This document shows, in pieces, positions 1 to 48,681 of a DNA stretch of 48,681 nt. The position numbers and the translations under genes were made by a program. Positions within the stretch are counted from its first letter, which is position 1; each line of letters opens with the position of its first letter. The stretch is from Singulisphaera sp. GP187 (lineage in GTDB: Bacteria; Planctomycetota; Planctomycetia; Gemmatales; Gemmataceae). The stretch spans positions 1-48,681 of the forward strand of contig CAMDQN010000038.1 of NCBI GenBank assembly GCA_945905925.1. Reading direction: 5' to 3'. The notes below the pieces were generated by a model. That model saw nothing but the letters and a program-made list of their open reading frames with translations, searched no databases and had not been told where the DNA came from.

Positions 1-2
1 AC

Positions 3-119
3 GTGATCCGTGGTGTCTACGAGGTCGGTCGCGGTGTTGCCAAAGAGTTCAAAACCAACATGACGATCCTGTTCGACGAACTCCTCCCCAAATTGAACTA
101 CCGAGCGGTGCCTCAATGA
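3..119 (+). CDS. C-terminal end of an unidentified protein (cut by window start)
   Basis: The frame is open from base 3 to a TGA at 117-119 and encodes 38 residues ending NYRAVPQ. Its sense codons look coding (G/C-rich third positions). The peptide is hydrophilic with one amphipathic stretch ([12 protein letters not shown]). I do not recognise the family. The next reading frame downstream is in the same phase, only 12 bases after this stop, so this could be the 5' part of one interrupted gene. However, this peptide does not resemble the beta-barrel that follows, and two separate genes or a fusion scar are more likely. Confidence 0.4.
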
Positions 120-131
120 CCGCGACACTTA

Positions 132-608
132 TTGATTCACCGATCCTACGAGGTCCCGTCGGGCGAAGCGAAGGTGTTCCAGAACCACGGGTCCGGGTCG
201 TTCGCCCCGTTCGTGACTTTCGGAAAAGAGTTTGGCGACAAGTGGCATTACCTGCAAACGACCGGGTACTACCTCCCGGTGAAGAGTTCGCAGGGGTCGA
301 GCTTCCTTTACAACAGTTTGCACGTGGACCGGCAGTTGTTCGGGTGGCTGTACCCGCTCGCGGAACTGAACTGGTTCTGGTACACCGCAGGCGGGAACCG
401 GTTGCCGTCTGCGATCGGGGAAGGGGACGGGTTGCTGAACCTTGGCACCCGCGGTCAGGCCGGCGCGCACCTCGTGACGGCTGCGTTCGGTGCGAAGGCG
501 CTCCTGAACAAGAACTTCACGCTCGGTGCGGCGTTCGAGGTGCCGCTGTCGAACCGACGCGACATCCTGAACCAGCGGCTCACGGTGGAACTGATCGCCC
601 GGTATTGA
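132..608 (+). CDS. C-terminal part of an outer-membrane beta-barrel-like protein, probably 5'-truncated
   Basis: This frame encodes 158 residues from a TTG at 132. Alternating hydrophobic and aromatic strands separated by G/N/D turns ([36 protein letters not shown]) end in a terminal strand finishing in tyrosine (LTVELIARY), which is the pattern of an outer-membrane beta-barrel C-terminus. Planctomycete barrels of this type are normally roughly twice as long and carry a signal peptide; none is present here. There is no good ribosome binding site before the TTG and an in-frame stop lies at 117-119. I infer a truncated remnant, possibly created by a rearrangement near base 120-130. An internal start on an intact gene is the alternative. 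Transcription may run on into the DUF1559 pair, 158 bases downstream. Confidence 0.45.
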
Positions 609-766
609 TGCCAGGCGCGGACCGCGCCGAACTCGGCGCGGTCCCACCGACCCGGTTGGATCACATCTTCCACTTGCACGCGGCGAGCCATCGTATAAAC
701 TCTTATTCCAGAACACATCTCCTTGTCTCGTTCGTTCCCGGTTCATTCCACACTGGGAGGTTCGTC

Positions 767-1681
767 ATGTTCTCGTTACGTTCGCGGCGTGGTTTCACGC
801 TAATCGAGTTGTTGGTGGTGATCGCGATTATCGCGATTCTCATTGGGCTGTTACTCCCCGCCGTCCAGAAGGTGCGCGAGGCCGCCGCGCGCATGAGTTG
901 CTCTAACAACCTGAAACAGATCGGGATCGCGACCCACAGCATGCAAGACTCGGTCCAGACGCTGCCGCCACTGTGCGCGCCGTCCGCAGAGACCGCGACC
1001 GGCGCCAGCCCGTTCGGAATTCACAAACTCACTGGGTTCCACTTCCTGCTCTCACACGTGGAGCAGGACAACATCTACAAGCAGGTCGACTTCACCACCA
1101 ATTACGCCCACCAGTACGACAAGGTCATCAAGACGTTCGTATGCCCCACCGACACGTCGAACGCGCAGGGCAAGTCTCTCACCAGTCGCGGTGGCGCGAA
1201 CGGCTGGGGCGTGTCCAACTACGGCATGAACAACTACGTCTTCGGCGATCCGGTTAACGGCCGGACCTGGACTCCCAGTCGCAAGGACATGATCACGACC
1301 GCGCTCGACGGGCTGTCGAACACCGTGTTCTTCGCGGAGATGTACGGAACCTGCGGGGACACCACCGTTGTGACCAACCTGTCCGCCAGCCTGTGGGCGG
1401 ACGCCAACCAGGAATGGCGCCCGGGGTTTAACCTGGCCCCCGGCGGCGTCGGAGCGGGGAAGGGCAACGTGACGGGTTACCCGGCGGCGCGGAAGTTTCA
1501 GGTGCAACCGCATTTCTCCAACAACTGCCAGATGGATCGGCCGCAGGGCATTCACACCGGTGGCATCATGCTCGGGCTGGGCGACGGGAGCGTGCGGTTC
1601 CTCAGCGGGAGCGTTTCGGACCTCACCTGGCAGCGAGCCACCGATCCCCGCGACGGGAACCCACTCGGGAGCGACTGGTGA
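767..1681 (+). CDS. DUF1559 family protein with type II pseudopilin-like N-terminus
   Basis: The protein has 304 residues. The start at ATG 767 is set by a GGGAGG at 755-760; the open frame extends far upstream but that part overlaps the barrel gene and is not coding. The N-terminus is a prepilin signal: short basic leader SLRSRRG, then [20 protein letters not shown] as the hydrophobic helix, followed by [24 protein letters not shown]. This is the standard DUF1559 (SBP_bac_10-type H-X9-DG) opening, and the C-terminal [18 protein letters not shown] contains the conserved DGSVRF element. The family is hugely expanded in planctomycetes; members are thought to be exported by a prepilin-peptidase route, with unknown function. 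The stop overlaps the GTG of the next gene (GTGA), so the two are probably translationally coupled. Confidence 0.93.
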
Positions 1682-2106
1682 ACGCCATGACAACTCGCAC
1701 CAGGTTCGCGGTTCTCGCGCTCGTGCTCCTCGCGGGCGCGGGGTGCGGCACACCCGTTAAGGGACCGGACTTCCTGGACCTCAACCCGGTAAAAGGGGTC
1801 GTCAAACGGGGCGGTCAGCCGGTCCGCGGCGGCAGCGTTCGGTTCACGCCCGATCCGAGCCAAGCGGATTTTGTGGTCAACTCCGTGGTCGGCGACGATG
1901 GCACGTTTGCGCTCAGCACGGTTCGCACCACGGACTCGAAGGGCGAACGACGGTCGGGCGCGCCGACGGGAAAGTACAAGGTCACCTACACCCCGTTGCT
2001 TGGGGACCAGACCGCCGGAGGTTCAACCAACCCTGTCGAACTGCCGACCCCGGTCACGGTGAACGCGGGGAACAACGACCTGACGGTTGACTTGTCGAAG
2101 AAGTGA
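1678..2106 (+). CDS. Small secreted lipoprotein with transthyretin/carboxypeptidase-regulatory-like fold
   Basis: The protein has 142 residues. GTG 1678 is chosen because GGGAG at 1667-1671 has ideal spacing; ATG 1687 is an alternative. A hydrophobic signal ([14 protein letters not shown]) ends in a cysteine at about residue 23, giving a plausible lipidation site although the residue at -3 is Gly and not the usual Leu. The mature part ([22 protein letters not shown], then [16 protein letters not shown] and a terminal [13 protein letters not shown]) has the beta-strand pattern of the small lipoproteins that often follow DUF1559 genes in planctomycetes. It shares four bases with the upstream gene. 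A probable cell-envelope partner of the DUF1559 protein; the function is unknown. Confidence 0.85.
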
Positions 2107-2113
2107 AAACCGT

Positions 2114-2142
2114 AGGCGAGCGGACTTTTGCCCCGCTCGCCT
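2114..2142. terminator. Bidirectional hairpin terminator between lipoprotein gene and yidC
   Basis: AGGCGAGCGG (2114-2123) and CCGCTCGCCT (2133-2142) form a perfect 10-bp stem with a 9-base loop. It sits in the 46-base gap between two convergent stops (2106 on +, 2153 on -) and is followed by a short T-rich stretch on the + side. Position and symmetry fit a shared intrinsic terminator. Confidence 0.7.
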
Positions 2143-2152
2143 TTCCAACCGT

Positions 2153-4696
2153 CTACTTCTTGCGTTTCTTCTTCTTGTCGCGGCGCGGGTTGTTTGGCGA
2201 CTGGCCGTCGGTGCCGGGCGCGCCCGGTGGCGCGTTGCCGGTGCTGTCGTGCCGGTTTGGGTCGTTGCGAATCTGCCGCTTCGATTGCTCGTCGGCCTTC
2301 TTCTGCATTTCCTCCATCTTCTCCTGTAGTTTCTCACGCAATCGCGCGAGCAAGCCCTTGCTCTTCTTCCGCGCCTCCGCCACTGCCGCTTCCGCAGTGG
2401 GCGAGAGCTTGCCGTTAGTCGAACCGGTCTGGGTGGTCGCGGTCGCGCCGTCGGTGTCCGGTCCGAAGCCGTCGATCTTCGGCTTGGGGATGAACTGCCG
2501 CTCGATGATCGCCCACCCGGTACTCACGATGAAGTACAGCGCCAGACCCGCCGCGACTTTGTAGAAGAATACCGCCATCATGATCATCATCAATTTCATC
2601 ATCATCCGCTGCTGTTCCGCCTGCGGGTCGGTCGAAGGCGGCATCATCTTCGCCTGTTGGTAGAGCATTAAGCCCACCGCCAGAATCGGGAGAATGTTGA
2701 AGAACGGCCCGAGGTAGAGCAGGCTGCCGATGTCTTCCGTCGTGCTGATGAATGGGATGCCCTCGGTCCACCACACGAGCATGTCCGGTGCGGCCAGGTT
2801 GTCGATCCACAGGAACGAGTCGAGCCGGAAGAAAACACTTTCCTGTAAGCAGAAGTACAGCCCCATCATGATGGGCATTTGCGCGACGAGCAAAAGGCAC
2901 CCGCCCATCATCGCGAACGGGTTCGCCCCGTGCTTGAACATCAGCCGCGACTTCTCGCGTTGGAACGAGTGGAAGTCGTCCTTGTACTTCTCCTGTAACT
3001 TCTCGAACTCGGGCTGCAGTTTCTTTTGCACCTCCATCATCTTCATGCTCATCGCCGTCTGTTTGCGGCTGGGCATCAGCAGCATGAGCCTGACGCACAT
3101 GGTCAGCACGACTATCGAAAGCGCCCAGTTCCGAATGACCAGGTGGATCCACGCGAGGAGCTGGTGCATCACGTTGGTCATCACGATGACGATGTCAGTC
3201 CAGTAGATCCAGTCGGCGAACCGGCCGATCCACGTATCGGAACGGAAGTCGGTGATCGTCGAGAGGATCAATTTGTCCTTGTAACGGTTCACCAGTTCTT
3301 TGCTGACTTCCCGGTCCTTTGGCATTAACTCCAGAAGCCCGACCTTCGACGGGCCATTGTAGATGAGGTACGAGTGCGCAATCTTTTCGCCTGGCGCGAG
3401 GTCGAGCGGATCGAACGCGGCACGCACGGTCACGTCGTCGAACTGAGTCTGCTGCGGATCTTGTTTCTTGTCGAATGGGATTTCGGTGGTGGCGCGGACG
3501 TAGGACCACGGGTTCTTCATCCCCTTCTCGAACGTGTCGTCGGCTCGGTCGTCGATGGCTACGCCACTGGCGAAGAATTGATTCGCGACCACCATGTACC
3601 TGAACGCGTTATCCTCGCGGGGGGTCTGTTCACCACCACGTTTGTTGCCGATAGAAGCCGAGTCCTCGTACCGGCGTCGGGGCACGCCGTTCTTGTCGCG
3701 CCAGCCGGTGATCGCGACGCGATAGGTACTTGTGTACCACTCCCCCTCGATGGGCAGTCCGCGAGGGCCGGATAGTTGGAGCTTCAACTGGCCCTTGCCC
3801 TTCGCGGACCCGGGCACTTTCAGCTTCTCGAACTCGATCTTCAGCCCGATGTGATAGTCCTTCGGGCCGAGCGTGTACGTCTTGCGGATCTTCACAAAGT
3901 ACGGGTCGCCGAGTTCCTTCTCGAAAACGACCGTGTGTTCGCCTTCATCCGGGCGATCTTCGGAAACGATTGTCCAGTTGGTTTCGCCCAAAAACGGGTC
4001 GGGGTTCTTGTCGTCCGTTGTGGGGTAGTGGAACACCGTGTACGACGGGTCGGCGAGTCCCGACGGGTCGTCTACCTTCCCCGGCTGCAGGGTCGGCGGC
4101 GCGTAGTCCTCGCGCAATTGCTTCGAGCGTGTGTACGGCATGCCTGGGATTAAGTGGAGGTTGAGTGCCTCCTTCGTCGTGTTGCCGTTCGCGTCCTTTT
4201 TCTTGACCTCGCGGCCGAGCCGGTCGGCGTGGTCGAACTTCGGCAGCACGACCTGCTGCACGCCGCCGCCCTTTGTGGTGAGCAGCACGCGGTTGTAGAA
4301 GTCGTTCGTTCCGAGCAAGATGAGGGTTGGCCGGTTGACGTAGTCGAATATGCCGCTGGTGATCGCGGTGTGGAGCACGCGCGGGTCGATCCCGCCGAGC
4401 GCCGGCGCGCTGATCTTCGGCGGCTCCGGGGGCTTGGGTTTGGGCAACTCGATTCCGACCGCCAGCCCGCCGCCGGCCGCGCCGATCGCCTGTTGCGCCA
4501 TGCGATTCTTTTCGGCGGCTTCCGCGGCGCGTTTGTCGTCCTCTTCGGCTTGCTTCTTCGCCGCTTCGATGAGTTTTTCGGTGGGGTCTTCTTTCTGTGC
4601 GGGTTTCGGCAGGTTCTCGTTCGCGAATTGCCAGAGGAAAAACATCCCCCCCGCGAGGAACAGAAAGACGACGAAGTTAAGAGCGTTCTTGCGCAT
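2153..4696 (-). CDS. yidC: Membrane protein insertase YidC (Oxa1 family)
   Basis: The protein has 847 residues if started at ATG 4696. An upstream in-frame ATG at 4756 lies in a hairpin and would put 20 odd residues before the first membrane segment. TM1 (residues about 8-24, NFVVFLFLAGGMFFLWQFA) is followed by a large periplasmic domain of about 500 residues, as in Gram-negative YidC. The Oxa1 core then begins at WALSIVVLTMCVRLMLLM, with the conserved arginine in the first core helix, a cytoplasmic hairpin (SRKQTAMSMKMMEVQKKLQPEFEKLQ), and three further core helices ending ALYFIVSTGWAIIERQFI. The C-terminus is long, charged and ends in a lysine/arginine cluster (RRDKKKKRKK), a likely ribosome-contacting tail. 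At about 850 residues it is longer than E. coli YidC (548), mainly through the periplasmic domain and tail. It inserts and folds inner-membrane proteins with or without SecYEG. It lies last in a run of minus-strand genes. Confidence 0.95.
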   Translation of the reverse strand: MRKNALNFVVFLFLAGGMFFLWQFANENLPKPAQKEDPTEKLIEAAKKQAEEDDKRAAEAAEKNRMAQQAIGAAGGGLAVGIELPKPKPPEPPKISAPALGGIDPRVLHTAITSGIFDYVNRPTLILLGTNDFYNRVLLTTKGGGVQQVVLPKFDHADRLGREVKKKDANGNTTKEALNLHLIPGMPYTRSKQLREDYAPPTLQPGKVDDPSGLADPSYTVFHYPTTDDKNPDPFLGETNWTIVSEDRPDEGEHTVVFEKELGDPYFVKIRKTYTLGPKDYHIGLKIEFEKLKVPGSAKGKGQLKLQLSGPRGLPIEGEWYTSTYRVAITGWRDKNGVPRRRYEDSASIGNKRGGEQTPREDNAFRYMVVANQFFASGVAIDDRADDTFEKGMKNPWSYVRATTEIPFDKKQDPQQTQFDDVTVRAAFDPLDLAPGEKIAHSYLIYNGPSKVGLLELMPKDREVSKELVNRYKDKLILSTITDFRSDTWIGRFADWIYWTDIVIVMTNVMHQLLAWIHLVIRNWALSIVVLTMCVRLMLLMPSRKQTAMSMKMMEVQKKLQPEFEKLQEKYKDDFHSFQREKSRLMFKHGANPFAMMGGCLLLVAQMPIMMGLYFCLQESVFFRLDSFLWIDNLAAPDMLVWWTEGIPFISTTEDIGSLLYLGPFFNILPILAVGLMLYQQAKMMPPSTDPQAEQQRMMMKLMMIMMAVFFYKVAAGLALYFIVSTGWAIIERQFIPKPKIDGFGPDTDGATATTQTGSTNGKLSPTAEAAVAEARKKSKGLLARLREKLQEKMEEMQKKADEQSKRQIRNDPNRHDSTGNAPPGAPGTDGQSPNNPRRDKKKKRKK

Positions 4697-4756
4697 GTGT
4701 GGGGTCAGTGTGAGCGCGAGCGGGAGCGGACGAAGGGGTATCTTACGAAACCGCAT

Positions 4757-4782
4757 AGCCCGCGGACGGGCGTCCGCGGGCT
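4757..4782. terminator. GC hairpin between metallophosphoesterase gene and yidC
   Basis: AGCCCGCGGAC (4757-4767) pairs perfectly with GTCCGCGGGCT (4772-4782) around a 4-base loop. It lies downstream of the metallophosphoesterase stop (4814) and before the yidC start (4696) on the minus strand. No T-run follows, so it may slow or process the transcript instead of fully terminating it. Confidence 0.5.
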
Positions 4783-4813
4783 GTGGTGTTATTCGTGGGA
4801 GAGGGTTGGATCT

Positions 4814-5560
4814 TTAGCGACCTTCGCCGAGACGGTCCCCGAGGAAGTTGTCGAGGTCCGGGATATTGTAGATCTTGTCGCGGGTCTTCTGCCATTCGTA
4901 CTCGACGCGCTTGAACTTGATCACGTCGTTGTCGAGCACCACGTAGCACGCGCGCCAGTTGCCGTCGCGGGGCTGGCCCACGCTGCCCACGTTGCAGAGC
5001 GTCTTGCGGCCGTCGAGTTTGTACGCGAAATCGACTTCTTCCGGGCTGCGGAACTCCATGCTCTCGGTGAAGATGCCGGGGACGTGCGTGTGACCCTGGA
5101 AACAGTAGCGATCAACGAGGGCGAAGATGCGTTCCATCTTGCGCTGGTTGTACACGTCTTCGGGGAACACGTACTCGTTGAGCGGGTTGCGGGCGGAGCC
5201 GTGAACGAAGAGGTAGCCGTTTTCGCGGTGACTGCGGGGCCGCTCCGATAGGAACTCCCAGCGCTTTTCTCGCGACGGCCGCGGTTCGCTGGCCGATTCG
5301 AGTTGTCCACGGGTCCAGAAGATCGCGCGCTCGGCGGACTGGTTGAACCCGTCCGGGTCGAACATCGCGCCTTGGTCGTGGTTGCCGAGCAAAACGAGTT
5401 TGCTGTCCATGACGAGGTCGATGCACTCGCGCGGGTTCGGGCCGTAGCCGACCACGTCGCCGAGACAGTAGATATCGCGAATGCCCTGCGACTTGATGTC
5501 CGCAAGCACGGCCTGGAGGGCTTCCATATTGCCGTGGATGTCGCTGATAATCGCCTTCAC
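4814..5560 (-). CDS. Metallophosphoesterase (calcineurin-like, YfcE/MJ0936-type)
   Basis: The protein has 248 residues and starts at ATG 5560. All the family metal-binding blocks are present: D-x-H at residues 7-9 (ISDIHGN), GDVVGYGP at 34-41, GNHD at 59-62, FVHGS around 118-122 and GHTH at 156-159. These bind two divalent metals and hydrolyse phosphoesters. The length and the GYGP signature fit the bacterial subgroup of single-domain phosphodiesterases whose natural substrate is usually unknown. The enzyme should be cytoplasmic since no signal peptide is seen. It is separated from the upstream lyase-like gene by a palindromic repeat and followed by a GC hairpin. A decayed relative of the same superfamily lies at about 37341-37598. 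Confidence 0.9.
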
Positions 5561-5664
5561 GCCGGAATCTCATAAGCGCGCGGGCCGGGCCGTGACCTGC
5601 TTAACTGTTAAGTATAGCTCACGTACCCACGCCGGTAAACAGCGGAACATTGGGGGAATGTTCA

Positions 5665-5759
5665 TTCTTGGCGAGCGGGGCGTCAGCCCCCTGATACTCC
5701 TCCCAATCAACCACGTTGTCGGAGCAATCAGGAGGCTCACGGCCCCCGCTCGCCAAGAA
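5665..5759. repeat. Palindromic repeat, family A copy 1
   Basis: The outer arms TTCTTGGCGAGCGGGG (5665-5680) and CCCCGCTCGCCAAGAA (5744-5759) are perfectly complementary over 16 bases. An imperfect inner arm pair (CCCTGAT / ATCAGGAGG) surrounds a unique loop. The right arm overlaps the last codons and stop of the lyase-like gene on the minus strand. Related copies are at 18629, 24098, 42391 and 44559. Confidence 0.85.
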
Positions 5760-6651
5760 GTTGCTCGTACTCGCGACGGAAGTTCGCGGCTTGCTCCGGC
5801 GTGAATGCGGCGTGCGGCAGGCGCACCGAACCGAGATCGACGCCGCGTGCCCGCATCACTTCTTTCGCCGCGGGAAGGTAACCGTGGCGCATCAACAGCG
5901 CGACCAACTCCACACCGCGATACTGCTCGACGCGTGCGGTTTCAAAGTCGTTCGCGCGAGCCGCTGCGAGCAACCGATTGTAGATCGGCGCCGCGAAATT
6001 GTACCCGCTGCCGACCGCGCCGCGCGCGCCCAGTACCACCGCCGCGAGCAGTTGCTCGTCCATCCCGAACAGAACATCAAAACGCCCGCCACTCACGCGG
6101 AGCATCCGCTGGAGTGTCATCAGGTCCGGGTTCGTGAACTTCACACCCGCGAGCGTCGGGATGCGTGCCGGGGCTTGTTCGAGGAAATCCAACATCGAGA
6201 ACGCGACCCCGGTCAGCACTGGGATGTCGTAGAAGTAGAACGGTGTCTGTGGGGCCGCTGCCGCCAACTCCGCGCACCACTGAATTAGCACGTCCAACGA
6301 CTTCGGCTTGAAGTAACTCGGCGCGACGGCGGAGATGGCGTCGGCTCCGAGCATGTTCGCGTGCGCGGCGAGGTGCTTCGCGTCGGCGAGGCAGTTCGCG
6401 CCGACGTGAACAACCAACCGCGTCGGCGTGCCTTTCACGACCGCGGCCCAGCGTGTTGTCAGCGCGAGTCGTTCGTCCTGCGTGAGCGAACTGAACTCGC
6501 CGGTCGTGCCGCCGACGAACACCCCGGCCACGCCATCGCGCGCGAGAAGATTCGCGTGCGGTTCGACCGCCGATAGGTTCAAGGCGCCAGCCGCGTCGAA
6601 CGGCGTGAGTACGGCCGGAACTAGCCCATTGAACGGTGTGTGTGCAGGCAA
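5737..6651 (-). CDS. N-acetylneuraminate lyase-like member of the DHDPS/NanA family
   Basis: The protein has 304 residues, the normal length of the family's (beta/alpha)8 barrel. It has GGTTGE at residues 47-52 (carboxylate binding), tyrosine 141 in FYFYDIPVLTGV (the general base position) and lysine 171 in AGVKFTN (Schiff-base lysine). The YDIPVLTG and GVKFT blocks resemble sialic acid lyases more than dihydrodipicolinate synthase, so cleavage of a 2-keto-sugar acid to pyruvate and an aldehyde is the best guess; other aldol substrates are possible. The start is TTG 6651, since no ATG fits. The purine-rich tract in front of it (GGGGGAG) belongs to the palindrome at 6655-6778, so that repeat appears to supply the ribosome binding site. 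The 3' end lies inside family A copy 1. No sialic acid transporter or kinase is adjacent. Confidence 0.85.
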   Translation of the reverse strand: MPAHTPFNGLVPAVLTPFDAAGALNLSAVEPHANLLARDGVAGVFVGGTTGEFSSLTQDERLALTTRWAAVVKGTPTRLVVHVGANCLADAKHLAAHANMLGADAISAVAPSYFKPKSLDVLIQWCAELAAAAPQTPFYFYDIPVLTGVAFSMLDFLEQAPARIPTLAGVKFTNPDLMTLQRMLRVSGGRFDVLFGMDEQLLAAVVLGARGAVGSGYNFAAPIYNRLLAAARANDFETARVEQYRGVELVALLMRHGYLPAAKEVMRARGVDLGSVRLPHAAFTPEQAANFRREYEQLLGERGP

Positions 6652-6654
6652 GAC

Positions 6655-6778
6655 CTCTCCCCCAACCCCCTCCCCTAAGAAGGGAGGGGGAGAAACACAT
6701 CGAGAATCCGCAATCGTGCGCGGCGAGCAAAGGGTTTTCTCCCCCTCCCTATCTTAGGGGAGGGGGTTGGGGGGAGAG
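6655..6778. repeat. Long C-rich/G-rich palindrome between GH3 and lyase-like genes
   Basis: The arm at 6655-6679 (C-rich, ending CCCCTAAG) is complementary to 6753-6778 (CTTAGGGGAGGGGG and on) over about 25 bases with a single extra G. An inner pair (GAAGGGAGGGGGAGAAA with TTTTCTCCCCCTCCCT) extends the stem. The loop of about 40 bases is unique. It fills the whole gap between two same-strand genes. A different but similarly composed element is inserted in thiL. Confidence 0.85.
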
Positions 6779-6786
6779 ATTGCTTC

Positions 6787-8349
6787 TCACCACCCGTTTG
6801 CGTCGAACCACGTCCGCATGTCCTTCGTCATCGTGCCGCTGTTGTCCATGCGCGGCACCTTGTTCTGACCGCCGTACTTGCCGCGGGCCTTCATCCACTC
6901 GTCGAACCCGCCTCGCTTCACCACGCGCACTTCCGGCATCAGCATCGCCAGGTCGCCGACGCGGTGCGGCGCGTAATCCTCGTTGATGCGGCTCAGTTCC
7001 TCGTCGATTTCTTTGGCGAAGCGAGAAGTGTCCGGCGCGCCTTCCGCGAACTCGATGAGGTAAAGGTGGTGACCCGGTTTGCCCGGTTGCGACGGGAACA
7101 CCGGCCCGACGTGGAAGTCGAGCGCGTTCACGCCGCACACCTCACACGCGTGCGTTACTGCCTTCTCGACTTCCTCGCTGATGAGATGTTCGCCGAACGC
7201 GGAGAGGAAATATTTCGTGCGGCCGGTGAACCGGATGAGCGGTGGGTCGCGCCGCTCGAACGCGACCGTGTCACCCACCAGATACGACCACACGCCGGCA
7301 CATGAGGTCAGTACCACCGCGTACTGCACGCCGACTTCCACGTTCGCGAGGGTGTGCCGCGTCGGCTTCTCCTTGCCCAAATCTTCGACCGGGACGAACT
7401 CGAAGAAGATGTTGTGATCGGGCACGATGCGGAGCAGGTTGTATCGCGGGTCTTCGGTCGCGATGAAGCCCTCTGAGCACGGGTACACCTCGCAGAACTT
7501 GACGAGGTCGCTGCCGATTTCCTTCTTGAACAGGTCGCGGTACGGGTCGAACTTCGTGCCGCCGTGAACGATGAGTCGGAGGTCCGGCCATGCTTCGGCC
7601 ACGGTCTTCTTGCCGGTGGCTTCTTTCAATCGCGCGAACAGCACGTACATCCAGGCCGGGATTCCGCTGATCGCCGTAATCGGCTCCTTCGCGCTCAACT
7701 CCGCGAACCTCTTGACCTTCTCTTCCCAGTTGGTGATGAGCGTTAGCTCGCCCGGCGGGAACGTGTATGGCCGCAGGAATTCGAACAACTCCTTTGCCGC
7801 GATGCCGCTTAAGTCGCCTGCGAGGCTGCCGTCGTCTTGCTTGCGAAGGTCGGTGCTGCCGCCCAGGAAGAAGAACTTGCCCGTGAACAACTTCGCGGTC
7901 GGGTTCGCGTGCCGAAACAACGCGGTGGTTGTGAACCCGGCTTTCTTGTTGGAAGCAACCATTTCCCACGACACCGGGATGTACTTCGTCGCGCCGCTCG
8001 TCGTGCCCGATGAGAGCGCGTAGTACGGGATCTTTCCTGGCCACGTGAGGTTGTCGATTCGCGGGTACGCGTCCTTCCAGTACGTGTTCCAGAACCACTC
8101 GTAATCGCGAACGCGTGTGCGTGCCTGATAATCCGCGACGGACGCGATGCGCGAGAAGTCGTGATCGCGCCCGAACTTGGTGTGCTTCGCCCGACGCACC
8201 ATCCGCATGAGCGTGTGGCGCTGTACGGCGGCCACATCCAGCTGATCGAGTTGAACGGTGCGGTGGTGGGCGTAGCGCAGGAGAACCGCGTCGGCCGCGC
8301 GGCGAACGATACGGCTGTTCGCGACCGGTGCGAGGAACTTGGTGTTCAT
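6787..8349 (-). CDS. GH3 family acyl-acid amido synthetase-like protein
   Basis: The protein has 520 residues, matching the usual GH3 length of 500-600, and starts at ATG 8349. It has the adenylate-forming motif YALSSGTTSGATKYIP (residues about 110-125), a mid-region RYNLLRIVPDHNIFFEFVP typical of the GH3 fold, the VGVQYAVVLTSCAGVWSYLVGD segment, and RFTGRTKYFLSAFGEHLIS, which carries the hinge between the large and small domains. Plant GH3 enzymes conjugate auxin or jasmonate to amino acids. Bacterial relatives have unknown acyl and amine substrates, so only ATP-dependent acyl activation is inferred. It is cytoplasmic. It lies downstream of a methyltransferase and an alpha/beta hydrolase on the same strand and is separated from both neighbours by long palindromes. 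Confidence 0.93.
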   Translation of the reverse strand: MNTKFLAPVANSRIVRRAADAVLLRYAHHRTVQLDQLDVAAVQRHTLMRMVRRAKHTKFGRDHDFSRIASVADYQARTRVRDYEWFWNTYWKDAYPRIDNLTWPGKIPYYALSSGTTSGATKYIPVSWEMVASNKKAGFTTTALFRHANPTAKLFTGKFFFLGGSTDLRKQDDGSLAGDLSGIAAKELFEFLRPYTFPPGELTLITNWEEKVKRFAELSAKEPITAISGIPAWMYVLFARLKEATGKKTVAEAWPDLRLIVHGGTKFDPYRDLFKKEIGSDLVKFCEVYPCSEGFIATEDPRYNLLRIVPDHNIFFEFVPVEDLGKEKPTRHTLANVEVGVQYAVVLTSCAGVWSYLVGDTVAFERRDPPLIRFTGRTKYFLSAFGEHLISEEVEKAVTHACEVCGVNALDFHVGPVFPSQPGKPGHHLYLIEFAEGAPDTSRFAKEIDEELSRINEDYAPHRVGDLAMLMPEVRVVKRGGFDEWMKARGKYGGQNKVPRMDNSGTMTKDMRTWFDANGW

Positions 8350-8353
8350 GGGC

Positions 8354-8460
8354 GTTTAGTGTTTGGTGTTTCGTGTGGTGAATGAACGAGCCGCGAGCGT
8401 GCAGGTTCGCGCTCGCCACCGGCTCGCGGCGGTACAAACACTAAACACCAAACACTAAAC
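8354..8460. repeat. AT-rich/GC-core nested palindrome
   Basis: GTTTAGTGTTTGGTGTTT (8354-8371) and AAACACCAAACACTAAAC (8443-8460) are perfectly complementary over 18 bases. Inside them GCCGCGAGC (8390-8398) pairs with GCTCGCGGC (8422-8430). The right arm contains the stop codon of the methyltransferase gene. A degenerate element built from similar sequence (GTGTTTGGTGTTT) lies at 46294-46396. Confidence 0.85.
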
Positions 8461-9171
8461 ACGCGCAGCGCCGCGGAACCCGCGGCACACGTACACACCG
8501 CCGGGCGGCAGGTTGAAGGGCACGAACCGGAACCGCACGTCTTCAAAATAGCGCCGATACATCTTGTAGTAGATCAGCGGCATCACGGTCAGTTGGCGGA
8601 ACGTGCCGCCGTCGCTGATGGTGCGCGCGGCGGTTTCGAGGATCGCGTCTCGCGCCTCGGCAGGGAACGACGGCAGCGGCAACCCGGAGAGCACGTGATC
8701 CACCTTCGGGATACCGCGCTCGGCCAACAGTTCGCCGAACTTCGTCGCGTCACCCAAAATCACTTCGACGTTGGGGGTGTCGTGGAACCGCTCACGGAGA
8801 CGGCCGCAGAGCGTGGGGTCGAGTTCGATCACCACGAGTTTCGTCTTGGGGTTCGCCCTCTTCACCATCTCGGCCGTGATCGGACCGGTGCCGGCGCCGA
8901 GTTCAACGATCGACCCGGCCTTCGCCCAGTCGATGCCGTCGAGAATCTTACGGGCCATGAACCGCGAACTCGGCGCGAACGACGCGATCCGCTTCCCCTG
9001 CGTGAGGAACGCCCGCATCATGAGCCACCAGTCCGGTCCCTTCGGGGTGGTGCCGGTGGGCGGGTTCGGGTTGGTCTTTGTCTCGACAGCAACTGCGGGC
9101 GGTGTGTGTGGGGTCGCCATGGGTGCAGCGGGCGAGGTGGCTGCCGGTTGCGGCGTCACGGTTGATTGCAT
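8455..9171 (-). CDS. SAM-dependent methyltransferase, phospholipid N-methyltransferase (PmtA)-like
   Basis: The protein has 238 residues. A low-complexity Pro/Thr-rich N-terminus of about 45 residues precedes a class I methyltransferase. Motif I is VELGAGTGPI (residues 88-97), followed by the acidic strand LVVIELDPTL, VEVILGDAT, and VDHVLSGLPLPSFP. The QGKRIASFAPSSRFMA block before motif I and the SGLPL motif are typical of phosphatidylethanolamine N-methyltransferases of the PmtA type, so a membrane-lipid head-group methylation is likely, though not proven. The ATG at 9171 overlaps the TAA of the upstream hydrolase (TAATG), which indicates coupled translation. Its stop lies in the repeat arm at 8443-8460. 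Confidence 0.85.
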   Translation of the reverse strand: MQSTVTPQPAATSPAAPMATPHTPPAVAVETKTNPNPPTGTTPKGPDWWLMMRAFLTQGKRIASFAPSSRFMARKILDGIDWAKAGSIVELGAGTGPITAEMVKRANPKTKLVVIELDPTLCGRLRERFHDTPNVEVILGDATKFGELLAERGIPKVDHVLSGLPLPSFPAEARDAILETAARTISDGGTFRQLTVMPLIYYKMYRRYFEDVRFRFVPFNLPPGGVYVCRGFRGAARV

Positions 9172-10016
9172 TATTTACTCGCTCGGGTTGGCTTCGCCAG
9201 GATGAGTTTGGTCCACGACGGGTGTGCGGTGGGTCGCTTCGAACTGAGAAAGTCTACGACCAGTCGGTTGATCAGCCAGTGTTTCTCGATTTGCGGAGCG
9301 TGCCCGCATCGCTCGATCTTGCGGAAGTGCCCGTTGGGTAGTTCGCGGGCTGCTTCCTCGGCGGTCTTCGGGTCGCACACCTTGTCGCCGGACGCGGTCA
9401 CCAACAGCGTCGGTGCCTTCACGTCCTTCATTTTGCCGCGCACGGTGTGGTCGAGCGTGCCGCGCACGGTGCGCAGGAACCCTTTTTGCCACTTTCTGTT
9501 CGCGAACTTCGCCCGGTAGTACCTCAGCATCTCGCCGTCGGCACGCCGGGGCTTGTGGAACACGCTCTCGACCATCGCGCGCGCGTTGCGGCCGACGACG
9601 CCTTCCATGATTGGCAACTGTTCCACGTCGCCCATTCCCGACGGGCACAGGAGCACGACGCGGTTCACCATGTGCGGGTACTGGGCCGCGAACTCGACCG
9701 CGACCTTCCCGCCCAAACTGCTCGCGACGAGGTGGTACGGCGGCGTCTGTACGAACTGGTCGAGGTAGGTGTGAAGTTGGTTGACGAGGTATTCGACCGT
9801 GATCGCTTCTTTGGCTGCGATCCGCCGGTGGATTGGCTCGCCCTCGTAGGCGAGGATGTTGGGCGTGAGAACATCGAAGTATCGAGACCAGAATTTCTTA
9901 TTCCGATACCACGACTCGGCTTGCTCGGCGAGGCCGTTGATGAGTACGAGCGGTTGGCGGCGAGCGTACTGCCGCGGGCGCAGTCGTTCGATCAGCCCCT
10001 TGATGGGGGAACGCAT
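9171..10016 (-). CDS. Alpha/beta hydrolase
   Basis: With the ATG at 10016 the protein has 281 residues; a longer frame reaches 10142 but the fold starts at RRQPLVLINGLAEQAESW. The nucleophile elbow is VASSLGG with serine 100 (an Ala replaces the first Gly of G-x-S-x-G). The acid is probably Asp211 (VTASGDKVCD) and the base His239 (CGHAPQIEK), the usual order for this fold. The oxyanion loop (LINGLA) is present. No signal peptide is seen. It overlaps the PmtA-like methyltransferase by one base, so the pair likely acts together, perhaps on lipids (acyl-chain or head-group turnover). This role is inferred only from the neighbour. Confidence 0.9.
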   Translation of the reverse strand: MRSPIKGLIERLRPRQYARRQPLVLINGLAEQAESWYRNKKFWSRYFDVLTPNILAYEGEPIHRRIAAKEAITVEYLVNQLHTYLDQFVQTPPYHLVASSLGGKVAVEFAAQYPHMVNRVVLLCPSGMGDVEQLPIMEGVVGRNARAMVESVFHKPRRADGEMLRYYRAKFANRKWQKGFLRTVRGTLDHTVRGKMKDVKAPTLLVTASGDKVCDPKTAEEAARELPNGHFRKIERCGHAPQIEKHWLINRLVVDFLSSKRPTAHPSWTKLILAKPTRASK

Positions 10017-10235
10017 GGCGGAACTCCGCGACGCCGGCGGCGGGTAGTCCTGCCGGCGGGTGAAGTTACAGGATAGTGTGGCACGTCTCGGTGTGAAGAA
10101 AAAAAGTACAACGCGCGCGAGTTTCCTCGCCGCGCGGCGCAAGCGAAATTCCGATCAACTGCGTAACGTGTACTGTCTTCGTCTTCTGTTTTCTTCTTTG
10201 CCCTATGTGGCCAACCTGTCTTTGATTTCCGCGGC

Positions 10236-13200
10236 TCACTCCTTCGGCACGATCTTGATCGCCAGCGGCGGCACCCAACACTTGTGGTCCGCGTTGTAGT
10301 ACAGATACCCGCGACTCGCCGGGCCGCGGTACTCGCCGGGCACGTCGCACACCAGATCCACCGTTAGCGCCACCTTCTGCTCAGGGGCCATCTCGCGCCA
10401 GTACAGCACCAGTTCCCGCGAACCGCGAAGCTCGAAGAAGCTGATTACCCCCTTCTCACGCAGGTCGGTGAGTTGCTTCATGTCGGTCGGCACCTTCATC
10501 CCTGCCGGGATGCCGATGATCGCGACCGTCATACCCTGACCCGCCTTCTGACGGTTCTCCAGGTTCACCGTCAACGGCACCGTGTCGCCTTCGTTGGCTT
10601 CGGTCTTCGCCAACTTCGTGCTGATGTTGACCTGGCACTTTTCGGCGCTGATCGGCGTGAGCGTCGTGTAGGTGTAACTCAGCGCGAACGGATACGATTG
10701 CTTCGCGTCGGTCACGATCTCCACTTCCGTCGTTTCGCCCGGCTTGAAGACCGCTTCCGGGTTCTCGATGTCGAGGCCGATTACCTCCACGTCCTTCTCG
10801 GTGAACTTCCGCGTGCCGATCACCTTCCCGCCGACGGAGACTTTGATCTCGCCGCTCTCCGACGGATGCTTGGCCTTGTTCGCGAACAGCGTCAGCGCCT
10901 TCAACGCCATGATGGTCGATTGCGTCGAGCCGAACCCGCCGTAGCCGCCACGCTGCTGCGAAATCCACTTTGTCGATTCCTTGATCGCGGTGCTGTACTT
11001 CGGGTCGTTCGCACGCAGCCAACCGAGGAGCGTGATCGCGGTCGTTTCGATCTCCAGATCGCGTCCGCCGGACCGCGTGATGCTGGTCACCGCGCCCGTC
11101 ACCGCACCGGCCTTTGCGTGCTTGTCCTTCAACCGGTCGAGCAGTTGGTGAGCGGCTTGGCGGTCGCCGCGCTGAAGCAGAACGTTCGCCACGAGCGCCA
11201 CGAAGTACGCGTCCTTGCCGCCGGCGGAGTTCTCGTCCAGCGCCTGCGTCTTCAACGCCGCGATTTCCGTCTTCAGATCCAACTTCTCGGTGTCGTCCGG
11301 GTCGCTCTCGACCAGCGCCCACACGATGTACGCGTCGGTGGTGGGCTTCGGCGCGCCGCCGAAGTTGTCGAGCGCGCGAGCGTTCCGCTTGAAGCCGCCT
11401 TGCCCGTCGCGCCGCGACAACAAGTACGTTTGCGTCCGCTTGATCATCTGCGCGTCCACGGTGTGAACGCGGGCCATGTCCTTGAACTGAAGCAGCCCGT
11501 AAGCCGTGAGCGCTTCGTGCTGTTGGTCCGCACCGCCGAACCATTCGAAGCCCTGTCGGGTCTTCTGCGGCGTGTCCGGGCACTCGAACGAAACGAGTTT
11601 CGCGTACCCTTTATCCAGCAACCCTCGCGCCTTCTTCGCGGCTTCGGGGTTCGTCTGGTTGGTCTGGTTCATGTAGTCGAGGATCAGCGTGTTCGGGTAG
11701 TTCGAGGTGGAAGTCTGCTCGAAGCACCCGTAAGGCTCGCGGAGCAATCCGTCGAGACCCTTCACAAGATCGGACAGCGATGTCGGGTACACTTCGAGCC
11801 GCACCTTGAGCGTGCCGGGCACCACGTCCTTCGGCAGCGTAATACTGCCCGCGGCGCGGCGCTCCATCCTGTCGCTGAACGAACCGACACCGGGGAAGCC
11901 GTCCGGCACGATAGTCGTCGTGCGCTGGATGCTGTCCTTGTCGGCGCCACTCGTTCCCGTCACGAGGAGCGAGCCTTCGCCTTGCAGTTTGTTGGCCTTC
12001 AGGCGAACGATCTTCCGGCCCTTGCCGTTGGGCGCGAGTTCGAGTCCGTCCGCGAAGATGCCGTCGGCCTTGAAGCCGGTCGCGAGCGTGGTGAACTCGA
12101 CACGCCGCTTGTCGCCGCTGTCGTTGGTCACGCGAACCGGCACGTCGATGATGTCCGTGTGCGAGACTTCCAGCGGCAACTTCGGATCGACGCTGAACGG
12201 CTTGCGCGCTTCGATGGTCTTCGTGATGGCTCCGATGCGGCCGTCGAGCGTGTGTCCGGCGACGAGAACTTCGTAGCGCGCGATGTCATCGGAGAGTTGG
12301 AACTCGACGGTGGCCTTGCCGCTTTCGGGGAGCACGAGAACCGGGTGCCAGTACACGGTTTCGGTGAAGTCCGATCGCACTTCGCCGAGCGCCGGGTCGC
12401 GCTGGTGGGCGTACTCGCGCACCACGAACGGCATCACCTCGATCACCGGCCTGCCTCTCCCACCGAAGCCGCCCTTTCCGGCGAACCCCGGTTCCGCTGG
12501 CTGTCCCATTCCGCCCATCGGCCCACCACCGGGTACCGGACGGGGGCGAGCGAAGTCGCCGCGCCCGGGTTGTTGCTCCTTCGCGAGCGCGTTCGCGAGC
12601 CTTGCTTTGTCGCGCTGAATCGCGTCGGCCTGCGCCGGATTGCGATTCACGTTCTCGGCCATCTTCTTCGCCTCGTCGAACTTCCCGTCCGCGGGCTTCG
12701 CCTCGCCCCTCGGCCCCGCTTTCGGCTGTGGGAGCGCGTCTGGACCGGCCGGCATCATCGGCGGGAGCGGAGCCGGCGCCTGCGGAGCCACCGCTCGCGG
12801 ACCGCGATCCCCATCAACCGCCTTGAGCGGGAAATCAGCGCGCTCGTTCGCGGCCATGTCACGGGCCGCTTGCGCGTTCGGCGCCGCCTTGCGCGCGAAG
12901 AACTCCAGCGGCGCGTTACGCATCGGGGCGATTTCGTCCCAGGCGACTTCGGCGTCCTTCGTGCCTCGCGTCATTACGATCGCACCGAGCGCGCACGCGC
13001 CGAGGGCGAACAGCGCGACCGACCCGAGGTAGTACGGGCGCCGCGAACCGCCGGACTTTTGCCCCGCGAGCGACAGCCCGCTGATGCCCAGCGCGATCAA
13101 ACTGACCATCAGCGCGGGCAACGCCCACGACTGAATCCGTCGCGACCGCGTCTCGTACTTGTACAGTTCGGCGGCCGTTTCCGTGTGTTGCTTATTCGCG

Positions 13201-15746
13201 GCGTCGAACGTGGCCTTCGCGGTCGCGACTCGACCCGCGAGACCCGGCCCTTGCGCACCCTGAATCTCGCTCAGTTCGGTCTGCGCGACGCTCATCGCGA
13301 TTGTCGTTTGTTCCATCTTCGGCCGGTACTCCGCGTTGATCCGCTGTTCTTCGAGTCGGTACAACTCGAATGGCGCGGACGTGCGCTGACCATGCGCGAC
13401 GAGCATCTTCTCGACATCGGTCTTGTCGTTCGGGTTACCGGGTGCGCCGGTCTGCTCCGCGAACCGCCGCCAGCCCTGCGTCCCCAACAAGAGGTCGAGC
13501 GCAATCGCGGCACGCGGGTGATCCGTTAACAGGAAATCCGCGTGTTCGAGTTCGGCCGGGTGCTTCACCTCGCCGGACAATATGAAGTGCGTCGGCATCA
13601 GACGATCGGTCTTGTTGTCGGCCATCGTGATGACGCTGCGGTTCACGACACCGACGAGCAACACCGCGGGCGTTGGCTTCTCCTTGTCGTTGAACGCGGA
13701 GAGTTCGAGTTTCACCTTGCCGCCGGGCGTGTAACTCGACTTGTCCGGGTTGATGTTCAGCATGAGCATTTCGGCCGGCTTGCGGTACACGAGTCGTTCG
13801 GCGCGCGGAATCAAATTCGCGGCGCCCGGAGCACCCTTCGGTTCCTCGAACACCGTGATGCGGGTCACGCCGCCAACGTCGTCGCCCTTGAGCGAAACCT
13901 CGACCGGCTTACCGGCTTCCGCTTCCACTTTTTGGTGCGCGATCAAGCGACCGCGGGCGTACGCGCCGACGTGGAGTGTCTTCGCTTGCGCCGCTTGCAC
14001 GCGAATGCGGATCGTCGCGCCCTGCGCGGTGACGGCATCGAGCGACGTGAGCGCCACGCCATCGGCCTTCGCAACCGGCAGCGGGAAGCCTTCGGGAGTC
14101 GGCGCGGTGATGCCGCTCGGCGAACTGAGTTTGAGGAAGTACTTCGCGCCGGCGCGCGGCGTGAGCGTGAAGCTCCCCTGCCCGCGATTCACGCCGGGGT
14201 TGTCCGCGTCGGTCTCGGTCTTGATGTCGGGAACGACCGTGTTCGTGCCGTCCGTGATGACGCCCGTAATATCCGCCGGTTTGCCAGGCTCGGTGCCTTT
14301 GCTCGGCATGCGAATCTGGAAGTACACGCGACCCGACACGCCGTCGATCATCTCCCCGCCTTCGGGGAAGAACTCAATGTTGAGCTTCTTCGTGACGAGC
14401 GGAATCGGGCGCAGGATGTTTTCGAGATCGCTGCCGTCATCGATGGTCACGCTCAGCGACGCCGACGGCACGTCTTTCCGCGACTTCTCGAAGAGATCCG
14501 CCGGCACCTTGAAGCGGACGTTCAGAACCGCTTTGCCGGTCGGCTCGATCGCGAGTTTCGTGTCCTTCTGTTCGTGGAAACTCTTGCCGTCCACGCTCGC
14601 GACGACGAGCGCGGTCGCATTCTTCATCGGCCCGCCTGCGGTGCGCGACACTTCGATGCGCGCCTGCACCACGTCGCCGGGGCCATACGACTTGCCATCG
14701 AACTCCAACTTCTTCTCGAACGTGTCGGGAACGTACCGGTTAACGATGAACTTGCGCGTCTCGATCAACACGCCATGGGGGTTCTCGCTCGTCACTTCGT
14801 GGAGGTCGAGTTTGTACTCGCCGCCGGGTGCGCCGGCGGGAATCACGTATTCGCCCACACCGATTCCGCGAAGCGGTTTCTTGTCCGGTCCCATCACCGG
14901 TTGGAGGTCGCGAAGCAAGCGGCCGTTACCGACGTCGAGTTGGGTGACCGCATCACCGGGGTCGCGCAAACTGAACCTGAGGTGCTGATCGTTCGCGGGT
15001 GGCCGGAGCGTGGAACGTTCCAGCGTGAGCGAGCGGAACCGGACCGTTTCGCCCGGCTTGTAGAGCGGCTTGTCGGTCTGGAGGTGCGTGACGTACATCG
15101 GGCGCGCGAGCGGAATGCGTTCGGCCAGCGAACTGACTCGCTTGTCGTCGGTGAACGCGACCACTTTGAGGAACAGGTCCGTTCCGGGCTTCACGTTCTC
15201 CCAGAACTTGGTGGTGAGTACGAGCGGAGTCGCGACCCCGGGTTTGTCGTGCGCGTCGCGGAAGAGTTCGGCCCCGCTCGCGTCGGTCACCGCGATTTCC
15301 AGTCGGCTCGCTTTAACGGCGGTGCCATCGAGCTGGAGGGCTTCGATCTGCCACATGTTCGGCGCGCCGGGCTGAATACGGGCCGGGCCGGTGAGCCGCA
15401 CGGTGAAGTTCTTCTCTTCGAGGATCTTTCGCGCCGCGGCCATCTCGGCGCTGTACTTGATTGCGACGGCCTGCTCCGCGTCGGTGGCGTCCTTGAACGT
15501 CTTTTGCGCGGCGTCCTGCGAGGTCTTGTGTTCCACCTGGAGTCGGTCGTACTCGCCTTTCGCAGCGATCAGCGTGGCTTGTTTGTCGTTCGCCTCGCGA
15601 GACTTCTCGACCCAGTTAACGAGTTGATACCCCACGGGGATGCTCAGGAACAGCACGAGAACAATGCCGACCGCGCGCCAGTTGGTGGGCCGGTTCGTCT
15701 CGGCTTCCGGCTTCTGACCCGGCGACGGATCACGGTTGTCGGACAT
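10236..15746 (-). CDS. Alpha-2-macroglobulin family protein with thioester motif
   Basis: The protein has 1836 residues and starts at ATG 15746. A single N-terminal membrane anchor (AVGIVLVLFLSIPVGYQLV, residues about 25-45) and a heptad-like KQATLIAAKGEYDRLQVEHK coiled segment are followed by beta-rich macroglobulin domains (TDKPLYKPGETVRFRS). The centre carries two more membrane segments (about 876-896 and 905-927) and then a Pro/Gly/Ala-rich linker of about 170 residues that occupies the place of a bait region. The second half has the typical ETVYWHPVL...F.LSDDIARYEVLVAG block and the thioester motif GCFEQ (Cys about 1341, Gln about 1344) in an alpha-helical thioester domain, then a C-terminal receptor-like domain. 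Bacterial homologues trap proteases in the periplasm by a covalent thioester. A pbpC-type penicillin-binding partner, common in proteobacteria, is absent here. Confidence 0.92.
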   Translation of the reverse strand: MSDNRDPSPGQKPEAETNRPTNWRAVGIVLVLFLSIPVGYQLVNWVEKSREANDKQATLIAAKGEYDRLQVEHKTSQDAAQKTFKDATDAEQAVAIKYSAEMAAARKILEEKNFTVRLTGPARIQPGAPNMWQIEALQLDGTAVKASRLEIAVTDASGAELFRDAHDKPGVATPLVLTTKFWENVKPGTDLFLKVVAFTDDKRVSSLAERIPLARPMYVTHLQTDKPLYKPGETVRFRSLTLERSTLRPPANDQHLRFSLRDPGDAVTQLDVGNGRLLRDLQPVMGPDKKPLRGIGVGEYVIPAGAPGGEYKLDLHEVTSENPHGVLIETRKFIVNRYVPDTFEKKLEFDGKSYGPGDVVQARIEVSRTAGGPMKNATALVVASVDGKSFHEQKDTKLAIEPTGKAVLNVRFKVPADLFEKSRKDVPSASLSVTIDDGSDLENILRPIPLVTKKLNIEFFPEGGEMIDGVSGRVYFQIRMPSKGTEPGKPADITGVITDGTNTVVPDIKTETDADNPGVNRGQGSFTLTPRAGAKYFLKLSSPSGITAPTPEGFPLPVAKADGVALTSLDAVTAQGATIRIRVQAAQAKTLHVGAYARGRLIAHQKVEAEAGKPVEVSLKGDDVGGVTRITVFEEPKGAPGAANLIPRAERLVYRKPAEMLMLNINPDKSSYTPGGKVKLELSAFNDKEKPTPAVLLVGVVNRSVITMADNKTDRLMPTHFILSGEVKHPAELEHADFLLTDHPRAAIALDLLLGTQGWRRFAEQTGAPGNPNDKTDVEKMLVAHGQRTSAPFELYRLEEQRINAEYRPKMEQTTIAMSVAQTELSEIQGAQGPGLAGRVATAKATFDAANKQHTETAAELYKYETRSRRIQSWALPALMVSLIALGISGLSLAGQKSGGSRRPYYLGSVALFALGACALGAIVMTRGTKDAEVAWDEIAPMRNAPLEFFARKAAPNAQAARDMAANERADFPLKAVDGDRGPRAVAPQAPAPLPPMMPAGPDALPQPKAGPRGEAKPADGKFDEAKKMAENVNRNPAQADAIQRDKARLANALAKEQQPGRGDFARPRPVPGGGPMGGMGQPAEPGFAGKGGFGGRGRPVIEVMPFVVREYAHQRDPALGEVRSDFTETVYWHPVLVLPESGKATVEFQLSDDIARYEVLVAGHTLDGRIGAITKTIEARKPFSVDPKLPLEVSHTDIIDVPVRVTNDSGDKRRVEFTTLATGFKADGIFADGLELAPNGKGRKIVRLKANKLQGEGSLLVTGTSGADKDSIQRTTTIVPDGFPGVGSFSDRMERRAAGSITLPKDVVPGTLKVRLEVYPTSLSDLVKGLDGLLREPYGCFEQTSTSNYPNTLILDYMNQTNQTNPEAAKKARGLLDKGYAKLVSFECPDTPQKTRQGFEWFGGADQQHEALTAYGLLQFKDMARVHTVDAQMIKRTQTYLLSRRDGQGGFKRNARALDNFGGAPKPTTDAYIVWALVESDPDDTEKLDLKTEIAALKTQALDENSAGGKDAYFVALVANVLLQRGDRQAAHQLLDRLKDKHAKAGAVTGAVTSITRSGGRDLEIETTAITLLGWLRANDPKYSTAIKESTKWISQQRGGYGGFGSTQSTIMALKALTLFANKAKHPSESGEIKVSVGGKVIGTRKFTEKDVEVIGLDIENPEAVFKPGETTEVEIVTDAKQSYPFALSYTYTTLTPISAEKCQVNISTKLAKTEANEGDTVPLTVNLENRQKAGQGMTVAIIGIPAGMKVPTDMKQLTDLREKGVISFFELRGSRELVLYWREMAPEQKVALTVDLVCDVPGEYRGPASRGYLYYNADHKCWVPPLAIKIVPKE

Positions 15747-16172
15747 GGTCGGCCTCCCGCGATGAACGTGGAGAAGTGTGGGCGCGTCTCGACGAGTACG
15801 CTGCTCGCGCCAATACTACCTGAACCATTCGACGTGTGACAGGCGCAGTTCGTTTGGGTGCGGGTGGAAAATCACGCGGAACTGCTCGCTCGCGCGTCCG
15901 AATGTTGTCGGATTTATTCGTACGGCCCGGAGCGACCTCTGCTACACTTCGTACAGTGTCCTTTCCCGAGAACGGTCCCGCGGTCTATCCGATCGCACCC
16001 GTTCACAACACATTGCCCCACACGGGGTAGCCACTTTCACTCGAATCCCGTCGAGCCCGTGCGGACTGCTATTTCAGTGCGGTTCGCGACTCAGGTTGCT
16101 CACGACGGGGCGGTGCGGGTCTTCAAGTCCCCTCGCACCGAGTGGAAGCCTCTTTCACGGAGGTTGTCACGC
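15747..16172. other. Divergent intergenic region between alpha-2-macroglobulin and Uma2 genes
   Basis: This 426-base gap between divergent genes must hold both promoters. I see no convincing gene. One inverted repeat, CGGTGCG (16111-16117) with CGCACCG (16134-16140), could form a hairpin in the leader of the Uma2 gene, and ACGGAGG at 16157-16163 is that gene's ribosome binding site. No clear -35/-10 pair was recognised. Confidence 0.4.
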
Positions 16173-16646
16173 ATGTCCACGACTGTCTTGCCCGCGCATC
16201 GTTCGCTCGCGGCCACTTCACAACGCATGTCCGAGAACTGGCTGCGCAACGTGTTTTCCCCGGACCTGTACACCGTTCTGGGACGCGACCCGAAGGCCGA
16301 AGTGCCCGAAGGCGACCACACGCCCGACATCACGGTTGTTCGCGCCCACCCCAAGACAGACGCCGAGCACATTCCGGTCCTCGTGATTGACATCGAGGAC
16401 GCTGACACCGATTACGACCTCGCGGAGCAGTCGAGTCGCGTCGCGGCGGACGGCGTGACTGAGTATTGGGTACTCGACGTGATCGCGCGCCAGTTGCACA
16501 TCTCCCGCGACCCGCGGTTCGACGCGTCCGCTCCGTACGGGTTCTCCTACAAGCAGGTACGGATCTGCTCGCCGAACGCGCTCGTCGCCCCGCAGGTGGC
16601 TGAACTGCACCTCGCGCAGGTGGTCGACCTCCTGCCGCGGGAGTAA
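16173..16646 (+). CDS. Uma2 family (DUF820) PD-(D/E)XK nuclease-like protein
   Basis: The protein has 157 residues. ATG 16173 follows ACGGAGG by nine bases; longer open frame upstream lacks coding character. It shows the Uma2 signature in order: an acidic P-E-G-D-H-x-P-D-I-x-V segment (the PDI/PDV metal-site strand), PVLVIDIEDADTDYDL with the second acidic strand, then SSRVAADGVTEYWVLDV, where the GV-EYW-V-D block is diagnostic. The usual lysine after the second strand is not obvious (AEQSSR), so catalytic competence is uncertain. Uma2 genes are expanded in planctomycetes and cyanobacteria, often as singletons; their targets are unknown. It is somewhat shorter than the common 180-200 residues. 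A palindrome follows the stop. Confidence 0.85.
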   Translation: MSTTVLPAHRSLAATSQRMSENWLRNVFSPDLYTVLGRDPKAEVPEGDHTPDITVVRAHPKTDAEHIPVLVIDIEDADTDYDLAEQSSRVAADGVTEYWVLDVIARQLHISRDPRFDASAPYGFSYKQVRICSPNALVAPQVAELHLAQVVDLLPRE

Positions 16647-16653
16647 ATCGCAA

Positions 16654-16716
16654 ATCCAGAACCCAAAAACGCGCTACACTCGACTTGCTTGACAGTTGTT
16701 GTTTGGGTTCTGGGAT
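16654..16716. repeat. Palindrome downstream of Uma2 gene
   Basis: ATCCAGAACCCAAA (16654-16667) pairs with TTTGGGTTCTGGGAT (16702-16716) with one bulged G. It begins eight bases after the Uma2 stop and may terminate that transcript. Confidence 0.65.
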
Positions 16717-16722
16717 GTGTTC

Positions 16723-16934
16723 ATGAACGAAGACGAGTGGCTCACCGGGACCGATTTCACCGCCCACGCGAGGTACGCGGCCGAACGTCTTTCTCCGCGG
16801 CGCGAGCGATGCCGATTCTGGCAGACGCACTTCAAGACGCCGGCTGCGACAACGAAGAGTTACTCGCGCACTGCCGAACGGAAGGGATGCACGTTCGCGG
16901 GTGCTGGGTGCTGGATCTGGTGTTGGGAAGGTAG
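16723..16934 (+). pseudogene. Decayed remnant of a Gemmata-type hypothetical protein (internal deletion plus frameshift)
   Basis: Frame 1 from ATG 16723 reads MNEDEWLTGTDFTAHARYAAE and matches in style the opening MTEAEWL-x-x-TDP of a large Gemmata family of hypothetical proteins. From about 16805 the coding signal moves to frame 3, which reads MPILADALQDAGCDNEELLA and then ends HVRGCWVLDLVLGR with a TAG at 16932-16934. That is the conserved C-terminus of the same family as I remember it. The middle (normally well over 100 residues, rich in W and C) is missing. I therefore read it as a deleted, frameshifted copy. The family identity is from memory and was not searched. Confidence 0.55.
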
Positions 16935-16942
16935 CGCTGGAG

Positions 16943-16994
16943 GAAGAACCCACCCCCAACCCCTCCCTGCGGAGGGGTTGGGGGTGGGTTCTTC
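16943..16994. terminator. Perfect 24-bp hairpin between pseudogene and TPR gene
   Basis: The stem at 16943-16966 (GAAGAACCCACCCCC and on) is exactly complementary to 16971-16994 with a 4-base CTGC loop. It lies just before the stop of the minus-strand TPR gene (17003) and after the plus-strand remnant, so it can serve as a terminator for either strand. The length and perfection of the stem are unusual for a simple terminator. Confidence 0.75.
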
Positions 16995-17002
16995 TCTTTC
17001 GG

Positions 17003-18031
17003 TCACTTGAACAGCGCGATCGGGCCGGGCGCGGCGAGGCGCTTCTCGGCAGCACGGAACAACTTCTCCGCTTCCACCTTCTCGCCGCTGAACCACAACT
17101 GATACCCGAGCAAAAATTCGAGCGTGGCCTGGCCGGGGTTGTCCGCGATGGCTTTCTTCAGCGCGCCGAGGTGTACCGCGTAGCGGTCGGCGCGACTGGC
17201 GTACACTTCGGCTGGGTCGAACGCGGAGGCGGGCCACTTTGCGTCGCGGTCGAGCCCGTTGCGCACGAGGGCCACCGCTTCGGAGTACTGACCGGCCGCG
17301 AACCTCGCCTGTGCGTTCAGAAAATAGGTTTGCGTGTCGGTCGGGTCCGAAGTCATCGCTCGCTCAAAGTGCTCAGCGGCACGACCGTAGTCACCAGACG
17401 CGAACGCCGCCCGCGCGAGCTTTACCTGCCGGGCTGCTTCTTTCTTTACGTCCGTTTCCGGCACCTCCGCGACCACTTTCACCACTGGTTTAAACGGGTC
17501 GAACGCACCGATGATCGGTCCGGGCGGGCGCACCGCCGCGACGCGCGTGACTTCGGGAACGGTCGTCACCTTCTTGGGCGCGATCACGAGGAAGTCAGTT
17601 TCTTTCGCGCCGCGGGGAAACACGACTCCGTCGTTGCGCGGCGGTACGTTCCCCGCGAGCGCGTCCGGGTTACCGAAGTTCCCGCCGAGGATGACCGGTG
17701 GCGGTACGACGATCACCGGCGGTGCGATGAGCGGAGGACCGAAGCCGTTGAACGCGGAGCCGAACCCGAACGGACCGAACGGCGAGACCGGCACTAACAC
17801 AGGCGGCGCGAACAACGCCGGGCGCGCCACGAACCCACCGGAGAACCCACTCACCCGAAGGTACGACCCACCGACCGCGAACCCGAACCCGCTGCGGTAC
17901 GAGTACGAATACCCGCTGCTGTAGCCGTGACCGTAACCCGGTCCGTACAGTCCGGCTACGAACTGCGCCCGCGCCGGGGCCAATTCGGACAGCCCCAGCA
18001 CCGCGCAAACGACCACGATGAACCGCTTCAT
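17003..18031 (-). CDS. Secreted TPR protein with Gly/Tyr/Ser-rich N-terminal region
   Basis: The protein has 342 residues. A signal peptide (MKRFIVVVCAVLGLSELAPARA) is followed by a low-complexity tract rich in Gly, Tyr and Ser (GPGYGHGYSSGYSYSYRSG), then Pro/Val/Gly-rich sequence to about residue 150. The C-terminal half is helical and has tetratricopeptide repeats: ARAAFASGDYGRAAEHFERA and AQARFAAGQYSEAVALVRNG, then a degenerate LEFLLGYQLWFSGEKVEAEK. TPRs suggest a protein-protein scaffold outside the cytoplasm. Planctomycetes have many such proteins of unknown role. No operon partner is evident; flanking genes are on the other strand or distant. Confidence 0.85.
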   Translation of the reverse strand: MKRFIVVVCAVLGLSELAPARAQFVAGLYGPGYGHGYSSGYSYSYRSGFGFAVGGSYLRVSGFSGGFVARPALFAPPVLVPVSPFGPFGFGSAFNGFGPPLIAPPVIVVPPPVILGGNFGNPDALAGNVPPRNDGVVFPRGAKETDFLVIAPKKVTTVPEVTRVAAVRPPGPIIGAFDPFKPVVKVVAEVPETDVKKEAARQVKLARAAFASGDYGRAAEHFERAMTSDPTDTQTYFLNAQARFAAGQYSEAVALVRNGLDRDAKWPASAFDPAEVYASRADRYAVHLGALKKAIADNPGQATLEFLLGYQLWFSGEKVEAEKLFRAAEKRLAAPGPIALFK

Positions 18032-18168
18032 TGGTCCGCCTCCGTCGCGTTCTGACGGTCCCTCACAACGCGATTATCCGCTACAACCAGCACCGCCGCA
18101 ATCGTAGCTTGGAATGAACTCTCGCGCCAATCGTCTTCCGGGAGTAGACTCAACTACCGGAGCCTCTC

Positions 18169-18621
18169 ATGTTCGCGCTGACACTCGCGCTCACGTTCCT
18201 CCCGGCCGCCGCCCCAAAACTGAACCCGCGGCAGGTGGCCGAAGGGTATCTTGCCGCAGCGCTCGCGGGCAAACCGGACGATGCCGTGAAATTCGCCGAG
18301 GCAGGCAAGAGTCCGGCCAAGCCGGAATCGGTGATGAAGTTCAAGGAGTTGATCGGCGCGGACGCGATCGCTTTACCCACAGTGCTGTTCAGCGACAAGA
18401 ACGGTTACGCGCTCGCGGTGAGCAACGCGATCAAGTTGCCGAAGGCATTGCCCGATGGCACGGACCGCGGGTGCCTCCTCTTCACGCTGAAGAAAACCAA
18501 GGATGGGGTGTGGTTGATCAAGGACATCGACCTGCGGTCTGCGGACGAGGCCGCGATGCGGGTGAAAGAAGCGAAGAAGGCACACGATGATGCGAAGGAA
18601 ATCGCAGAGACGAAGTCTTGA
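18169..18621 (+). CDS. Small secreted protein, NTF2/DUF4878-like
   Basis: The protein has 150 residues. A short hydrophobic leader (MFALTLALTFLPAAA) suggests export. The mature part opens NPRQVAEGYLAAALAGKPDDAVKFAEAG, a helix pattern seen in NTF2-like and DUF4878 domains (AAxxYxxALxxGDxxxAxxxxxP), and ends with strands GCLLFTLKKTKDGVWLIKDIDLR, again like the terminal sheet of that fold, plus a charged helix. The start at ATG 18169 has a weak CCGGAG nearby. The specific function is unknown. A family A palindrome begins eight bases after the stop. Confidence 0.75.
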   Translation: MFALTLALTFLPAAAPKLNPRQVAEGYLAAALAGKPDDAVKFAEAGKSPAKPESVMKFKELIGADAIALPTVLFSDKNGYALAVSNAIKLPKALPDGTDRGCLLFTLKKTKDGVWLIKDIDLRSADEAAMRVKEAKKAHDDAKEIAETKS

Positions 18622-18628
18622 GTACGTA

Positions 18629-18722
18629 CTTGGCGAGCGGGGGCGTTAGCCCCCCTGTTTAAACCGTTCTGCGACCTCGCGCTGTGAAGCCAACTGGGGG
18701 CTTTCGCTCCCCGCTCGCCAAG
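18629..18722. repeat. Palindromic repeat, family A copy 2
   Basis: CTTGGCGAGCGGGG (18629-18642) pairs with CCCCGCTCGCCAAG (18709-18722). The inner arms GCGTTAGCCCCCC and GGGGGCTTTCGC are imperfect complements. It fills the gap between two convergent stops (18621 and 18729), where it probably also works as a terminator. Confidence 0.85.
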
Positions 18723-18728
18723 AACACC

Positions 18729-19124
18729 TCACCCCTTGGGCGCGTTCTGTTCGGGGTACACGTCGGGCAGCGCATTGCGGCGGAGTTGGTGTGCGACCGC
18801 GTCCTTATTGGCCGCTTCCTCGTCCTCCAACTTCTCTAGCTCGACGCCGAACTTGATCACGTAATTCATGTTCGCGATCGCGACCGTGTCGTTGGGCAAC
18901 AGCGCCGCTCGGCGGACACGCTGACCATTCACGCGCGTGCCGTTCGTGCTGCCGAGGTCGCGCAGCAACAAAAGCCCGTCGGACTTCACGATGACGCAGT
19001 GCAGCTTGGACACGCTCTTGTGGTCGAGGTGTACGTCGCTGTCCTCGTCCCGACCGAAGAGCGTCATGTCCTTGGTCAGATCAATAGACGGGCCGCCGTC
19101 GGCGGACACCAACCGGGCTCGCAT
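18729..19124 (-). CDS. FHA domain protein
   Basis: The protein has 131 residues from ATG 19124; a GTG at 19133 is also possible but AAGGG lies directly against it and is better spaced for the ATG. It is a single forkhead-associated domain: MTLFGRDEDSDVHLDHKSVSKLHC holds the conserved G-R and S-x-x-H, and LRDLGSTNGTRVNGQRV holds the S-T-N-G-T-x-V-N-G block. FHA domains bind phosphothreonine, so it may read out Ser/Thr kinases such as the two in this window. The C-terminal 30 residues are charged and probably unstructured. It is a stand-alone gene convergent with the NTF2-like gene. Confidence 0.93.
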   Translation of the reverse strand: MRARLVSADGGPSIDLTKDMTLFGRDEDSDVHLDHKSVSKLHCVIVKSDGLLLLRDLGSTNGTRVNGQRVRRAALLPNDTVAIANMNYVIKFGVELEKLEDEEAANKDAVAHQLRRNALPDVYPEQNAPKG

Positions 19125-19428
19125 CGGGGTCACCCTTGAACGGGGCGTGGGGCTATCGCTGCATTCTCGCCCGCAGACCGCGCCGGGACAAGAGACTCTC
19201 GCCCCTCAAATTGACGACACATTCGCCACGAGCGGAACGACCGGCACAGTCGGTTCGCGAGGTCGGTTGACGTGTCGCGTTTGGTTCCGCCGGCGGCGCA
19301 CAGGCGCACAAGATGCGCAAACTTTGCGATACCGGCGGTGCTGGTGGTGGGTTAGAATTCGATAGCCCCCCTCCCGTCGGTTCGTCCGCCCCGAATCCCG
19401 TGCTATTCATTGAGTACCGGGACCACGA

Positions 19429-19719
19429 ATGTCCGCGAACCGTTCGCGCAGCGCCGCGGAACAGGGAATTTCGCTAATGGTCATGCGGAACGGGAACGAC
19501 AGCGCGCGCCGTTGGTGGGACGACCTCCCGCCCCGAATTCGGACCCGTGTCTCGGCCCAACCGGCGCCCGAAGCCGAGGGCGGTACGGACGAGTCAGGCA
19601 CGCTCATCACGACGGGCGAATTAGCCCGCGACCTGTCCCGGCTCGCGCTCCTGTTCCTCGCCATCACGGTCGCGAACATGCTTTTCCTGCTCGTCGCGCT
19701 TGCGTGCATCGGCACCTGA
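19429..19719 (+). CDS. Small single-pass membrane protein
   Basis: The protein has 96 residues. A hydrophilic N-terminal part (about 65 residues, with WWDDLPPRIRTRVSAQ) precedes one membrane helix (LALLFLAITVANMLFLLVALACI) at the very C-terminus, so it would be tail-anchored. No family is recognised. ATG 19429 is assumed; ATG 19477 is an alternative and the ribosome binding site is weak for both. Codon use is consistent with coding. It precedes the YHS-like gene by 92 bases on the same strand and may share its transcript. Confidence 0.6.
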   Translation: MSANRSRSAAEQGISLMVMRNGNDSARRWWDDLPPRIRTRVSAQPAPEAEGGTDESGTLITTGELARDLSRLALLFLAITVANMLFLLVALACIGT

Positions 19720-19811
19720 GTTCCCTCCGAACCCACACGTTGCCGCGCTCGCGTCCTCCGCGATATGATGCCTCCTCCACTCCCCCGTTCCGCCACACCG
19801 GAGCTACCCCG

Positions 19812-20270
19812 ATGCCACGCGTCTCTGTCGCGGCGCTCATTCTCGTCGCCGCTTCCGCCGTTCACGCGGACCCGTCGAAATCAGCCGCGCCACCGGCCGA
19901 ACAGAAGTTCTGCCCGGTGATGACAAAAGACGAGGTCGATCTGAAGGTGTCCAAGTTCGAGACGTATAAGGGCGTGAAGATCTACCTGTGCTGCGACACG
20001 TGCGTCAGCAAGTACAAGCGCGACCCGGCCGCGTATCTCGACCCGAAGTTCATCCCGGCGCTCGCGGGCGTCGAGTTGCCCAAACGCAACATCGAGCAAC
20101 AATTCTGCCCGGTGTACCGCGACAAGAAGATTTCCGAGAAGGATCCGACGACGACCTACAAGGGCGCGAAGGTGTACTTCTACAACGGGACCGCGAAGGA
20201 GCGGTTCGAGAAAGACCCGGAGCGATTCGCCGACCCCGCGTTCCTCCCGCAGTTGCCTGCGAAGAAGTAG
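19812..20270 (+). CDS. Secreted protein with two YHS-like cysteine motifs
   Basis: The protein has 152 residues from ATG 19812. It has a signal peptide (VAALILVAASAVHA), then two tandem modules of about 55 residues. Module 1 reads KFCPVMTKDEVDL, YKGVKIYLCCDTC and KYKRDPAAYLDP. Module 2 reads QFCPVYRDKKI, YKGAKVYFYNGTA and RFEKDPERFADP. The pattern CPV...Y-x-G-x-x-Y-F-C...F-x-x-(D/N)P-x-x-(Y/F) is the YHS (TRASH-like) metal-binding fold. Module 2 has lost the second cysteine set (YFYNGTA), so it may be structural only. A periplasmic metal-handling role, for example copper, is a guess from the fold. A long hairpin follows immediately after the stop. Confidence 0.8.
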   Translation: MPRVSVAALILVAASAVHADPSKSAAPPAEQKFCPVMTKDEVDLKVSKFETYKGVKIYLCCDTCVSKYKRDPAAYLDPKFIPALAGVELPKRNIEQQFCPVYRDKKISEKDPTTTYKGAKVYFYNGTAKERFEKDPERFADPAFLPQLPAKK

Positions 20271-20354
20271 AAGGGGAGAAGGGGTGAAGGGGAGACAACC
20301 GCTTTTTGCCTTGTCTCCCCTTCACCCCTTCACCCCTTCTCCCCTTCTCCCCTT
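20271..20354. terminator. Long G-rich/C-rich hairpin after the YHS-like gene
   Basis: The arm at 20271-20298 (AAGGGGAGAAGGGGTGAAGG and on, ending GACAA) is complementary to sequence starting TTGTCTCCCCTTCACCCCTT at 20311. The right arm carries extra copies of the short units CACCCCTT and CTCCCCTT. The loop is CCGCTTTTTGCC. It starts one base after the stop and lies before the NIPSNAP gene on the same strand. Confidence 0.7.
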
Positions 20355-20409
20355 CAGCGGTTCAAATAGGCTCACCCTGTCGCCTTCCGCCCCACTACCG
20401 GAGAACTCC

Positions 20410-21183
20410 ATGCGCCGCTTGCTGCCACTGCTCGCCCTGGCCCCACTCGTCGCGCTCATCACCGACGCGCCCGCTGCCGAGAAGGAAGCCCGTGTCTTCG
20501 AGATGCGGACCTACTACGCCCCGTCGGGCAAACTCGACGCCCTCAACGACCGGTTCAAGAACCACACCGTCAAGCTGTTCGAGAAGCACGGGTTGACCAA
20601 CATCGGGTACTTCGTGCCGCTCGACAACAAGGACAACAAACTCGTTTACTTCATTTCCGCCCCGAGCAAGGAAGCCCGCGACAAGTCGTTCAAAGCATTC
20701 GCCGCAGATCCAGACTGGAAGAAAGCGTTCGGGGACAGCGAGAAGGACGGCAAACTGACCACCAAGATCGAATCCCGGTTCCTGACTGAAACCGATTACT
20801 CGCCGATGCTCAAGATCGAGAAGAGCAAGGAAGATCGCGTGTTCGAGTTGCGCACCTACATCGCGACGAAGAACAACCTGGGCAACCTCAACGACCGGTT
20901 CAAGAACCACACGCTCAAGCTGTTCGAGAAGTACGGCATGACGAACGTGGTGTACTGGAACGTATTGAAAGATCAGAAGGACGCGGACAACCTGCTCGTG
21001 TACCTCCTGGCGCACAAGAGCAAGGACGCGGGGCTGAAGTCGTTCGACGAGTTCCGCAAAGACGCGGCCTGGCTCGCGGCTCGCAAGGCGAGTGAGGAGA
21101 AAGGCGGCGGAAGCTTAACCGCCGAGAAGGGCGGCGTGGTGTCCGAGTACCTCAAGCCGACCGACTACTCGCCACTGAAGTGA
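20410..21183 (+). CDS. Secreted protein with two NIPSNAP domains
   Basis: The protein has 257 residues. ATG 20410 follows CCGGAGAA at good distance. It has a signal peptide (RRLLPLLALAPLVALITDAPAAEK). Two tandem NIPSNAP-type ferredoxin-like domains follow: FEMRTYYAPSGKLDALNDRF with FEKHGLTNIGYFVPLD, then FELRTYIATKNNLGNLNDRF with FEKYGMTNVVYWNVLK. The repeated R-F-K-N-H-T-x-K-L-F-E-K block shows duplication within the gene. NIPSNAP proteins have no firm biochemical function; single-domain enzymes of this fold include monooxygenase-like proteins. It is common in planctomycetes and is usually exported there. Confidence 0.93.
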   Translation: MRRLLPLLALAPLVALITDAPAAEKEARVFEMRTYYAPSGKLDALNDRFKNHTVKLFEKHGLTNIGYFVPLDNKDNKLVYFISAPSKEARDKSFKAFAADPDWKKAFGDSEKDGKLTTKIESRFLTETDYSPMLKIEKSKEDRVFELRTYIATKNNLGNLNDRFKNHTLKLFEKYGMTNVVYWNVLKDQKDADNLLVYLLAHKSKDAGLKSFDEFRKDAAWLAARKASEEKGGGSLTAEKGGVVSEYLKPTDYSPLK

Positions 21184-21190
21184 CCGCGGC

Positions 21191-21239
21191 GTTGCCTCTC
21201 ATTCTGGTATGGTGGGCACAGCACACCATACCAGGCAAC
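21191..21239. terminator. Hairpin between NIPSNAP and metalloprotease genes
   Basis: CTGGTATGGTG (21204-21214) pairs perfectly with CACCATACCAG (21224-21234), extended by an outer GTTGCC/GGCAAC pair across a bulge. It lies between convergent stops at 21183 and 21256. Confidence 0.75.
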
Positions 21240-21255
21240 AAGACGCCGGTTCACA

Positions 21256-23163
21256 TTACCCCACATAAATTCCGTCGTAGGTGAACTGCGTGCCGAACGG
21301 AAACACGTCTGGTGCGCCGACCCCGCCCGCGATCGCCTGCTCGAACGTGAACACCCGCGAGCTTGCGTTTCGCGGGTTGGCGCTCGCGACGAACAACTCG
21401 GCGCGCCCGTCGCCGTTCGTGTTCTTCAGCCCCAGACGCGAGCCGCTTGGGTCGCTCGGCGGAAGCCCATAGAAGCTCGCCGTGAGCGGTAACGCGCTCG
21501 CTTGCACACTGGGGTTGTTGCTCAGGGTCACTCCAGACCAGACCTTCACGTGTGCAGGCACGCCGCGGTCGGGACTGATGGCAAGTTCCGCGAACCCGTC
21601 GCCGTCCATGTCGCCCACCGCCGCGTTCAGCGCGGACCACAGCCCCGCGAATGGGATGAAATCCGGGGTCAATCGCGTCGCGACATTATTCCGCAGGTCG
21701 GCTCCGCTGTACACCGCGACCCGGCCCTCCGCCTGCCCGCCGGTAGTCACTACCACGTCCGCGAACCCGTCCCGGTTGATGTCGCCGGCGGCCACACGCG
21801 CGCCGCCACGGAACGCCGGGTTGTCGAACGCGAAGAAACTCGATTGCAACTGCAACGCGCCGCCCACCACTCGGAAAGTTTGAATGTGCGGACCCGCGCC
21901 CGCGTCGGCCGAGATCACGAGATCGTCGATTCCGTCGCGGTCGATGTCACCGGTCGCGAGGAACAATCCACCGGTGAAGCCATGGAAGACGACCGTCTGG
22001 TTCACCAGGATTGAGCCATCGTGTCCGTTCAGCAGTTGAACCACGGCCTGCGGACCGGCACCCGTTGTGAACGCGTAGTCGGTGGTGCCGTCGCCGTTGA
22101 AGTCTCCGCTCGCGACTCTGATCGCGCCGCGGTATCCCGCGAACGGCGTGAGGCGCCGGCCGGTATCGGTGAGCACGCTGCCGGAGACGGTGAATAGCGA
22201 CACGGTGCCGTTTGTGTTCCCGGTGAACGCGACTGGTTGTATCCCCTCGAGCGGCACGCGCGTGACCGGTGGCCGTGTCGGTTCGGCAACCGGTGCGGGG
22301 GTTGTCGGCGTGGGCGTGGGTGTGGGTGCCGCGCTCGTGGCGGTATTCCAGCCGAGGTCTCGCAGCGCCGCCGCGTCGAGCGTGGAGAACGCGACGCGGG
22401 TGCCCCGCGGCAGGATCGGATCCAGAGCCGTCACCTGCCCGCCGACTGTCGTGCCGTCGGCCCAGTGCGCACCGTCGGCGTGGAGCGGCACCGGACCGCC
22501 GAAAGCGGCCATCGAGTTCGCGCCCATGAAAGTCGATCCGCGCACTGCGGCTGTCCATTGCGGCGCGGTCCCGATGCCGAGCAGGTGCGCCATTTCGTGC
22601 GTGGCGGCCGTGTAGAAATCGGCCTTGGCCCCGGTCAGCCCGGAGGTGGTTTGTCCGAAGTGCCAGTTCACGGAACTGTCGAACGAGAGGCTCCCGCCCC
22701 ACGGGGCATACCCGCTGTGCCCGCGCGTGAGTAAAGAGTTGGCCCACGTCGGCGAACCGGCGAACCAGTAACCGCCCGGCCCGCCCAGCCCCGCTTCGGC
22801 GCCTGGAACTGGGCGGGCGCCGACGAACACCTTGAGCGCGTTCGCACCGACAGCAAGGTTCGGGATTCGTAGTTCGCCTGCGCCGGCGGGGTTGTAGAAG
22901 GTCGCGGTCCAGGTGTCCGCGTCGGACGGTGTGATCGCGCCAAGGTTCGCGGTGAGGCTGTTGCCGAGTTCGCTCGCGACGCGGTCGAGGACCTCGCGCG
23001 CGTCCGCGTGGCTCGCGAAGAACCCGTTGTCGTAGGAGAAATCGAGCTGAATCAGGATCGCGGGGAGTTCGCGGGATTCCAGGAGTTCGAGCCGGAGAAA
23101 CGGCGCGTTGGGCTTCGCGCCGGTGCGCGGCCCATGCGCGTGATAAGCTGTGCGGGCTGCCAT
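21256..23163 (-). CDS. Secreted zinc metalloprotease-like protein with FG-GAP repeats
   Basis: The protein has 635 residues from ATG 23163. The N-terminus carries LRLELLESRELPA, the LE-x-LE-x-R-x-L motif found near the start of many large planctomycete envelope proteins. A protease-like domain follows with HEMAHLLGIG at about 189-198 (H-E-x-x-H-x-x-G). The third zinc ligand expected two residues on (His or Asp) is a Thr here, so zinc binding may be altered. After a Thr/Pro linker (TPTPTPTTPAP) come at least five FG-GAP/VCBS calcium-binding repeats (GDFNGDGTTDYAF, GDIDRDGIDDLVI, GDINRDGFADVVV, GDMDGDGFAELAI, NTNGDGRAELFV). It is probably a cell-surface or secreted protein with a propeller-like repeat domain. 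Confidence 0.88.
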   Translation of the reverse strand: MAARTAYHAHGPRTGAKPNAPFLRLELLESRELPAILIQLDFSYDNGFFASHADAREVLDRVASELGNSLTANLGAITPSDADTWTATFYNPAGAGELRIPNLAVGANALKVFVGARPVPGAEAGLGGPGGYWFAGSPTWANSLLTRGHSGYAPWGGSLSFDSSVNWHFGQTTSGLTGAKADFYTAATHEMAHLLGIGTAPQWTAAVRGSTFMGANSMAAFGGPVPLHADGAHWADGTTVGGQVTALDPILPRGTRVAFSTLDAAALRDLGWNTATSAAPTPTPTPTTPAPVAEPTRPPVTRVPLEGIQPVAFTGNTNGTVSLFTVSGSVLTDTGRRLTPFAGYRGAIRVASGDFNGDGTTDYAFTTGAGPQAVVQLLNGHDGSILVNQTVVFHGFTGGLFLATGDIDRDGIDDLVISADAGAGPHIQTFRVVGGALQLQSSFFAFDNPAFRGGARVAAGDINRDGFADVVVTTGGQAEGRVAVYSGADLRNNVATRLTPDFIPFAGLWSALNAAVGDMDGDGFAELAISPDRGVPAHVKVWSGVTLSNNPSVQASALPLTASFYGLPPSDPSGSRLGLKNTNGDGRAELFVASANPRNASSRVFTFEQAIAGGVGAPDVFPFGTQFTYDGIYVG

Positions 23164-23414
23164 GAGTGTTCCGACATCAAGGTGCAATCTCTCGGCGAGT
23201 CTGCCGGTTCTGAAGCCTAATGTAATTTTTACCGACCGAGTGGTTCCTTGAGAGGAATTTGGTTGTGAGGCTTGCTTCCGCGCTTACAGTTGTAGGGGTT
23301 AGCCGAGGTCGGCAATATTCGATGGTTGTGACGGCTTGCGTGGGGCAGGTGGTGCTGGGAGTGGCGGAGAACTTGTCGCTGGTGCGGCGAAATGACGGGC
23401 CGTATATCAGCCGG

Positions 23415-24854
23415 ATGAGCGAGTCACCGACCGTGTTCGAGTTGGATTGCGCGACCATCGTTCGCGAGCGGAAATGTGTTCTTCGCGATTTCAGTTGGAC
23501 GATGCGCGAGGGCGAAGCGTGGGCCGTGGTTGGGCCGACGGGGAGCGGGAAGACGACGCTCGCGGAGGCGCTCCTCGGACGCCATTCGCTCAACGGCGGA
23601 GAACTGCGGTGGGCGCTGTTCGACCGGCTGCGCATAGCCGGCCGGAAGATCGACTACCCGTCGCAGGTGGTCTCGCACGTTAGCTTTCGCGAAGACTCCA
23701 GGCTGTTCTCCTACGCGGGTCGCTACTACCAACAACGGTTCGAGTTCGCGGACAGTGACACCCCGTTGTCGCTCGAACAGTTCCTGCGCGCCGGCACGCA
23801 CGCGAGCGAAACCGACATCGCGCGCACGTGCGAACGGTTCGGGATCGCGGAGATTCAGTCGCAGCCTTTCATCACGCTCTCTAACGGGCAGACTCGCCGC
23901 GCGCGGCTGGCACGCGCGATGCTCGGCGCACCGGAACTGCTGGTCCTCGACGACCCGTTCATAGGACTGGATTCGGCCGCGCGCGCCGACCTCGCGGCGC
24001 TGCTGCACGAACTGGTCAACGACGGCAAGCGCCTGGTGCTGATTTGCCGCGAGGACGCGGTGCCGGGGTGGGTGACGAACGTGCTTCGTTTGATTTCGCG
24101 AGCGGGGGGCGTAAGCCCCCTGTTAAGCGAAGTTGCTCCACTCGCGACCAAATCAAACAGGGGGCTTACGCCCCCCCCTCGCCAAGAAGTCATCGACCTC
24201 CGCGACGTGACCGTGTCACACTCCGGTCACACGATTCTGGATCGCGTGTCGTGGACCGTGCGCACCGGCGAGCGATGGGCACTTCTTGGCCCGAACGGCA
24301 GCGGCAAGACGACGCTCCTCAGCCTCTTGTGTGGTGATCATCCGCAAGCGTACTCAAACGACGTGAAGCTTTTCGGTCGGCGCCGCGGGACCGGTGAAAC
24401 AATCTGGGATGTGAAGCGGAACGTCGGGTTGCTGTCGCCAGAGTTTCACCTGTACTTCACGCAACCGCTGACCGCTGACCGCGCCGCCGCGACCGGGTTC
24501 TTCGACACGCTCGCGGACCGCAAGACAACCGCGGAGCAGGACGACCGCGTGAAGGAGTTGTTCGCGGCGTTCCGGATCGAGCACCTCGCCGACCGCGCGT
24601 TCAAGTGTCTTTCCACGGGTGAGCAGCGGCTCGTGCTGCTTGTACGGGCGCTGGTGAAGCACCCGCCGCTCGTGATCCTCGACGAACCGTTTCAGGGGCT
24701 GGATTCAGAAGCAACCGCGCGATGCCGCGACTGGCTCGACCGCGAGTTAGGCGATGATCAGACACTACTGTTCGTTACGCACGAACTGAGCGAACTGCCA
24801 TCGACAGTGACACAGACGCTGCGATTGGAGAAAGGGAGGGTGGTAACGGGTTAG
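23415..24854 (+). CDS. modF: ModF-like protein with two ABC ATPase domains, interrupted in frame by a palindrome
   Basis: The protein has 479 residues from ATG 23415 (MSESPTVFELD). Domain 1 has Walker A GPTGSGKTT, signature LSNGQ and Walker B LLVLDDPF. Domain 2 has Walker A GPNGSGKTT, signature LSTGEQ and Walker B LVILDEPF, followed by the switch His in FVTHE. The block LCGDHPQAYSNDVKLFGRRR plus GTGETIWDVK is close to E. coli ModF as I remember it, so the ModF/PhrA assignment is well supported. ModF lacks membrane domains and is linked to molybdate metabolism by location in E. coli, but its role is unclear; no mod genes are seen here. The interdomain linker holds a 90-base palindromic repeat (24098-24187) that stays in frame. 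The 3' end overlaps the convergent gene by four bases. Confidence 0.88.
   Translation: MSESPTVFELDCATIVRERKCVLRDFSWTMREGEAWAVVGPTGSGKTTLAEALLGRHSLNGGELRWALFDRLRIAGRKIDYPSQVVSHVSFREDSRLFSYAGRYYQQRFEFADSDTPLSLEQFLRAGTHASETDIARTCERFGIAEIQSQPFITLSNGQTRRARLARAMLGAPELLVLDDPFIGLDSAARADLAALLHELVNDGKRLVLICREDAVPGWVTNVLRLISRAGGVSPLLSEVAPLATKSNRGLTPPPRQEVIDLRDVTVSHSGHTILDRVSWTVRTGERWALLGPNGSGKTTLLSLLCGDHPQAYSNDVKLFGRRRGTGETIWDVKRNVGLLSPEFHLYFTQPLTADRAAATGFFDTLADRKTTAEQDDRVKELFAAFRIEHLADRAFKCLSTGEQRLVLLVRALVKHPPLVILDEPFQGLDSEATARCRDWLDRELGDDQTLLFVTHELSELPSTVTQTLRLEKGRVVTG
24098..24187. repeat. Palindromic repeat, family A copy 3, inside the modF coding region
   Basis: The left arm 24098-24124 (GCGAGCGGGGGGCGTAAGCC and on) and right arm 24156-24183 (AACAGGGGGCTTACGCCCCC and on) pair perfectly over the inner 18 bases. 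The outer arm carries the same GCGAG / CTCGCCAAGAA ends as the intergenic copies. The 90 bases equal 30 codons and encode a linker containing GGVSPLLS and RGLTPPP. It adds no stop in the modF frame. Confidence 0.9.
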
Positions 24855-25171
24855 CCGCGACCCGAAGGGGAGCGTTGTGTTCTGGCGAATCGGTTGCCGA
24901 GCCACAGCATACCCCATGCGAGGCCGATCCCCGCGAGGCCGGTGCCCATCCCGCTGCCGCACGAGCGGAACGGCCCGGTGCGCTTCGGCTTCGCGGGTGC
25001 CGGCGGGAACGGGTCGGGCACCACCGGGCCTTCCGTAAAGGGCGGGGGCGGTGGTAACGGCGGTCCGGGCCGCGGGCGTGGGTGCGGACCGGGAATGTCC
25101 GCACGAACCGGGGCGGTTTCGGTCGCGAGCAACACCAGGGCGAGTAACCCCAACCACAACGCGTGTGTCAT
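24851..25171 (-). CDS. Small proline-rich secreted or membrane protein
   Basis: The protein has 106 residues from ATG 25171. A signal peptide (MTHALWLGLLALVLLATETAPVRA) is followed by a Pro-rich stretch (PHPRPRPGPPLPPPPP) and a short hydrophobic C-terminal segment (GTGLAGIGLAWGMLWLGNRFA) that may anchor it. No family is recognised. The stop overlaps the 3' end of the convergent modF-like gene by four bases, which supports a fixed real end for both. An upstream in-frame start at 25246 exists but would place 25 hydrophilic residues before the signal. The function is unknown. Confidence 0.6.
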   Translation of the reverse strand: MTHALWLGLLALVLLATETAPVRADIPGPHPRPRPGPPLPPPPPFTEGPVVPDPFPPAPAKPKRTGPFRSCGSGMGTGLAGIGLAWGMLWLGNRFARTQRSPSGRG

Positions 25172-25304
25172 CGTCGCCTCGGAGCCGGTGGGGATGCCGA
25201 GCATCTCTGTAGCGAGGTCGGAGCGGAGTTGGAAGCCGAGTTTCACCCGTGAAGAACGGCCCCTTCGGGTCCGACGCTAACTCGACTTGGGACTCGCCAC
25301 TGCC

Positions 25305-26810
25305 TTAACTGATGCCAGCGACCTTGCGATACAGTCGCTCGTAAGCTTCGGCGCTGCGGTCCCAACTCCAGTCTTGCGCCATCGCAGTCAGCACGATCTG
25401 CTTGAAGTCCGCGGGCCGGTCGCGGTACAGCGTCAGCGCCCACCGCACGGTTTCGTACAGTGCGTGCACGGTGTAGTCCTGGAAGCTGAAGCCGGTTGCG
25501 CGCCGGTCGGCCAGGTTCTCTTCGGTCGCGTTGATTACGGTGTCCGCGAGGCCGCCGGTCGAGCGCACCACTGGCGGCGTGCCGTACTTCAAACTGTACA
25601 TCTGGTTCAGACCGCACGGCTCGTAGCGGCTCGGCATGAGGAACAAGTCGCTCCCGGCTTCGATCACGTGCGCGAGCGTTTCGTTGAAGCCGAGGTAGAT
25701 GCCGACCTGACCCGGGTTGCGGTCGCGGAGCAGTTGTAGTTGGTCGTGGAAATGGTTGTCTCCGTCGCCTAGCACCACGAGTTGGCAACCGAGGTCGAGG
25801 AAGCCACGCGCGGCGATCAAAACGATGTCGATGCCTTTCTGCGCGACGAGCCTCGCGATCACGCCAATTACTGGCGCTGCGGGGTCTTCAGGGAGGTTAA
25901 ACCGGCGCTGGAGGTCCGCCTTGCATAGCGGCTTATTCTCGAACACGGTTTCCGGCGTGTACGGCGCCGCGATGTGCCGGTCGCGGACCGGGTTCCAGTG
26001 TTCGTAGTCGCACCCGTTCACTATGCCGGAGAGCTTCCAGTGAACGCTGGTGAGCAATCCTTCGAGTCCCTCGCCGAACTCGCGTGTCTGAATCTCTCTC
26101 GAGTAGGTCGGGCTGACCGTGGTCACCGCGTCCGCGAACACCACACCGGCTTTCAGGAAGTTCAGCCCGTAGTGTTCGAGTTGGCCCGGGTTGTAGAGCC
26201 ACTGCGGGAAGCCGGTGTAGTTCATCAGTTCGCGCGGGTACGATCCCTGGTACGCGATGTTGTGAATCGTGAACACCGATCTAATGCGCTGATAGCCAGG
26301 GTGATTGCGGTGCGTTTCGGCGAGGTACGCGGGGACGAGCCCGGTTTGCCAGTCGTTCGCGTGGATCACGTCCGGCGGGAACCCGATGTGCGGAACCAAT
26401 TCCATCACGGCGCGGCAGAAGAAAACGAACCGCTCGCCGTTGTCGCCGTAGTCACGCTTCTCACGCCCGATCTGCTCCTGATACAGCCCTCGGCCAGTGC
26501 CCAGGTCGTCGCGCTCAAAATACGGAGCGTGCTCGATGAGGAAGACCGGGACGGACGTGTTCGGCAGATAAGAACGGAACACGCGGCACGCGAGGACGCG
26601 GTCGCCCATCGGCACGGGGAGAACGATCCCGGTGCGCTCGATGGTCACCCCGGACCGGCGAACCGACTTGTAGAACGGCATCACGACGGAGACGAGGTTC
26701 CCGCGCCGGGCCAGCGCCGCGGGCAGCGCGCCGGCCACGTCCGCCAGACCGCCGGTCTTGGCGAACCCGACCACCTCGCTCGCTGCCACCAGCACACGCA
26801 ACCCGGCCAC
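25305..26810 (-). CDS. glgA: Glycogen synthase (ADP-glucose, GT5 family)
   Basis: The protein has 501 residues. GTG 26810 is preferred because GGGAGG (26816-26821 on this strand) sits five bases before it; TTG 26825 or an internal TTG are alternatives. The N-terminal fold opens LRVLVAASEVVGFAKTGGLADV, with the K-x-G-G-L ADP-glucose loop, then HANDWQTGLVPAYL. The C-terminal Rossmann domain has the retaining-transferase site PSRYEPCGLNQMYSLKYGTPP (E-x7 region) followed by STGGLADTV. It transfers glucose from ADP-glucose to the non-reducing end of alpha-1,4-glucan in the cytoplasm. No other glg gene is adjacent. Confidence 0.95.
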   Translation of the reverse strand: MAGLRVLVAASEVVGFAKTGGLADVAGALPAALARRGNLVSVVMPFYKSVRRSGVTIERTGIVLPVPMGDRVLACRVFRSYLPNTSVPVFLIEHAPYFERDDLGTGRGLYQEQIGREKRDYGDNGERFVFFCRAVMELVPHIGFPPDVIHANDWQTGLVPAYLAETHRNHPGYQRIRSVFTIHNIAYQGSYPRELMNYTGFPQWLYNPGQLEHYGLNFLKAGVVFADAVTTVSPTYSREIQTREFGEGLEGLLTSVHWKLSGIVNGCDYEHWNPVRDRHIAAPYTPETVFENKPLCKADLQRRFNLPEDPAAPVIGVIARLVAQKGIDIVLIAARGFLDLGCQLVVLGDGDNHFHDQLQLLRDRNPGQVGIYLGFNETLAHVIEAGSDLFLMPSRYEPCGLNQMYSLKYGTPPVVRSTGGLADTVINATEENLADRRATGFSFQDYTVHALYETVRWALTLYRDRPADFKQIVLTAMAQDWSWDRSAEAYERLYRKVAGIS

Positions 26811-26824
26811 AATAACCTCCCGCA

Positions 26825-26939
26825 AGTAGGCAGTGTGCAGTGAGCCTTGAGCAGGAAAACCAGAAGATCCAATCTGCTCGGCTCATGGCGAACAGAGGGA
26901 TTGTCTTATCTGCCCACTGCCCACTGCCCACCGCCCTAC
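26825..26939. repeat. Imperfect palindromic region between glgA and a secreted-protein gene
   Basis: AGTAGGCAGTGTGCAGTG (starting near 26825) is a partial complement of the CACTGCCCACTGCCCACC tract ending near 26933. Inside, GAGCAG pairs with CTGCTC around 26850-26880. It is less regular than the other elements here, so its status is doubtful. Confidence 0.45.
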
Positions 26940-28288
26940 TTCTTCTCTTCGACGATCTTTTTCGTCACACTCAGACTGCGCACGATGCGCGTGACTTCGG
27001 GCCGCAAGTCCGCGTCATCGGCGGGCAGGCGCGCCGCGACCGTTAACCCGCCGTCGGTTTGCTTCAGTACAGCATATTCGAGTCGCACCTTCTCCATCCC
27101 GAAGGTGACATCGAGCGAAAAGCGGTCCAACTGCACCGGCTCGGACCGGATTCGGACCGGCTTCTCGGTCGCGGTGATTTGCGCCTTCTCTTTCGTCAAA
27201 TAGCCCGACACCTCTTTGAGGTAGTCGTCCGGTGCGGGCACCTTTGCGGGCGTCTCAATGGTAATCAGGATTCCCGCGCCGCGAGCGTGGTCGAGCGTAA
27301 CCTGTTTGCCCTGTACCGCGCCGACGCGCCAGCCGCGCGCGTACAGGAAGCGAACCCCCAACTCTTGGTTGTCGTAAAGGAGCAGGGTGTTCTCCGCGGT
27401 CGGTTTCAGATCGAGGTCGCGCAGCGAGGCGTCGGTCAGGTCCGCAGGCATTTTCGCGACCGGCGTTCGCGTCATCGTGAACTGCCCTTCGATCGCACCG
27501 ACTGTTTGCGCCTTCCCGTCGAGCAGTTCGTGAGTACCCTTCACCGAAAGGTACGTGAGGACGTGGCTTTCGAGGTCGAAGTACGCGCTGCCGGTGAGCG
27601 TCTGTCGGTTCGGGCCGTCCTCGTTCACACCGCGAACGGTGCCACTTAACTTTAGGCGCGCCATCTGGCGCTCATTCACCTTTGCGATGCCCACGAACTC
27701 GATCGCGATCGAACCCTCTTCGACCTTCTCCATATCGGTGAGTTCGGAGATGGCTGCGGCGGACGCCTTCCACGACTGACCCGGTTTCACCGCGTTCGCG
27801 GGAAGCAAACCAGGGATGAGCGCCGGGTTGAACACGTCGGTGCGGACGACATCGATTTCGCCCCACGTGAGTGGGCCGTCCGGCGAGAACGGCGCCTTGC
27901 GCTCGCCCGCCTTGATGATGACCATTCGCCGCACCGACGGGCGGATACCAGCGTCCTGTATCGTTTCGCCCACGGTACGCTCGAATGAAACGTCTCGGTA
28001 GGCACGCACCGTTTTGAGAAACTCCGCGTCGTCCGGTTTTAAGAGACGCTCTTCGTAAACGAGTTTGCTTGTGCCCGCGACCGCGACCAGTTGCGGAGCC
28101 TTCCCTTTTTCGGTTGGAGGAAGTGCGAGTTTGCCTGTGAGTTTCACCTGCACTTCCACTTTCGTGGTGTGTCCTGGCTTGAACGGCTCCGAGAGCGTGA
28201 CCGCTTCTTGCGCGCTCGCGTGTGTCGCCAATGATGCGAGAAACAGCGTGTAAACGGCAACGCGGCGGAAACAGGTGGCTGTTCGCAT
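26936..28288 (-). CDS. Secreted protein of unknown function
   Basis: The protein has 450 residues from ATG 28288. It has a clear signal peptide (VAVYTLFLASLATHASAQEA). The body is mixed alpha/beta with no recognised motif: an N-terminal domain with long strands (TTKVEVQVKLTGKL) and a region of alternating strands (MARLKLSGTVRGVNE, GSAYFDLESHVLTYLSVKGTHELL). The C-terminal part (NQELGVRFLYARGWRVGAVQGKQV, ILITIETPAK, ARIVRSL-like VTRIVRSLSV) resembles PsbP/DUF1795-type folds, where a tyrosine/glycine turn and a terminal helix are typical. That similarity is weak. The terminal lysine-rich tail (KKIVEEKK) is unusual for an exported protein. Confidence 0.8.
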   Translation of the reverse strand: MRTATCFRRVAVYTLFLASLATHASAQEAVTLSEPFKPGHTTKVEVQVKLTGKLALPPTEKGKAPQLVAVAGTSKLVYEERLLKPDDAEFLKTVRAYRDVSFERTVGETIQDAGIRPSVRRMVIIKAGERKAPFSPDGPLTWGEIDVVRTDVFNPALIPGLLPANAVKPGQSWKASAAAISELTDMEKVEEGSIAIEFVGIAKVNERQMARLKLSGTVRGVNEDGPNRQTLTGSAYFDLESHVLTYLSVKGTHELLDGKAQTVGAIEGQFTMTRTPVAKMPADLTDASLRDLDLKPTAENTLLLYDNQELGVRFLYARGWRVGAVQGKQVTLDHARGAGILITIETPAKVPAPDDYLKEVSGYLTKEKAQITATEKPVRIRSEPVQLDRFSLDVTFGMEKVRLEYAVLKQTDGGLTVAARLPADDADLRPEVTRIVRSLSVTKKIVEEKK

Positions 28289-28579
28289 GTTGTCCTCGGG
28301 GTGGCGTGTTCGCGCGTCATTCTAGCGCGGTTCTTGTTTCGTAGTGGCGGGAACTTGATGCGAACGCGGGTTCTTTTCGTGGTGTGCGCAACTTGTGCCG
28401 GTTAGTTCGGTCGAGTGGAATACGCGAACTGGTGCGGCGCAACTCCAGTCGGCAATTGCGTTTTGCAATAAAGACACGTTGGAAGAAAAGTAAGTCTCTT
28501 CTTGACCCTCCTAGTCACGCGAGAGGCGAAGCCGGGAGTGAAATTTGCGGCCGATATGCCGAACGTAAGTTACTCTTGA

Positions 28580-28919
28580 ATCAGGACTAGTGTGAGGCGT
28601 GAAGGAACAGGTCCGGCTGGTTCAGGTGCTTTGGCAAGCGACGTGCATTGAGGTGAAATGTCTTCGCGGCTCGCGTTGAAGCGAACCTTCGAGATCAATC
28701 TGGACGAGCGTCCTGTTCTGAGTGGGTGGGGTGAAGTGAACCTCCGACACCGGAGACGTATCCAATCCGTTGGATTGGTGCAAGTCCGGATTTCGCGACA
28801 CTATTTGCCCGTTTGAGCGTTTAGGTAAGAGAGGCGGTCGCAAGGAGTATCTCCTTGCGAAAACAACGAAGTTGCGAAACCCGCGACGCGTCGGAGCGAA
28901 TACCAAATAGAGTCCTGAT
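28580..28919. ncRNA. Candidate structured RNA upstream of the sigma factor gene
   Basis: ATCAGGACT (28580-28588) and AGTCCTGAT (28911-28919) are perfectly complementary and enclose about 320 bases with several local stems: CTCCG/CGGAG (28742-28755), CCAATCC/GGATTGG (28762-28778) and CGCAAGGAG/CTCCTTGCG (28839-28859). TCTGGAC (28699-28705) can pair with GTCCGGA (28784-28790, one G-U), enclosing the first two. The stretch is less GC-rich than its surroundings and has no credible gene. The transcribed strand is not known; the sigma gene begins 88 bases later on +, so a + transcript or a long leader is favoured. It does not match tmRNA, RNase P, SRP or 6S RNA as I know them. The preceding 28289-28579 holds nothing I can identify. 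Confidence 0.4.
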
Positions 28920-29006
28920 CTCATCTTACCGCTGTGGACTCGTGCTTCGGCGTCCAGCGAAAGTTACCAAACGAGCGGGCCGTTCGCCCGCAGCCGGGAG
29001 GAGCCG

Positions 29007-30707
29007 GTGACCATTTTCAAGAATCACGCCCTGAAGGAACTGACTGAGCAACAAACCCGGTTCACCCCCGCGGTGCGCCGACAGAGCCAGATCGCCAACG
29101 CCCAGAAACTCCTGAGCGAGATCGAGCCGGGCAAGGAATACCCGTACCAATACGTCTGTTTCCGCGTCACGGAGTACCGGTCCGACACGTACCAGGATCT
29201 GCGGATCGGCGGCGACGATCTTCGCCACGACCTCAGCCAATTCATCCGCTGCGTTGAGCGGTCGGTTCCGCCGCAGCCGATCGAGCAGACCGTCGAGCCG
29301 ATGCTCACGCTCGACGAGGTGAGCAAGAAGTTTAACGTGTCCACGAAAACGATCTCGCGCTGGCGTGTGAAGGGCTTGTCCGCGCGGCGGGTCAAGGTAA
29401 ACGGGCGCAGCCAACTCGGTTTCCCGACTGTGGCCGTGGAAAAGTTCGTCGTGGAACACCGGGTGCTTGTCGAAAAAGGTGCTCGGTTCAGTCACCTGAC
29501 GGACGGCGAGAAGGAGGGAATTCTCCAACTGGCACGCGAACTGCGGGACTCCGGTGAGACGCTCACGGAGGCGAGCAAGAAAATCGCCACCCAGTTGAGC
29601 CGCAGCCCGGAGGCCGTGCGCTACACGATCAAGAACTTCGACCGCAGACACCCGGAAGGCGCGTTGTACCCGCACGCGACCGGTCCGCTCAGCGAGGTCG
29701 CGAAGCAGGAGATTTACCTGGCCAAGCGTCAGCACGAGATCGACCTGAAGAACGCCAAACCCACGGGGGATACCGTGAACCTGATCGCCAAACGGTTCGG
29801 CCGCGCCCGGTCCAGTATGTATCGGGTGGTGAACGAGGTTCGGGCCAAGGAACTGGTTCGCCAGCCGGTCGATTACATCTACAACGCCGACTTCGACGAC
29901 CCAACACGCGAAGCCGAGATGCTGGCCGCGATGCCCGGTCGCGCCGACTTCGAGGCCAAACGCGTGGGCAAGACGATTCCCAAAGACGTGCCGCCGCATA
30001 TGGCGCACCTCTACGAGTGGCCGCTGCTCACGAAGGAGCAGGAACAACATGTGTTCCGCAAGATGAACTTCCTGAAACACAAGTTGTACCAACTCCAGGA
30101 TGCGATCGACCCCACGCAGGCGAAGGTCAAAGATCTCGCACGGATCGAAGAACTGAAGACCGGGATTCGCGAGTGTCGCGACACGCTCATCAACTGCAAC
30201 CAGCGTCTCGTGTACGCGCAAGCGAAGCAGAAACTTGCGATTGGCGAACACATCGACGACTTGGTGAGTGACGGGAACCTGTCGCTGATGCGTGCGGTGG
30301 AGAAGTTCGACTACGGTCGCGGGTTCAAGTTCAGCACGTACGCGACGTGGGCGATCATGAAGAACTTCGCGCGGTCGATCCCGGACGCGAAGACGCACAA
30401 GCAACGCTACATGACGGGTCACGACGAGATGTTCGAGGCGAAGGCCGACGTGCGGACCGACGAGCACGAAGTGTTGGCGATCGCGGACCAGGCGCGTGCT
30501 CGCGTGAATCGGTTGCTCGAACACCTCGACGCCCGCACGCGAGAAGTGATTCGGATGCGTACCGGGTTGGACGGCTCCGAGGAGATGACGCTGGAGCAAA
30601 TCGGCCAGCACTTCGGGATCACGAAGGAGCGTGTGCGTCAGATCAACGTTCGCGGGATGAAGATGCTCCGCGAATGGGCCGCGAAGGAAAACGTCGAGGT
30701 TCCATAA
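29007..30707 (+). CDS. Sigma-70 family RNA polymerase sigma factor with extra N-terminal HTH modules
   Basis: The protein has 566 residues. GTG 29007 follows GGGAGGAG (28996-29003), and a GCGGGC/GCCCGC hairpin at 28975-28991 stands just before that site. Region 2 is at about 396-460 (NQRLVYAQAKQK, DLVSDGNLSLMRAVEKFDYG, GFKFSTYATWAIMKNFARSI), with the RpoD-like KFSTYATW core-binding/-10 motif. Region 4 is at about 505-557 (TREVIRMR, MTLEQIGQHFGITKERVRQI), which reads -35 elements. Before region 2 lie three helix-turn-helix-like segments: LTLDEVSKKFNVSTKTISRW (about 100-119), TEASKKIATQLSRSPEAVRY (187-206) and VNLIAKRFGRARSSMYRVVN (257-276). Region 3 is reduced. It is not the housekeeping factor by layout; it is likely a lineage-specific alternative sigma factor. 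Confidence 0.93.
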   Translation: MTIFKNHALKELTEQQTRFTPAVRRQSQIANAQKLLSEIEPGKEYPYQYVCFRVTEYRSDTYQDLRIGGDDLRHDLSQFIRCVERSVPPQPIEQTVEPMLTLDEVSKKFNVSTKTISRWRVKGLSARRVKVNGRSQLGFPTVAVEKFVVEHRVLVEKGARFSHLTDGEKEGILQLARELRDSGETLTEASKKIATQLSRSPEAVRYTIKNFDRRHPEGALYPHATGPLSEVAKQEIYLAKRQHEIDLKNAKPTGDTVNLIAKRFGRARSSMYRVVNEVRAKELVRQPVDYIYNADFDDPTREAEMLAAMPGRADFEAKRVGKTIPKDVPPHMAHLYEWPLLTKEQEQHVFRKMNFLKHKLYQLQDAIDPTQAKVKDLARIEELKTGIRECRDTLINCNQRLVYAQAKQKLAIGEHIDDLVSDGNLSLMRAVEKFDYGRGFKFSTYATWAIMKNFARSIPDAKTHKQRYMTGHDEMFEAKADVRTDEHEVLAIADQARARVNRLLEHLDARTREVIRMRTGLDGSEEMTLEQIGQHFGITKERVRQINVRGMKMLREWAAKENVEVP

Positions 30708-30745
30708 CGACTCGTTAGCCGCAAGCCGAAGGCGAGCGAGAACGA

Positions 30746-30777
30746 CGCGGCTCACCCAGAAAGCGGGGTGGGCCGCG
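30746..30777. terminator. Hairpin between sigma factor and toxin genes
   Basis: CGCGGCTCACCC (30746-30757) pairs with GGGTGGGCCGCG (30766-30777) with one mismatch and an 8-base loop. It lies between the convergent stops at 30707 and 30808. Confidence 0.65.
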
Positions 30778-30807
30778 TGCGTTTCAAGTGTTGTCGTCCG
30801 CTCGGCT

Positions 30808-31092
30808 TTACCAGTCGGCCGGGTCGCGACTTGTATGGAAAACCGAAATCACTTCGACCCGATCCGCCAACTCGCGGTAATAAACGCAGTACGGGAACTT
30901 CGCGACAACTGCGTTACGGACATCGCCTCGGACGGTGGTGTGCATTCGGGGCGACCGACCGACTCGCGTCAGCACCTCGTTAACGCGAGCGGCGAAGCGA
31001 TCGCCGAGGCCTACCCGCTGTGCCTGATAATAATCAACGGCGTCATCGTACTCCCGCCGTGCGGACGGGCGCAGGACGACCGGCAAACTCAT
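30808..31092 (-). CDS. ParE/RelE family toxin
   Basis: The protein has 94 residues from ATG 31092. The sequence follows the family plan: an N-terminal strand and helix (VVLRPSARREYDDAVDYYQAQRVGLGDRFAARV), a central R-x-S-P region (VGRSPRMHTTVRGDVRNAVVAKFPYCVYYRE) and a final strand with VEVISVFHTSRDPADW, the usual I-x-V-x-x-x-x-H-x-x-R-x-P ending. Members act by poisoning gyrase (ParE) or by mRNA cleavage (RelE); the sequence resembles the ParE side. The gene overlaps its antitoxin by four bases (ATGA), downstream of it, which is the classic order. It neutralises or kills in the cytoplasm. Confidence 0.9.
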   Translation of the reverse strand: MSLPVVLRPSARREYDDAVDYYQAQRVGLGDRFAARVNEVLTRVGRSPRMHTTVRGDVRNAVVAKFPYCVYYRELADRVEVISVFHTSRDPADW

Positions 31093-31313
31093 TGAGGAAC
31101 CCTCTTCAGGGATTCCTGATATACCTGTTCCCAGGGGATCGCCGCGTCTGGATTGGCGTCGGCTTCGGCGACTCGCTCGTCGAGCATCTTCGCCACGTCC
31201 GGCGACAACTCTCCCACGTCGGCAGGCATCAGGTCATCCAACATCACCAACAGTTCAGTTCGTTCCGCGTCGTTCAGTGATCGAATGGCTTCGAGAATCG
31301 CGTCAACGCTCAT
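31089..31313 (-). CDS. Addiction module antitoxin
   Basis: The protein has 74 residues from ATG 31313, with GGAGG (31321-31325 on this strand) seven bases upstream. MSVDAILEAIRSLNDAERTELLVMLDDL is an acidic N-terminal helix pair, and the C-terminus AEADANPDAAIPWEQVYQESLKR fits the short PF09720-type antitoxins (addiction module component, alpha-helical with a W-x-x-V/L ending). These antitoxins usually sit directly upstream of ParE toxins and bind them through the C-terminal helix, as here. Confidence 0.88.
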   Translation of the reverse strand: MSVDAILEAIRSLNDAERTELLVMLDDLMPADVGELSPDVAKMLDERVAEADANPDAAIPWEQVYQESLKRVPQ

Positions 31314-31448
31314 GCGTGGTCCTCCGGTGCGATATGGGTATCGTACCGCGTCCCGACACCGCGAGCCAAGCCGGAATCGCGGTCTTGCAGCGCGCTCCAA
31401 TCCCTGGCGATTCCCGTCCCGTCTGAATTACAGCGGTCGTCTGCCTTT

Positions 31449-31477
31449 CCGACAGGGGCGGAAATCCGCACTATGCT
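31449..31477 (+). promoter_or_regulatory. Possible sigma-70 promoter for the five-repeat protein gene
   Basis: CCGACA (31449-31454) and TATGCT (31472-31477) have a 17-base spacer and four of six matches each to the consensus hexamers, about 90 bases before the ATG at 31567. The divergent antitoxin gene starts at 31313. This is by eye only; planctomycete promoters are poorly defined. Confidence 0.35.
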
Positions 31478-31566
31478 GTTAACTGAGTTGCCGTAACTCG
31501 TCAAACACAATCCCCGAGCGGCGGCGCCCGACACCGCCCGTTCTCACTCTTTTTGAGGCTTCACCC

Positions 31567-32592
31567 ATGCGGACGCGGATCGCTGCCAGCCTTGCCGTGC
31601 TCACGGCCGTGACGGTCGTTTTGGCAGGCAGTTCATCGAACCACGCCGGCGCGCAGGACAAGACCAAAGTCACCCCGCCGACCCACCTGTACGGTCACGA
31701 CCTCCGAGTGCGCATCGGCGGTAAGGGTGACTTCGACAAGGACACTCCGCGAATCGGCGTCGAGTTCTTCCGCGACGACGCGACCAAGAGCATCGTCGCG
31801 ATCAGCGACGCCGGCTCGATCGCGGTCACGAAGGCACCCGTTGGCGCGCTGGGCAAGGACATGACGTGCAAGTGGCTGACCGCGCACGACCTGTCGTGCC
31901 GCAAGGCCGGCGAGGCCGAGTTCACAAAGACTACCAAGAAGTTCGGCGTCGAACTGTTCCAGGACCGTGCGTCGAACACGTTGCTCTACGTGTGCGAAAC
32001 GGGCAGCCTTGTACTCGCCCCAGTGCCCGGCGGGTTGGTGACCGACAAGGGTCCGAAGTGGCACCACGGGATGGAACCGAAGGTCCGCACCCCGGAGCAG
32101 GATAAGTTCGACAACGCGAAGAAATTCGGCATGGAGATTTTCAAGGACGAGAACACCGGCGGCTTGATCTACATCACCGAGACGGGCGGGGTCGCTCCGG
32201 CCCAGGCGCCCGGCGCGCCGCCGGAAGCGAAGAACATCAAGCCGCCGAAGACGATGTACGGCTTGGTGCTTCGCGTTCGCGGGGCCGACGAACCCGACTT
32301 CACCGACAAGACGAAGAAGATGGGTGTTGAGGTGTTCGAAGACCCGAACTCGAACGTGCTGTTCTACATCACGGAAGCCGGGTTCGTGGCGACGGCGCCG
32401 AACACCGCGAAGATCCCCGCCGACGCTCGCGGCGTGACGTGGAAGAGCGCGATGGCGCTTCGTGCCCGCAAGGCTGGTGAGAAGGAGTTCGAGAAGGCGA
32501 AGAAGTACGGCATCGAGGTGTTTGAGGACAACCGCACCGGGAACCTGATCTTCATCGGCGAAACCGGTTCGATCGCGGTACTGCCGAAGTAG
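31567..32592 (+). CDS. Secreted protein made of five ~63-residue repeats
   Basis: The protein has 341 residues with a signal peptide (RIAASLAVLTAVTVVLAGSSSNHAGA). The mature protein is five tandem repeats, at about 44-90, 107-153, 168-213, 232-277 and 295-340. Each follows the pattern (L)x-x-R-x-x-x-x-x-x-F-x-x-x-x-K-x-G-(V/M)E-(V/I/L)F-x-D-x-x-(S/T)x-x-L-(I/L/F)-(Y/F)I-x-E-(T/A)G-(S/G/F)-(I/V)A. Examples are FGVELFQDRASNTLLYVCET, MGVEVFEDPNSNVLFYITEA and YGIEVFEDNRTGNLIFIGET. The fold is probably a repeated beta-sandwich or propeller-like blade. No function is recognised. A perfect 28-base palindrome separates it from thiL. Confidence 0.85.
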   Translation: MRTRIAASLAVLTAVTVVLAGSSSNHAGAQDKTKVTPPTHLYGHDLRVRIGGKGDFDKDTPRIGVEFFRDDATKSIVAISDAGSIAVTKAPVGALGKDMTCKWLTAHDLSCRKAGEAEFTKTTKKFGVELFQDRASNTLLYVCETGSLVLAPVPGGLVTDKGPKWHHGMEPKVRTPEQDKFDNAKKFGMEIFKDENTGGLIYITETGGVAPAQAPGAPPEAKNIKPPKTMYGLVLRVRGADEPDFTDKTKKMGVEVFEDPNSNVLFYITEAGFVATAPNTAKIPADARGVTWKSAMALRARKAGEKEFEKAKKYGIEVFEDNRTGNLIFIGETGSIAVLPK

Positions 32593-32608
32593 TAATGTAC
32601 AAAGGTAA

Positions 32609-32677
32609 AAGGTAAAAAGTAAAAGAGGAAGACAGAGGCAGGGGAGCCATCTGTCTTCCTCTTTTACTTTTTACCTT
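32609..32677. repeat. Perfect 28-base AT-rich palindrome
   Basis: The arm at 32609-32636 (AAGGTAAAAAGTAAAAGAGG and on) is exactly complementary to 32650-32677 (TCTGTCTTCCTCTTTTACTT and on), with a 13-base loop. It is AT-rich in a GC-rich genome. It lies between convergent stops at 32592 and 32694. The poly-T side makes it a good terminator for the + strand gene. Confidence 0.9.
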
Positions 32678-32693
32678 ACTCTTCGCTGCCTTT

Positions 32694-33821
32694 TCATTCG
32701 CCCAAGTCGTGAACCCACCCCGCTGGCGCGAGCGGTTGCCGAACACCGGCCGACTCGAGCCACAGCCCCGCATCGACACACTCCCCGATCTTCGCCAGCC
32801 CCGGTATCGGTAGTGACGCGAGCAGTTTCGCCCCGTCTTCCAGTGACACCGCGAACACCAACTCGAAATCCTCGCCATCACCGAGCGCGTGTTGAAGCGG
32901 CGACTTGCCCGACGTGAGGCTCAGAACGCGCGCGGCGTCAGACACGGGAATGGCGTCCGCGAACAACACCGCGCCGCAACCACTTTCTTCGCAGAGGTGG
33001 TTCAGGTCGGCCGCGAGGCCATCGCTGATGTCGAGCATCGCGCGCAGGTTCACCACTTCGTGGAGGAGCAAGGCTTCGCGCACGCGGGGAGTGAAGTCGA
33101 GATGGTGGGCGAGGATGCTGCCACCAAGCGGGCCAGTCACGAACAGCCAGTCTCCTGGGCGCGCGCCGTTGCGGCGCACCGGGCCGCGCGCGGTTGCTTC
33201 GCCTAGCGCCGTCACCGAGATCACGAGCGGCCCGTTCCAACTGTTGGTGTCGCCGCCGATGAGCGCGACACCGAAAGCGTCCGCGACTTCGCGCAGACCG
33301 AGGTAGAGTTCGGCGGCGAGATCTACCCCTCCGGTTCCCCTCCCTGAAGGGAAGGGGGGATTGTCTTTTCCCTCTCCCCTTGCGGGTGAGGGGGCGCTGA
33401 GCAATGACGATGAAGGGCGACGTTTTCCGACGCGCGTAACTTTCCCCCTCTCCCGGCTCGAAGACTCGCCACCCTCTCCCGCAAGGGGAGAGGGCAAAGA
33501 CTCCCCCTCCCTGCTGGGAGGAGGGTGGGTGGGCCTGCTTTCACTCCGCGGAATCGCCACACTGACCACCGCGGCCGTCGGTGTGCCAGCCATCGCCGCG
33601 ATGTCGCTCAGGTTCACCGCCATCGCCTTGCGCCCGACCCGGCGCGGGCCGATTTCGGAAAGAATGAAGTCGGTGCCGTCCATGAGCATGTCGGTGGTGA
33701 CGAGAACGGCACGCGCCGGCGTGGCAATCGCGGCGCAATCATCTCCTGGGCCGATCAGCACACGCGGGTCGGCTGGGGTTTGTGCTCGTAGCCACGCGAT
33801 GTACTCGAATTCACCAGGCAT
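32694..33821 (-). CDS. thiL: Thiamine-monophosphate kinase with a 70-residue in-frame insertion
   Basis: The protein has 375 residues (family about 310-340). It phosphorylates thiamine phosphate to thiamine diphosphate with ATP. The blocks are all there: IGPGDDCAAI (Mg/ATP site), LVTTDMLMDGTDF, GRKAMAVNLSDIAAMAGTP, then FGVALIGGDTNSWN, RNGARPGDWLFVTGPLGGS, MLDISDGLAADLNHLC and HALGDGEDFELVF. Between strand VVSVAIP (residue about 91) and VDLAAELYLGLREVADAFGV (from 166) lies a Pro/Gly/Glu/Arg-rich stretch at residues about 96-165, encoded by the nested palindrome at 33327-33536. The normal connection here is only a few residues. The insertion falls in a surface loop, so the enzyme may still work. 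Confidence 0.93.
   Translation of the reverse strand: MPGEFEYIAWLRAQTPADPRVLIGPGDDCAAIATPARAVLVTTDMLMDGTDFILSEIGPRRVGRKAMAVNLSDIAAMAGTPTAAVVSVAIPRSESRPTHPPPSREGESLPSPLAGEGGESSSRERGKVTRVGKRRPSSSLLSAPSPARGEGKDNPPFPSGRGTGGVDLAAELYLGLREVADAFGVALIGGDTNSWNGPLVISVTALGEATARGPVRRNGARPGDWLFVTGPLGGSILAHHLDFTPRVREALLLHEVVNLRAMLDISDGLAADLNHLCEESGCGAVLFADAIPVSDAARVLSLTSGKSPLQHALGDGEDFELVFAVSLEDGAKLLASLPIPGLAKIGECVDAGLWLESAGVRQPLAPAGWVHDLGE
33327..33536. repeat. Nested palindrome inserted in the thiL coding region
   Basis: The 210 bases equal 70 codons. The main arms are 33363-33390 (GTCTTTTCCCTCTCCCCTTG and on) and 33474-33501 (CTCTCCCGCAAGGGGAGAGG and on), complementary over about 28 bases with a few mismatches. 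Outer C-rich and G-rich arms (GGTTCCCCTCCCTGAAGG and CCTCCCTGCTGGGAGGAGGG) extend the symmetry. It leaves the thiL frame open and encodes SPLAGEG and SPARGEG. Confidence 0.88.
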
Positions 33822-33941
33822 GAGTGGTCCCCGCGAAGGCGTGCGCCGTTTGTCGTCAGTATACGCGAGGTTCTGTCTTGCCCCGGCGCGGCGCCCACGG
33901 TATCCCCTCCGCCTTCCAGTTTCGAGAAGTGGGGGTGGTCC

Positions 33942-34985
33942 GTGGCGCTCGTCGCCCGTTCACCAGCGTGGCTCGCGTTCCGGGGGCGAGTGCGCGCCGT
34001 TCGGCGGCGCCTGGCGTTCGCGGCGGGCGCACTGCTCGCGGCGCTGGTGGCGTTCGCGGCCGGCGAACTGTACCTGCGCGCCGCGCCACCGGGCGACCTT
34101 GCCCCGTACCTGACCGAGAGTGACCGCTCGGGGCCGTTCCGTGCTGACCCGACGTTCGGCGTGCAGTATCGCTCGCTCGACGCACTCGCGGCCGACAACC
34201 CCGGACGGCTCGACCCGTACCTTCCATTGTTTAACAACCCGATTGCGCCTCCCACTTGGGCGTTCTTTGGCAGTTCGTTCGCGCAAGCCCCCGGGATGCT
34301 CGCGGACACGTCGCGGCAGTTCGTTCCGCAGCGCGTGATTTTCAACCTGGGGAAGAACGAACCGCTCGCGGTGCGGATGGCTCAGGCCTCATTCCTTCTC
34401 GATAGCGGTCTCAGGCCCGAACGCATCTTCGTGGTGTTCATCCCGCTCGACATCCACATGTTCGCGCACCACGGAATGGACCAGCACCGGGCCACGGAGT
34501 CCGGGGCGCTCGTGTACGCGCCGCGCGTGCCGTCTGTCGGCGGCGGGCTGGTGCGGAACAGTCGGCTCGCGCTGAAGGGATGGACGCGGACTACGCTGCA
34601 CCTGAACCGCCCGTTTTTCCCGGCGTCGGCGCTGTACTCGCGGGTCGATCCGGTGATGCGTGCGGACCTGCGAACCGCGCTCGGCGGGTTGGCGGAAGCA
34701 ACGGCGCGCCACCGCGTACCCGTAACGTTGGTGCTGCTTCCGAGCTACGAGCAGGTACTTCGCGGGGCCGGGTTCGCGGTGCAGGACTCGCTCACGGAGG
34801 ACGGCCGCGCGCTTGGGTTCGACGTGTGCGACACGCGCGCCGCGTTCCTCGCGTGGCCGAACAAGCCGGAGTTGTTCATCCCCGACAAGCACTTCTCCGC
34901 GACCGGTAACCGCGTGTTACTCGCGACGATTCTCGAACACCTGAAGGCACCCGATCTGCCGAACCCGGCGGAGGTGCGCCCGTGA
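33942..34985 (+). CDS. SGNH-hydrolase-like membrane-anchored protein paired with an MBOAT acyltransferase
   Basis: The protein has 347 residues from GTG 33942 (GGGGGTGG upstream). One N-terminal membrane helix (LAFAAGALLAALVAFAAGELYL) is followed by an extracytoplasmic domain. FFGSSFAQAPG fits block I of the SGNH fold (G-x-S) and the C-terminal IPDKHFSATGN fits block V (D-x-x-H). This is the layout of AlgX/AlgJ/DltD-like partners that move acyl groups onto extracellular polymers. The next gene is an MBOAT acyltransferase overlapping by four bases (GTGA), which strengthens the inference. The polymer acted on is unknown; no glycan operon is visible around it. Confidence 0.75.
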   Translation: MALVARSPAWLAFRGRVRAVRRRLAFAAGALLAALVAFAAGELYLRAAPPGDLAPYLTESDRSGPFRADPTFGVQYRSLDALAADNPGRLDPYLPLFNNPIAPPTWAFFGSSFAQAPGMLADTSRQFVPQRVIFNLGKNEPLAVRMAQASFLLDSGLRPERIFVVFIPLDIHMFAHHGMDQHRATESGALVYAPRVPSVGGGLVRNSRLALKGWTRTTLHLNRPFFPASALYSRVDPVMRADLRTALGGLAEATARHRVPVTLVLLPSYEQVLRGAGFAVQDSLTEDGRALGFDVCDTRAAFLAWPNKPELFIPDKHFSATGNRVLLATILEHLKAPDLPNPAEVRP

Positions 34986-36439
34986 GTTTCGAGCAGAAGC
35001 CCTTCCTGATCCTGTTCGCGGTCGTGTTCGTGTGGTGGCGGCTCGTCCGCTCGCGCGAGCGCTCCGTGGTCGCGCTGCTGCTCTCCGCGAGCCTGCTGTT
35101 CTACGCCTACAACCACTGGTTTCTGCTCCCGATTCTGCTCGCGTACTGCGTGGCGAACTGGTTCGTTGCGCGGCGCCTGGAACACACCGCGAGACCGCGC
35201 CTGTGGGTGTCTCTCGGCGTCGGCTTCAACCTGCTCGGGCTGTGTTACTACAAGTACACGCCGCTGATCGTGCAAACCGTCGCGGAGCTTCTGCCCGGCG
35301 TACTGCCGACGCTGTCGCCGACCGCGTTCGAGAAGTGGAGCATCCCCTACGGCATCTCGTTCTACGCGTTCACCGGCATCTCCTACATGGTGGACGTGCA
35401 TCGGAAGACGACGCCCGCGGAGCCGAACTTCTGGCGTTACGCGCTGTCCGCATGCTTCTTCCCGCACCTCGTCGCCGGGCCGATCCTGCGACCGCACGAG
35501 TTTCTCGATCGCGTGCGCCCGGGGCAACTTCCGACCGAACCCGACGCCCCCAGCGAAGCGGTGTGGCTCATCGCGCGCGGGTTCTTCAAGAAGCTCGTCG
35601 TCGCGGACCGCATCGGCGCGACCATCGACCCGTTCTTCGCGCACGTGAACGACCCGACCACCGCGGGCGTGTGGGCACTTCCTTACGTGTGGCTGTACGC
35701 GCTGCAAATCTACTTCGACTTCTCGGCGTACACGGACATGGCCCGCGGGTTCGGGCTGCTTTTCGGCTACCGGTGGCCGGAGAACTTCGACCGGCCGTAC
35801 CTCGCGACAAGCGTCACCGACTTCTGGCGGCGGTGGCACATGACGCTGTCGCGGTTTCTGCGCGACTACGTGTACATCTCACTGGGCGGGAACCGGCACG
35901 GTCGGTTCCGCACGAACCTGAACTTGATGCTCACGATGCTGCTCGGCGGACTGTGGCACGGTGCGAGCTGGGCGTTCCTCGTGTGGGGCGGGTTGCACGG
36001 CGCGTTCTTGATCCTGCACCGCGTGTGGGCCGCGACGCCGTTCGCGAGTTGGCTGAACGCGCGCGAAGGATTTCTGCGGTACCTGTGGCACGCCGTTTCC
36101 ATCGCGATGACCTTCCATTGCGTGTGTCTGGCGTGGTGCTTCTTTAGGCTGACGCGGTTCTCCGAGAGTGTGGCGTGCGTGCGGAAGTGGGTCGAATGCG
36201 ACCCGGCGAAGATGTGGTCCGGGCCGTGGCTCGACCCGGCGGTGTGGCTCGCGCTGGCGCTGTACGCGGCGCTCGCTTTGGCGGCCCGCGCGATTCGCGA
36301 CTGGAAACCGGGTCTCACCGGCGAGCGCGGCGCGTTCGGCGCGGGCGCTGCGTGGGGCGTGCGGTTCGGGACGCTCGCGCTCGCGGCGCTGCTCGCTCCG
36401 ACCGGCGCGAAGGCCGCGTTCATCTACTTCCAGTTCTGA
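34982..36439 (+). CDS. MBOAT family O-acyltransferase (AlgI/DltB-like)
   Basis: The protein has 485 residues from GTG 34982, overlapping the stop of the SGNH-like gene. It is a polytopic membrane protein with about ten hydrophobic segments. Key blocks are SIPYGISFYAFTGISYMVDV, YFDFSAYTDMARGFGLLFGY, FWRRWHMTLSRFLRDYVYIS and LTMLLGGLWHGASWAFLVWG, where the histidine of GLWHG is the catalytic residue of the family. It transfers an acyl group (probably acetyl) from a cytoplasmic donor across the membrane, with the preceding SGNH-like protein as partner. The stop is only seven bases from the convergent acyltransferase stop. Confidence 0.93.
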   Translation: MSFEQKPFLILFAVVFVWWRLVRSRERSVVALLLSASLLFYAYNHWFLLPILLAYCVANWFVARRLEHTARPRLWVSLGVGFNLLGLCYYKYTPLIVQTVAELLPGVLPTLSPTAFEKWSIPYGISFYAFTGISYMVDVHRKTTPAEPNFWRYALSACFFPHLVAGPILRPHEFLDRVRPGQLPTEPDAPSEAVWLIARGFFKKLVVADRIGATIDPFFAHVNDPTTAGVWALPYVWLYALQIYFDFSAYTDMARGFGLLFGYRWPENFDRPYLATSVTDFWRRWHMTLSRFLRDYVYISLGGNRHGRFRTNLNLMLTMLLGGLWHGASWAFLVWGGLHGAFLILHRVWAATPFASWLNAREGFLRYLWHAVSIAMTFHCVCLAWCFFRLTRFSESVACVRKWVECDPAKMWSGPWLDPAVWLALALYAALALAARAIRDWKPGLTGERGAFGAGAAWGVRFGTLALAALLAPTGAKAAFIYFQF

Positions 36440-36446
36440 GTTCGCG

Positions 36447-37235
36447 TTACCGCACGACCGCGACCCGCGCGCCGGTCTGCGCATCGGCCATCGCGGTCAG
36501 CTCCGCGACGATCTCGGTGCGCAATACCTCTTCCAGTTCGGCCATCGCCCGCGCTGCGGGCATCCCGTCCATTACGCGGTGGTCGAAGTGCAACCGCACA
36601 TCCACGGTGCCGTCGTCCGCGACCACGCCTGTGTTCAGGGAGGTGGTGAGCGGGCCGATCAGGTTCAGCGCGGTCGCGCCGCTTGCCCCAGTCAGGCTCA
36701 CGCCGAACGTGCCGAAGGACTTCGTTTTTACGCGCCCGGACCAGGTGGTCGCGTACCACCAGAGGAACCGCCGCATCGGGAGCGGCAGTCGCGTGAATCT
36801 GATCAGTGGGCGGAACGATTCGATCTCGTCAACCGGTTTCGTTTTCCAGTCGTGGAGGGTCGCCATCATGTCGGTGAGGGGAACCGTTTCCGGGGCCGTG
36901 ACGAACCCGAAGAACACGCCCGGTTCGCCGCGGTAGTCGCGCTCCACGGCGACCGACGCGACGTTCTCGTCCGCTTGCCACAACAGCGGCCACGGCAACT
37001 GGAGGTACGTTCGGCGCAGTTCCGGGCGCCGCGCTGCGACCACCCCGAATGCTTTCGTGAACAGCAGCACCCACGCGGGTGGCTGAACCATGCGCTTGCG
37101 CGCCGCGACCACCAACGCCAGTTCCATCCGCCGCTCGAACGTGACGATCGGGACGTGCCGAGACGCGTGCAACAGGTCGCACACGAACCGGCGCGGAATG
37201 GAGAGGCGCAACCGGTGCCCGGCGGAAGGCATCAT
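36447..37235 (-). CDS. 2-oxoacid dehydrogenase E2-like acyltransferase domain protein, no lipoyl domain
   Basis: The protein has 262 residues from ATG 37235 (a second ATG follows directly). It covers the E2 catalytic domain only (normally preceded by lipoyl and E1-binding domains, all absent here). The C-terminal LHFDHRVMDGMPAARAMAELEEVL carries the catalytic H-x-x-x-D-G. Other parts include SRHVPIVTFERRMELALVVAARKR and the mid-segment SFGTFGVSLTGASGATALN. Stand-alone domains of this type occur in planctomycetes; their acyl donor and acceptor are unknown, and they are unlikely to serve a dehydrogenase complex. The frame continues upstream to 37400 but into the decayed phosphoesterase on the other strand. 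Confidence 0.8.
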   Translation of the reverse strand: MMPSAGHRLRLSIPRRFVCDLLHASRHVPIVTFERRMELALVVAARKRMVQPPAWVLLFTKAFGVVAARRPELRRTYLQLPWPLLWQADENVASVAVERDYRGEPGVFFGFVTAPETVPLTDMMATLHDWKTKPVDEIESFRPLIRFTRLPLPMRRFLWWYATTWSGRVKTKSFGTFGVSLTGASGATALNLIGPLTTSLNTGVVADDGTVDVRLHFDHRVMDGMPAARAMAELEEVLRTEIVAELTAMADAQTGARVAVVR

Positions 37236-37340
37236 GGCGGACTCGGCGTTGTGGGAAGATGGGTAATATTTTCCGGTACCGAGCGGTGTCGCACAACGAG
37301 GAAAGACCTGAACCACGGTCCGAACCAAACGCGAACTCCT

Positions 37341-37598
37341 GTTGTAGCGGCTGTAGAGTGTGAGTTGGCCGGCAAACGTGTCGGAGTGGCGCACGGGCAC
37401 ATGAGCGCGGACGTGCGACGGCTGCTCGCGGAAGTAGCGGACTACCCGTTATCGGGGTACTGGCACATCGCATCGGACAGCGGCGTTGGGTTCCGCGGCG
37501 CATCAACCCCGGTGCGATTTACCGCTCCGACGAGTTTACCCTTGCGTTGTTACAAGTCGAAAGCGGTGAGTTGCGGTTTCTGAGCGTGTGGCGGTAGT
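37341..37598 (+). pseudogene. Decayed metallophosphoesterase (YfcE-like) fragment
   Basis: Frame 3 reads TPVVAAVECELAGKRVGVAH followed by GHMSADVRRLLAEV and DYPLSGYWHIASD. The coding signal then moves by one frame near 37490 and continues INPGAIYRSDEFTLALLQ then VESGELRFLSVWR with a TAG at 37596-37598. Put together this is the C-terminal third of a YfcE/MJ0936-type phosphodiesterase (V-x-x-HGH, D-Y-x-L-x-GHTH, INPGA-x-x-R). The catalytic GHTH is degraded to GYWH, the N-terminal metal site is gone, and a frameshift is needed. It is not the same gene as the intact one at 4814-5560, which shows a different C-terminus. Confidence 0.65.
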
Positions 37599-37605
37599 GG
37601 TGCAG

Positions 37606-39510
37606 TTACCACGTCCAGTCGATGCCGTAGATGTGGTTCGCCTCCGGTTCGGAAATCTCCCAGTACACCCAACTCTTGTCTTCAGCCGTGAACGTGATCT
37701 TTGGACCGGTGTACAGCTGCAGGTCTTCGTGCTTCATCCGGTCGTCCTGGCGAGTCGGGGCGTAGAGCAGTCGGTACTCGCGGAACGGTCGGTCGATTGG
37801 GAACAGCATCAGCATCGAGGTCTTCACCGATCCCTCGTAACCGATCACGCCGAACCACTGGTCTTCGGGCGTTTGGAACACGTTCCAGCAGGTGCTGGCG
37901 TACCGCAGCGTGAACGCTTGCTTCGGTGGAATGTCGCTCACGTCGAATACGAGATGTCGCACCTTCATCGCCTGCGAACCCACGAAACCGGGCTTGTCCG
38001 TTGTGAACGCGCGGGCCTTATCCGCGTTCGGTCGCTGGGCTCGGTTGATCACGTCGCGCCCGGTCGTGCGAGTCTCGATTCGCAACTCATCGACCGTCGC
38101 GATCTTCGTCGTCTCGCGCCGCGTGGAGTACACGATCGCGCACTCGTCGGCCGGGTTGTTAGGATCGAGCGGCTTCCACCCGCGCATGTCAACGACGCAC
38201 TCGTCTTTGAGCACCTTGAACTTCGAGAAGTCCGTCGGCGGCAGCTCGGGCAGCGCGACGATGGGGTGCGGGGACGTGCGGTCTGGCGCTGGTTCCGATT
38301 CGCGGATCGCTTCGACCTGGAGGGTGATCTCTTGGCGGAGCGCGGCGGACACCGGAGTTGCTTGCTCCTTGCGGAACCAGTCCAGCGGCGACGGCAGGAA
38401 CAATGCGACGACAATTAGCGATAAGATCGCGATCGCTGCCGCGACCGGGCGCCACCACCCCTTCGCGACGCGGCGGGCTTCGTACCAGACGCCTGTGCGC
38501 GGACCCAGGAGCGCTTCGCCGTTGAGATACCGACGCAGGTCGTCGGCCAGCGCCGTGGCGCTCGCGTACCTTTCAGCAGGTTCCTTCGCGAGACACTTGC
38601 GGCAGATCAAATCGAGTTCGCGCGGAACGCCGGGCGCGCGACGTGCGGCCGGTTCGGGTTCGTCGCCGATGACTTGCCGAATGACGGACCACGCGTCACT
38701 GCCCTTGAACGGCACGGACCCGGTGAGGCACTCGTAGAGGATCACGCCGAGCGCGTACACGTCGGACGCGGGGCCGATGCTCTTCGTATCGCCCTTCGCT
38801 TGTTCGGGCGACATGTACGCCGGGGTGCCCATCACGGCCCCGGTTTGCGTGAGTTCTGCGCCGTCTCGCTTCGCCAGCCCGAAGTCCATCACCTTCGGTT
38901 CGCCCCACGATTCCGCGGTGGCGATTGGCGCGTCGAGCAGCACGTTGTGGGGCTTGAGGTCGCGGTGAACGATGCCGCGATCGTGTGCGGCCTGTACCCC
39001 CAGAGCGATCTTGCTAACGAGTTCCGCCGCAGCCTGCGGGAGCATCTTCCCGGACGCGCGGATGCGCTGGGTGAGGCTGCCGCCTTCCAAGCACTCCATC
39101 GCCATGAACGGGTGGCCCTGTGCCTCGCCGCTGTCGAAGATTTGAATGACGTTTGGGTGTCGGATGGCGGCGACGGCTTCGGCTTCCGCGACGAACCGTG
39201 CGATGTCGTGTGCGTTGGCGTGTCCGCCCGCGAGGACCATCTTCAGCGCAACGACGCGATTGAGTTTTAGGTGGCGCGCCTTGTAGACGACGCCCATTCC
39301 GCCGCGTCCGAGTTCGCTGATGATCTCGTAACCCGGCACGCTGACCTTGTTCGTTGCGAACGCTGCCGCGGTCCGCGTAACCTGATCTGGCGTTTGCACA
39401 AGTGTTTCGGCGTGTGGCGCGAATTCCGGCGCGGGGGTCTGTGTGACCGCGATCGCCGGGCCGGTGGTCGGCGGCGCGGGTCGCGGAACGTGTTGGGTTT
39501 CGTCGTTCAT
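37606..39510 (-). CDS. Ser/Thr protein kinase with C-terminal extracytoplasmic domain
   Basis: The protein has 634 residues from ATG 39510. A Pro/Thr-rich N-terminus of about 60 residues precedes a complete eukaryotic-type kinase: GRGGMG glycine loop, VALKMV with the ATP lysine, MECLEGGSL, HRDLKPHN catalytic loop, DFGLAK, GTPAYMSPEQ and SDVYALGVILYECLTG. One membrane helix (PVAAAIAILSLIVVALFLPS) separates it from a C-terminal domain of about 240 residues without a known name; it has Trp- and Phe-rich strands (RLLYAPTR, KSWVYWEISEPEAN) and may sense an extracellular signal. Only the N-terminal side has the kinase, so the topology is cytoplasmic kinase, periplasmic sensor. Confidence 0.93.
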   Translation of the reverse strand: MNDETQHVPRPAPPTTGPAIAVTQTPAPEFAPHAETLVQTPDQVTRTAAAFATNKVSVPGYEIISELGRGGMGVVYKARHLKLNRVVALKMVLAGGHANAHDIARFVAEAEAVAAIRHPNVIQIFDSGEAQGHPFMAMECLEGGSLTQRIRASGKMLPQAAAELVSKIALGVQAAHDRGIVHRDLKPHNVLLDAPIATAESWGEPKVMDFGLAKRDGAELTQTGAVMGTPAYMSPEQAKGDTKSIGPASDVYALGVILYECLTGSVPFKGSDAWSVIRQVIGDEPEPAARRAPGVPRELDLICRKCLAKEPAERYASATALADDLRRYLNGEALLGPRTGVWYEARRVAKGWWRPVAAAIAILSLIVVALFLPSPLDWFRKEQATPVSAALRQEITLQVEAIRESEPAPDRTSPHPIVALPELPPTDFSKFKVLKDECVVDMRGWKPLDPNNPADECAIVYSTRRETTKIATVDELRIETRTTGRDVINRAQRPNADKARAFTTDKPGFVGSQAMKVRHLVFDVSDIPPKQAFTLRYASTCWNVFQTPEDQWFGVIGYEGSVKTSMLMLFPIDRPFREYRLLYAPTRQDDRMKHEDLQLYTGPKITFTAEDKSWVYWEISEPEANHIYGIDWTW

Positions 39511-39618
39511 GGTGGCTGATGCGGGGTAGGATAAATAACCGTTTCAGTTTACATCATCGGCTATTATCGTGAGGGTGGTTGGCCCGGGCCCTTCCGGTAG
39601 CGGCTCATTCGGAACACG

Positions 39619-42375
39619 CTACTCGTGCGTTTCGAGGCGGTGGAGTATCTCGTCGAGCAACTGCGGGCCGGTTTTGCGGTACGCGGCCTCGTGCGGGCAT
39701 GCCTGCACGCAATACGGTTCGTCGCCGTTGCACAGGTCGCAATTCACCGCACGACGCGCCGCGGTTACCTGCGGGTTGCCCTCTTGGTACGCCGCCGCAG
39801 CCGGGTTCGCTTGGCCGCGCGGAACCATGTGAATCGAGCCGTAAGGGCAGTTCCGCTCGCACAGCCCGCACCCGATGCAGTGGTTCTCGATCACCACTTC
39901 GAGGTGGTTCCCTTCACGGTGGATCGCGTCCACCGGGCAACCATCCATGCAGTAGGGCTTGTGACACGACCTGCACGAAGTCGCCACCAAGAAGTCACCG
40001 AACCGCAAGCCTTCGCGCAACAGACGCGCGTTACCGTCATGCGAGTCGGCACACGCTCGCGTGCATTCGTCGCACCGCGTACAACTCTTCAGGTCCAGCA
40101 CCAACAACTTCTGACCCTGATACAAGCCCTGCCGGACGTAGTCGCGAAGCACCGCCGGGGGCGGGGTGCCCTTCACACCGGGGACCGCCGGGCGCGCCGC
40201 AGCCTGCAACCCCTCTCGCAGCGCCGGGAACTTGTCGCACATCGCGCGGAACACCGGACCGGGCACGCGAACCAGTTCCACCGGGTCGAGCGCGGCGACC
40301 GTCGCGGTCCGCACGCCCGGCCGGTCGGAGAGCAGTGCCGCTTCGCCGAAGTAGTCGCCAGCCGAGAGGAGGCGCAACACTTGCTCGCCACCGCCGGCCG
40401 TGGTGAAGACACGCACCGTCCCGAGCCGGATGATGTAGAACGCCGCCGCCGTATCGCCCTCCGCGACGATCGTCTCGCCGGCCGCGATGCGGCGGAACTC
40501 CGCACCCTTATCGTCTACCTTTTCGGCCAACAGGAACGTGATTGCCTGCTCGCGCTGCACCTGGTCGAGCGAGGCGAACAACCGGCCGCCGGACACGCTC
40601 GTTTGGAGCGCGCGTAACGTGTACATCTCCTGAAGGTCTTCGCGCGCCGACGCCGACCGCTGCATCATGTCGAGCATGTTTCGCGTGACTTCGTACACCA
40701 CGACCGGCCCGCGTTTCTTCGGGTTCCGGGTCGCGGTCGTCCAGCCGTTCGCGTCCTCCCCCTTGGTGAGTTCGGGGTTATCCGGCTCGGCGATCCCAAT
40801 GACGGTCGCGACCCGCGGGCGCTGCGTCAGGCAGGTCATCTCGCCCAGAACTAACTCGTCGCCGGTCCGAACCGCGAGCAGGTTACCGGGGTCGCTGCCT
40901 TTCTTCGGTTTCGGCTTCGTGCTGCTACCGAATAGCGCGCCGAAGAAACCCGGCTTGGTTGCGGTCGTGGCGGCGCGGGCGTAGATCTCGAACGTGCCGG
41001 TGCCCTGCAGCAAGAACGCGGTGCTTCCGTACTCGCCCTCTTCGCAAAGCACCTTCTTCTCGCCAGGCTCGATCTCCCACTTGCGCACCGCGCCCTCGTT
41101 CCACTTCAGGTACGAGTATGGGATCGACCGGAACGGGAACACGACCCGCGGCCCGCGCGTTGGGCTTTCGTAGAGCAGCCAGACGTTCAGCATCTCGTCG
41201 GCGGTGAGGAACCCCGACGACTTCGGGAACGACGTGTTCGGGTTCACGGGAATCTGCTCGGGCGAATCTTCCCAGGCGCGGGGCCGGACGCGGCGCCGCA
41301 GCGAGAGCGCGCCGGTGGGGCAACTGTTCATGCACTCGCCGCACTGGACGCAGGTCGATTCGCGCATGATCGAGTCGAGGTCGAAGCTGATGCGCGTGCC
41401 GTAACCCTTGCCGGTGTGCCCGATCACCTTGAACGGCTTCACCTCGGAACACGCCCGCACGCACCGGTCGCACAGGATGCACCGGTCGTGATCGACGACG
41501 ACGGTGCGCGACGAGTACGGGTAGCCCTCGTCCACCTGGGAGTTCCACTCGTCCCACGCGTTACGGAGATCGGGTCGCTCTTCGTTGCGCTCGGTGACGC
41601 TCAGGGTCGGAATGAGGGGCAGTTCGATGCGCCGGGATTTGGGAATCGCTTCTTGCGCGGTGTTCTTGCTGGGCATCTCCGGCGGGCGGCGGAGGCTCTC
41701 ACGCGGTTCGATCACGTTGAGCGACCGGGCGACGGTGCTCAACTCGTTCTCGTACCGCTTGGTCTCGGTCAGCGGTTCGTGGAAGTGGTCCGCGACCAGG
41801 AACTCGGCGAGCATCTTCACCGACTCGTTCACGTCGGACGACGCGCGCTCGATGACCTTCGTGTCGGCCGAATCCTTCTGGTCCGGGTTGTACCCAGGCA
41901 TGCCGGCGCGGGTCGTGACCACCATGTTCGTTTCGACGCGGTGTTGGCACGCGGGCACCAGTTTGCGCCCGGCCGTCAACTTGCCGCGTTTCATGCTCGA
42001 AATGTGAACCGAGCACATGCGGCACACCGCGACCGGGGTGACGTGCCGCTGGTGGCACAGCACCGGGATGCGGGTGCGCAGTTCATCATCCGACCAGATG
42101 CCTTGTGCGACGAGTTCGGCGGCGGCGTCGTAGATGGTCGTGGTTCGCGGGATGAGTTGGCCGTCCTGGTCGCGGAGCGAGTTGCCCTGCGAGTCGGACT
42201 TGGGGACCGCGCGCGGAACCTCGACCGCGTACCCGTCGATGACGATGGTGACGAGGTCTTTGAACCGCTCGCGGGTCTCCTTCTCGCGGCGCACGAGCAT
42301 GTCGTTGTCGTCGCGGGCGAAGAGCGACTCTTCTTCGCGACCGAGGGAGATTTCGGGATCGGCAAATTCGGCCAT
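39619..42375 (-). CDS. Giant iron-sulfur protein: NuoG-like N-terminus, two cNMP-binding domains, four-cluster ferredoxin
   Basis: The protein has 918 residues. Residues about 40-150 form a plant-type [2Fe-2S] domain (Cys 107, 118, 121, 143). Residues 299-309 (CILCDRCVRAC) and 342-352 (CVQCGECMNSC) hold two [4Fe-4S] motifs, as in NuoG/HydA N-termini. A degenerate cyclic-nucleotide-binding domain spans about 430-575. A well-formed one spans about 615-715 and has the phosphate cassette FGEAALLSDRPGVRTATV with its arginine. The C-terminus (765-893) carries four further [4Fe-4S] motifs (first cysteines 765, 801, 833, 879), as in DmsB/HycB-type electron-transfer subunits. There is no signal peptide, so it is cytoplasmic. 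It is last in a minus-strand operon with a NuoEF fusion, a decaheme cytochrome and a membrane protein. Nothing similar is known to me as a characterised protein. Confidence 0.9.
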   Translation of the reverse strand: MAEFADPEISLGREEESLFARDDNDMLVRREKETRERFKDLVTIVIDGYAVEVPRAVPKSDSQGNSLRDQDGQLIPRTTTIYDAAAELVAQGIWSDDELRTRIPVLCHQRHVTPVAVCRMCSVHISSMKRGKLTAGRKLVPACQHRVETNMVVTTRAGMPGYNPDQKDSADTKVIERASSDVNESVKMLAEFLVADHFHEPLTETKRYENELSTVARSLNVIEPRESLRRPPEMPSKNTAQEAIPKSRRIELPLIPTLSVTERNEERPDLRNAWDEWNSQVDEGYPYSSRTVVVDHDRCILCDRCVRACSEVKPFKVIGHTGKGYGTRISFDLDSIMRESTCVQCGECMNSCPTGALSLRRRVRPRAWEDSPEQIPVNPNTSFPKSSGFLTADEMLNVWLLYESPTRGPRVVFPFRSIPYSYLKWNEGAVRKWEIEPGEKKVLCEEGEYGSTAFLLQGTGTFEIYARAATTATKPGFFGALFGSSTKPKPKKGSDPGNLLAVRTGDELVLGEMTCLTQRPRVATVIGIAEPDNPELTKGEDANGWTTATRNPKKRGPVVVYEVTRNMLDMMQRSASAREDLQEMYTLRALQTSVSGGRLFASLDQVQREQAITFLLAEKVDDKGAEFRRIAAGETIVAEGDTAAAFYIIRLGTVRVFTTAGGGEQVLRLLSAGDYFGEAALLSDRPGVRTATVAALDPVELVRVPGPVFRAMCDKFPALREGLQAAARPAVPGVKGTPPPAVLRDYVRQGLYQGQKLLVLDLKSCTRCDECTRACADSHDGNARLLREGLRFGDFLVATSCRSCHKPYCMDGCPVDAIHREGNHLEVVIENHCIGCGLCERNCPYGSIHMVPRGQANPAAAAYQEGNPQVTAARRAVNCDLCNGDEPYCVQACPHEAAYRKTGPQLLDEILHRLETHE

Positions 42376-42390
42376 TGTGGAAACTCTCTG

Positions 42391-42481
42391 CTTGGCGAGC
42401 GGGGGGGCGTAAGCCCCCTGATTCTTGTCGCTTGTCGTGGGGAGGAGGTCGCATCAGGGGGGCTTACGCCCCCCGCTCGCC
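42391..42481. repeat. Palindromic repeat, family A copy 4, inside the electron-transfer operon
   Basis: CTTGGCGAGCGGGGGGGCGT and on (42391-42422) pairs with 42453-42481 (ATCAGGGGGGCTTACGCCCC and on), nearly perfect over about 28 bases. It lies between the NuoEF stop (42490) and the iron-sulfur protein start (42375). Confidence 0.88.
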
Positions 42482-42489
42482 TCGGAACG

Positions 42490-44541
42490 TTACCCCATCT
42501 TCGTCTGCGTCTCTTCCATGAAGTACGCGATTATGGTCGCGAGCGGGATCGGGGCGACGTACCCCAGCCCACAGATCGAGGTCAATTGGAGCGTCTTCGT
42601 GATCTCTTTCACGTCGGACTTCACGCGGTCCGCTTCGGCCCCGGACACCGGCTTGCCGGCGTCGCGGCGGGTGATCAAGTCTTGTCCGATCTGCACCAAC
42701 TTCTGCGACCCGAGACGGCACGGGACGCACTTCCCACACGACTCGTTGCGGTAGAACTCTGTGTAGTTCACCGCTTGATCGAGCAGGTCCACTTCGCCCG
42801 CGTACACGGTGATCGCGGCGCCGAGCATCGGCTCAACCGGGAACCGCAACGCGCCGTTCATATGGCGGAAGAAGTTCAGGTCCAGAGGGATTCTGAGCAG
42901 ATCGAGTTCCTTCGCGCCCATCGGCAGGTAGGCGTTGAGGAACCACGCCATGAAGTCGGCGTCCTGCGCGCTGCGCTCGCGGATCTTCGCGACCGCGTCG
43001 GCGCGTTTCTTCTCGTCGAACTTGGGATCGACCGGAATCTTCGCGGGCAGCAACCCGCCGGACGGTCCCGACGCCGCGACCGCTCGCAACTTGCCGTTGA
43101 TCCCACCGCAGTACCGTTCGCCGGTGAACAGCTCGCCGAGTGTCAAGCCGACGGCGACTTCGTACACGCCCGGGCGGACCACATCGCCGCTCACGGAGAA
43201 CAGCCGGCGCCCGCCGAACTTGATCTTCGGGTCGGCCTGGAGACGCCAGCCACCCATCTCGTACTTGTCGCCGCCAAACAGCACGATGCCGGGCGCCCAC
43301 GCGAGCGTTTCGACGTTGTTCACGACCGTCGGTCGGTCGCGCAGGCCGTTCGTGGTAAGTTCGGGCGGGCGGTTGCGCGGCTGGCCGCGACGATCCTCCA
43401 TCGCCTCGATGAGCGCCGATTGCTCGCCGCAGATGTACCCGCCCGGGCTTTCAAACACCTCGACCGGGAAGTTGCGCCCGGACCCGAAGATGTTCTCGCC
43501 GCACGCACCGAGTTCTTCGGCGCGGTGGATCTCTTCGCGGAGCGCGTGAATCTGCTCGTGGTACTCGTGTCGGACGAAGATGTAGCCCGCCGCGCCGCCG
43601 GTCATCAGGCCCGCGAGAATCACGCCTTCCACAACGAGGTGCGGCATCCGCAGCAAAATCTCGCGGTCCTTGAATGTGCCCGGTTCGCTCTCGTCGCCGT
43701 TGCAGACAACGTACTTTTCGGATCCCTGTTCGCGCCACACGTCGAGCCACTTCTGGTACGTGGGCGCGCCGGCACCACCCATACCGAGCAGGTTCGCGGT
43801 CTTCAGTTCCCAGAGCAGCGGGTGGAACCGCTGGACGTAAGTTTCGAGGTCTTTGCCGCCCATCTCGCGGGGCGGCGGCACGATGGGCCGAATGAGCTTC
43901 GCGATATAGTCGGTGAACCGCTTCACGGCGCGGTAGTCGCGGGGCCAGCCCTGGCGCCCGTACACGTCGAGCGACCATCCGGCGGCGCGGAGCGGCGAGG
44001 GTTCGCCCGGGGCGGCGACGACGCCCTTGGGCAGCGCGTGCCCGCGGTTAATGTTTGTGTGTGGTTCGTACTCGGCGTCGGGGTCTGCCATCGGCGGCTC
44101 GCGGTCTTCCGCGAGCGCGGTGAGAACTTCTTCGAGGTCCGAGCCGGGGCGGTTGGCGTACACCCAAGCATGCACGTGTTCGGGCATGGGCCGCTTCTCG
44201 ACCCACACGGCCGGAGCGCGGTCGCATCGTCCCAGACACGACACGCCTTCGACACACACCTTCTTCCCGGTGCGCTCTGACAGTTCGGCCGCGAGCACCG
44301 GCAGCCCGGTCTTCTCGTTCAGGAGCGCCGCCGACCCGCGCAGGTGGCAGGTCATGTCGCGGCACACCTTCATCTCGACATCGGGCGGGTCGGTGCGTTC
44401 GAGCCGAAAGCCGGGGAAGAAACTGCTCACCTCCTCCAGCCGATACATTGGCACGTCGATCTCGCGCGCGAGTTCCTTCAGCTCCTTGTCGGGGAGGAAG
44501 CCAAACCGGTTTTGGATGTCGCGAAGCCGCTGAACAATCAT
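42490..44541 (-). CDS. NuoE-NuoF fusion protein (NADH-binding, FMN, iron-sulfur)
   Basis: The protein has 683 residues from ATG 44541 (GAAGG upstream). Residues 1-150 are NuoE-like, a thioredoxin-fold [2Fe-2S] domain with Cys 60, 65, 102 and 106 (CRDMTC, CLGRC). Residues about 225-683 are NuoF-like: LLGMGGAGAPTYQKW (FMN loop; the usual R-G-G-A-G-F-P is changed to M-G-G-A-G-A-P), NGDESEPGTFKD, GGYICGEQSALIEAMEDRRG, and the [4Fe-4S] site ESCGKCVPCR with a distal Cys 657 (SICGLG). It likely oxidises NADH and passes electrons on. About 30 extra residues lie around 536-570 relative to complex I NuoF. It is not part of a nuo operon here. Confidence 0.93.
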   Translation of the reverse strand: MIVQRLRDIQNRFGFLPDKELKELAREIDVPMYRLEEVSSFFPGFRLERTDPPDVEMKVCRDMTCHLRGSAALLNEKTGLPVLAAELSERTGKKVCVEGVSCLGRCDRAPAVWVEKRPMPEHVHAWVYANRPGSDLEEVLTALAEDREPPMADPDAEYEPHTNINRGHALPKGVVAAPGEPSPLRAAGWSLDVYGRQGWPRDYRAVKRFTDYIAKLIRPIVPPPREMGGKDLETYVQRFHPLLWELKTANLLGMGGAGAPTYQKWLDVWREQGSEKYVVCNGDESEPGTFKDREILLRMPHLVVEGVILAGLMTGGAAGYIFVRHEYHEQIHALREEIHRAEELGACGENIFGSGRNFPVEVFESPGGYICGEQSALIEAMEDRRGQPRNRPPELTTNGLRDRPTVVNNVETLAWAPGIVLFGGDKYEMGGWRLQADPKIKFGGRRLFSVSGDVVRPGVYEVAVGLTLGELFTGERYCGGINGKLRAVAASGPSGGLLPAKIPVDPKFDEKKRADAVAKIRERSAQDADFMAWFLNAYLPMGAKELDLLRIPLDLNFFRHMNGALRFPVEPMLGAAITVYAGEVDLLDQAVNYTEFYRNESCGKCVPCRLGSQKLVQIGQDLITRRDAGKPVSGAEADRVKSDVKEITKTLQLTSICGLGYVAPIPLATIIAYFMEETQTKMG

Positions 44542-44558
44542 CGAAGAACCTTCATACG

Positions 44559-44646
44559 TGGCGAGGGGGGGCGTAGGTCCCCTGTTAAAGCTCAGCGCGA
44601 ACAGTTACTTCGGGGTTTAACGGGTGGCTTACGCGTCCCGTTCGCC
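44559..44646. repeat. Palindromic repeat, family A copy 5 (degenerate), inside the electron-transfer operon
   Basis: The left arm 44559-44589 (GTGGCGAGGGGGGGCGTAGG and on) and right arm 44616-44646 (TTTAACGGGTGGCTTACGCG and on) share the family A layout but have several mismatches, so this copy seems older. It lies between the decaheme cytochrome stop (44659) and the NuoEF start (44541). Confidence 0.75.
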
Positions 44647-44658
44647 TCGAACAAATCG

Positions 44659-46284
44659 CTACTTGGTCTTGCCTTGTAGCCACTCGGTCAGAGTGAGCGG
44701 CTTGCCCGCGTCGCGTGCCACAGCGCCGCGCCCCTGGAGTGGGTTGTCGCCGTTGTGGTAACGGTGGCAGTCGGAGCAGGCGTGCCGCGCGCCACCGCCG
44801 ACGATCTCCTTGTTGTCGGGTAGAAGCACCGTCGTGCCGGGTGGGGCGTGACACGCCTGACACGTTTTCACGCCAACGATCTGAACCGGTTCCGGCTTGT
44901 CGGCTTCCGTCGGGGCGAGGTACGCGGCGTCCGTGCCCGGGTGGCAGGTGGCGCAGGTGGCTCCTCGGTGCGAGGCGTGGTTGAATTTCGCGTGCTTGAA
45001 CCAGACGGTGCGGTCCGGGACCACTGCGACACGCAACTTCGCCTTCGCGTCGGCGCCCGGTTCAATTTTGTGGCACTTCGCGCAGATCCCGCCGCTGAAC
45101 ATGATTCCCTCTGCGTCGGCGGTGAGGCGATCGACCTCCTGACCGAGCGTGCGCGGCGCCAGGTCGTTCGGTTGTGGATCGAGTTTGCCCCCGAGTTCCG
45201 GCGGGCGATTGAGCGCGGGGTGCCCGCGCTCGCTCAGACCCCGCAGGTAGCCGGCCCGGAGTTCGGTAACCAGATCAGCCGGCTGCTTCCGGTGCGACAC
45301 GTCGAACGGTGCCACACGGTATTGATCCTTACCCACCGTACTCACACCCTCCTTCGCCTGAACCGGGTGGCACGAGCGGCAATGCACCTCGAAGTTCACG
45401 GGGAGGAAGTGCGCACCCTCGGTACGTGGCGGCAGCAGTGAGTGCGTCGGGTCGCCCTTCGCGAGCGTTTTCTTGATGTCCTGGAAACCCGTTGTGTCGA
45501 TGCCGGAGTCGAGCGCGTGACACGACACGCAGTTGAGTTGAATTTTGGTGTCGTCGGTGGCGCCCGCAGGTGCGTACCGGGTGACAGCCGCGCCGCCGCC
45601 GATCTTGCGTAGTTGGCCCACCGTCATGCCCGCTTGGCCCGGGTCATACGCCTGACCCGCGGTCATGTGGACCGCGTGGCTGAACTTGAGCGTCCGCGGG
45701 TTCTTTTCGATGTCGAGTGACCGGAACTCTGGGTGGTCCGTCACAAAGTTGGTGATCTTGTTCTGGTACGGCTTGGTGGCCTTTGAGTTCGCCGCGTCGT
45801 GGTACTTGCCCAGGTTCTCGTGGCACTGGTTGCAGTCCTTGTCCGCGAGCCGGACGAGAGAGCCGAGCCGCCCGTTGTGGTCGTGGTGGCAGTTGGAGCA
45901 GCGGTTATGGAACTTTTTCGCGTCCGTGTTCGCGGAGTCGTGGTGGACCGGTCCGCCGTGACACTTCTCGCACGTCAGATCGTGCCACCGGTCGTGGGCT
46001 TTGAACACGGAAATCGGCCCGAGTTCGCTGATCCCGTGGGCCTTGTGGCACGCCTCGCAGTTGTATTCGAACGCAGTATGGACGTTGGCGAGCCGGCCGT
46101 GCGAGTGCGAGTATTGGACCCGCTGCGCCGGTTTGGCAACGTCCACCACGCCCCAAGCACCGGCGGCGAACAGCGCGATCCAACTGAGGGCGATCTTCCC
46201 GCGACGGAGCGGGTCCGGCCGGCGGAAGTATCCGCGCTTCCCGGTGAACCGGTCCGACAGGTCGCGACTTGGTGAGCGAGGCAT
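44659..46284 (-). CDS. Membrane-anchored decaheme cytochrome c
   Basis: The protein has 541 residues from ATG 46284 (GGGAAAGAG upstream; the 36 codons further up lie in a palindrome). An N-terminal uncleaved anchor (GKIALSWIALFAAGAWGVVDVA) puts the rest in the periplasm. There are ten C-x-x-C-H haem sites: CEACH, CEKCH, CSNCH, CNQCH, CVSCH, CRSCH, CAKCH, CATCH, CQACH and CSDCH. Many additional histidines (for example HSHGRL, KFSHAVH, KFNHASHRG) can serve as distal ligands, as in cytochrome c3/NapC-NrfH type multihaem proteins. It is probably the periplasmic electron carrier of the complex formed with the adjacent gene products. Confidence 0.93.
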   Translation of the reverse strand: MPRSPSRDLSDRFTGKRGYFRRPDPLRRGKIALSWIALFAAGAWGVVDVAKPAQRVQYSHSHGRLANVHTAFEYNCEACHKAHGISELGPISVFKAHDRWHDLTCEKCHGGPVHHDSANTDAKKFHNRCSNCHHDHNGRLGSLVRLADKDCNQCHENLGKYHDAANSKATKPYQNKITNFVTDHPEFRSLDIEKNPRTLKFSHAVHMTAGQAYDPGQAGMTVGQLRKIGGGAAVTRYAPAGATDDTKIQLNCVSCHALDSGIDTTGFQDIKKTLAKGDPTHSLLPPRTEGAHFLPVNFEVHCRSCHPVQAKEGVSTVGKDQYRVAPFDVSHRKQPADLVTELRAGYLRGLSERGHPALNRPPELGGKLDPQPNDLAPRTLGQEVDRLTADAEGIMFSGGICAKCHKIEPGADAKAKLRVAVVPDRTVWFKHAKFNHASHRGATCATCHPGTDAAYLAPTEADKPEPVQIVGVKTCQACHAPPGTTVLLPDNKEIVGGGARHACSDCHRYHNGDNPLQGRGAVARDAGKPLTLTEWLQGKTK

Positions 46285-46293
46285 CTCTTTCCC

Positions 46294-46396
46294 AGTGTTT
46301 GGTGTTTTGTGTTTAGTGTTTGGTGTTCGCAGTGCAACTCGAATGGGCAAAAGGGGACGCCCAAACGCAAAACACGAAACACCAAAGACCAAACAC
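46294..46396. repeat. AT-rich imperfect palindrome inside the electron-transfer operon
   Basis: AGTGTTTGGTGTTTTGTGTT (from 46294) is a mismatched complement of AACACCAAAGACCAAACACT (ending 46396). The sequence units resemble the palindrome at 8354-8460. It lies between the cytochrome b-like stop (46400) and the decaheme start (46284). Confidence 0.7.
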
Positions 46397-46399
46397 TCC

Positions 46400-47281
46400 C
46401 TACCAGTACTTCAGCGCGCGGACCGCGTGGAGGATCATGAGTGTGGTCATCGCGACGGAGAGCGGGAGGTGGACGAGTTGCCAGTTGTGCAACCAAAAGT
46501 AGAGCTGGGCCTGCGAGTCCCAGCGGCGCCGCAGGTTGGCGAGTTCCTGGAGTCGGTCGAGGTCGTCGCGGGCCTCGGGCGGCACCGCCTCGCGGAGTCG
46601 GGCGAACCGGCGCTCGGCTTCCGCCGAAGCCGTGAGCGGGGACCGAGAGTGCCGCCCTTCCTGAAGGTACGGCAGAAGCACGTCGTCGCGGAACGCTTCG
46701 AGTTCGGTCTTCAGCGGGCCGCTGATGAGCGGTTCGGCGGCTTCCGCTTCCGGTGGCACGGTCGTCAAACTCGTGATGACCCGTTTGGCCTCGTCCGCGT
46801 GGTACTCGCCAAGTCGGTCGATCTGCGACGCGATCGTTTCTCCGGGGATGTCCGCGAGTATCTTCTGGGGGAGCCACTGTTGCATCACGAGACCCCACAC
46901 TCCGCTGAACGTGACCAACAGGAACAGGATCATCGTTGTGGCGGCGAGCGGCCCGCCGTACCCGAACCCGGCGTGGATCAGGATGACAGGGAGGCACACC
47001 AGCCCCATCCAGATGTGGAGCCGCATCCAGGCGCGGGTGCGGCCCAGTCGCATGCGGCGGAACCGCTTGCGCAGGATGATGGCCATTTCAAAGAACACGA
47101 TGGTGCCGCCGACCACGCCGCACAGGACGCCAAACCAACTACTGGGTACGGGAGGCCACTCCCACAGCGTGGCCAATCCCCCGAGCCTGGCTAAGACCGC
47201 CCCAGCGAAGGTGATTCCGAACGTGGCGAGCACGATGGCAGTGATCCGCCACTGCACCGTCTTTGTCTTTCCGAGAAGCAC
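46400..47281 (-). CDS. Cytochrome b-like integral membrane protein
   Basis: The protein has 293 residues from GTG 47281 (GGAGCC upstream). There are about five membrane segments: ITAIVLATFGITFAGAVLA, WFGVLCGVVGGTIVFFEMAII, LHIWMGLVCLPVILIHAGFGY, ATTMILFLLVTFSGVWGLVM and VHLPLSVAMTTLMILHAVRAL. Histidines in the third (LH, IH) and last (LHNW, VH, LH) segments are placed like the haem-b ligands of di-haem membrane cytochromes. A soluble helical domain of about 130 residues (residues 140-265) sits before the last helix. No assigned family name is certain. As the first gene of the operon it should be the quinone-facing or electron-transfer membrane subunit for the decaheme and iron-sulfur proteins. 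Confidence 0.8.
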   Translation of the reverse strand: MLLGKTKTVQWRITAIVLATFGITFAGAVLARLGGLATLWEWPPVPSSWFGVLCGVVGGTIVFFEMAIILRKRFRRMRLGRTRAWMRLHIWMGLVCLPVILIHAGFGYGGPLAATTMILFLLVTFSGVWGLVMQQWLPQKILADIPGETIASQIDRLGEYHADEAKRVITSLTTVPPEAEAAEPLISGPLKTELEAFRDDVLLPYLQEGRHSRSPLTASAEAERRFARLREAVPPEARDDLDRLQELANLRRRWDSQAQLYFWLHNWQLVHLPLSVAMTTLMILHAVRALKYW

Positions 47282-47498
47282 TCGCGGCTCCGGTCGTGCG
47301 TCGTGATGGTTCTTCCAAGTACCGGATAGTAACGCACCGACACGAGGCAGTCAACGATTTAGAATCGGCTACTTTGACAATGTAGTAGCCACACTCCATG
47401 TGCCGTGACGAGAGCGCTGAGACGCTCGGCAGTTTTGAGGTGGCAGTCGGCCACCGCCTTGCGGTCCAGACTCGTCGCGAAGGTGATGAAATTGCTAT

Positions 47499-47580
47499 TC
47501 AAGGGCGCTCGCAGGTCGCGGCGTGGTACAGCACGGCACCGAGTGAGAACAGGTCCGTTCGCGGATCGACCGAAGTGGGG
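47499..47580 (-). pseudogene. Fragment of a Ser/Thr kinase gene
   Basis: On the minus strand the sequence encodes TSVDPRTDLFSLGAVLYHAA and then TCERP followed by a stop. D-x-R-(S/T)DLFSLG-x-V-L-Y-x-x-x-T-G-x-x-P is kinase subdomain IX as found in planctomycete kinases. Nothing else of the kinase is readable near it. It lies in the gap between the cytochrome b-like gene and the intact kinase. The rest of 47282-47731 shows no gene. Confidence 0.45.
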
Positions 47581-47731
47581 CGTGGAACCGCTCGAACCGC
47601 GCCCAGACCTCCACACCCCCATTTGGCGCGTCGCGGTTTGGGTCTTGCGAATGGCGCGAAGTGTGAGAGTATACCGACTGGTGCGTGTGTGTTCGCGCAA
47701 GAAATCAGACCGGTAACTCGGGAGGACGCCC

Positions 47732-48681
47732 ATGCCCACCGACGAGAACGAACCGCTGCTGCTGGGAACGGTGGCTCAATCGCCCGACGATCAGGCTCGC
47801 GTGGCGGCGGCGTTCGAGCCGACGGCTCCGGTGCTGGCACTGGCGATCCCCGGCTATGAGGTGCTGCGTCAGATCGGCGAAGGCGGGATGGGCACGGTGT
47901 ACCTGGCGCTCGACCTGAAGCTCAAACGCGAGGTGGCGCTCAAGACGCTTCGTGCGACGGAGACGCGACCGGAGTTCGTGGCTCGGTTCTGGGCGGAAGC
48001 GGAGGTGATGGCGGCGGTGCGTCACCCGCACGTGGTTCAGGTGTTCGAGTTGGGCAAGGACGTGGCCCGCCCCTTTATGGCGATGGAGTACCTCCGCGGC
48101 GGATCGCTCGCCGACCGGCTTCGGGGCGAGAAAAAGGAGAAGCAAAGGGTCCGCACGGTTATTCCGTCGGACGAGGCGGCCGTGTTGTTGGAGAAGATCG
48201 CGCGCGGGGTCGCTGCGGCTCACGAACTGGGCATCGTCCACCGCGACATGAAGCCCGGCAATGTGCTACTCGACGAGGACGGTGAACCGAAGGTCACCGA
48301 CTTCGGGCTGGCGAAACGCCTCAGCAACGACTTGACCCGGACACAGGCGTTGATGGGGACGCCGCCGTACATGGCGCCCGAGCAGGCCGCTGGGCGTGCG
48401 AAGTTCGTCGGCCCACAAGCGGACGTGTGGGCGCTCGGGGTCATCCTCTACGAGTGCGTTGCCGGTGTGCGGCCGTTCGACGGCGACACGGAAGACGAGA
48501 TTCTGAGTCAGATCACCTCGGCCGAGCCGACGGCATTGCGGATCCGGGTGCGTGGGCTGCCGCGTGACCTCGACATCATTGTGGCGAAGTGTCTGACGAA
48601 GGAGCCTGCACACCGGTACGCGACCGCGGGCGAACTGGCCGACGACCTCGCGCGGTTCGTCAACGGCGCGCCGATCGCGGC
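47732..48681 (+). CDS. Ser/Thr protein kinase, C-terminus beyond the window
   Basis: ATG 47732 follows GGAGGA (47721-47726). The open frame has no stop up to the end of the window, giving 316 residues, so the gene continues beyond. A 40-residue N-terminal tail leads into a complete kinase domain: IGEGGMGTVY glycine loop, VALKTL with the ATP lysine, MEYLRGGSLADRL, HRDMKPGN (Met instead of the usual Leu), DFGLAK, GTPPYMAPEQ and DVWALGVILYECVAG. The domain end RYATAGELADDLARFVNG is reached just before the edge. In planctomycetes such kinases usually go on to a membrane helix and WD40, TPR or sensor domains. It is transcribed away from the electron-transfer operon. Confidence 0.93.
   Translation, partial: MPTDENEPLLLGTVAQSPDDQARVAAAFEPTAPVLALAIPGYEVLRQIGEGGMGTVYLALDLKLKREVALKTLRATETRPEFVARFWAEAEVMAAVRHPHVVQVFELGKDVARPFMAMEYLRGGSLADRLRGEKKEKQRVRTVIPSDEAAVLLEKIARGVAAAHELGIVHRDMKPGNVLLDEDGEPKVTDFGLAKRLSNDLTRTQALMGTPPYMAPEQAAGRAKFVGPQADVWALGVILYECVAGVRPFDGDTEDEILSQITSAEPTALRIRVRGLPRDLDIIVAKCLTKEPAHRYATAGELADDLARFVNGAPIA

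Follow-up and report, generated by a model that had tools for sequence, protein, structure and literature searches.

A conserved planctomycete operon that may encode a cyclic-nucleotide-gated NAD(P)H:decahaem cytochrome c oxidoreductase

Four neighbouring genes in Singulisphaera sp. GP187 probably encode a membrane-spanning NAD(P)H:decahaem cytochrome c oxidoreductase in which electron flow would be gated by a cyclic nucleotide. The reading is drawn from sequence and gene order in the window, the whole 48,681-nucleotide stretch of DNA analysed here, and in its relatives. If true, Planctomycetota, Verrucomicrobiota and Sphingobium would share a further class of electron conduit in the inner membrane. 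Cyclic-nucleotide signalling would then act directly on electron flow, not through transcription, and the periplasmic multihaem cytochromes of planctomycetes would gain a predicted cytoplasmic electron source.

The four genes and their products

A preliminary description of the region recognised a four-gene operon on one strand, and the same four open reading frames (ORFs) were recovered:

46400 to 47281, minus strand: membrane cytochrome b, 293 aa (ORF, four conserved His, AlphaFold model)
44659 to 46284, minus strand (ORF opens at 46392): decahaem cytochrome c, 541 aa when counted from the probable start codon position (ten CxxCH after an N-terminal membrane anchor)
42490 to 44541, minus strand: NuoE-NuoF fusion (diaphorase), 683 aa (2Fe-2S, FMN site and N3-type 4Fe-4S; domain matches)
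39619 to 42375, minus strand: FeS-cNMP protein, 918 aa (Fer2, Fer4 and cNMP domain matches)
47326 to 47354, minus strand: promoter-like sequence preceding the cytochrome b gene (by consensus match alone)

The two strands of the region together hold three promoter-like sites, where shuffled sequence gives 0.8 (sd 1.0). A mis-assembly artefact is rejected because the same four genes keep the same order in all six wide loci retrieved from the window's genus (L037-L042).

The AlphaFold model of the cytochrome b (pLDDT 94.2) suggests five long membrane helices. His89/His103 and His271/His285, conserved in 46 of 46 sequences and spaced 14 apart within each pair, are likely the ligands of two b haems. 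A helical domain (134-259) is predicted to be cytoplasmic on account of the model and a positive loop (71-82, seven K/R). To the cytochrome b, DUF4405 matches at E 3e-4 (21.7 bits, below the cut-off of 26.7); the HydC/FdnI-type profile Ni_hydr_CYTB has no match up to E 1 in the window protein and a match below cut-off (E 1.4e-4) in a Sphingobium homologue. Fold searches returned a b561-type bundle (Z 8.1, 3.7 Å, 132 residues) and a Dcytb chain (Z 7.2), both within the noise range of helical bundles. For the cytochrome b and the decahaem protein alike, sequence searches of the PDB gave no convincing match and fold searches of the models none at E ≤ 0.001.

The likely start of the decahaem gene is 46284, which is residue 37 of the ORF opened at 46392, because the alignments of 12 of the 18 relatives listed begin at residue 37 (L037, L038, L039, L041, L043, L049) or at 34-40 (L042, L044, L045, L048, L050, L051); the remaining six begin at 19, 22, 55 (three) and 94. 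The model (pLDDT 75.1, pTM 0.64) has a helix at 25-50. The description as a decahaem cytochrome c is borne out by ten haem sites that align in 41 of 41 sequences, two of them with CxxxCH at site 2. A simple CxxCH pattern counts six in L039 and nine in L128, L129, L136 and L149, the site that the pattern misses in L128 and L136 being CxxxCH. Extra His residues, nine invariant and two at 93%, fit bis-His haems, which would make the protein a wire.

The third gene is a NuoE-NuoF fusion, as first described, with the NuoE 2Fe-2S domain, the Nuo51 FMN domain and the NuoF 4Fe-4S domain in one chain and all eight Cys cluster ligands kept in 30 of 30 sequences. Its nucleotide pocket is altered: Glu is replaced by Gln (GEE to GEQ) in 28 of the 30, and the Phe of GAGFPTG is retained in only one. 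The substrate could therefore be NADPH or something else in place of NADH; the idea of NADPH rests on a study of NuoF Glu183 variants. The Gln is not diagnostic, since a solved bifurcating HydB carries Ser at that position.

The giant FeS-cNMP protein combines electron-transfer and putative sensory parts, all on the minus strand:

41947 to 42057: NuoG-type [2Fe-2S] ligands C107-C143 (Fer2_4 match; 24 of 24 homologues)
41320 to 41481: two NuoG/HydA-type [4Fe-4S] clusters, C299-C352 (Fer4_Nqo3 and Fer4 matches; 24 of 24)
40651 to 41133: first cNMP-binding domain, limits approximate, divergent in the window's genus (detectable in relatives; GE/R/A in 24 of 24)
40231 to 40494: second cNMP-binding domain, with an intact phosphate-binding cassette FGEAALL...RTAT (PF00027, E 2.1e-23; GE/R/A in 24 of 24)
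39697 to 40083: four [4Fe-4S] clusters, C765-C893 (Fer4 matches; 16 Cys in 24 of 24)

The proposed complement of one [2Fe-2S] and six [4Fe-4S] clusters holds throughout, all 28 Cys being kept in the 24 aligned homologues, which are those carrying the NuoG-like part. Two cNMP domains had also been proposed. The second stands, with a PF00027 match and cassette that predict nucleotide binding, and is the one cNMP domain at Pfam significance in the window protein. The first fails by profile in that protein: it scores E 0.12 alone, and 0.23 against an HMM of the second domain, not above shuffles (best shuffled control 0.19). In relatives the same HMM scores the first domain down to 7.6e-9, and all 24 homologues retain its cassette Gly-Glu, Arg and Ala. 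The N5 stretch holds no Cys in the window protein and at most two in the 24 homologues, the His-Cys3 ligands being absent, and the Pfam search of the window protein, taken to E 1, showed no match to the molybdopterin-like C-terminal domain of NuoG.

Gene order and exchangeable modules

Loss of gene order among relatives would count against the reading; the order proved to be conserved, which supports it. Among the 74 named loci that were usable, 72 have the NuoEF gene next to the gene for the FeS-cNMP protein (80 loci were kept and named out of at least 571 confirmed matches), and the cytochrome b gene adjoins the decahaem gene in all 49 loci holding both. Order and content are common to several genera, several families and two phyla, a conservation that points to more than chance. 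For the tree, 7 of 70 rows were left out after failing a motif cut. When the four proteins are compared by their distance matrices, the correlations are r 0.87-0.93, a range that includes shared species history (43 loci, with L080, L133 and L143 left out). The cytochrome b, the decahaem gene or both are absent in 9 of 43 wide loci. Tetrahaem c554-like (PF13435) cytochromes are neighbours in 36 of the 43 wide loci; the window's own locus has no such neighbour.

These comparisons indicate that the unit is modular, with a core of cytochrome b, decahaem cytochrome c and a part joining two cNMP domains to four 4Fe-4S clusters. This three-gene core is found without NuoEF in planctomycetes and Verrucomicrobiota, and the NADH module seems to be an addition to it. 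In one group, an FNR/2Fe-2S flavoprotein adjoins the core in six of eight loci; four of these six carry a ten-haem gene as well as the cytochrome b, in one the haems are divided between two ORFs, and one has the cytochrome b only. The cassette pattern occurs only once in seven of the eight proteins of this group and is missing from the other (L183). A weak FNR match was also seen in one NuoEF-bearing locus (L155). Beyond planctomycetes and Verrucomicrobiota, distribution was sampled through a plasmid search. In both Sphingobium plasmids examined, the core FeS-cNMP part is fused to a pyridine-nucleotide flavoprotein (Pyr_redox), and homologues of the cytochrome b and the ten-haem protein are present. 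Both fusion proteins show two cassette-pattern matches, the first with Ser replacing Ala, and both operons have an adjoining SpdA/CpdA-like phosphodiesterase gene, which scores below model cut-offs. At some core loci no NAD(P)H module was recognised in the neighbourhood.

That one core occurs with three unrelated kinds of NAD(P)H module speaks for transfer from NAD(P)H to the decahaem protein. A broader reading is offered tentatively, at somewhat less than even likelihood: a plug-and-play family of transmembrane electron wires, each a cNMP-gated core served by one of three unrelated NAD(P)H modules and acting as a quinone-free redox valve switched by cAMP or cGMP as second messenger. Such a complex, respiratory in type, would deliver electrons of NAD(P)H directly to haems in the periplasm.

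Proposed electron path and its alternatives

From this genomic support we infer assembly, direction, quinone use, gating and sink. On the cytoplasmic side, NuoEF would pass a hydride from NAD(P)H to FMN, and electrons would move by way of N3 into the N-terminal part of the FeS-cNMP protein, with its NuoG-like 2Fe-2S cluster and two 4Fe-4S clusters. The exit would be the four C-terminal 4Fe-4S clusters instead of a His-Cys3 N5, whose ligands are absent. These clusters would dock onto the cytoplasmic domain of the cytochrome b, whose two stacked haems would lead electrons through the inner membrane to the decahaem protein anchored there, and from that protein to periplasmic carriers (in many relatives perhaps the c554-like tetrahaem proteins) and a further sink. 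The cNMP domains, placed between input and output clusters, may switch the contact. Gating, probably by cAMP or cGMP, is proposed because Gly-Glu, Arg and Ala of both cassettes are invariant, because the Sphingobium operons pair cassettes with a phosphodiesterase-like gene, and because the window genome holds three class III cyclase-domain matches. That genome also has two Complex1_49kDa matches, both on other contigs, which makes the benefit of an NAD(P)H-decahaem complex less evident.

Electrons of the cytochrome b may also, or instead, reach the quinone pool, giving an NAD(P)H:quinone or decahaem:quinone oxidoreductase of the Geobacter Cbc/CbcL type. The accessible portions of two papers describe CbcL, a di-haem b with a multihaem c domain, as an inner-membrane quinone oxidoreductase (PMC6295460, PMC9129911), and the weak b561-type resemblance noted above points the same way. 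The conserved n-side FeS chain and NAD(P)H modules, however, form a complete path free of quinone, and the quinone reading is unlikely.

Since every cofactor is a reversible carrier, periplasmic electrons could flow inward by way of the tetrahaem and decahaem proteins, with NAD(P)+ or ferredoxin reduced in the cytoplasm; in ammonia oxidisers c554 takes electrons from an oxidising enzyme. Such inward flow to NAD(P)+ runs against the membrane potential, uphill to about -320 mV, and no strongly reducing periplasmic donor enzyme recurs among the identified neighbours, a minority of the neighbouring ORFs. Reverse use is accordingly rated improbable.

FMN-based bifurcation, in which NAD(P)H would supply both high-potential haems and low-potential ferredoxin through the extra 4Fe-4S clusters, would suit the closest solved structures: electron-bifurcating HydB for the NuoF part and, for the NuoG part, the A subunit of the bifurcating NiFe hydrogenase 7t2r. 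Clusters B3-B5 are absent from some Bfu subtypes, according to the available part of PMC11406978. In the NuoEF chain the Pfam domain search showed neither a further thioredoxin-like domain nor a ferredoxin domain at the C-terminus, and the other flavin modules on the same core would not bifurcate in that way, leaving this reading very doubtful. Separate machines under common control, a soluble diaphorase and a membrane cytochrome pair, are slightly less probable still: the pair is reoriented or more distant in 9 of 49 loci, but the genes stay side by side in core-only forms and in another phylum, and the four distance matrices correlate.

Relation to known systems

The initial view that no named complex has this make-up agrees with the databases, the whole assembly being covered by none of the Pfam or NCBIfam families or solved structures listed. 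A literature search, in which subscription journals were thinly covered, found no paper evidently on the assembly; a passing mention is possible.

The membrane half of the preferred NAD(P)H:decahaem oxidoreductase resembles CbcL, which, in the parts of the sources available, likewise has an inner-membrane multihaem c domain, with nine haems, and a membrane domain holding two b haems (PMC9129911, PMC6295460). CbcL is defined as a single chain, with a multihaem c part and a six-helix HydC/FdnI-like b part (PMC6295460). It was rejected as an identity, the operon having two separate genes, ten c haems and five long membrane helices in the model, to which the n-side NAD(P)H/FeS arm and cNMP domains are added.

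Rnf-MmcA of Methanosarcina acetivorans, as far as the available text describes it (PMC11024163), likewise has a cytoplasmic redox arm feeding a multihaem c outside the membrane. Its arm uses ferredoxin, whereas that of the operon would use NAD(P)H; in place of Rnf membrane subunits b haems would carry the electrons, and cNMP domains are present. Rnf itself was rejected, the RnfA, B, C, D, E, G set being absent and only RnfC/RnfB matches appearing, below cut-off. Bfu-type bifurcating hydrogenases share the NuoF/NuoG-N type electron module, but relative to their description in the available part of PMC11406978 the four genes contain no hydrogenase domain and no accessory BfuB domains. A hydrogenase was rejected, its models matching far below cut-offs and only through FeS parts.

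The soluble arm resembles the complex I N-module (NuoEFG) and HoxFU, sharing the FMN domain, N1a-, N3- and N1b-type clusters and two 4Fe-4S clusters. NuoE/NuoF with FMN, N1a and N3 are predicted from domains and ligands, and the two parts are joined in one chain, as they are in HoxF. Complex I was rejected: N5 ligands and the molybdopterin-like NuoG domain are missing, and none of the membrane-arm subunits (NuoA, H, J-N) is among the four genes. Against both systems the nucleotide pocket is altered, and the operon adds cNMP domains and a four-cluster ferredoxin.

Operon layout and conservation of gene order

The four genes of the preliminary description are present as reading frames at these positions:

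46400-47281, minus strand, cytochrome b
44659-46392, minus strand, decahaem cytochrome c reading frame
42490-44541, minus strand, NuoE-NuoF fusion (NuoEF), 683 aa
39619-42375, minus strand, iron-sulfur protein with cNMP-binding domains (FeS-cNMP), 918 aa

The decahaem gene likely starts at 46284, because its protein aligns with relatives from reading-frame residue 34-40 in 12 of 18 cases; with this start, the intergenic gaps in the operon are 115, 117 and 114 bases. Pfam identifies NuoE thioredoxin-like 2Fe-2S, Nuo51 FMN and NADH_4Fe-4S domains in the 683-aa chain, with SLBB matching under cut-off; in the 918-aa chain it finds Fer2, Fer4 pairs and one cNMP domain. By consensus match only, the region holds three promoter-like sites (0.8 expected), and the sole minus-strand site at a gene boundary lies upstream of the first operon gene. 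Kinase genes flank the operon at 37606-39510 (Pfam) and from 47732 onward (by eye). REP-like palindromes near GGGGGCGTAAGCCCCC occur in the window at 18639-18711, 24105-24175 and 42403-42473, paired about 55 bases apart, with 12 matches against 0.05 expected (at most two mismatches, both strands summed, perfect sites counting on both). One such pair lies within the operon, between nuoEF and the FeS-cNMP gene.

A scan of named records kept 80 of at least 571 confirmed matches. Of the matches listed, a planctomycete MAG is the closest relative (91% identity) and Gemmata sp. IIL30 the closest isolate (82%), which points to a Gemmata-like planctomycete as the probable source of the window. Among these listed matches, NuoEF adjoins the FeS-cNMP gene in 72 of the 74 loci whose upstream flank is 500 bases or longer, cytochrome b and decahaem genes both occur in 34 of 43 wide-flank loci, and a tetrahaem c gene in 36 of those 43. 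Cytochrome b and decahaem genes are same-strand neighbours in all 49 of the 80 listed loci that hold both, 40 of which have the entire gene order on one strand. Among the fetched homologous loci with NuoEF (L037-L062, L075, L076), 25 of 28 also carry cytochrome b and a multihaem gene.

Within the order, 64 of the 102 genomes covered have a match at E <= 1e-30; in all 19 from the genus of the window, its own genome among them, the match extends over most of the protein. An even draw across the phylum gave some match at E <= 1e-60 in 58 of 294 genomes; eight of the 58 span profile position <=67 to >=838 (of 852) in one match, and two (G061, G216) come near that span in two pieces. Matches occur in 11 of 194 Verrucomicrobiota genomes, the sole full-length one being in the genome at the centre of that search. 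Four loci (L101, L120, L127, L148) belong to MAG records under the name of Candidatus Kuenenia stuttgartiensis or Akkermansia muciniphila, names that may be unreliable; L101, the only one of them on the tree described below, clusters with other planctomycete rows.

The six tetra- or pentahaem-type neighbours scanned all match PF13435, cytochrome c554, one barely above cut-off. There is no such tetrahaem gene at the window's locus, where the contig ends at 48681; the genome has three c554-type genes in tandem on a different contig.

A shared core with different NAD(P)H modules

The cytochrome b, the decahaem protein and a protein with cNMP domains and four 4Fe-4S motifs also form a core found apart from NuoEF. 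Cytochrome b and a ten-haem gene stand beside this protein in eight of 12 loci of the order lacking NuoEF (L063-L074). Another 20 loci without NuoEF include 13 with cytochrome b and a multihaem gene (ten haems split over two reading frames in one, nine haems in another) and four with one of the two. A long insert separates the third C-terminal 4Fe-4S motif from the fourth in the core-only FeS proteins of L066, L068, L070 and L072; our impression is of a beta-sandwich.

An unrooted tree built on the shared region from 63 of 70 rows unites 35 of the 36 NuoEF-bearing rows with 100/100 support and places L062 apart from them, so the NADH module would have been acquired in one or two events, or else lost in other lineages. 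A separate group (100/97) comprises eight loci, six of which have the core next to an FNR-type flavoprotein that carries a 2Fe-2S domain. A third arrangement occurs on Sphingobium plasmids, where 12 of 72,556 plasmid records match at E <= 1e-20 (core loci L192, L193 and L194; NZ_CP020539.1 795000-830000). In the two records examined, the FeS protein opens with a pyridine-nucleotide-disulphide oxidoreductase domain; downstream, scored against our own homologue set, lie a cytochrome b homologue (E 2e-19 in one record, 7e-19 in the other) and a decahaem homologue with ten CxxCH (E 2e-31 in each). After these comes a metallophosphoesterase that matches the SpdA and CpdA models, under their cut-offs. 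NZ_CP020539.1 also encodes a multihaem protein of 1329 aa that matches ExtM in part, under cut-off. Its decahaem protein has a weak FHA-like domain, and an FHA domain occurs in the FNR-type reductase beside the core in L181 (5899-7515), a hint of possible phospho-threonine control.

The strongest evidence for NAD(P)H as the partner on the cytoplasmic side is the pairing of a single core with three NAD(P)H modules that are unrelated to each other. Against it counts that many core-only loci have no NAD(P)H module in their fetched flanks.

Cofactor ligands, nucleotide specificity and proposed gating

The cofactor motifs first described for these proteins are borne out by alignment. The full set of 28 cysteines that would bind one [2Fe-2S] and six [4Fe-4S] clusters is kept in 24/24 FeS-cNMP proteins, as are all eight cluster cysteines in 30/30 NuoEF proteins. 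NuoG's His-Cys3 N5 cluster has no counterpart here: the corresponding stretch of the window protein contains no cysteine, and that of any homologue at most two. Ten haem sites align in 41/41 decahaem proteins, the second being CxxxCH in two. Besides these sites, the 41 proteins share nine invariant histidines and two more that are 93% conserved, which would fit ten bis-His haems, and from which we infer a conductor rather than an enzyme.

In cytochrome b, His89, His103, His271 and His285 are invariant (46/46), each pair lying 14 residues apart on one helix, the spacing also found in bc1 cytochrome b. The predicted structure (pLDDT 94.2) has five long helices, which we take to cross the membrane; residues 134-259 form a helical domain that the K/R-rich loop 71-82 (7 K/R) would place in the cytoplasm.

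In the NuoF part, residues of the FMN site are retained along with the GxGG, K and NxDESEP motifs, but only one of 30 NuoEF proteins still has the Phe of GAGFPTG. Relative to Aquifex NuoF, Met replaces Arg and Gln the second Glu of GEE, each in 28/30. NuoF variants at this Glu reportedly take NADPH, but a bifurcating HydB has Ser there, so NADPH use is only a lead.

Two cNMP domains had been proposed. In both, the phosphate-binding cassette keeps its Gly-Glu, Arg and Ala in 24/24 NuoEF-type proteins; the first domain is not recognised on its own in the window's genus (E 0.12, HMM score inside the shuffled range) and is recognised in more distant members (best 7.6e-9). Both Sphingobium proteins examined give two cassette-pattern matches, the first with Ser replacing Ala. 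A pattern search of the FNR group finds one cassette in 7/8 proteins and none in L183, and the second domain has thus probably decayed there. Three matches to class III cyclase domains occur in the genome of the window; cyclic-nucleotide binding by these cNMP domains and gating of the complex are putative.

Comparison with known systems and other window features

Conserved order, conserved ligands and exchanged NAD(P)H modules support, at the genomic level, the original interpretation as an NADH-linked electron-transfer complex. The preliminary description also knew of no named complex with this make-up; none of the Pfam, NCBIfam and solved-structure matches names the whole, and none of the papers listed by the literature searches is evidently about it. 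The assembly would work like CbcL-type conduits, without their defining features (PMC9129911, PMC6295460), and like MmcA-Rnf conduits, again without theirs (PMC11024163). Its input arm resembles HoxFU and the complex I N-module without N5. The assembly is apparently an undescribed variant of trans-membrane multihaem conduits.

Elsewhere in the window, an ARAGORN tRNA-His call at 7239-7333 lies inside a GH3-family gene and is probably false, and positions 10236-15746 encode an alpha-2-macroglobulin-like protein of 1836 aa with a TED domain.
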